Assembly: GCF_964204865.1 (NCBI RefSeq)
Contig: NC_135250.1
Span: 20,203,395-20,267,394 of the forward strand
Direction of reading: 5' to 3'
Origin: Styela clava
Taxonomy: Eukaryota; Chordata; Ascidiacea; Stolidobranchia; Styelidae
Length of the DNA stretch: 64,000 bases
The position numbers were made by a program, and so were the translations under genes. The notes below the pieces were generated by a model. It was given only the letters and a program-made list of their open reading frames with translations, had not been told where the DNA came from and did not search any database. This document shows positions 1-64,000 of this stretch, piece by piece. Positions within the stretch are counted from its first letter, which is position 1, and every line of letters begins with the position of its first letter.

Positions 1-605
1 CTACTTCTATAAACTTTCGCCATTTCAGTGACCTAATCTTCAAACACTTTATAAATGTATGAAGCAATCTGTTGTTAAAGTGTTCATCAAACGCGCTTCG
101 TGTATGGAATTTCAAGTATAATGTAAGTATGACTGCCTAATTTTCTATCATTTTCTGTGTAATTTACGCTCAAATCACGAATAGTTCAGCTTAGTTAATA
201 TAAATAAACTATCTGAAAACTTCCCCAATCACTTATTGACAGAAGTCTTTCTGTTGTATCGTAAGTTATTTTTTTTTAGCTTGTAGCTTCTGTGCGATAG
301 CTAAGGTTGAAATAGTCGTTGCCGAATCAATGTTGAGCTGTTATTGTGCTCGGGACCGCGTATTTCAAGGTTCGTATTAATTTATTTTACGAACTTTCCG
401 ATTTTAGACATGTCCTATTCATCTTTGCCCGTTATGGAAATTTGATATAGACATCAAAAGATTTATTTTGAGATTAATGCAAAACTATCAAAGACCCTTC
501 CCTCTCTTGTCCGAAAGAATTTCTAAGCTACGGGTCGCAACAGTTACAAATTACTGTCGAAAATTGGTAATTGGCTTAACATCCCGTTAAATTTAATATT
601 TTATT

Positions 606-1130
606 GAACACGAAGTGGCAATATAGATCGTTTTGATATTGTAATGTTGTTTTTATTAGTTGTCTTGTTATGGTTGTGAGAAAATAGTTTTTTTCCTCAA
701 CTACCATACTGAACAAATTGCTCCAAAATATGCAGTGTTTGGAGATTGGTTGAAGGGAATATGTTGGTGTTAGAATTTTTTTTGATTTCGTTGTTGTTTT
801 AAATGGCCTTTCTTTCTGATTACTAGACAAAATGCTTTGATAGTTTTAGTTGTTGCTAAAATGCTATTACTTTTATATTTATTTCAAAAATTTCTGTGTG
901 CTCTGTGGGAATTGCTTCTCACTAGGTAATGGCGTCATCAAAATTATAAATCGCGCATCTTGTGGTGGTTCCGCGTTTGTTTTCGTTGCGATGTCGTGCT
1001 CACAAGAAGTCGAGGAGACCACAATTTCGCACCGGTACTGTGAAAGATTAGATACCCGTAGGCCTACTATTTTGTTTTGGCTTTCGTGTCCATGTATTTG
1101 AGCATTGCTTCTTTGTTTTATAAATTGTCG
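606..1130 (+). repeat. Dispersed non-coding repeat, copy A
   Basis: This stretch aligns by eye with 1990-2405. Shared landmarks, in order, are a start near GAACACGAAG, a TTGTTATGGTTGTGAGAAAA-like block, a TTTCAAAAATT block, a GTCATCAAAA block and a GGCTTTCGTGTCCATGTATT block. A reverse-orientation copy lies at 29070-29470 and a shorter one at 42355-42560. Short open frames inside it are not conserved between copies, so I treat it as non-coding. The class is not clear: no terminal inverted repeats or A-tail are obvious. Confidence 0.55.
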
Positions 1131-1837
1131 TCCTGGTATAAAATTCTGTACTTCAAGTAGGTCGAAATGAGTATATAAAAGTATGAAAATCGATTTTCAA
1201 TTGGAACGTAATATATATGTGCGGAATTTCGACTAACAAAAACCCTAACAAAAATTTTTCTAATCGTCAATACTATGGTAACACTTTAAAAAAGGTGTAA
1301 GCAGCCGGGTATAAACTTATTTTGGAATGATATGTATTGGTACTACGGTTGCATTTAATTGAAGGTTGACAATTAATAAATTTTAGTATGTACTCTGTGT
1401 TCTCCGATTCGAATTCATGATCTTAATCTGTGTTTTGTTCATCATTTTGCTACAGACTTTCATTTCCATTTCAATATTATTTCGATAATAAAGAAAATAT
1501 CCGAGGCAATGCCAATAAATAACATGACACGAACGAAGGTAAAACATAACAGTTGTATCACCCCTCTCAGCATAATGCTGGTTATCACATGAAACAGGTT
1601 TGTTTCCAATGGAGACAAGCAATATATCTGATTTTATAAATTGCTCATCCGCCATTCCAATTTTACATAATAAAATTGAGGATAAGAATATATAATATAT
1701 ATCTTATATAATATATAAGATTTTTTTCTGTAGGTCTGAATAATATATATATATAGCTGTGTGTTATAACTCCCCAATTAATCGTAATTGGAAACAATAC
1801 AATTAATCGTAATTGTATTAATTAATTTAATTTTTAG

Positions 1838-4800
1838 AAATTGGAAGACTATGCAGTGTCGTGCCACAAGGAAAAATATCATGGGAAGATATGTAGGGTT
1901 GAATTGATGGGAGCATGCGCTCGACTAACAGGTATGAAGATGAAACCCGTATTTTATCCGCAATTTTGCAATGAATGCTATTATTCATTGTTTGTTGGAC
2001 ACAAAGCGGACATATGAATCGTTTTGTTATTATGTTGTTGTCCTTGTTATTATTTTTTCTTATATTTGTTATGAAAAATCGCTTTTCTGATTAACTACTG
2101 GACCGATTGCCGGAAACTGAAAAACCAATGAAAATTTTCAGTGGTTTAAGATTGTATTTTTTGCTGAAAGGTTACTACTACTTTTATACATTTCAAAAAT
2201 TCCTTTGGGCTAAATGGAATTCGTTTTTTGTGTGCGATGACGTCATCAAAAAATTTCCCGCCTTGTGACTGTTTCGCTTCCGAGTTAGTTGTGAAGATTG
2301 CCGTACCGATAGTCTATTGTGACAGATTCGCGTACCTGTACTACTTCGATCCGGCTTTCGTATCCATATATTTGAGAATCATTCTCTTGTTTTTGTCTTA
2401 GTCTTGTCTTGTCGGCCCATTAGTTGCAGCATGAAAATATCAACAACAACAGCAATAACCCCAACAACAACGATAAGAAATTGACAATACAATCCAGATC
2501 CATTTAGTGATAAAAGTTCATCCATTTCGTTAGTTAAGTTGAGTTGTGTCACTTCTATAACACAATTCCAGCATTAATGTATTCAACAGATTCGTTTTAT
2601 ATGAAACGATAACACATCGTGTATAAACACTTTTTTATTCTCTATACCATGGTTCCCAACCGCCGGTCTGAGAAGCTTTTTTGCCGGTCCGCGAGAAATT
2701 TCGTTGTTTTGTTGTTTTTATGCAGTCTCAATCGCTTTACCGTAGACAAAGTTGCGTTGGCTCATTACGCAATTCTCTTCCTCCGTCATATTGCGATGTC
2801 TTTCGAGACATGTTGGCGCCGTCTTACGCGACATCTTGGCGCCGATCAATTACACTTTTCGCTTTTTCGGCTCCGATTCATCGCGAATGCGCTCCATCAA
2901 ATCTCGCAAAATTGAAAAGCAAAAAAATCGGCTTGCTGCGGCTGTTCTGCGTGCTTTTCCTGATTAATATGACCATCCATATAAAACGTAATGCATATCT
3001 CCTTGTTTAAACCAGAAAACTGTCAAGAACAGTATAATGTTCCAGTAAGACCCCACAGGTGGTCAAGACGCGCAAAAAAGCATAGGCCGCAGAGATCTTT
3101 TCCAGACACCGTAGATTTTGAGCCTGTTGCCAAGTTATCGACGACTTTGTCATTGTAATGTAAATTCATTTCGTTTGAGGCGTCGATCAACTGCAGAGGG
3201 ATTAATATGATAAACCCAATGAAAAAGAAAAGGCTTGATTAAAATAGCAATTCTACTTTAAAGTCCAGATTAAAAAAGTATTACTTATCACAATTTTCCA
3301 TGATAACGAATCCCCATCGCCAAGTAATCGAGCAATCAAACTGTTGTCCGTCTTTTCAGCCAGTTACTGCGTTATGCGAAAAAACATTTTCACTAGAATT
3401 ATCACTAGATTCAATTAAAACGAAGCAAAGAAATCGACTGCACGCGGCTGCAGAGCTACGTGTTGCAAAAACTTCTTTGAGGCCTCGTTTGCAATCTTAT
3501 ATTGGAAACGAAACAGCAGCAAAATTTTCACACGAGTTAATTGTGCATGTCTTTAATGAGAGATATTTTATGCGTGCATTTCATTGCATCCTATTACGAA
3601 AATAGATGTTATTCTTTTCTTTTCCGGCCATTTCAATTTTTTGCCGGTCCGCGAGTAGGCTACATTTAATCTAATTTTACCGGTCCGCCAGGGTAGAAAG
3701 GTTGGGAACCGCTGCTCTATACCCTTGGCCTGGTTTCAGTCCATTTAGCTCTGATCAATTACGGAGTATATCAATAATATGGAGCCTGTTTTATTGATGC
3801 TTACCCACGTGCTCAGTAACAAAATATTGGATCCATGGACAGATACTTAAGACCTAGGTGGAAACACTTTAATTCTGGCAGACGTCAGACATTTTTTCAT
3901 TGTTTAGGAAAACATCAATTAACGTCCAGCCTTATTTTATGGTCCAAATGTAAAACACCTGAGCTTGCCATCTCAACTCAGTGTGACCCCGCTAGATTTA
4001 ATATTAATCACCGAAACTCCGGTTGCGTGATAAAATTTTATGTTTGATAAAACATAATAAACGCTCAATTTAATAATGCTCGCACCGTGAGTTTGGAATG
4101 GAAATTTATACGGCATTTTTCGTACGCTTTTCTATAATTTATGTATATTTTACTACAGGATTTTGAGGAACGTCTTCGCCATGAAATAGAAGAGAAACAA
4201 AGTAAGTACAAATATGTTTTCTAATCGTTTCTTGCCCCATTCAAACGCACTAAGAAGTATCGTGAAAAATTTGATAAAATGGAGATTTTGTATTTCAATA
4301 TTGATCGGATCGGATTCCAAATTATTGTATACGATTTGAATGGAGATTTGGCTTATTTTTATTTATTAATCAGGCCATCTTTCCAATTGGCAATTTTAGC
4401 ATCCCTATAAAGCAGAAATTGTCAACTTCTTTTAGGGAAATCATAACTTTTCGATTTAATCTGTAGCTGCAAACATTTGTATTTGTTTCCACTCCCAAAT
4501 TTATTCTCGATAATTATTACATCATATATATTTGTATTAACATACATACCGTATCTATAATGTCGTTTCAAGTATGTATTAAGATAAATATTTTCGAACA
4601 AAATCACGAATTCAATACTGTCTTCTGGCTTTCAAATTTAAATAGACGTTTTTAATTCATTGCCGCCATTTTCATCTGGTCGATTTTTTTCCTGCTAAAA
4701 TGTGTTTCCACACTGGCCATCCATGATCCTCTCGTCATCCTTTTTCATTTTGTTCCCAATGATTCGTGTGATTTTCCAATGTAACAAGAATATGTACTGC

Positions 4801-5037
4801 CGCACAGAGATTTGCCTCCAACTCTTAGTGAAATAATTTAAGCAAAACCGACATAGACCAAGGGTTACCTCAAATAAAACATTGATATTTTTGGTTGGGA
4901 TTACACAACAAGACTCTAAATTTTGTGCTCTATAATTAGGTGCCCGGAGACAACAGAATTACTGCGACAAGAAGACGATGCCTCAGAAGAATTTATTTTT
5001 GATTCACATATTGTTTACTGCTTTCGTATTGGTTTAA
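1838..5037 (+). CDS. Candidate 3' exons of an unrecognised tail-anchored protein (partial)
   Basis: Three plus-strand blocks look like linked exons: 1838-1948 (or 1838-1931), 4159-4201 and 4940-5037. Each follows an AG acceptor. The first reads KLEDYAVSCHKEKYHGKICR and continues to LMGACARLTG; the second reads DFEERLRHEIEEKQ and looks like charged helix or coiled coil. The third ends in the hydrophobic run NLFLIHILFTAFVLV followed by a stop, as in a C-terminal membrane anchor. Joining is in frame if the first exon uses the weak donor CCC|gtattt at 1948. The better donor CAG|gtatga at 1931 would need another exon. A transposon (2648-3714) sits in the first intron. Upstream exons would lie left of the window. 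I do not recognise the family; the blocks could also be chance open frames. Confidence 0.33.
1990..2405 (+). repeat. Dispersed non-coding repeat, copy B
   Basis: Second copy of the repeat at 606-1130, same orientation. It includes the motif ACTACTGGACCGATTGCCGG and a GATGACGTCATCAAAA block, which also appear, reverse-complemented, at 29070-29470. It lies in the putative first intron of the candidate gene at 1838-5037. Confidence 0.55.
2648..3714. mobile_element. hAT-type non-autonomous element, 1,067 bp, exact TSD
   Basis: Terminal inverted repeats CATGGTTCCCAACC (left) and CAGCGGTTCCCAACC (right, reverse complement) are flanked by an exact 8-bp duplication CTCTATAC at 2640-2647 and 3715-3722. 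The 8-bp target duplication and CAG-type ends fit the hAT superfamily. CCGGTCCGCGAG is repeated near both ends. No transposase is recognisable, so it depends on an element elsewhere. Confidence 0.85.
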
Positions 5038-5901
5038 TTTTTTTGTGTTGTCACGCGTTCGCGGCTCGCTTATTTTGGCTAAATGCAAAGAGCCGCGGAT
5101 GCTGTAGCGCGTAGTTCTGAATCCTTACAATTGTGTCTTGTGTCGAAATTTGAAAACGACTCCAGCCTTAGAGAATTTCAACTTCCGCATTCAGCTTCCA
5201 TCTCCCGAAGACCGAATTTGGAGGTGCTTATGCTTTTGCAGCGGTGCGAATTCACGGATAGGTTTGTGAAACCTTGCGAAGATTCCATATGTGCTGCAAA
5301 TCAAATATGAACCATAATATGATGGCGACAGTAAAGGACTTTATTTCCAAACACAGACCAACAAAAAAACACGTACGATTTTAACACCATAGCCTGACCG
5401 GAACAGAATTACACGACAAAAAAGGGTCCCGTTGTAACCTGAAAAAGCAAAAATATAGTCTGTCTGACGACCCATGGGAAAGTAGAGACAGAAGCCTCAA
5501 CCTCGCAAATTCTAGCACATTACAAAGTATATTTATATCACGAAAGCAATCAAGTATATATACAAACAACTTCAATTCCAACCACAAAATTCTTGTTTCC
5601 GCGAAACGAATGAAATTGAGGTGCAGACTGGGGCTTTTCACAGAATTTTTCTGTAAATATTCTCTGGCAATCTCTAACTATTAGTAAATCCCGTCGCTTC
5701 AGAAATGGCACGACAATGCTTGTTCCTAGCGGCAAAACTCAATAATTTATAGCAAGAGGGACAAAAATTGGGCAACAAGTACCGAACCAACCACCTATCT
5801 CTCAAACAGTCTTATATCCACATGACATCAACACTCAGCAACTCGAGCAACGAACGGGACAGTTACACTTCGAACAAACTAGTCTGTCACAACTATAGGA
5901 T
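5038..5901. other. No gene seen
   Basis: Short open frames occur on both strands, but I see no splice-linked exons or family motifs. The sequence has no clear terminal repeats of its own. Confidence 0.4.
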
Positions 5902-6359
5902 CGGGGGCCCCATTCGCCAAACTTCGTAAAAAGCCTCGTTAACGAGCGCGTAACCTTGTCTCACAAAAACGCAGTTACGAAATCTCGTTAAGTTCGATTC
6001 ACAAAACATCTCGTAAAAACTTTACGCACGGTCACGCAAGTTCTCTCGAAATCTAACGCACGGTCGTCGAACAAAAACCACTGTATATCTATCTCTCAAT
6101 GGTATCAGTCACTGCCGCTAGCCACCCTGAGCGGACAAGCTCATTTTGCGACGATCTTTAGGGTTTCCCTGTTTACAGACTGTGTTTTAAAATTTGGGTC
6201 ATATAGCAGTATATGGATATATGAAATAAATGCTGGAGTACATATTGTGAACTACTTCTGTGACCGACAATAAAATAGATGAATGAATGAAATCCCATAT
6301 TTGATGGTAGTACGCTGTTAGTTGGCATATATATATAGGTGGGTCCACAGCTACTAGAC

Positions 6360-7256
6360 CAGCGTTTCCGCATCTTCGAAGTGTTCCGTGGAAAAGGAAT
6401 AAAAAAAACCGTCTTAAATAGTCGCCATGGAGATCTATGGCAGGGCTTCCCAAACTAGGGGCCGCTAAACGAATATTAAGGGCCGCAAAGAGAACACCAA
6501 CTTTACAAAACATCAAAATCGCATATTTCGAACAGTTTACCATTATTAACGAGGACAAGGGCCGCGAAAATTTTTAATATATATATATATATATGTATTA
6601 AAAGGTTCGCGAGCTCAAAAGTTTGGGAAGCCCTGATCCATGGAACGTGAAGTTGTCACCCAACTGACCGTTCAATATCGCGTCACCATCGGCTTAAATC
6701 GTACTAACTGGAGAGGGACAGTGGCATTTTCGATAACTGTCGGCCTAGCTTTTTGACTGTTTAGTTCATTATAAAGTTTACAGCAATCATTTTGATTTTG
6801 CTATAGGCAAATGAGTAGACCTAAAGAATAAAGGCAAAGGGTCAACTCTTCCTCCTCCATCTCTGCCTGGTTTTTCTTTGAAATGCTGAAAAAATTACTC
6901 ATTTTCGCTAAACTCTATTAGGTAGATAAATGCAGCGAAATTGCAGCAAGTACTTCTATCTCCATTAGACGTAACATTAGAGGCAAACACTACGTAATGA
7001 GGAGTAAACGACATAGAATGGTAAGTGAATTTATTGATTCCTATACACACCATTTAAATTAAGAAACAATAAAACATTAATAATAAATGCAACATGTAAA
7101 ATATTCAATTCTATTTTAAGTATTTTAACACAATTCTGTTAGCTGCGCATTTGACAACCTTTTCTTTATCAATTTTACCCTTTTATTTTTTGGTGTTCCG
7201 CGAGGCGAGATAAAAAGTGGAGGTGTTCCGTGGCCGAAAAAGTTTGGGAAACGCGG
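6360..7256. mobile_element. hAT-like element nested in the 5902-7747 element
   Basis: The ends CAGCGTTTCC and, from the right, CCGCGTTTCC are inverted repeats. Flanks TACTAGAC (6352-6359) and TGCTAGAC (7257-7264) match at 7 of 8 positions and are read as an 8-bp target duplication. GTGTTCCGTGG occurs near both ends in opposite orientation. No transposase frame is seen. Confidence 0.65.
6441..6635. mobile_element. Small hAT MITE nested inside 6360-7256
   Basis: Terminal inverted repeats CAGGGCTTCCCAAAC bound 195 bp. Flanks are ATCTATGG (6433-6440) and ATCCATGG (6636-6643), an 8-bp duplication with one mismatch. The inner sequence has GGGGCCGC and GGGCCGC blocks typical of this CAGGGG/CAGGGC MITE group. 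It is the youngest layer of the nest. Confidence 0.8.
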
Positions 7257-7759
7257 TGCTAGACTACAGTCACTCTTACCTAAGTAAGGCATTTAAGGAT
7301 TTTTGATACCAATTTTTCATGAAGTATGCAAACACCACAGCATTTGTTGGGGTGCATATGGCACATACTTGTCTTAGGCCAGTAAGGTATTGGACATGTA
7401 TCCCGTCTTAGTTATACCGTTTAGTTATAATTATGTAGATACTGTTACAAGTAAACACACATACATTTCAACCTGAATTCATGCTAAGAACATGCCGAAC
7501 TACTGTTAACGAGCAAAATTTTCCCCCGTTAGTTTGCGAGCACTCCGGCGCCTTAAAGAACTTTCGTTAATACCGATTCTCGGTAAAATGAGAGAAGAAA
7601 GCACTTTACGAGACGTCTATTTTGGCTCGCAAAAAATTCTCTCGAATATTAACGATACTTCGAAAATACCACTTTTGCCTTTCACGAGAAAGTGGGTGCT
7701 TAACTAACACGTTAAACGATAAAGAAGTTTGGCGAATGGCGCCCCTGAATTGATTAGAT

Positions 7760-7830
7760 CAGGGGTGACAAACTCGAGGGCCGCATGAGATCTCCCAATG
7801 CGGCCCTCGAACGCTTTACATTTTTTAAAC
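7760..7830. mobile_element. Left end of a CAGGGGTGACAAACT-type hAT element
   Basis: CAGGGGTGACAAACTCGAGGG is followed by an inverted CGAGGGCCGCATG / CATTGGGAG-CGGCCCTCGA pair, as in hAT sub-termini. I found no matching right end before 9.4 kb, so the element is truncated or diverged. Confidence 0.4.
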
Positions 7831-9434
7831 CTTTCAGAGAGGAATTGATTCACACAAAAAATGACAATTTACTGAAAGTAGTTGGAAAATTAAAGTTTTT
7901 TTTCGTTTCCAATTTTACCCAATTATGGATACACCTCAAGCTAGCAAAAGAATACTTACTTGAAACGCAAAGTACATGGAGAAGGTGGCATTTTCGAAGA
8001 AAAATGGGAGTTGCAATATTTCTGCATTTCTCAAAATTTGTCACATTTACTCCGTACAATGAATGAAAGAATACAAACAACATTATCATAGCTCATCAGC
8101 AGTCAATATGACGAATTTATAGATCAACTTCAAACAGAAACTTTTTATGTGTTTGTATATTATTATAATTATACAATCACCTAGTTGCTAAAAATCAATA
8201 TCAATCATAACTCAAGCGGTTCTATACCACGTAATGGTAGGAGATGTGACGGGAAATGTCTGGTCCGAAAAGTCATTTGTTTGTTTACTGATCTATACAT
8301 GAAATGATAAGCGTAATATTTTTGCATCACTGAAATAAATCGAACATTCTCAACGATCCAGATTAATCGATGATCTTGTGACCTCGTTAATTAGAGTTGA
8401 TACTGCGAAATCATTTCATCCTGTTTTTCATAAGCTGTTGACGCAAAAGAGACGCCAAACGTCGGGGCATATTTAAATGATGAAACATTGAGTTTATTCA
8501 GAATTACTAATAATAACAAGAACCCATAGGACCCACAACAAGTTTTGAAATAAATAAAAGAGCGATGTTCAAATATATAAACATGAAAGTCAAAAGAAAG
8601 CAGTAGAGTCCGTTACCTCTTTACGGTACCTTACATATATATAGTCTGGTACAGTCAGCACGAGAGAGGTCGCAGACCCGCTACGAACAATTTTATTAAT
8701 TTTGAAGTGTTCATAAGACAGCACATGTCATAGAGGTAGAGCATACGGAAAGTTTTATAATAAATCTAAATTAAAAATACAATCTTTAATCACTGAAAAT
8801 GTCGAGCGATCCAGTAGTGATTTTTTCACAACAACGTGAAGGAAATTACTGACAACATAATAACAAATCAATCCATATGTACATTCCGTGTCTGAGTCGC
8901 ATGGCTTTCGTTTTTACTATATACGTATTGAGGAGGTCAAGGATGGCATTTTCGGTATTGTGATTCTACAAGCTTGTTTACGTTTTTTCCCTAAAGCGAT
9001 TATGATGAATTAGTAACGTGGGGTGAATACGCTTGTCACAAGGCTTCTTTGTCTAAGACTGCTGTCTTGATATTAGCGTTGTATTTATAACGTGCTGAAT
9101 TGAGTTATAAATTTTGGGATCAAGATTTTTTTCCACGTTCATTTCCATCCGTAAACTATGACCCATCAATTGCACCCAGTATGCTTCACCCATGGACGTC
9201 GACATTGCATCGATGAAATCTCCTCCCACAGACATTTGCATTGTTGTTAATTATATCATATAGGTATTAAAAATCAAATCATATTTACAAATAATAAATA
9301 TAATCCTGATTAGGTTTTTTATTCACATTACGAACAGGGACCATTGTACCAAAATAATCTTTGTTGTCGTATTTTTTTTTATCAACGCCGTAACACAGAA
9401 GTACTATAATCATGAATAGTAAATCCCAGTATAC
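7831..9434. other. No supported gene; one weak minus-strand open frame
   Basis: The minus-strand frame at 9053-9241 (62 codons, beginning MQMSVGGDFIDAMSTSMGEA) has protein-like composition. It lacks a family match, a convincing splice acceptor or a poly(A) signal. It could be a terminal exon of an unseen gene or chance. The rest shows nothing I can support. Confidence 0.3.
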
Positions 9435-10238
9435 CAGCGGTTCCAAAACTATGAGTCACGAGAGGGTCGCAAAAGGAATCTTAGTGGGTCGTGAAAAGAT
9501 GTAGAAAGCTTTGATTAATTATACTGGTTATTAGGATCGGTGGCGACTCGAATACGTAAATCTTCAAACAATAAAAAAAAATTAAATTGAATTTAAGTTC
9601 TAATCTGTGAAAGTTTCCTTTTTACAATCTTCTCAAAGGAACAAAATTTTGCTACACAAAGAATGGCCATGTGGCTTTTTTTAGGCATGGCAGTTTGGTA
9701 CACTGTACAGCACTTCATATCGTGTTTCTCTGAAATTTAGACAGGATTTAGATTTATTTTCTTTCGAAGAATAACACAATGTTTTTTTTTGGAAGAGGTC
9801 TTTTGTGTTCATACATTAAAAATAAAATTACATTTGTGGAAAAGCACGGGATTTTTTAATAAACATTATACAAAAACCGACATCCATTGTTTTTATTTGT
9901 ATTTCCTATAAAAAAATTTAGTGACAAATATCATAATCGTGATATCACACAATCTTGAATAGTGGTGTGATCTCCACCTTACCTCAGGTTATTGAACCTT
10001 TCTTCTCCCACACATTTTAAATTTATTTTAGGGGGGGGGGGGGTATTTAAAATCATTTTTAAAATACAAATTAGGTCTTATTTTCAGGTCAGGTCTTATT
10101 TTCGAGAAAAGACGATAGTTTTGCGATGATTAGCCATTGCTGTGTTTTGTGTTATGTCATAAAAATTAAATGGGTCGCCATAAGCTATGGTAATAAATAG
10201 CGGGTCCCAACTCTAAAAAGTTTGGGAACCATGCACTG
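9435..10238. mobile_element. hAT-type element, 804 bp, exact TSD
   Basis: The ends CAGCGGTTCCAAAAC and, from the right, CAGTGCATGGTTCCCAAAC are flanked by exact 8-bp copies of CAGTATAC (9427-9434 and 10239-10246). GGGTCGC blocks lie inside both ends. It contains a G-run near 10031. No transposase is seen. Confidence 0.85.
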
Positions 10239-10568
10239 CAGTATACAAATAATAGAAGTAACATAAGGGCTGCTTATGGTGTTTGTTTAATACACGCTGA
10301 CGATTAAACCGTATAAAATGAATTGTATTTTCGTCATGAATTGTACTAAAAATAAAATATTGCATACGAAAAACTGGGCTATAAAAACTGGTAGGAAGGG
10401 AAAACACAGCGAACGAGGAATTACCTAGATCCAGATGAAGCCGAACTATTCATCGGTCCATTTTGTGTTCAATAGCAGCGAAGAAATGATTCGAGACTAA
10501 CCACGATGCTCTATCATCGTTTTCATTTTGGACAAATAACATCCCAAAATAATTAATATATTTAAATA

Positions 10569-13500
10569 TCATCCATTCTTTATATTAATCATTTTGAAAC
10601 TACTTTTAAAACAGTCTTTATTTTCCTTTGTATAGAACCAATTATTCAATGATTCCACTTTTCTCGGTGACATAGATTTATCAAATAATGGCCGAGATGC
10701 AGATTCCGGATTATAGTTCGGATTGTAAATGTCATCGATATTAATTCCATGAACAATTCTACAAAGTTGACATAAATCATGTTTTCTTTTTAATATTGGA
10801 AATTCTTCTATTTTCATGGTTCGCCACCTAAAAATATATTTACATTAAGATACAATAAGGTTGAAGACTTCGGGCGCGTTGAATGGTGGCAGCCATCCAC
10901 GCGTCACTAGCAAACGTCATATAAAACTAAAGTGCGGGTGGAGTTGCACAAAAATGATTAGATAAATTGTGGCATATCGATATGAATTCTTTATTATAAA
11001 AATAGAAAAGCGATCGGCAACCGCGTTAGGACGCGGTACCGGTTCGCGGAAAGTTCGTTTTTAGGTCGAACATTTTTTTTTATTGTTATACGCAATTTCT
11101 GTCGGATTTTATAGGAAACATAGATTGAGTAATAATTAACATTCTGTGGTTGAATGAATTAAGTCCACATACAATACAGTCAACAAAGTTTTATCAAGCA
11201 ACTTGAATGAAAGGTAACGTTATGAATTATTATTATACTTATTTTGTATTATGTGGTGAGAAAAATTATTTTTTTTTAATGTCGAAATAGTAGGACGGTA
11301 ATTTGGTGATCATACTTTCAATATTTTAAGACTAATAATTTATGTGAAATCGAGGTTTTACAAGTAATGCACCTAAATCCTATGATTGTATTGAAATAGT
11401 CAGGTTGGTCATCTATAAAAACATGTAAGCGTTACATTAAATTTGAATATTTGGAGATTCTGGCAAATATTTTTTAGAAACATTTTGTTCGTATCTGGTA
11501 GTTCACCGCAGGAAATTTCGCCGTAAGAAATCTCGCCGCAGGAAATTTCGCCGCATAGGAAAATTCGCCGCATGAAAAATCGCCGCAAGAGCATTTTGCT
11601 GTAAAACAAGTGTTTGTCATTAAAACAGTTTTATCAGGTTTATTGGGTATGCTCTTAAATAACGAATCTTTTATGAAGAAAAAGGTATTTCAAAAACCTA
11701 GCTGATTTTGACAAAAATACTTGTTTTACAGCAAAATGCTCATACGGCGATTTTTCCTATGCGGCGAAATTTCCGGCGGCGAAATTTCCTGCGGCATTTT
11801 GTTGGCCAAATACGAACTAAAAATACTGAAAAGAATGAGCTAATTACACTCTTACGAACTGATTGAATAATGTACCTCAAGGTCGGTAAATTCAATTTGG
11901 TTTCAAAAGTTTTCAAATCAACTAAATCGTTTGCCACAGTACGTAATTCACGTAATTAATTCATTGCTATCTACGTCTGAGAAAGACAATGGGGGACTAT
12001 AAATAATAAGGCAACATACCTAAAATACTCCAAATATGCTGTGTCATTTTTATCAAGATAATCCAAATAGTCAATCAGAGCTTTTGTCGAGACAAAATCT
12101 TCAACGAATATAAAAGATCCAGGAGGTGCGACTTCTAAATAATCTTCTTTTGTTGCTCCCCATACCACAGGTATGGCATTGCCGTGAAGTGCATTTTGAA
12201 AGAATTTTTCTGTTATGTAGTCTCTACAGTGGTAAGAATTTTCGAAAGCCAAGAAGAATTTATAAGGTTTCACAAAGTCTGCTATCGAATTTTTCGTTCG
12301 TGGTATTACTTTACCGAAGCAGCTTCCAAATGTTTGCAATCTACCTTTCGACTCAATCTTCATTTGTTGAATAAAATTTAATCTGAAAATTGAGCTTGGT
12401 GAGTCTTTACAATTTGTTACAACAGCGGCTGCCCACAAATTCTTCGATGGCAGTATCTCCGTTAAATCGTTGCTCTGTAAATCCGACATTTTGTAAGTTC
12501 GAAAGATGCTTGTTATATATGGCCGGTATATATCTGAATCTCTTCTGCAAAGTAATTTATTTCGGTAACAATTACCACTGTGTTTCTAAAATCCGAGGTG
12601 CCTTAGTTTAGTTTTAAAAATAGAATATTAGTCCAGAGGCTGTGATAGACCAGGTGGATAAAACCAGGTGGATAAACTAGGATAAAACCAAAATTACAGA
12701 TTTGCTTGTGAGCGTGCTGAGATGTTCGCAAAATCACTTTCAAAATAAGCAATAAAATGGTAAAGTATAGAAAGAAATTTTCTGGAATTAATGGTCGGGG
12801 AAACATCTATTTGAAACAATGAAAAATGTATTTAAAAATATTGGTCAACCTGTAAGTCATGGTGGCATTGAATTTTACATAATCTTCAAATTCGAACGTT
12901 TTTCCGTGGTTTTGCTTCAAATTATTTGGACTCTCATTCGTCCAATACACGTATAGCTGATCGGTTCTCCTATAATTAATTAAATACAAATTTAAACCAA
13001 AAAACTTTTTTAAGGAGGAAATGTCGTAATAGTATTCAATCCATCAGATCGAAGAAAGCGGGAAGGATACGACAAGCGGAGGATTCTTACGAGTTTGTGC
13101 GAACTTGTTCTTGGAATTTTGTTTTAGAAGTTAGACTACTACATCAATGCGTAACGTGCAACACACCTGGCGAATAGTTTTCTATTTGTCGTTTTGAATT
13201 TTATTATTAGAGTTATGTAAAACGTGTAATGTTAATGTAGCTTACACAGTGACATAATGCCTTTTCTGGAATGGGGGAACATGTTGTTAGTGAGTCCGAT
13301 ACAAATGAGAACTTGTTCAATTAATTTTGAATCTCATCATTGGACATCGGACTACTACGAAAAATATAACGAGGAAATAAATGAAAAGTAGAATGAATAT
13401 ATGTACCTCTTTTGGGGCATTATTCCAGGATGCACAAACTTATACAAAAATATCACAGCAGCCGTATCCGGATCTTCAATCTGTAAAAACATCTCGAGTT

Positions 13501-14739
13501 TACTTTTCCAAAAATTCTAAAAAATAGTGGTTACGAAATTTCAGGGATGGATTTGGATTTTTTTTATCATTTGATCTTATTGTTTTGAATCATCAATGAA
13601 CTCATTCATGATCAATGAATATATTCAATTTCAGTCAGTTCTATCAGCAAGTATTACTATTAAAAAGTATTTGACAATACACCTACTTTGCTCTGATTTA
13701 ATGAAAAAACGCAATTTCCACATTCTTGAATGGGACTGTATGTCGAGTGAGCATCGTCAATATAGGTCTGCAACCTCGCTATTTCAGCAGACGATTCTCC
13801 TGGCCAGAACAATATTGTCTGAAATATTAAAAATTAATTGGGCCTTCTAGAAAGTTTTAACGTTTGTGAGAAATTGGACCTTCTAGAAAGTTTTAACGTT
13901 TGTGAGAAATTAGACTAGATTATTTGTTTCAAGTTCTGTGCTTTGAATATCATTTTGTGTTATGCGAGAATTATATCGAATTGAGGTTTCAAATAAGATT
14001 ACTAAGAAATTTACTAGCGTTGAAGTAACTGCATTTTTCTATATAATAGATGTTTTTGGCATCAGTGGTGTCAGAGCACGTAAATCATTCATTTGACTAA
14101 TATAGTTGTTTATATTAGATTCATTTGTCTCCAGTGTTATTCTGGTAATTCAAATATTATTTGCTTATCGACCGTCAAAAGATTTGAGTTCAGGTTGTGC
14201 GCATACTTCAGGAGGTCCAAAAAATATTTATTACGAATCCGAATTTTAAAACACTACGGCTCCCGGGAAAATTCCTACTTCGGCTCCGATATAAAATTTT
14301 GGTATCAAAAACTTAGGATTACGCACGCCTCCTTCAACAGATTGTTAAGAAAGCTCTGACAACTTATTTTTAAGTTCAATATCACTGTTTGAACTCTAAC
14401 ATTTCGACTCATTTTGTTGAAAATTTCGACTTTGAAATTGCTACTCAATAAAATCATGCCAAACTTGGACTCCACAGTGCTACTTGTAGGACCAGTGTGG
14501 GTGAGAAGTTTCTTTCCCAAATTAGCTTGTTAAAGTCTTGTAATATGTTGAAGTTTTACCTTTGGTTCTTTAATTGCTTTGCCTAATGCTTGTTGCAACT
14601 TTCTCTCTTCTGGTGTGATATTCTGCTCATTGATATGGTTATCCGGATGGTAATTTGAATGGTGCGTGGAAAAATAGAACAGAGCCTCCAATATACAGAT
14701 TGCGGCAAGGATCTTGAAGTATACAATCTTGAACTTCAT
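10569..14739 (-). CDS. Alpha-1,3-fucosyltransferase (GT10), Golgi type II membrane enzyme
   Basis: Predicted to transfer fucose from GDP-fucose to N-acetylglucosamine on glycoproteins or glycolipids in the Golgi. Coding exons in order: 14560-14739, 13687-13818, 13407-13480, 12850-12969, 12020-12544, 10569-10827. All junctions keep phase, giving 429 aa, a normal family length. The start MKFKIVYFK precedes a signal anchor at about residues 5-23. Landmarks are TILFWPGE, WTNESP, MTYRRDSDIYRPY (split by an intron), then KFFLAFENSYHCRDYITEKF, NALHGNAIPVVWG and PPGSFIFVEDF, the GT10 donor-binding core, and CQLCRIVHG near the C-terminus, a conserved CxxC. NxS/T sites include NIT, NES and NAT. The subfamily within GT10 cannot be fixed. 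Introns hold a palindromic element (11507-11806) and a small tandem duplication (13842-13913). Confidence 0.93.
11507..11806. repeat. Imperfect palindromic element in a fucosyltransferase intron
   Basis: The left arm (about 11507-11625) runs through GCCGCAGGAAATTTCGCCG and ends GCATTTTGCTGTAAAACAAG. The right arm (about 11700-11806) is its reverse complement. Each arm contains two or three copies of a GAAATTTCGCCGCA word. No target duplication was defined. It behaves like a fold-back MITE. Confidence 0.7.
13842..13913 (+). repeat. 36-bp tandem duplication
   Basis: CCTTCTAGAAAGTTTTAACG plus GTTTGTGAGAAATT is present twice in a row with little divergence. It sits in the first intron of the fucosyltransferase, just upstream (in gene sense) of the second coding exon. 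Confidence 0.75.
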
Positions 14740-16281
14740 CTTCCACGAAACAACAGCTAGTACTACGCCTATTTGTTTGAGTCCGAAACATCTAAATCAT
14801 TGTCTGAAACAGTGATTTTTGAACTATTTTTCCCCCAAGTACAGTAATTAAAAAGGCATGATTTAAATTTTAATTATGCATATCCATGACTGAATATTGT
14901 ATGGTAGGTGATCTTACTTGAAAATAAGTAATGAATAGTTGTGTATCTGAGCACCGCTGCTTTCTTTTAGCTGGGTCAACAGTCCATATAAAGCATGGTA
15001 TGATTGTACACCACACTAAGAATTCATGCTTTCAAACTTCATTTGCAATTTGTTCAAACAGATGTATGTTGACTCACTTAACTATAGCGCTGATGAAAAC
15101 GAAAGTTCCTGATTTGTTTTATTGACTTTCGCTTTCTAGTTCATTAGAAAGCGAAAGCGAATTTAATTACATATTAAAACAAGCAAAAATACATTTAAAT
15201 TAAAGGTAAACTAACATAAGCACAGTCGTGTTTAGTTAAGCACCAAACGTGCTTGTTATCGAGTTCAGCAATGTTTAACTATTCCCAACCCGTCTGCTTT
15301 GAAAACATGCCCTGAATGTTGTCCAACAACGTACAATTCACAAAATTAAGCTGGTATACGCTGCTTTATCAACCCTACCTTCATCACTAAAGTTGCAAAA
15401 TCAGACGATTATACTAAATGTAGATGTGCCGTCGAGCAGCTAATTTCTTGTTTCGCCTCCGGCGAATTTGACTTGTGAATTAGAATATGCTTCACAATGG
15501 CACTCCAGTAAAAAATATAAATATATATCGGAACGTATGAACCACGCGATATATTGCACTTATGTGCAACAAAAATCTCGCTGTTTGCAAAACTTGGAGA
15601 AGTAAGTTCCTGATTTTCATTTCGGGGGTATATTATGGAAAGTCCTTCTGCTGAACGTGCAATAACGCACGAACAATGAAATTTGTGCTGGTCATGTATA
15701 AATGCGATTGAGTGATAGTTTTACGTGAGTCAGTGAGATTTCCATGTTTGTATATTTTTTAGTATGTTACATTCAAAAAAGCAGTTGGCCTTGGTCCTGG
15801 TCTGAGGGCCTTCTTCCAATATAAACCTGCAAGCTAAATCATCTTAGTTTTTCATGTTAGAATGAGATTGAGAAGAGACGTTGCCAGCAGTTAGATTTGT
15901 GACCTGGAAGTTAGACTCATTTTACGCTCATTTTACTTACTACTGAGGTATTATTACTTCGTCCATTGTTCCCATTAAGATAACTAAATAAAATATACTG
16001 ATTTCTAAACTTGTGTGGTCGCGAATATCCGTGATTTTTCAGTTTACGAAAATTGGAGCCGATGAAGCATATTTGAGGCATATTATGACATCATTATTGA
16101 TTCCACAAGCTTGTGGTGTTGAAGTGGGTCTCACGAATGAAATAGCCTACCGCAGAGTGTTATGGAATAAGTCTTCTGTTGCTACAATGGATTGAGGAAT
16201 TTGGCCTAAAACGAAAAGCTTCTAATCACTGCTCTATTTACTTATAAGACACAAATGCAATATAACAAATATATTTCTGTT
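14740..16281. other. Fucosyltransferase 5' flank; no gene seen
   Basis: The upstream region of the fucosyltransferase lies between it and the 3' end of the SLCO gene. I see no TATA box I trust, no exon chain and no complete transposon. Scattered short frames are not supported. Confidence 0.4.
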
Positions 16282-16287
16282 TTTATT
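16282..16287 (-). terminator. Poly(A) signal of the SLCO gene
   Basis: AATAAA on the minus strand, 135 bp downstream of the SLCO stop codon. The position suits 3' end processing. Confidence 0.55.
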
Positions 16288-16421
16288 TGTTTATAATATT
16301 TTCCACATTTTCTAGAATTGAGAAAAAGATTTGGTCGTCCAAATGCATATTTATGCATGCTTGAACATCAATAATAATATCTTTTTACTTCACGAAATTG
16401 TCTTCTATTTAAATACACAAG

Positions 16422-19400
16422 TTAAACACTTGTTTCACTGGATTTCCGCAGTTTGTCGTACATTGATTTTCCTGACAATTGTTCATTTTTATCCTCCGTT
16501 CCTCTGAAATGTGCCTCTCCATCTCCCACTCTTTCTTCTATTACGTCATCTAGCTCCTTGTCTTCTAAGTTTGTAGGTTTGTATGTCATGTAGACGAGAA
16601 CGTAAAACACGACGCAAATAGACTAAAAAGTAAGTAGCTTAGTCACTATTGTAGTCAACGAATGATGCAAGCGATGCTACAATGTAATTTATATTCTGGA
16701 GAATAAAGTTCAATTCAGTATTGGTTTAAATCCGTTAAAACGAGCTTTTTAAAAACGTGATTTGTATTACCAGTGAGACAGTGACTCTTAACACCGTTTG
16801 AATCGTTCGTTACCCATGGCGACTTGAATACAATTTTTATTACCTATTATCTAAAATAATTTAAAACAAACACATAGCTATCCTTGCAATTCTGAAATAA
16901 ACTACAATATTCAAGAGATGGGAGCATTTCGGTGATACAAATGTATAGTGAAATTATAGTGTTTGAAAAAGGTTTTTCAAAATAATAGCAATCTTGAAAA
17001 TTGTATTGAGAATTTTCAAATAAATGTCCAATAAATCTATTGACTTCTCAAAAATGTGCCTCTGTTTGAAAGGAGCTTGACTTAAAAATTAAATACACAA
17101 ACCGTCTGTGCAAGAAGCAGCAAAGCAGTATTCCTCGACAATTCCCATCGTTTGTAGGATCGACAAGATCCTTTCTCTCCACACTCTGTACTCCAGGTTA
17201 CACAGGCCAAGTCTAGTACTATACCAGTGAGCATACGGCCCGGTAAAACTCCAACGACTAGAATGATAGCGGTCTTAAAATAACATTGGTAATTTGATAT
17301 TAAGTTTCTAATACAGAATCGAACGATTGTTTTCACGCTGATTTTTGGCGCTACATTTAAAAGCAAATTTGCGTAACTAAATTACAATGGAAGCGGAATG
17401 TTAAGTTATAATAGCAGAGCACATAAAAGCCTTATGTGGCTCCAGTACACCGTTTTCCTCCGTGCCAGTGTGTGTTTCCTTCATATGTATGTGTATACGG
17501 AAATACTCTATCCTGCTCAACATTTTTCGATTATAAATATTTCATCAGCATTTCAATGCAAAATATTTCACAAAAAAAGCCACATGTGTTGTTCGGAGCT
17601 TTTACCCACCTGCATAGCCACGGCCAGAGTTCTGTTTGCGAATGGGACACATCTTAGCGTAACTTGCAATGCAGGTGAAATTGTCAGTATCGACGAGAAA
17701 AAACAGAAGAAGACGACAAAAATAAAAGGCAACAACAAGTTGCAAGCAGCACTGTCACAGGTGTCATTGGATACAATTGAATCAGAACGTGGAAGACAAG
17801 AACAGTCAGTGAAAGCCTGAAATATTAACAATGATATAACTTAAAATCGAAGGTAGACTAACAGCTTACGGTTTCAAGTCAACAATTTGATTCAGTCTTA
17901 CGACGTTCAGTCTTTGATCAAATAAAAAATCGCACCCACGTACAGTTCGATATGACTACTAATAATCTATATTCTTTCAAAACTACTTTATCTTAACTGC
18001 AATGCGTATGTTTATGTAACGTTAGGTTAACATTGGCCTAATTGGTTTTTAGTTTCCAGTGCTTTCTGGGTTAAAATCGCCAGCAAAAATTATCATTATA
18101 CAAACCGTATCATTGATTTGTGTTGTGCATCCAGCAAAGCAAGGCGAAAAATAAGTAATGCCATCCAGACACACTGGTTCGTAATGGTCAGTGCTGCATC
18201 CACATATTTCGTTACAGCTAGACTCTGGCGAGTACATGATTGTTTCATTAATGTAAGGTACAGTTCCTCCGGCGAAATCTAAAAACGGCAATATTGTTAG
18301 TCCAATTTACATTACATTACTGTATTTTGTTTGTCTCGAGTAGAAAGCATAGGCATTTCACCCATGGAACAGTATGCTATTTGTATGCTCATCATTCTCG
18401 GCGCGCTCTGGCGTGCATATATATTCTAAACTAAAACTACAAAACTGATCAACCAGAAAATGTTTCATATCGGAGATTGGCCGATTTTGACCCCCTTGGG
18501 TCAAACATGGGGACGAAGCAAGTTGCCATCGCGGGTCATTTTATCAGTCACCGCTGAGTAAGCGGGCGCTTAATATTAGGACGAACTGACGATTTAGAAA
18601 TTCCCAACTGCATACAAAGATTTTCGTCTTTCAGTCTTGACCGGTATCGAGCTCCCGTTTTTCTCTGTACAGGTTTATGCCTTCACGCCTAACATACACT
18701 GAATCGCCTGAATGCGTCACGAGTCGCACGAAATTCTTTGCGTGACGAATAGCGAATAGGTCTAACATGAATAAACATTCCCATGGCTTTGTTCTATCTG
18801 TCAACAAGAACAATGCATAAATACCAGCTGCATTAAACTTTTGATTTGCCTAAAGTTTAAACCAAGCTATCCAAATATTCAACGTAGATTATCCTACTTA
18901 CTTATATCGGGACAGTGTACAAAGAAACCTAGACTGCATAGAGCCGAAAATATTCCGCAACATATCATTAACTTCAATATTCCAGTAACGCTAAGTGAAA
19001 ACTTTGAAATAATGACTCCACTTGAAACTTGAGCTCCGACTGCAGCAAATATAGCAGTAACACCTTAAAAAATAAGACATAAATATAATGTATGAACATA
19101 CTGACTAACTTTTGGAAATAACTAGGCTGCAATCATATTATTCACTGCTACTCAGTTGTATTCAAATTTAAGACCGTTCGTCTAAAATAGAATCGCCAAA
19201 TCCGGGGCCACAAAATGTAATCAGATATTTGAAAATTAGGTTTTGTTCGACAAAAAATGCGGTTCAGCAGAGCATAATATTGCATACGTCTACTAAGTTT
19301 GTGAACTTGGATTTTTCATCTTTTTTTCAACTAATCATTTAGATACAAACAATGGTTACAAACTACCAAGTTTACGTTGTTTTTCTTACCATATAAAACT

Positions 19401-22400
19401 GAAGAGTGGAAAGCACTTAACCCGAAAACCGATTCTAAAAACTTCGCTCCAAATGTATTGAAACCGTAGATAAATGCACAATTGACAGTGCAACCCAATG
19501 TCAAAAATATAAAAGGCTTATTGTAGAATAGCAACTTCACCGCTTGAAGACGAATCTGCAACTGGCTGAATAATAATATCTCGTGTAGTTAAGTAAGAGG
19601 GCAGCCTCACAAAAGTCATTCCATCTTATTTTAACATTACAATTATCCAATTAGCCGTCGTGTTTATACTATATAATGAGTCACCACACATTCATCGTAT
19701 TTATTTCATGGCCCGTGATGAGCCATGCCTCCACCCAGTAATTATATATATATTCACATTGATCCTCCCAATGCTAACGAGCCCTCAAATTGTATTCCAA
19801 CGCCTGATTTTTTTTTATTCCCCTCCATATGTGAATTTTAACATCGATATATTTCTCATATAGATTCATGAAGAAAGTAGAATGTACCAGTATCAAATTA
19901 TAATAAGATTTTTAAGAGCGGTATATGAAGGGTAGAATACCTTTTAGATTCCTTTTCATGTTTAGACAAGCTCCATTTTAGCATTGTTTTCTGCATTTCA
20001 TAGTTTCTATTCTTTCTGTATTTTTCAGTTTGAGGGAGATGCCGAGGAAGCATCATAATGGGAATTGAAATTATCATAAGAAATATTCCACAGACCAAGA
20101 ATCCCAGCCACCACGCACCAATCCACAAATAACTGGTGCTGTCTACGTCTGGTTTTGCTGAAGTGATATCCGTATATATTTCAAGTGTTGCTCCTCCAAA
20201 AAGATAACCAAGCGCGGGCCCGAAGCCACCGCAAGCGTAGTATATTCCTATAGAAAATTGAATGCAAAAACAACAATTACACTTTGTGTATATTATGACC
20301 TTGTAATTGATGAGACATTCACACTGTGTAACAGGAAAATGCCGTATGGAACGCAACTGTTAAATATTCCGAATATACGTTTCTTATTCTACTAATTCTC
20401 ACACCGAGGGCTATTTATTGACGTTTCTGTCTGTTCTGATTTATATATTTTTGCTCACACTTGAAGCATCAGTGATCAATACTTTTACTAACAGGGATTA
20501 TGGCGATTTTAGATGTGTGTTAGGACTGGAAAAAACTCACCGTTATATAAAGCTGAATTTTCCTTTTTTACGTTTTCATCAAAAAATGTTACCGCGTATG
20601 TGTAAAGAGGGTTCGATCCGATACCAACAATTGCAATAGCGACGAGGAAGATGTACCTGAGCAATAAAACAGGAAACACGAGAAATTGGATCAAATATAT
20701 ATTTTTAGATGAGGTAAAGCTGTTTATAAGAAGACAAAAGATGCACAAAAACAATCGGCGCTCCCGTAGTATGTGAACCAAGATGGCGGACACTGGAACG
20801 TAGTATAAGTACCAGGTTAGGGTTAGGCCATAATTCTATTTCAAGTTTCCTTATTTTAGTTATATTACGAGTTCGGGGACTAGCCAAGTGGCTCCCGTAG
20901 TATCTGTACCTGAAATTATGGCCTAACCCTAGGGTTACCATATTTTTGTGACTTCAAAGCGGGACACCTCAAAAGACAACGATGATTCTGTAACTTCGCA
21001 TTTTCCTATTTTACTACATAGGCCTACATTTGAAGCTGTCCCGGCTGTCTACATTGACCATATTGTTATCAAAATTTCATGCGCATATTCTCTGTACAAA
21101 TATCGGGTTTAGTTCGAAAAATAGAAAGGAATTGACGTTAACGAAACCGGTACAAATAATTCGAATCCAGACTAATTAGTATTGGTTTTACATGCGATAC
21201 GTCTTCTATCAATTGGAATCAGCGGGAAACAAACGCCATTCATCTTCAGTATGTATTTAGGCTATCGCTGCGCTACACAGAAACAACAGTAACAAGAACA
21301 TGTTCGTGTATTATGCTGGATGGCTGAACGTAAAAGCGGGACTTTTGGCTGACTTGTCGGGACGGCGGGACAAGACGCTAAAAAGCGGGACTGTTCCGCC
21401 TAAAGCGGGACGTATGGTAAGCCTACCTAACCCTAACTTGGTACACATACTGCGTTCCGGTGTCCGCCATATTGGTTCACATACTACATGAGTACCAACC
21501 AAGCTAGCTATTAAAGAACTGATGTCAGTCTTCAGCATATGTCTACGTTCATTAAATATTTTTTACAAACAATACAAGTAGATTGAGTGGTTCAATAGTC
21601 TTGCATCACAGTTTCACAAAAAATTTTATGACGTTTCGTTTGATTACAATAAACAAAATTACAGAATAATCTATGTTACAAAGTATGCCAGTTTAGATAA
21701 TTGCTACATCATCTTTGAAGTTTGTGCATATTTGCCCACTAAAGCAAAGGAAATCAGAAAGAAGAAGTGGAGCTAACGCTTCTCCAATTAACTATACTAA
21801 AGATAAGCGATAAAAGATAAGATAAGAGATAAGATAAAATCTATAACAGGGTGGTCCAACGTTGCGAGGTTGAAGGGCCGCAGAAAACTTTTGGGGAGGT
21901 CACGCGGGCCGTAGTCGTAGAAATCCCAAAAGTGATCAAAATATCGCGAGTTTACTTACTTTAAATATATCAAAGAATGAGAGTTTACCGTTCTAATCAG
22001 CCTATTGTTATGTTGCATGGGTGGTGTATTTTATTTTAGGGAAGATATATAAAGCCTTCAATTATTTTGAAATTGCTTCCAGAAAAGTATCGTGGTATTT
22101 TCTCGTGTTTGGTTTTGTAATATCTCGGACCAGAAGCATATTGATTTTGAATGAATTATGTCGTATAATTAGCGAGTTATTAATTAATTAGTGATGTGAC
22201 ACACGATGTCACTATGGATTAAGAGCAAATGAATCGAAACCGCAGTTTCTGTTTTTGGGAACCCCTAACTTTCGATCGATAAGTCTTCGGTCTCCGACCG
22301 ATATTATCGTTCCAATATTGGCACCGTCTCGACGTTTATAGATACAACTTTGAAATTCCGTGATTTTAACAAACATTATTACCGACATCAGAATTAGAAA

Positions 22401-25400
22401 AAGGGTTTAAATCTCCGAATTCAAACTCTAGTTCGAATAGCTAAAAAAAACTCGCAAATTTTCTGCCAATAAATACAAATAGTTGCCAATGGTTTAGTAT
22501 ACGCCAACAGTAAAAGTGTCCTGCGGACTGCATGGACTACTCTGATATATAACATACCTAAAATCTCTCATATTTGTTGTGCTGCATTCAGATACCGTAA
22601 CGTTTTCACATAAATTGTATAGCTCCGTTTCCATGAATGTATATTGTGGCGATATAAAGTGAGGAAGTGTGAAGAGTAACGTTCCTAGTCCTGCTAGGAA
22701 GATTCCCCATCCAATCCATCGTGGCTTATGAATATCTTCGCCGACAAATGTAATGATGAGCAGCGCACAAACGGCAGCCATATCAAAGCTACTGGCAATG
22801 ATACCACTTTCTATACTTTGCAACTCAAATCTGAAAAAAAAAATGTGCACTAAGAAGTGGAAATTGGATGGCGTAATGTGAGGACAAAGAAAAAGCCATG
22901 TTTAGGAACGATTGTATATGAAATATGTGGGAAAAAAGGGTGGAGAGGGAGAATTGGTGGAATTGGAGAGAAGACCAAGAATTAAGAGACCCGTAGGCCG
23001 CGGAACAAATACAGAGAAGAGAAAAAATTGTTAACTTGCCTCTTTTCCAGCGTGCTAATGCATACACCAAGTAATCCCGACATGATTGTTTGCTCTATCA
23101 TATGGGCCATGCTGAGAACAAGTAGTGCCCATTTTGCATTTGCGAAACGTTGACATTGGTCGGCTTCATACCTGGAATGCCGAAATATTGTAGTTGTAAA
23201 AAGCTATAGCCTACTCTAAGGGTTATATACTCATTACTGCAGTATATAAGAGTAGAAAATCCGTGCAACTCCAGTAACACTAATGCAGACTGTACACTGT
23301 ATCAGAGTTTAACATTGCTGCAAAGTGTAAAACTACTTTGGATTATCAGTTCACGACAACGTTGCGTTGATGAAATTTCATTTCAAATGTTATACTTTTG
23401 TATAAAGCCGCCGCCACTGATGCAAAAAATATGAGATTTGAGAGAAACACCCGCCAAGTTTTAGAATCAAAAAATCAGCAATTATTCAGTCATGGTTCGG
23501 GTTAGGAATAATTTGAAAATTTGAAATTTCAGCTCAATCTTCATTCCAAACCCTAATTGGATATTCATCTTATTTTCATTTTGAGAGGTGGCGGGGGTGG
23601 TTTTAGGATACTCCTGTAGTATGTGAACCAAGATGGCGGACACCGGAACGTAGTATGTGTACCAGGTTAGGGTTAGGCCATAATTTTAGGTAAAAATACT
23701 ACGGGTGTCATTTGGCTAGTCCCCGAACTCGTAATAGAACTGAAATAAGGAATATTAGAATGAAATTATTGCTTAACCCTAACATGGTACACGTATTACG
23801 TTCCGATGTACGCCATCTTGGTGCATATACTACGGGGGCGCCGTTTCTAGTGAGGGCTTCCTACAAAAAGTCCCGTTTTCTTACCGCTTAGAAAAGCAAC
23901 AACATGTAATTTGACACCCACATCCTTCTGCGTCACCATCATCACCATCTTCAATTTTCTTGTGATTGTTTGTACCCATTACTATACATAAACACTCTAA
24001 ATATAAGCTGAATATATCAAGTGCCTCCTCATCGTTAAACGACAGTATGAATTTGCAAAAATTCTAATCATTTGTATACAACCGATATAAAATATTTATG
24101 CATAATGCATTCTATCCAATAAGCAAGTATAACCACTGCCCGTCCAGTATTCATATAAATCAAATCGAGTGATTTACATATATATTATAAAATTATATCC
24201 CTTCATCGTGAGCAAAGTTTGAGAATTCAGACTTTTTTTTATTTAAGTTCAAACTATTTATAGTGTATGTATATACCGAAACGATTCGAGTGTGTAGTTT
24301 AGTGCAGGGGTCGGCAAACTTTTGTTGTTCGCGGGCCAAAATTAAAGGTTGCAAGTCATTCGCGGGCCGCACATATTTTTAGAAAGTTACAAACCGAGAG
24401 AATGGCCAATAAATCAGATTTTTTCACACAAATTTCAGTTAAATTTCAAGCAGCGCGCGAAGTCTGATAATTTAAATATTTTCTGCGCCCATAAACCATT
24501 TACACTCAGCATCAACTTTGTCACGTTCTGTTGCCATTTGTCTAATTATAAGCAATTTATAGGTTCATTAAACGAGTGATTGTGAATTATATACTTGTTA
24601 GATTATAATATAATTTAGTGACTCAAAACAAATTCTGTTACGTAAAGAATATAATCGTCAATAAAATTGTTTTGTAAATAAAATTCAGTGAAGCGTCGCG
24701 GGCCGGATTAGCGGGCTGGTTTAGTGCCACAATTCATTGCAAAGAATCTTTATGCTTTTTATTTTACTTTAAACACATTTATAAAAAAGTATGTTATAAT
24801 ACACTACCATAGCACTTTAACAGTAATCGCGACAAAGGAGCTGCCAAGCCTGTGTATGTATTTGTATTATCATATTTTTGGATCACCGCTCTAGGAGACC
24901 CTCATTTTCAGCCGTTCTGTCTATCTGTATGTTTGTCTGTCTGTCTGTGTGTTTAGCTGTAGCGTCTAAACGGCTGGACCGATCTGGATGAAATTTCTAA
25001 CGTGGGTTATGCTGTCACCCTATTTATGTGCGTTTCACTGAAAGTCCGAATTGATGTTCCGTTTTCATGGCAATAGCGAAAAAACGCGCCAACCGTTGTG
25101 AAATTCTAGTTTTCTGACAATTTGTGGCCATTATCTCTTTAACAACGTCGAAAATTAAAATTGCGAGATTGCTTCCCTGATAATCGGGTATGCTTTCGAC
25201 AGTTTACGTGTCACAAGTTACATTTTCCATTCCGATCATCGTGTAATCGCAATTATTTTTTGCAGGTAAATCAATCATGGTTTACTGGGTAAATAGCAAT
25301 ACTTGAAACGCGTTAAGACCCATAGAAGCTTTTGTAGGCATACAAGACATAACCCTACACGAAATGATTTCCTTATTTAGCAAAATTGACTTCGCGCGGT

Positions 25401-26007
25401 TGTACGTTACGTCTAAGCCTTTCTTCAAACAACACAGTTATCTATAAAAGTACTGAAAATGAACAAGGACATGTATTGAATACTCACAAAACTTGTACAA
25501 GAGTTGACATACATCTCGCTGTCTAGAACATCGCACACGACAAACCAATAGCATGTTGCACATATACCACATCAAATACAGTAATGTGTACTTTATGTAA
25601 TGAAATAAATGTTCATATCGGTTGTGTAAGCCCAATCACATCAAACTTGTGAATCGAAAATAAACTATGTCCAGTGCACAAAAGCGAACAAATGTATTTG
25701 CTGTTCGCTATATGCAGATCGCATCATCGACATCCGATTCGGAGCAAAGCTCAGACTCCAGATAACACCCTGATTTTTCATTGATTTGAGGTGGTACACA
25801 TATTCCTACTTACCGTGACGACTCCTGCAACTCACTCATGATGTTCTGACTACCCCGAATCTCGAAAAACTCTGATTGTGATGAACCAGTTTCATCTAAT
25901 TCACCCGTTTTAGGACATTTAAGGCCTTCGATAGTGCTGTCCAGTATTACTATTTTAGCGTTCCGTGCTTTAATTACAAGTTCTTGCCGTTTGTGACCGC
26001 TCTCCAT
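16422..26007 (-). CDS. Solute carrier organic anion transporter (OATP, SLCO4-like)
   Basis: A 12-TM plasma-membrane carrier for large organic anions. Coding exons in order: 25814-26007, 23040-23171, 22558-22830, 20541-20656, 19941-20247, 19390-19565, 18902-19063, 18106-18278, 17610-17816, 17103-17273, 16422-16622. Phases agree throughout and give 703 aa, usual for OATPs. The start is the ATG at 26007; an in-frame stop lies just upstream. Family marks are SGIIASSFDMAA, HKPRWIGWGIFLAG, the OATP signature around WIGAWWLGF, and a Kazal-like extracellular loop (CGCSTDHYEPVC, SPCFAGC) with ten cysteines continuing into FTDCSC. GRMLTGIVLDLACVTW precedes the last helix, and the cytosolic tail ends SSETSV. 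The IASSFD and HKPRWIGWG stretches recall SLCO4 members, a tentative assignment. The intron after exon 2 starts with GC, not GT. Confidence 0.95.
20761..21492. mobile_element. Fold-back element with YY1-like motifs, split by a hAT MITE
   Basis: The left arm begins CTCCCGTAGTATGTGAACCA. The right arm ends as the reverse complement of CTCATGTAGTATGTGAACCA. Both arms carry AAGATGGCGGACAC or a close variant (AATATGGCGG on the right), then a GGTTAGGGTTAGG block. A separate element (20930-21425) interrupts it. It lies in the SLCO intron between 20656 and 22558. An intact relative is at 23611-23838. Confidence 0.75.
20930..21425. mobile_element. hAT-type MITE, 496 bp, exact TSD, inside the fold-back element
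   Basis: The ends TAGGGTTACCATA and, from the right, TAGGCTTACCATA are inverted repeats flanked by exact 8-bp copies of CCTAACCC (20922-20929 and 21426-21433). AAAGCGGGAC words recur near both ends. The target duplication lies inside the fold-back element's own GGTTAGGG sequence. Confidence 0.85.
21847..21960. mobile_element. Left end of a CAGGGTGGTCCAACG-type element, truncated
   Basis: CAGGGTGGTCCAACGTTGCG followed by GGGCCGCAG and CGCGGGCCG resembles the left terminus of the hAT MITEs elsewhere in the window. I found no matching right end. Confidence 0.4.
23611..23838. mobile_element. Fold-back element with YY1-like motifs, intact copy
   Basis: A 228-bp inverted repeat. The left arm starts CTCCTGTAGTATGTGAACCA, then AGATGGCGGACACCGGAACG. 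The right arm, reverse-complemented, starts CCCCCGTAGTATATGCACCA, then AGATGGCGTACATCGGAACG. GGTTAGGGTTAGGCCATAAT and GTTAGGGTTAAGCAATAAT follow symmetrically. It sits in the first SLCO intron (23172-25813). Confidence 0.8.
24305..24720. mobile_element. CAGGGGTCGGCAAACT-type hAT element, right end degraded
   Basis: The left end CAGGGGTCGGCAAACTTTTG is followed by two TTCGCGGGCC blocks. At the right, GTCGCGGGCCGGATTAG is the sub-terminal counterpart, but the final inverted repeat is lost. The core is AT-rich without a transposase. Confidence 0.5.
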
Positions 26008-28457
26008 TTTTTTCAATCATAACTGCAATACGAGCCTCTTGCGCTGATACTTGTTGCTTTGTCAAAATGGCGAACTGGCTGCCGTAACATTTTTAACGAA
26101 GGTGGTCGGGCACTCAGAAATAAGAAAGATTTATATCCGAATGAAGTTAAACCACTACCACTAACCACTAAAATGCCAAGAGCTACAGGGACTAAAACAA
26201 ATTGGATCATCGCGATAGCCTATATACTGACGCGAGTCTGAGTATAAGCGGAGATCCTGATGGGCGCCTATTATTGCCGATAAATAAACATATCAAACAC
26301 CCACACAGACACTCTCAGCAAACGACTCACGTAATTACAGCCCCAAGTAGGTATCATGACCTGCATTATTTGTTTAACTATATATTTATAATTCTCAGTC
26401 ACGTTGCACGGTGTAAAATAGTCGACATCAGCTGTTTTTGCAGCGATACACTCATGACTTCACTGAGGTATGTATATATCTCTATATCAGTCCCAGAATT
26501 TATTACCCTAAAATAGGCTGCACTAAAAAGTACATATGTGGCACATTGGCTCAATAACTTTCCCGTTTATTGCTTGATTTCCAAAAAAATAGTTAGATAA
26601 TTACGAATATATGTACTAATCGCAGACCATTTCTTTCTTACATAGAAGTTGAAAAAAATCGTATACTGTATCCTGTATGTCTTAGTCTTGGGGCAGCTAC
26701 ACTTGGTATACATACAATTACTGATTTTAATTTCCTGGAGATATACTTACGAATGTATAGGCAATAGGCGTTTTGATAAACTACATAGAGTAAAAATAAT
26801 GCCAATTCATATGTGATTTATTCTACACCGTCAATTTTGGTATATATTAGGATTTATCTCACTCCCCTACATCCTATAGTTTTGCTAAACCGTTATTGTA
26901 ATGATTAGTATATGTTTTCCTGTATAAGAGCGAGTGTATAAAAAGAGCGCAAAAACTATTCTTCGAATCAGCTGTTAACAAACATGCGGCAATAACAATT
27001 GACTAGAAGTTACAGGAAAACCTATCACTAGTCACACGCGTTGGCAACTGTCTCTAACTAACTGAGATGTTCCATTTTCTTCGCAGGAATACAAACTCTA
27101 AAAAATTAATTTTTGATATATATATATTAAAAATACGCTGAATAGCTTCGATTACTATATCAAGCGTAAAACGATTCAATATATAAGCCATCGATATAAG
27201 CTAATCTGTGGTACGACATGTAGTATTATGCATACTTGTATTTATATAATCTATCAACCTTTACACATATATGAATGATGAGGTTGCTGCTTGTATCGGT
27301 TGTTAACAGGAACACATTCGTTTGTTTGTTTGTTAGATCAGTTGTTTGTCTTCCCGGATAACGCCATATAGTTCAAAACAGTACTGTAAAGATAATATCA
27401 CGTCAGTTATAAGTAAAGGTATTAATATACTCAATATCATAATGTGTGGAAAACGTCATTGGATCACATCAATAGAAATCATAGACCCTTGGTAGATTTT
27501 CAATTTCCGGTGATCATCTTTCACACACAAATGATTGTGAATTTTAAGATTTTTTTGCAATCAGATGGCGCAAACAATCTTCCATTCATAGCACCTCGTT
27601 CGTTTACGATATAATTTTACTGTTAACTGAACAATCAATTCGCGTTAATTTGGTTGCTTGTCAACAACACGCGCAGTACTATTGTTCTGGTCCTGCAAAA
27701 TCTGTTACGTAGTAATGTATTTTCGGATTTGCTCTGAACTTTTTCTTACTCCAAATTCTTGTCAAAACCATATAATATCTTCCTCTGTAAATTCCTATAT
27801 TTATGAAGATAGCACCACTGCAATAATGAACTCAGATATTGAAGTAAAGTGATATATATCTATTTTAGAGTTAGGAAAATAATATTTGTGACGATTGGTT
27901 GGTCGAATAGAATCCTGTACGCCAGTCTACTATGATGCTGATAAGTTGTTGAGAACCAAATAGCATCGTAAATAAATCGACAGTGTTTTGGACTGGAAGA
28001 ATTGTGTCGATGCTGTCCATTTTGACCCATTAAGGAATTGTTGCAGCAATTTTAAAGTTTTTTATTCGCGATAAAAATGGAAAAATCAAAACTGAAATCA
28101 AGCAATACACAATAAAAGATAACACTTGAATAAACAGGGGAATAAATAAATGCAAAAAAGAAACGAAGCATAAAAATGCAGAGGTAGAAATGACAGATAA
28201 AATACAAGAAAATGCACAATATGGGAGCGTCAATTGATATAGTCTGATCATACGCATTGAATACCAAAAATTGTACCATGATTTAGGTACGGCATTTGCG
28301 TTGCTGATTTCGTAAAATCGAAGGTAAAAATCTATATGTAGCAAATGCAAATGGAAGCGAATAGAACTTATCAACTTCATTCTAAATTAGACTGAAACTG
28401 GTATATATACTTCCCACTGAATAACGCTAATACGAAAGGTAAAAGAAATATGGCGAG
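26008..28457. other. Intergenic: SLCO 5' flank to SLC38A7-like 3' flank
   Basis: AT-rich sequence with microsatellite-like TATA and TTTG runs. I find no exon chain on either strand. A TATAAAA at about 26937 on the plus strand has no gene beyond it. Confidence 0.4.
28061..28066 (-). terminator. Possible poly(A) signal of the SLC38A7-like gene
   Basis: AATAAA on the minus strand about 390 bp after the stop codon. It is plausible as a 3' end signal but not unique in this AT-rich stretch. Confidence 0.3.
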
Positions 28458-31400
28458 TTAACTTTCATAACATTTACTAGACAATTCTGGGTCTGTGTCA
28501 CGAACATCATCGATGATGGCTCGGCACGTGATTTCTCCAAATAAAAACATTCCACCGACAAACAGGAGCATGCCTACACCCATAAGAAAATAGGATTTGC
28601 GTGTCTTTGGGGATGTATCGTCGAGAATGATCCTCGTTAAAGCGAAACCTGTAGAAAAATGATATTCTGGATTTAGCAACTAAATTGTCAATTCGTATAA
28701 TACAGTAGTGTGCTTTCGTGTCAGTACCTAACCATCCCAAAACAGAGTTGTTGATCTGGGCTTCTACGTTTTTTAGAAGTGGAGCCAAAACTAGCTGTCC
28801 AGATTCGTATTTCTACTTGGAGGGAAATTAAAGAACTCCTCGGATATGAGAGTCGGAATTGAAGACCGAAGATAAAAAAAATTTGCGAAAGCCAAATTTT
28901 CAACATTCAAAATTCCGTGTCTCGGGAATTAAATCTGGAATCCAATTTTTATCAATCCGATTTTGGAATTATTGCTGAATCTGATTATTTGAATAAAGCA
29001 AAGTATGATAATGGCCGGGTGCAGAAACCATTAGCATAATCGACGAACCCAAGAAACTTTTCTTCAACCAGAACAGAATGCTTTATATCAGCTATTTTTT
29101 TCAACTATTTAATTTTATAGATCTTAACCAAGAAAGCATTTCTCAGATATACGGACACGAAAGCTAAAACGAAAAATTTTACTTCTAATGAAATGAAAAT
29201 GCAGTCGCGGAACAACAATGAACAATTTTGATGACGTCATCAAACAACATTTAGAAGTCAAAAACGAACCCCATGAAGCCTAAGAAAAATTTTGAAATCA
29301 ATAAAAGTAAAAGTGATAAACACAATCTTCAACCACCGAAATTATAAAGCCATTGGTCCAGTAGTTAAAGAGAACAGCGATTTTTTTCCACAAAAACAAT
29401 AACAACAGGAAAAGAATAAACGATAACAACAACCTAATAACAAAATGATCCAAATTTTTGTCTTGCCAAATCCCTCACCTGGAAACACCAATATGAAACA
29501 TCCAGCAATCCCGCCTACGACTGCTATCGCCACGCCTATATTAGGAACGAGAAGAGAGAATGCCAAAGAAGAGAAAAACCATGTCATCGTTATGACGTAA
29601 CGACGAATCTTTTCGCGCTTGGGTGGAGGTGTCAAAGTCGTCATTCCAGTCTTTGAAAGAAGAGTGATAAGCGCCGCTCTATTGTAACAAACAGAAGAAA
29701 TGTGGTGAGGCATTTGGTTCTTAATAGTATGAACAATTATAATAAATAAAAGTCTCACCGTCCGCAAAATTGCAAAATAGGATATGATGTAATCATTGCA
29801 ACTACAACTGATATTCTAGCAGCAATGACAAACCAATCTTTAGCATCATATGATTGTAAAATATCACTCTTCGCGGCATCGCCGAATGTCAGGTAGCCGA
29901 AAACTCCTGGTGAAAAATAATAAGTCCATGTAAATAACTTGTTTCTCGTAGATACGGATGAAAAAAAGAATAAATCCATTTCATATTGACAAATGAAATG
30001 GAAAGAATGCATTCTGAATTCAGAACAACTAAATACCGATTTCCATCTGTATAACGTTCTATCTATATTAAAAGTTTATTATTGAACAATAAAAATCTCA
30101 GCAGATTGCGGTTCGAGAAAACAAAACAAGTTCACAGTTTGGTGCGTGTGAGTAAATGAAGCAGGCAACGATGAACAATTGGTGTGTGATGTTGTTGTTT
30201 ACTACTGGTCGAAATAGGCTGGGCACTAATCGCCTACTTTGCTGAACGCCAATACCACAAGTGGCAAAATATTGTCTTGAGTTGGAAGTGGGTTTAATTA
30301 ATAAGTACGAACCTGTCACAGTGTATGTAGTGGCGCATAATACCATAGAACTTACAATAACAATCGACCAGTTTGACATTGTTTTACGTTTTAATGTTGC
30401 ATAGACTGGGACTGAGCTAACGTGACACTGAAAAAGAAAATGTATGTTAGCAAATCAAGTCTGACAAAATGAAAAATAAAATTATACGATGATTACAAAC
30501 TTCAGAATTCGGCTTGATCAAAATTAAATTAACAGCTTTTGAAGTGGCTTAATTTTTTTCGTTAAATACAGATATTCGTTTATAGATAAAAAATTATATT
30601 GTAATATAATGTGATATGTACTTCCCTGGCCAACAAAGTAATATGTGTAAGAGAATGGTGTATCAAATTGCCAAATGATCTTCTATTAACCAGGATTTCC
30701 AGAAATATATAACATGCTTTTAAAAAATTACTAAAAGATACATATATGATTTCAAAGATATATATATTTTTTATATAAATTTCGTTCACCTGATAAGCAA
30801 AGAAAATAGCAGGAATCGCACTGAAAGTCATTCCCCAGCTATCTTTACCACGAGGGTTATGTACTGGGTGATGGTCTTCGGTAAAATATTTGATGACAAC
30901 AGTAAACATAACAACCAAGGTTGCAATAACGCCGATAACACTGGAGGAAAATAAGGAGCATATCAAAAATCTGAATAAAGGGTAAATCAGCCGAGAGTGT
31001 TTCATCTATCGCTCATAATCGGATAAAATTCAACGGGCCTATACTGTGATATGGACTAGCAAGCTATTGCTAACTGTGGCTAAATACGAAGTGAATAATT
31101 AAATTAAACATCATTCACGTTCATGAGTTGCTTAAACTGGATAAACTCACGAAGAATTTGTCGAGAGCTTCACTATCGAGATGAGTGCGAAAATAAACTA
31201 GAACTCAATTTGGGTTGAATGAGAAAAAGGGTTTTGCGATCTTAGAAAAAGATAATACTATGATTGCACAGAAAGAACGCCGCCTTCCAAGACAGATAAC
31301 ATTTATCGCATGTAACAAAAGCAGCGCGTGTCCTGTTAATTCCGTGTTACCAAGACTATGTGGGACACTAGATACTAGAACAGAAAACAACACTTTCAGG

Positions 31401-34148
31401 AATATTTATTTGAATTTCATTTGATGATTGTCCCGTTTGAGAGCAGGGGATTTCACATTAACATCTCGAAGGTGTACAACTATATTTTATCATAAAGTAT
31501 ACCTTTCATCAAGGTCTAGTACGGCTAGCTCAAAAATGCACCTCCGAAATCCTTCCCACAAACCCTATTCTATGACATAGTGATATGTTCAATTCATTCA
31601 GAATATATTGGGATTGTGAACTGTCTTTCAATGAACTTTCATAAAACATAAACATTGATGCAAGTCTGGGCAAGGTTCTCAGGTTCCTGCATTTCATACT
31701 TCAACCCCAATTATAGTTTGAATTTAAAGTGGTGTTACCTGGCGTGTCTTAGGAAACCGATATCCTTTGGTATGCATAACGGTAGTATAATTAGAATTGC
31801 AAACGCTGACATTGTGAATTTTCTGTTCATGTACCAGTGATGACAAAAATCGATTCCCACTATGGCTTCCATAACTGTAAAAGAAGGTATTGTCGTATTA
31901 AAAAGTTCGGGTCGGGGTATGATCATAGACATGGCCACTAGCCAGTCAGTTAAACATACGATATGTGCGTGATTGATCACATTGGACGAAAAAGTATTTG
32001 GTGTGTTCATTTAACGGAGCACTTACACGGTAATTATACTTTTAATTGGCTTTACTTTTTTTTCTTTTGAATTTCGTATGATTTACGGCTTCATCTTATT
32101 ATGATTCCAGATAAATAGCCAGATGAAACACATGCTTCGCCGACAATGGAGACTACAAACGTAGACACTGACTTTGGATCGTTAACCCATTAATTAATTA
32201 ATTAACTACGACCCTCACGCATGCAATATGTTAACGAGGTACATTGAGCCCAATACAAAGTCATGCAAATCATTTTTGACTTGTCATAGTGCGGGTATGA
32301 AAACAATTGGTAGCATGCATTTCGTTATTCACCGACAATGTCCCTAAATGTTCGTCAAAAGAGATTTAATTTCACAACGCGATAGGATCTTAGTCAAACT
32401 TGTTTATTGGCGCATGTTCAAAGAGACACAAACTCTCGCTTAGAAAAACAAACTATCTAGTGGTCATTGATTTCTAAATTCGATAATCCCCATTGATCTT
32501 GTTTTAGACAAACAAAGTTAACCCAATTCAATTGCAGTCATTGTTAGCTTGTGAAGATTAACGTCAACAACATAGGACTTCCTCCCGACAAGGCGACAAT
32601 GCAGACGACATTTTATTGGTTTGGGTGCGTGTCAACAAGAAATGACTAAAAACAACCCGAGCCGGGGTAACAGCCACGAAGAACTTAGATACAATAGATA
32701 AAAAATATACTCCTAGTGTGAAAATTGAATTCCAAATGATTCCTAAAATGGTTTAATGATAGTGATGTAAGTTCGTGTGTGGCGCGAAGGAAGTGAAAAA
32801 AGTTGGAAAATGTGTACCATAGATCTATGAGATGGAAACTCTAGTCGTCAAATCATCATTATATATACCATCTCTGATTCACTGTGCAGTAGTACACACA
32901 TCAAAGCTGAAGTCGACGGTGTTACCCACATTATGAAAGAGCAAATATTTCAAGAATTAAGTTTAAAACTCGGTCATGTGATGCGACGACGACTTTTGCA
33001 ATTATGCAGTCTTTGTCCTATTTATGCAATCGTGCGATAAATGCAAATTTTATTACGTCGTTAACCGAAAGGCCGATCGGTCGCAATTTTATCAAAAACA
33101 CGTGACGCAGCGGTTGAAATGCGCGCGACATTACCAGATCTTAGCGGAAGATCCCGCAGAGAAAGGCTTCAAGTGACAGCTGGTGAGGGGAAAGTGATAA
33201 ATCCTGGCCGAACTATCCCACGTTATTTAAGTACAAGTTTTCATGTTCAATTACCGTGTATCATAACCTACATAGTTGATGAATAAAAAGCATTTGACAA
33301 GGTTTTACAAGGAAATTGAACTACCAAGCTCCAACATGACGCAATTAGCGATTGATTGCGTTTTACGTACCTTTGTCAAATTGATCTCCAATAATGATAA
33401 CCATAGCTATACAAGTGCCAAACATATACACTATTATACATATTTCGGTCGCGATACCGAATCCCTTTCCACAAGTTGCTTCGATTGCAGATTGATATGT
33501 GTTGCTTGAATGTACTTGAGAACAATATGCTAAAGCAAAAAGGCTGGTGACGATTAGAATCAGAAACATCTAAAAAAGAAAGTATTCATTTAATCTCTGC
33601 ACTGTAATAACTTAATTAATTATTCATATTCATGTCATGTACCGCAATTTCGTCATTAATAGTATGGTAACGCAACAGGTTGCATTGGCCTTAAGGTATT
33701 TATAATTCATAATTTATTTTATACAACTTTACTCAAAGCGAAGACCCGGATGAAATTTTAAGTCATTACGTAATTTCTTTTGACCTAACGTAGGCGTAAG
33801 TCATTATCCATGAGCGCGATTTGCACAAACAAAGCTGTTACGCAGTCATTGAAAAGTATGTTCATGTTTACCCTGCAATATCGCGCAAAATATTACTTCA
33901 CTTACCAGTTCCATCGCTACGCCGGGACCAATTCCACCAGCCTGTCCAAATGCGTTTGGAAAATTGAGAAGTCCTGCACCCATAGCGGCATTAACCACTA
34001 TAAAAACTGCTGCAGGTGTTGAAGTTTTTCCTTCGTCAACATCAGGCAGTTCAACCTTTTCATCCCCAGTTTCAGTACTGCGGTAGCCATTTTGTATCGG
34101 TTCATTTATAGCTAAAATAGGTCGTCTCTCTTCTCTGTCTCCCATCAT
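28458..34148 (-). CDS. SLC38A7: SLC38A7 (SNAT7)-like amino-acid transporter
   Basis: A member of the AAAP/SLC38 amino-acid carriers; SNAT7 in vertebrates exports glutamine from lysosomes. Coding exons in order: 33906-34148, 33371-33569, 31739-31874, 30790-30940, 30313-30427, 29759-29906, 29479-29678, 28458-28648. All phases match, giving 460 aa, about the vertebrate SNAT7 length. Marks include a cytosolic N-terminus with GDREERRPIL, TM1 FIVVNAAMGAGLLNFPNAFG, then ALAYCSQ, YMFGTCIAMVIIIGDQFDK, ILPLCIPKDIGF, IPAIFFAYQCHVSSVPVY, VFGYLTFGDAAKSDIL, ITSYPILQFCGRAAL and VVGGIAGCFILVFPGFAL. The start is the first of two adjacent ATGs; a second ATG follows directly. A dispersed repeat (29070-29470) lies in the last intron close to its donor. 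Assignment to SNAT7 rather than SNAT8 is from residue patterns only. Confidence 0.92.
29070..29470 (-). repeat. Dispersed non-coding repeat, copy C (reverse)
   Basis: Reverse-strand copy of the repeats at 606-1130 and 1990-2405, with the TTTGATGACGTCATCAAA palindrome and the ACTACTGGACCAATGGC block. It begins within about 10 bp of the donor of the last SLC38A7-like intron. Confidence 0.55.
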
Positions 34149-34207
34149 CTATTTATATGTATTAAAATCTCTGAAACAAAATATCACAGCAATATTTATA
34201 ACTTACC
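34149..34207 (-). other. 5' leader of the SLC38A7-like gene with a possible 36-bp intron
   Basis: Reading minus, TTCCAG|gtaagt (donor after 34207) is followed 36 bp later by tttcag|AG (exon resumes at 34170), then 22 bp to the ATG. Either this is a very small spliced leader intron, or the acceptor serves another leader, for example by trans-splicing. Confidence 0.45.
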
Positions 34208-36404
34208 TGGAACATCAAGTCTGATCGCTATGGAACGCGGTTACCGAATGGACATAAGAAGTTACAATAGTTTTTAGAACAAGTCATGCAGTTTCAAAGT
34301 ACTTTTATCGTTCCTAGATGCAGCTGTTTCAAAGATATATAAATTGAACAAACCCTTGTTCGAATTAGAGCTATATTAAATACCACATTATGTACAGCGA
34401 TATTAACGTTAACGACTCATCTCTCCCGAATATCTTTGTCTGCCAAATGAATATAAGACAAGGTGCTTGCGCCTGAAGCTAATACCGCGCTCAAAATGAG
34501 AAAATAATAAGCCACGCGCAGCTGATATCAGGCGTGCGGCATACGTCTGCTTTCGATTTTATAAGCATTCTGACGCTCTAATTATCTCAAAATGCATTAC
34601 CTAGCACTTATCGGAAGCGGATTATCGCGAGATAGGTACGCAAAACGATTGTCAGCAAAATCTAATACTTTGCGAGATTGAATTGATATTCTAGATTCCA
34701 ACTAAAGTGTTGATTTTACAGTCACTTGTACAGGTCTCATTCGAAAGTACGTTTTTAAACTGATGAAGTAAAAATGGAACAAGTTCATTATCCAGATACA
34801 ATTAAAATACACAACCACACTAAAATTTGTTTCAGATTCAACAACATAGTTATGTTAACGAATTCTAACTTTAAAAATGCAGTACCACTAAATGTGAAGT
34901 TAACTCTCATTCGCTCTAGTTCAAATTTTAGGTTTGTCGGCACTTCGGGTTATGGTCAACACTTATTGATCAATCTTTTATAATTTTGCACTGCCAATGA
35001 AAATTGAATACGAATGCGCACAGATGCGAAAAGGCTTTCATTAGCTGAACCTGCTGACAAGAATTAGCTTGCTTGCGAGTCGCATATATCAACACATCTG
35101 CTATTGATGTCGAAATTTTTCTACTTTACATGACATCATCATAGAAACGTTTTCGATTTCGAACATAATAAACAAAGTACAAAAATTTTCTATTACAAAT
35201 GAATTCGATAAATAGTCTTGTTACACCCGTTCCCACGTCGATTCTTTTATCTAATAATAACGTTATTAGCGTCAGTTAGTAGAGCAGATATCGATTACAT
35301 ATCGCGTCATTCGAAGGTAAATTGGGTGCAGTAGGGCATCATTAGAGTCAAAAGTCAATCTCGTCGGAGAATCCTGAAATATTTACTGTCAACTTTCTCG
35401 CAGTATTTCGTACTGAATAATGTGTAACTCCACCCGACATTATGACCTCTGTGGTCAATCACGCAAGCTTTGATAAACACATAAGAAACTTCCCAAAGAT
35501 ATTGTTATGTCATTGAGAGTAAATAATTTCCAATGATTCGATTTTATTTTGTCGTAGACGGATTCAAATTTATTTGTATGACACAGCAATATAACATCAA
35601 AATGGCTCACTGCGGTTTACGCAGAAATATGCATATGACATACGAAATTTTCCAACTTGACTATATCCATCAAACCTGAAAACAAAACATTCGAAAAACG
35701 TATGTAATTCACAGTACCGACGATGTCTAATCCCAAAACAGGTTATTAGAATCATTGGAAAAAAAATCTGAGCTAACATACAGGTGCGCAGCATTACATA
35801 AATAACCAACGTAAAAAAAGTCAAAAAGTGACTTGCGCAATTTGTTTTTTAGCAAGACGATGAGCTACTTTCTCCTCGGAACGATTTATAATTGAGTCCT
35901 CGATTCTCTCAAGTAAGAGATATTCTCAATCAGTTCACTCTGTAAATGCGTTTTCTCGACCACGGTGGACATTTATGGCATCGTTATCTGCATTGATCTC
36001 GGAATTATAGTAACTTGCAGCTTACGTCTAACGGTGCCTTTTGTTACGATAATGGAAATTAGTGGAAGAGTGAGATTACGGGTTATTATCAATGTTATAG
36101 AATTTTTATTTTGGATTAACGAATACATTTCCAAATCGCTTTCCATCACATATGATTGATTAAATGAATAACTATTGAATACCAGTCAATATGACACATT
36201 TTTTACGATATGTGAACGAATGTTTTTGGTACGAATATTTGGCAACGTGGCACACTTCACCCAAAGAAGGGTTATCGATTGAAACGAAACCTCATCAGAT
36301 GGCATCCTCCACTTCCCACAAGGACATTGCCTGGCTAAACACTTACGATCTGAGGATTATTGAGCATTCCGGATCTGCAGGCTTTCAGATATCGTAAAGA
36401 AAAA
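34208..36404. other. Intergenic between divergent genes; no gene seen
   Basis: This 2.2-kb region separates the minus-strand SLC38A7-like leader from the TATA box of the plus-strand secreted-protein gene. It would hold both promoters. I see no exon chain or transposon in it. Confidence 0.45.
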
Positions 36405-36412
36405 TATAAATA
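36405..36412 (+). promoter_or_regulatory. TATA box of secreted-protein gene 1
   Basis: TATAAATA lies 93 bp upstream of the ATG at 36498. It would place transcription start near 36435, leaving a short leader. Gene 2 has the same arrangement. Confidence 0.65.
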
Positions 36413-36497
36413 GCAAGGATTGAGCCGGCAAATGACCCATTCCATTCTAGAACTCGACGAGTGCATCTGAACACTGAGCCTCCCTACCGAAGCAAAA

Positions 36498-38255
36498 ATG
36501 AAACTGTGGATCTTTCTTGCCCTCATTGGGTTGTCTGCCGCTGCTCGTGAGTTTAGTTATTTCGTTTTATTATTCAAAAACACTTTCCAAGTCCCAATAA
36601 ACTCATTTATTTTATATATATATATTCTAGCATCCCGCAAGTTTATTGTCAAAAAAGTATACGATGAGGTTGCTGGATGCTGGGTTGCAGATAAAATTGT
36701 GACCGACCCTGATGAGATTGCCGCAATTATGGCAGAACGCGGAGACAGTATCACTCGTGTCGACGGGAAAACACTTGCAGAAACTAAAGTAAGCATGTTG
36801 CTAATATTTGATCCAGTTAAAATGTTAGGCACGTAGCCATCGCTACTTGAAGAGGTGAAATAAAGTAGTTACTAAGCTCAATCACAGATACTAAACAAAA
36901 ACTAAAATTCAAAACTAGCATCCAAATTATTAGTCAAATTGAGAAAATAATATGGTTTTTCAGTCCCTTGCCAATTCACTGACAATCATCGATGTTCCCT
37001 AACTCCTGTTTGATCTATATTTTCTATAGGTTGGAGATGTCGTCAACGGAGAACCTATTCCTTGCAATATTGCAGAATTGAAAGGACCAGCAATAAGTCT
37101 ACCAAAAGCTAAGATCAATGCACCAAGCCAAACAAAGAAGGTCATTAGAAAACCATGCTTCAGAGGATACGGTCCGCATTTTGATTTTTTTCGGCTTAAT
37201 CACTATTTTGTGTAATGATATATTTTTTTCAACTACTTAATATTTACTTACTTACAGCTCCCGTCACCTTGAAAGTAGATGGCGTAAGCTGGAGATGTAC
37301 TCATGTCGGAAGAAGCCAGAGGTAGGTACCCGATTTCTATCTTCAATTACTGTTATAATTACCTTTCCAATGAACATAATCGCATCCCAACTAAAATTAT
37401 TTCTGCATCTTACACTGTAATATTATATGCCCGATTCCTGAACTAAAACCAATCTCTTTGTTCGGTCGGTTCGGTTAATGACTATCTAAACTGCCAAACT
37501 TGGAAATGACATGTCCAGACTAGAACTCAAACTCCAAGCAAAAAAGCCCACTCGGACATAGACCTCTGGTTTTATAAATCTATACGCTCTTGTCTGTGTC
37601 TGAAGCAAAAAATTGTGTATATTTAGAGTAGCACCATGCTTGCCTAATGGTCGTGTTCTCAACCGTGCCTGTGAAAAGAGTATCACCCCATGTGCAGCTC
37701 CCGAAATTGTGATTGTTGACGAACCCTGTATCGCAAAAGTAACCAAAAAAGTTGTTGCACCATGTGAAACAAAAGTCGTTGTACCATGTGAAACAAAAGT
37801 TGTTGTACCATGTGAAACCAAAGTTGTTGTACCGTGTGAAACCAAAGTCATCGAGAGAAAAATCGTGGCTCCTTGCCTAGACTTTAAACTTCCAGAGGTA
37901 AGTTGGAGACCAAAAGGGTAAATATTTCTATATTCATTGTCACATAACAAATATCGTCTTTTAATATGGGTAATTTATTCTGTATTCATGAGTTTCATGA
38001 TCTTTATTTACAATTCAGGTCAAAGTATCAGCAAGTGCTGGCGCGGGAGCGACTGCCTCTGTGGGTGACCACAGCGTCTCTGCTTCGGCCAACGTGAAAT
38101 TGCCCGAAGTTGATTTGAGCAAAATGGCAACTGGATGTGGTGGCAAATTCTCAGCCAGCTTCAAGTCGTCCGCTTCGGCTTCAGCTTCTGCACAATCATC
38201 AAGTTCTTTCTCCTCATCATCATCGAGCTCTGTCTCCACCTCCACCAAGGTTTAA
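36498..38255 (+). CDS. Secreted Cys-repeat, Ser/Ala-rich protein 1 (unrecognised family)
   Basis: Function unknown. Exons: 36498-36546, 36631-36788, 37030-37171, 37258-37321, 37627-37897, 38019-38255; consistent phases give 306 aa. Order of parts: signal peptide (MKLWIFLALIGLSAAA); an acidic region with GCWVADK and ERGDSITRVDG; a basic stretch; a small module VTLKVDGVSWRC; VAPCLPNGRVLNRACEK; four PCETKVV-type heptads (residues about 183-211, with related PCIAKVT before them); then a Ser/Ala-rich C-terminus with KLPEVDLSK and SSASASASAQSSSSF. The donor of exon 3 (gtccgc) is weak. The stop is GTT-TAA, or directly after AAG if a weak donor there joins 38608. A second gene 5 kb downstream shares the modules in another order. 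Composition suggests an extracellular structural or adhesive protein; this is inference. Confidence 0.8.
37747..37860 (+). repeat. In-frame 21-bp tandem repeats (PCETKVV)
   Basis: The unit is about GTTGTACCATGTGAAACAAAA. It is repeated four to five times with third-position changes only, so the peptide is near-identical in each unit. The repeat is within exon 5 of the gene at 36498-38255. Confidence 0.85.
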
Positions 38256-38607
38256 ACATTTTCATAAATATTTTAAAACTTCAAACCGCAGTTAAAGTTC
38301 ATATGCACAAATTTTCAAGAACTAACTAGAATTCATATATTAAGCATGTTGCCAGTTTCTAGTAGAACATACTATCTAAAGAATACAGAAGTTTTTTTTG
38401 TTCATTTTGTGTTATTATTTATTGTGCTATCGACAGCTCATCGTTCAAAATCATACTGAAATAGTTAAATAAATAATAGGGTATTCTAACACCACATGAG
38501 GGCATATTAACAATATGCTACATAAACATAAGCTACTTTGATTGTTATTAATTATCTTTAGAGAATATGTACATTAATTTTAATGTTTCAATTACAACTT
38601 TTTGCAG

Positions 38608-39212
38608 TAAATCTGCGATGGAGAAGAATTAAAGTAGAGTAGAGTTATGGTATGTATATAATTAGTATTTGAAATTTATCAAATTAAAGAAATCAAATTC
38701 TGACATCAGAAATCAGGTTTATATAAGTTTGAATTGACAAATATATCATGAATTCTCACTTCATGTTTATCATAACATCAATTCATGCTTTAAATATTTT
38801 TTTTTTTCGAATTAATATTTTAAAAATTTCCTTCTTTTGTTTCAGGGTGCACCATGGATATCGAAAAACTGTAGGAAGAAAAATTAAAAAAACCTGCACT
38901 TTCGTTTTTAATATTGTCATTATTTGCGCGAATTTCTTTTTCACAATTTTATTCTTTGATTGTGTATTGTTTGTCCTGTTTTGTTTGCCAGAGTGCGCAA
39001 TCAGTATTGTAACGTTATAGCGATTTAAAACATTTTTCAATAATACGTGTTTAAACCGGGAACAGCGTTTAACTAGCAATGGCCCTGGATTAATCATGTA
39101 TGCTATGAAGTGTTGTTTCTGATACGTTTTCGTTATGAAATCGAAAAATCTTTTTCTATTACTTTTGTCTATTGTGTTGTTTTCTAAAGTGTTTCGTTCA
39201 ATTTTCAATAAA
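38608..39212 (+). other. Possible 3' UTR exons and poly(A) signal of secreted-protein gene 1
   Basis: A candidate exon follows tttttgcag at 38608 and ends before gtatgt near 38650. Another follows tttgtttcag near 38846. AATAAA lies at 39207-39212. These would form a spliced 3' UTR, as also suggested for gene 2. Transcript data are lacking. Confidence 0.35.
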
Positions 39213-40901
39213 CTCGTGTCTTGCATTTGGCTTGTTAATCTTTGTCGGACAAAATAGTCTTGAAGACAAGTTTTTTCAAGTAATAAATTCAAAAAGCGAA
39301 CCAAACAAAAAACAGACCAAATTTAACGCCTTGTCGCAGTTCAGATGAAATCCTGGTAGAACAAAAAGTTTTGCTTTGTGATAGGAGGTCGTTACAAAAA
39401 CTCCGGGTACTATTAAACTCAACAAAAATCCGGATTTTTATTAACGTTAATTGTTTCACTAAAATCCCGTATGCGTCAGATAAAATATGGTAAACGTACT
39501 ATATATGTTACATCCTACAATATTCTTTTCAGTAGCACCGGGCTCTTATATGCAAGTTATTTTTCCCATCCAGTAGCATGGAAAATTACAGTTTAACTTT
39601 ATTGTACAGATTATATTAGATAGTCCGTAACCTGGTTAGAGTGAAGATATCCCCCAATAAAACAGGCTTACAAGGAGCAAAGATGATGAACTGAGTAAAA
39701 TGAATGGGGAGCTTGGGTGGTAAATTACTATTTAATATTTGAAATATCCGAATGGTAAGCATACGAACATTTATAGTATCTTTAACTTTGAGTGATAAAC
39801 CATTCATATATTCTTACGTTGTTTACATGCATTTTATTTTTCACGAAGACTGAAATGCTTCCAGTTAGATAACTTTAGCTATCAAAGCCAAACTAATTTC
39901 AGATGTTGAGACCTGATCGTCGTGAATAGCAGGATCTACAAGTAGTCAAATTTTTAGCAAGGATTTGTAAAAATAAAACACATTTATTTAAAAAATGATC
40001 CAATAATTTGATATTGCGTTACAAATGGATATTAGTCAAACGGCACCACAAATACTTTCTCACACAACTTATTTTGTACCTACATAAAAACTGCGAATTA
40101 CCCCAACGACACGTGTGCTCATTACGTTTAAACGCAGATCTATGTTATAATAAATCATATTTCTTACCATGGCTAAAGACTGCACACATAGCTTTCTACG
40201 AACAATAATACTGAATATATATATATCAGGTATAACCTAATCCCGAGCATTATTTTAGTAACCGAGAATTTATATATTAAACGTCACTGCCGAGGCTATT
40301 CAATTTTGTCATTTCTAACATGGTGATCAACTCTACTATGAACTTTTATTCTCAAGTTCACTTCTTACATGGGTTTCAATTCCACGAAGAACTTCTATAT
40401 GGTTTTCAATAAATATAGCGCGGAGAATTGAAATATTGATTCGATTTACGTTTTGCATAATTGATGCAACATTGACTTTTGTTGAAATAAAAAGCAGTGT
40501 AAATGTATTCATCGGCAACAGCATTGATTTTTATGTGATATACATCATTTTCAAATAGTATCACAGTAACCAGCTACAGATGTGCACAGATATGTTATGT
40601 TGATGCTAGAACTCGAGACTTCAAACCTGTAAATAAAAACATCAGTCTATCAAATCACTAAATACCAGGACAGGATGGTGGCGATTATGGTGGACAAAGT
40701 TGAGAATTCTCACTTGGAATTTCTCAAATTGTTTTCAATATTCCTCCACTAACGGCAGACCTTTGATGAATTAATGCCCCCCCCCCCCAAAAAAAAAACA
40801 AAAAAAAAAACGTTGAATACAAACCAAAATTAGCCATTTACCTTCATTAAAATTTGTAAAATTACTCTAAATACAAACAATTTTTTTTGCAATTTATATT
40901 A

Positions 40902-41058
40902 TTTAATTCAAGAGTCTTGCTGCACACTTACACAAATATATTTCTGTAACGTTTCGTCTGACTTCTTCAGACAGAAGACTTCGTCAGTCTGACCTTGGTC
41001 AAACGAAACGTTACAAAAATATATTTGTGTAAGTGTGCAGCAAGACTCTTGAATTAAA
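40902..41058. repeat. Near-perfect 60-bp-arm hairpin
   Basis: The arms 40902-40961 and 40999-41058 both read TTTAATTCAAGAGTCTTGCT, then GCACACTTACACAAATATAT and TGTAACGTTTCGT, with about two mismatches. The 37-bp loop holds a second CTTCTTCAGACAGAAG mini-hairpin. No coding potential. Confidence 0.85.
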
Positions 41059-42354
41059 CAGAATAGTTATTTTCACTCTTGCTATAGCATCCTTGCGTTA
41101 TACGCATACGTATACACCTGCGCAAAGGCATTGAGAACGGAAAGGTAGTTAGTTTCACGTAACCCCAACGGTTAGCTACATTATAATAATAGCAAAGGAA
41201 GAAACCGATCGAACTTGGGCAGCCTTTCGTTTTTCGGAAAATTCAAAATTCTAGAATTCGACGTTCCAAGCCTGTTGGGCGCCTTTTCTGGCCTTATATG
41301 GAAAAAAAATTATATACAGCAATCAAATCAATCATGCGTATTTAAGTTAAATGTCCTTGGTGAACCCATGAAAACACGACGAACAAGATTAGAACTGTCA
41401 AAATATAAAATATTTTGAGCGAAAATGCTATTTGCTTCGGGGAGGGAGCCTGGGGCAAACAAAAACAGCAGGTGGGATAAGTTTGTAGTGTTTACCGTGC
41501 GTGGGAAAATATTTATTTAGTTGGCTGTCCTCATAATTTTAGACTTATCATCCTATTTTGAAAGCGTGCCAAGTGGCAAGTGTAACTTTAGGCATCCTCC
41601 AAACCAGGATACAATTGATTTTTCAGGCTAAATGCCACTTGGGCAATGTCCTGGTAAGGATAGGCTTCAAATTTGAAAATGAATAATATGTCATTTCAAA
41701 TAATAAAGTACTTCAGTGTTTCAGATTACAATTTTTGTAACCTCAAATTATTGAAGTATTAGATTAGTTTCGCGTGACCTTCGTAGGGCAGTGGATTATT
41801 CTAGTTGATGGGGTTCGTAACAATCCTCTTCTAGGCTTATAAGTACTCATTCACCATGCCAAATGTGCAAAAATGACACTTAAATCTGTTGGATTGTGAA
41901 AGTAAGTGTTTCTGTAATCCAGAAAAGTGGTTACTTTGGCAGCTGGTTCAGCTATGCAAACTTTGGAAAATGGTGAGCTGATGCAAATATTCGTAACCCA
42001 GATATTTCTGGCTTCGAATATTGACTAGTAAATGAATATAAAGAGAATACTTGTAGCCACGTCATTGGGGTGTGTGGCGTTTAGAAATAAAGTATCTGAC
42101 GCTCATACTTGTTGTTTTTGGATAATATTGCATTTGTCTTAAACTACTGGTGTTAGTGATTTGAAATTTTCAATCGCATGAGGCCTATTATCCTCATATT
42201 TTAAAATTTGCTCAACTGATTAAGTTCCAAATTCAGCAGTTTTGAAAATAATTACCTTACCACACTAGTTTTTCATTAATCTATTTCTGCGATTAGTGCT
42301 CAAGGAACGTTGACAACAACGCTACATCAGTGTTCAAATGCTCCGATCTCTGGT

Positions 42355-42560
42355 TTGAAGTTCATTGAACACGAAGTGTTTGCCGGAATGTCGTTGTTGG
42401 TGTTTTGGGGGTCATTTTGAACTCGTGAAACTAATGGGCCATCGATTTCAAATTTTTAATGCCTACAGGTGGTTGAAACTTTTGGATTAATCTTTATTGC
42501 TTCAGGATTTTTCTGATCTCTATTGAACCTAATATTTCACCCACAATCAAAAAGATTGCT
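42355..42560 (+). repeat. Dispersed repeat, degraded copy D
   Basis: It begins TTCATTGAACACGAAGTG, like the start of copy A at 606, and has a diverged ACTAATGGGCCATCG block in place of ACTACTGGACCGATTG. The rest is weakly similar. Confidence 0.35.
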
Positions 42561-43045
42561 GTTTCATTCTACACCATGGGAACACTTTTGCTTTAAAAAA
42601 TATGGGAACGTTTTATTGTTGAACACTTTTTATTCACGCTTGCTCGCCGACTTCACAGCAAACTCTGTGATCATCTACAGATAAAGCTATAACGGTATAT
42701 TTTTAACATTACAGTATCAAATTACCGAGCTTTTTAAAGGGTACATGAACTCAATTTACTATACCAAGTACACGTGCCAGGCAATTCTTTTTATTTATTC
42801 TTCGAAATTCCATGCATCAAATTTTTTTTAAACAAAAGATATTGAGTATTCATTTAAACATCATATAAATCAGCGGTCCATAACTGATTGTTGTGAACTG
42901 ATTCAGCTATACTACAGTTGGTAAACGCTCTATGATGAACTGAAAAGATGAGTGTACAAACTGTTCATCGTTCAACATACGTACTTGCCAAAACACTTCA
43001 ATGGAGCGAAAAAGGCAGTGTCGTTCGCATCCGCCTTCTAGTTAA

Positions 43046-43052
43046 TATAAAA
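43046..43052 (+). promoter_or_regulatory. TATA box of secreted-protein gene 2
   Basis: TATAAAA 86 bp upstream of the ATG at 43132, the same spacing class as gene 1. A start near 43076 would give a leader of about 55 bp. Confidence 0.65.
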
Positions 43053-43131
43053 CCCAATGATTGGATCTGACAAGCCACTATCGTCAGCATTCGTGGATTT
43101 CATCTGTATCTTCGACCAAGGATCCGACATC

Positions 43132-44457
43132 ATGCGCGCTTTCATCGTTATTGCCCTACTGATAGGGGCAGTTTCAGCCTTTGACTTTCAGCTGCCCGGT
43201 ACGTTTCATATTAGCTAACTATATTAAACTGAAATTAATAGGAAAATTTTTGTTGAAGACCAATAACCTTGTGTATATATATATAAGCTAAACAGAATAA
43301 ACGTATAAAACAAACCTATTAAACGTTTTGACCATAACATATATATTTATTATTACAGATGTAAACGTGAAAGCGAAGGCCTCCGTTTCATCGTCAGCAT
43401 CCGCTTCAGCGAGTGCCTCAACAGGTTTAGGCACAAGTGCTAGCGTCAAAGTCGCAACACCAGAATTAAAATTTGAAAAGTCAATTTCACTTCAACCATG
43501 CGCAGATGTAGTTGCAGCACCAGGAGTCAAGAAAAGTTTCTCCAGCAGTTTCTCTGCCAAATCCAGTGCATCCGCTAGCGCCAGCGCATCATCCAAATCT
43601 AGCTCATCATTCAACTTCAGATCAAACCGACGACCATGCGTAAGACGCCAATTCAAACCAAGACCCTGCGTCACCAGGAGCAGCGTACAAATCAGAAGTC
43701 CATGTGTAACACGCGTCTCTGGCCCATGCACCTACAGTCGCCCATGCATACGTGCTGGATGTGTCCGTGCTCCATGCGCCCGTAGAAGACGCACATTCTT
43801 CCGCACTGCAAGAAAACCCGGATCCGGGCCAAGACAAGCACCAACATGCTTCAGACCAACTGCTGATCTTTTGCAAGGTATGTCATTTTACACCATACCA
43901 AACATCTTGAATATTTAATCAAGTTATTGAACGCAACTGCGCTTCGTTATCAGTAGAATCGAAAGAATACGGCGTACATTATTTTATTTTTAATCCACAA
44001 TCTCGTAGAAGGATTGGTAAAGTATCCTACATAGTATTAATATGCTTTGAATCTACAGGTAAGGACTTATGCGTCCAAATGCTTACGGTACGAGGAATGA
44101 AATGGAAGTGTGAACCAATCGAACAAAAGATCCCAAACGAAGTTTCAGTGTAAGTCAGACTGGAATGTTATATAATGATTTCATTGAAGTCTTCAAGTGA
44201 TTCTTAAATATTGTCATGCGTTCCCCTTCATGTGCGTTTTGCACAATAACAACGAGGCATAAATAATCCTCCAATAGTATCCGGAATTTTTTCTGAATGG
44301 GTCACTGAAAATCGCAACCAAAAAATAGCTAATGTTGTCGAAAGCAGGATTCTGTAAGAAGCGCTAATAAAATAAAAATTTTAGCTTGCCAGATCCCTGT
44401 CCTGAGCTCCCAGCGGCCCGCATCATCGAACGTGCATGCGATAAAGTAGTCGAGTAA
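43132..44457 (+). CDS. Secreted Cys-repeat, Ser/Ala-rich protein 2 (unrecognised family)
   Basis: Function unknown. Exons: 43132-43198, 43359-43877, 44059-44149, 44385-44457; all phases agree, 249 aa. Order of parts: signal peptide (MRAFIVIALLIGAVSA); FDFQLP; a Ser/Ala-rich module (residues about 23-100) with SSASASASAS, TPELKFEK and KSSASASASASSKSSSSF; an Arg- and Cys-rich run of PC units (RPCVRR, RPCVTR, SPCVTR, GPCTYS, RPCIRA, APCARR); a basic linker; a small module VQMLTVRGMKWKC; and LPDPCPELPAARIIERACDK before the stop. The last two modules match VTLKVDGVSWRC and VAPCLPNGRVLNRACEK of gene 1, and the Ser/Ala module matches its C-terminus. The 3' UTR is probably spliced (donor after 44496, acceptor before 44566). 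An extracellular, possibly structural or adhesive role is inference. Confidence 0.82.
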
Positions 44458-47176
44458 AGAACTTGCCACAACGAAGGCAAATTTCATAGAGTAGAGGTGA
44501 GTTTTACTTGTTATTCGGTGTCTTTGATATTTATTTTAATCTAACGAGTATATTTTCATTCACAGATCTTGGTGCCAACTATCTGTGGTGACTAGACAAA
44601 AAAATATAAAAATATTTGCAAGACACGTGTTTACCTTTTTCTGCTTCTCCATTTTAATATACCTCCAAAACATATATGTTTTTTGTTAAATGTTTCTTTC
44701 TATGTTAACACTTTCTCTACACCTTTCGCGCATTTGTGACAATATTTTATTTTTATTGAAATACAAAAATGAAGTGCAATCCATTTAATTGTCTCATCTT
44801 TTTATTATTATTGCTGCAATTTCGATAGCGGATGAAGCTCAAGTGATACTAGCTAATTGCAAATTTCGCAGTCATATGAAAATTTTGGCAACCAGTATTC
44901 GCGAATATTTAGCGTGTAACAGCAGCTTCCGTTGCGGCGTTGCCGCTTACTCGGCACTGGGCAAGACTTGTGCTCTGCTCAGGCATTGTCAGGTAGCGGT
45001 GTCTCCAAAATGTCGAGTCCCAATTTTGAGAAAATATTAGCTGATATCGGGTGGGCTTTCTACAAATGATCCCAATATTGATATTTCAGTATTTGGATGT
45101 CGGTTCTTGGCTAGTCAGACCGCACCCACCACCTATCCTACCATAACATAATGCAATATAATTACGAGAGACCAATTCTCAAATTTATGAATACGGAAGT
45201 CAAGTTACTACTTCAAGTTAAGCCTAACATAGAGGAAATAGCCCAGTTTCAATGCCGTTGTGTCAGATTCTATCGTTTCATAAACAAATATCCATTACCC
45301 TCTTTGCGCTTGCTATAGTAAAATACGCCGCGTTTTAGTGAAGAAATACAAACTTTAATAATTCATCAGACGTTAGGAAACATCGGGCGTTATTCGACTT
45401 GTCAACAATAGGAGGCAAAATCGCTTATGTTGTCATTGTCACTGTATTTCTTTTTCGTTGTCGTGCTCATGTTTTCCAATATGCATTTTCCTGAATTGGT
45501 GTGCTTAAATTCCAATGTCCAAGAAATGCTGTTTGCGGATTCAAACACCCTAAGATAAGATGTTTGTGGATAAACTAATAATAATTGTGAACCCAAAGTT
45601 TTTTGTCAGAGTGATATATATTATTTAAGTAAAGTTCTATGGAATATTACAGAAAGCCAAAAAAATTTTTCTTTTTCTTTTATATCAGTCCACACTTATA
45701 TTCAGAAACCAGCAGTTCAAAGATAGAGAAAACTTGTATTGTACTTTATAACTCCTAGACATCTATGGTGCCATATTGAAAATAATAGGCAGTATCGAAA
45801 CCTTCACCTACTAATGGCTATTATAAAATAAAAATTAAAAACGTACTCACAGACAGCTTATAAAAATATACTACTCTACAAACTAAAATAGAAAAAAATA
45901 ATGAAACTTTGTATAAAAAGGTAAAGTAAACTTTTAGAATATAACATGTCAAGCGGATATATTAAAAAGCAATTGATGAAAAAATATTTATCTACCTAAC
46001 CCCAGCTTAAGTGAGGCCCAAGAGAACGTACCGTCAATGTGAGTGCCATTTGTAATAGATGCTCGGCCTATCAAATTTTGGTTGCTAAGGTACGAATGTC
46101 AACACTGTTAAAGTAACTCCTATCAGGTATTCCATTACAAATATTATTAAGAGGGTGATACATGAAAATGCATACTTCTCGAAATGAGTTTTGAGTAAGT
46201 ATTATCTGGGCAAGAGGTCGCAGTTGGACCCATTATTAACCCATATTATAAGTTTTACAGTTAATGTTATTTCATACTCTCGAATGCTGAGTTGAATATT
46301 TGGACATAAAACATATGAACATACAACAGCAATAATTTCACATAGGAGAAACGAAGCCTTTTTTATTTGCAAGTTTAAAAAAAAGGGCCTTGCTGATAAT
46401 AGCTAATTACTGGGGCAGGGGTGTGCAACCTGCATCCCGCGGGCCAAATGCGGCCCACAGGGAAAATTTTGCAACCAATGGAGAAGTGACAATTACGAAT
46501 GGTATGCCGTGCGCGAAACGAGTTTTTAATTTAGTGTGTGCGAGTCATCCTAATCCCTTTGTGTCGCAAAGCCTATACCTGCGCTTGTGCAAAACGAACA
46601 TCGCATGTCATAAGATCAATAGCCAAAATTTTTGTGGCTGCAACTACTAGAAACTCTATGTTAAATAATGGCGCGGCCCGCGGTTTCAATCAGTTATTTG
46701 TATCTGACCGTCCTGTATTAAAGGTTGCACACCCCTGATCTAAGGTAACAAATAGTGAACAAAAATCCGCCTAATTCAAATTGATATCTAATTTTCTGCG
46801 TGCTCATATATTCAAATTCAATAAAATAAGTAACTACATCACATTGTGCAAGAGACACCACTGCTCATATGTAAAAATGAATTCTTTCTGACATCACTCC
46901 CGTCATGGTAGTTCATAGCTGTGTATATTAATCAATCAACTAAAATATTTTACAAAGGTTTTTGAGAATGAAGGGGATACAGCTTTGTCTCTAGATTGAT
47001 GCTCTTCCGATACAAAGGTATTATGTGCGGAATTGATCATTTTTGTGATCAGAATAATAAAAGTCTAACAACATCCGATATGCGGCAATGATTCAATTCA
47101 TTGAATTGATGTTCTTTTCTGACAGTATTTATCTTTTGCTGAACAAAATCCATAAAGACTTGGAAGTTTTGTATTT
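44458..47176. other. 3' UTR of gene 2, then intergenic DNA
   Basis: Apart from the spliced 3' UTR at its start and the MITE at 46416-46737, I see no gene. It ends at the stop codon of the convergent LRRC9-like gene. Confidence 0.45.
46416..46737. mobile_element. hAT-like MITE with perfect 16-bp inverted ends
   Basis: CAGGGGTGTGCAACCT and its exact reverse complement bound 322 bp. CCCGCGGGCCAAATGCGGCC lies near the left end, and GCGGCCCGCGGTT near the right. The flanks do not form a clear 8-bp duplication. It is related to the element at 52724-53348. Confidence 0.75.
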
Positions 47177-63936
<16,760 letters not shown>

Positions 63937-64000
63937 CTGAAAGATGTGAATATTTAATTTTATGAGCATCAACAGTTCTTTGAAATTAGATGATATAATA

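Follow-up and report, generated by a model that had tools for sequence, protein, structure and literature searches.

How two neighbouring genes for secreted proteins come to carry similar blocks in different orders is the question raised by this locus. Within the window, a stretch of 64,000 nucleotides of Styela clava DNA, an earlier note described two tandem genes, each beginning with a signal-peptide-like sequence, whose modules appeared permuted, and it judged the permutation to fit exon shuffling. Both proved to be open, spliced genes at the ends proposed for them, and all features given below for the two genes lie on the + strand. The gene 1 exon chain ran from an ATG at 36498 to a stop codon ending at 38255 and encoded 306 aa, and the gene 2 chain ran from an ATG at 43132 to a stop codon ending at 44457 and encoded 249 aa. 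Neither contained an internal stop, and both N-termini carried a hydrophobic, signal-peptide-like stretch as judged by eye. Exon GC content was 0.47 in gene 1 and 0.50 in gene 2, and that of the introns was 0.23-0.36.

As modelled, gene 1 has six coding exons with intron phases of 1, 0, 1, 2 and 0. A signal-peptide-like exon 1 (36498..36546, phase 1 at its end) is followed by exon 2, which encodes the N region (36631..36788, phase 0), and by exon 3 (37030..37171), which contains a PC..AEL motif and, close to its end, KPCFR. The donor of exon 3, in phase 1, is weak (ACG|GTCCGC, 37172; 89th percentile of GT sites). The small central exon 4 (37258..37321, 64 nt, phase 2) contains WRC, exon 5 (37627..37897, phase 0) encodes PC...RACEK, then KVVVPCET octads and APCLDFKLPE, and exon 6 (38019..38255) encodes the C-terminal Ser/Ala block and the stop. 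The region formed by exon 2 and most of exon 3, previously described as acidic, is so only mildly (pI 5.4, charge about -1.6 at pH 8), and the supposed PC-heptads are octads, encoded by a 24-nt tandem repeat of 4.2 copies (37747..37848). The predicted structure of exon 5 alone, from a single sequence without an alignment, was uninformative (mean pLDDT 35.9). Two candidates were dropped: an alternative 3' end of gene 1 by splicing at 38250, where the donor is weak (62nd percentile of GT sites), and a second WxC-like block in the N region, whose alignment to gene 2 (local score 37, reached by 11/1000 and 16/1000 shuffles) amounted only to an ungapped segment around IP and LP.

Gene 2, as modelled, has four coding exons with intron phases of 1, 1 and 2. 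Exon 1 (43132..43198, phase 1) encodes a signal-peptide-like stretch and FDFQLP, exon 2 (43359..43877, phase 1) the N-terminal Ser/Ala block followed by Arg-rich PC repeats, the small central exon 3 (44059..44149, 91 nt, phase 2) a stretch with WKC, and exon 4 (44385..44457) PC...RACDK and the stop. A strong donor (GAG|GTGAGT, 44497..44502) lies 40 nt beyond the stop and may mark a 3' UTR intron. TATA-like boxes, noted before for both genes, were found 93 nt upstream of the gene 1 ATG (TATAAAT, 36405..36411) and 86 nt upstream of the gene 2 ATG (TATAAA, 43046..43051); of all 120-nt stretches in the window, 12.8% contain a TATAAA, so that the two together form a suggestive, not strong, promoter signal.

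Two of the blocks clearly correspond between the genes. Alignment of the Ser/Ala blocks gave a score of 119 and that of the WxC...PC...RACxK (WxC/RAC) blocks a score of 61, and neither score was reached by any of 1000 mono- or 1000 dipeptide shuffles. The PC stretches behaved differently from these two blocks: their score was reached by 0/1000 mono- and by 13/1000 dipeptide shuffles, so that their homology is unproven. This result would suit an explanation in which homology is confined to the WxC/RAC part, and the low-complexity Ser/Ala and PC stretches arose by convergence and are regenerated by slippage. The Ser/Ala blocks argue against it, since they outscored every dipeptide shuffle and have the non-repeat anchors DFxLP[ED]V and PE(L/V) in common. 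We consider such convergence improbable, although several of the exon pairs compared below are weak or out of order, as it would allow.

The difference in block order was confirmed when gene 1 was aligned to all six orders of the three blocks of gene 2. The best fit was WxC+RAC, RPC, SA (196.5), and the native order of gene 2 fitted worst (119.5). The proposed mechanism of intron-bounded exon shuffling fared less well. The WxC/RAC block spans three exons in both genes, with two internal introns in phases 1 and 2, and in gene 1 it ends inside an exon. The Ser/Ala block begins 5' of its intron, which interrupts DFKLPE|V in phase 0 in gene 1 and DFQLP|DV in phase 1 in gene 2, so a swap of the gene 1 Ser/Ala exon with the phase-1 exon of gene 2 would need a change of frame. 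In gene 2 the Ser/Ala and PC stretches sit together in one exon. That exon is symmetric (phase 1-1), and the intron 5' of the WxC exon is in phase 1 in gene 1 and gene 2 alike, as shuffling would predict, but the latter match depends on the weak gene 1 donor at 37172. The modules are thus bounded by introns only in part, and because the similar blocks straddle introns and several end within exons, we rejected exon shuffling as the main reading and consider it very improbable.

Candidate relatives of the two genes lie outside the window, which is why the earlier note had missed them. Five tandem copies of a third gene type occur upstream on the same (+) strand, with window-relative starts at -52.7k, -45.2k, -35.7k, -26.9k and -6.5k, at distances of 43 to 89 kb from gene 1. 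Together with genes 1 and 2 they form a cluster that spans about 97 kb and holds at least seven genes, all on the same strand. The array genes are about 89-98% identical to one another. One copy, A3, was modelled by hand with five coding exons and the other copies were mapped from it; four of the five have complete open chains with intron phases of 1, 1, 2 and 1. Each encodes a signal peptide (signal-peptide-like by eye), a short Ser/Ala stretch, Arg-type PC repeats, a 16-nt micro-exon (exon 3), Lys/Glu-type PC repeats and a Ser/Ala tail. For the copy pairs A3-A4 (dS 0.059, dN 0.013) and A4-A5 (dS 0.059, dN 0.010) dN was below dS, which may reflect coding constraint and was counted in favour of the explanation preferred below; the 9 nonsynonymous versus 2 synonymous differences of A3-A5 were counted against it. 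A genome-wide search with an array PC stretch (128 aa) gave at least 28 matches at E up to 10, from the 49 candidates scored. The 10 matches at E below 1e-14 all fell within the five copies, no further copy was listed in the genome below E 0.02, and the next best match was C5:7003751 at E 0.025.

Several features connect the array with the two genes of the window. All three gene types have a small central exon preceded by a phase-1 and followed by a phase-2 intron (with the weak upstream donor in gene 1), and the array genes hold both PC types, the Arg type as in gene 2 and the Lys/Glu type as in gene 1. The anchors PC(x)AEL...PCFR, KI(V/E)APCL and TGCxGG were recognised by eye as shared between the array and the two genes. 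No WxC block was observed among the array copies. These features suggest, as our preferred though tentative explanation, held at slightly below an even chance, that genes 1 and 2 are diverged members of a tunicate cluster of secreted Cys/Pro-rich structural proteins with a common, two-ended plan. The ancestral gene would have encoded a signal peptide, a Ser/Ala stretch, Arg-type PC repeats, a small central exon, Lys/Glu-type PC repeats and a Ser/Ala tail. Flanked by its phase-1 and phase-2 introns, the central exon would correspond to the WxC exon in genes 1 and 2 and to the micro-exon in the array. Gene 1 would have retained the right-hand Ser/Ala block, with a different N region, and gene 2 would have retained the left-hand block, with its end after RACDK. 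The order would then look permuted because Ser/Ala blocks can occupy both ends, and differential retention would account for it with no exon shuffling.

Individual exons were compared with the array against 300 dipeptide shuffles per pair. In the expected order, the score was reached by 3/300 shuffles for gene 2 exon 2 with array exon 2, by 13/300 for gene 1 exon 3 with array exon 2 and by 27/300 for gene 1 exon 5 with array exon 4, and two expected pairs failed (gene 1 exon 6 with array exon 5, 85/300; gene 2 exon 4 with array exon 4, 234/300). Out-of-order pairs matched as well as or better than expected ones: gene 1 exon 5 and exon 6 with array exon 2 (11/300 and 8/300) and, at a low score of 25, gene 1 exon 3 with array exon 5 (2/300). 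Against the possible exon orders of the array, gene 1 fitted the native order best, by only 1.5.

These weak or out-of-order matches make local block transfer a real rival. Here a Ser/Ala block would have been copied or moved between neighbours by partial duplication, ectopic recombination or gene conversion, and the permutation would be real and local. The closest Ser/Ala pair, and the strongest exon match between the two genes, was the gene 1 C-terminal block with the gene 2 N-terminal block (score 105, 0/300 shuffles), a closeness that a two-ended ancestor alone does not predict, and the two blocks lie about 5 kb apart. The poor fit of the gene 2 order to gene 1 points the same way, as does its fit to the array, where the native exon order (151.0) ranked fifth of six and orders with the Ser/Ala tail first scored 168.0 and 166.0. 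On the other side, a plain duplication of the gene 1 3' end does not yield gene 2, in which a signal-peptide exon stands before the Ser/Ala block, and the direct-repeat families listed for 36000-45200, which apart from the gene 1 octads are two-copy matches of 20-34 nt, do not pair the two Ser/Ala blocks. We regard block transfer as somewhat unlikely.

Database searches were consistent with the claim that genes 1 and 2 belong to no described family. Neither gene matched the PDB or scored above the Pfam or NCBIfam cut-offs, and scans for Rfam families and tRNAs gave no match. Gene 1 gave 3 and 39 pattern matches in viral and prokaryote collections, with no confirmed relative. When 103 aa of gene 1 were searched against the whole genome, the three matches with E up to 10 were to gene 1 itself, in a search that short diverged exons may escape. 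As these searches covered viral and prokaryote collections and the source genome, the lineage-specific nature of the family stays a suggestion of the earlier note. Six peptide strings from the two proteins were not found in the literature, nor was a description of the family by topic, part of the topic searching being too loose to count. The predicted sequences agree with the description of the proteins as secreted, Cys-rich and silk-like in their Ser/Ala stretches.

The array copy scanned, A3, scored 52.4 bits against Cornifin (SPRR, PF02389), above the Pfam gathering cut-off of 34.8 bits, and the array PC exon alone scored 61.1 bits, with none of four dipeptide shuffles listed. Gene 1 scored 21, below the cut-off, and no Cornifin match was listed for gene 2 at E up to 1. 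The likeness lies in regular PC motifs, mostly 8-9 residues apart in A3, and in a working that may be similar, with repeated Pro/Cys units perhaps placed in an outer protective layer. SPRRs belong to the vertebrate cornified envelope; they are cytosolic proteins with no signal peptide, are encoded by one coding exon and are cross-linked by transglutaminase via Gln and Lys. Genes 1 and 2 and the array, in contrast, have signal-peptide-like N-termini (by eye), several introns (as modelled, six coding exons in gene 1, four in gene 2 and five in A3) and Ser/Ala ends, and genes 1 and 2 have the WxC exon. By composition only, Gln residues number 3 and 8 in the mature proteins of gene 1 and gene 2, and 15 in A3. 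The resemblance to SPRRs is likely convergent. Silk or sericin-like proteins are secreted and repetitive, with alternating Ser/Ala stretches; genes 1 and 2 resemble them in these respects, but their Ser/Ala blocks are short and lie beside Cys-Pro repeats and a WxC exon. By description only, the proteins also resemble the oikosins of the Oikopleura house, secreted tunicate outer-matrix proteins of which about half of 80 are reported to lack known domains (PMC3390340). Oikosin families likewise grew by duplication, but their paralogs are reported as dispersed through the genome (PMC3390340), whereas genes 1 and 2 and the array form one cluster.

The genome itself carries a tunicate hallmark. A GT2-GH6 cellulose synthase is encoded on another contig than genes 1 and 2, with a GT2 exon and a GH6 exon within one 9-kb stretch, and the GH6 match was present in this genome and in none of 14 control genomes. 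This combination is the tunicate CesA plan (PMC10334666). Since the genome is a tunicate's, the earlier guess of a role in the tunic gains ground. Under the two-ended plan, the chains would be exported from secretory or epidermal cells, the evenly spaced Cys residues of the PC motifs may form disulphide cross-links between chains, and the flexible Ser/Ala ends could lend silk-like extensibility to an outer matrix (tunic or cuticle) or an adhesive. A wider and unlikely reading is that the locus represents a secreted, SPRR-like system that arose in tunicates independently of vertebrates, a Pro-Cys cluster with silk-like ends that would build a disulphide-cross-linked outer layer and grow by ongoing tandem duplication, its neighbours exchanging Ser/Ala blocks and so presenting the same modules in different order.

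If the preferred explanation is right, the sister group of vertebrates has a gene cluster for an extracellular material of Cys-Pro, silk-like type, and its known location, TATA-like promoters and recent copies make it open to testing. A caution follows as well. Where modules seem to have been shuffled between two genes, they may represent opposite ends of a single older plan, which becomes visible only through neighbouring paralogues outside the window.

The first of the two tandem plus-strand genes (gene 1; 6 exons, 306 amino acids) runs from an ATG at 36498 to a stop ending at 38255, and the second (gene 2; 4 exons, 249 amino acids) from an ATG at 43132 to a stop ending at 44457. Both exon chains were open, without internal stops, which upheld the two genes of the earlier note at these ends. 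GC content was 0.47 and 0.50 in the exons of genes 1 and 2, respectively, compared to 0.23 to 0.36 in the introns. Scored with a donor matrix, seven of the eight donors were within the top 5% of GT sites in the window, and the third donor of gene 1 (37172) was at the 89th percentile. As had also been proposed, a hydrophobic stretch that appears by eye to be a signal peptide was present at each N-terminus, and TATA-like boxes were located 93 nt (gene 1) and 86 nt (gene 2) 5' of the ATGs. The 3' UTR of gene 2 may contain an intron from 44497 onward, the donor of which, 40 nt beyond the stop, had the top score among the donors examined. Between the genes lies a MITE-like inverted repeat of 68 nt (40895-41065; arms 93% complementary, 35-nt spacer).

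The remainder of the window carries, on the minus strand, genes recognised by individual exons: a fucosyltransferase (GT10; 11974-12585) and an OATP transporter (19901-22901), both over cut-off, an Aa_trans-like transporter below cut-off (29345-34148), and a leucine-rich-repeat gene (52164-57249) with one exon over cut-off and one below. Translated strings like NPNLVH.LRS..RHLG..TTGAP recur by eye at about 20730-20897, 21261-21488, 23694-23888 and 60749-60935, and suggest an interspersed repeat.

The correspondence of modules between genes 1 and 2 was assessed against 1000 mono- and 1000 dipeptide shuffles. The WxC...PC...RACxK (WxC/RAC) block scored 61 and the Ser/Ala block 119, and neither score was reached by any shuffle of either kind. 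The Pro-Cys (PC) stretches scored 56, a value reached by none of the monopeptide but by 13 of the dipeptide shuffles. These results argue that two of the three claimed correspondences, WxC/RAC and Ser/Ala, are solid; homology of the PC stretches is unproven. The "PC-heptads" attributed to gene 1 proved to be octads (24-nt period, 4.2 copies). The claim of a permuted module order was supported: among six orders of the gene 2 blocks, gene 1 was best fitted by WxC/RAC, Arg-type PC repeats, Ser/Ala (196.5), and worst by the real order of gene 2 (119.5).

The WxC/RAC block covers three exons in each gene and is interrupted by two introns, one of phase 1 and one of phase 2, whose positions match allowing for indels. 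The presence of these internal introns in both genes favours a common ancestry. The Ser/Ala block opens with DFKLPE (gene 1) or DFQLPD (gene 2) ahead of its intron, which is phase 0 in gene 1 and phase 1 in gene 2. A single exon of symmetric phase 1-1 carries both the Ser/Ala and the PC stretch of gene 2. Blocks that end within exons, and a WxC/RAC block that contains two introns, count against the intron-bounded exon shuffling previously suggested.

The PC stretches were used as tblastn queries against 100 kb on each side of the window. Five plus-strand loci were found upstream (A1-A5; best E 0.001 to 0.002 each), and nothing better than E 0.37 downstream. The five loci are tandem copies: a 9.5-kb query around A3 matched A2, A4 and A5 at 93 to 98% identity over its longest pieces, whereas in A1 identity was 89-90% for the gene itself and as low as 79% for the surroundings. 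The A3 model has five exons: the first encodes the signal peptide, the second carries SVSASAVAKTSFGPCAEL and Arg-type PC repeats, the third is a micro-exon of 16 nt, the fourth holds Lys/Glu-type PC repeats and the last a Ser/Ala tail with TGCxGG; its 417 amino acids include 41 Cys and 35 PC motifs, mostly 8 or 9 apart. Mapping this model gave full chains in A2, A4 and A5, and left the end of the fourth exon unmapped in A1. Three of the five copies, which have the same length (A3, A4, A5), were compared. Two pairs bear the signature of purifying selection (17 synonymous versus 12, and 17 versus 9, nonsynonymous differences); the A3-A5 pair had 2 synonymous versus 9 nonsynonymous differences. 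Genome-wide (376.6 Mb, 379 contigs), the array PC stretch gave ten matches with E < 1e-14, all within A1-A5. The next match (E 0.025), a 277-aa open frame at C5:7003751-7004035, is a possible distant member. Contigs C15, C43, C168, C190, C241, C270 and C365 also contain open frames of 177-1135 aa that matched the array PC stretch very weakly (E 3-10), perhaps as another repetitive gene family or by chance.

Neither gene 1 nor gene 2 exceeded the cut-off in Pfam, NCBIfam or PDB, in agreement with the view that they belong to no described family. The A3 protein exceeded the Cornifin/SPRR cut-off (52.4 bits; PC exon alone, 61.1 bits), and none of four dipeptide shuffles of this exon was listed for Cornifin, which indicates that regular spacing contributes to the match beyond composition alone. 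The likeness is in the regular PC repeats of A3; the family differs from SPRR proteins by its predicted secretion, introns and Ser/Ala ends, and by the WxC exon in genes 1 and 2. We therefore class it as resembling SPRR proteins in its repeats rather than as an SPRR.

A small exon with a phase-1 intron before it and a phase-2 intron after it occurs in the array as well as in genes 1 and 2; both PC types are present in the array, and the anchors PC(x)AEL...PCFR, KI(V/E)APCL and TGCxGG recur by eye. Exon pairs were tested with 300 dipeptide shuffles, counting those that reached the real score. Three expected pairs were fair (gene 2 exon 2 and gene 1 exon 3 with array exon 2, 3/300 and 13/300; gene 1 exon 5 with array exon 4, 27/300), and two had no similarity (gene 1 exon 6 with array exon 5, 85/300; gene 2 exon 4 with array exon 4, 234/300). 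Some out-of-order pairs scored equally well (11/300, 8/300, 2/300). Common descent of the seven genes is likely, not proven. If they are akin, the ancestral plan would have had Ser/Ala at both ends, with gene 1 displaying the right-hand block and gene 2 the left-hand one. The array fits gene 2 better with its Ser/Ala tail placed first (168.0) than in native order (151.0), and the Ser/Ala blocks of genes 1 and 2 match each other more closely than either matches the array (0/300); both argue against the two-ended plan and for its main rival, local transfer of the Ser/Ala block between genes 1 and 2.

Glyco_hydro_6 was present in this genome (35.4 bits, cut-off 27) and in none of 14 control genomes. 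In a 9-kb stretch of contig C9 near 16.18 Mb, a cellulose-synthase-like GT2 exon (4733-5557 of the stretch; over cut-off for Glyco_trans_2_3 with 60.9 bits and for Cellulose_synt with 28.3 bits) is followed downstream on the same strand by a GH6 exon (7390-7674; 42.4 bits), an arrangement predicted to be a tunicate-type cellulose synthase. Tunicate CesA is reported to combine GT2 and GH6 domains, and GH6 to be known in no animals besides tunicates (PMC10334666). On these grounds the genome very probably belongs to a tunicate.

At pH 8.1, the mature proteins have net charges of +9.7 (gene 1; 14 Cys) and +21.5 (gene 2; 13 Cys). Predicted secreted, Cys-spaced, repetitive chains, encoded in a duplicating cluster, fit a candidate role in cross-linked extracellular material, which may be tunic, cuticle or adhesive.
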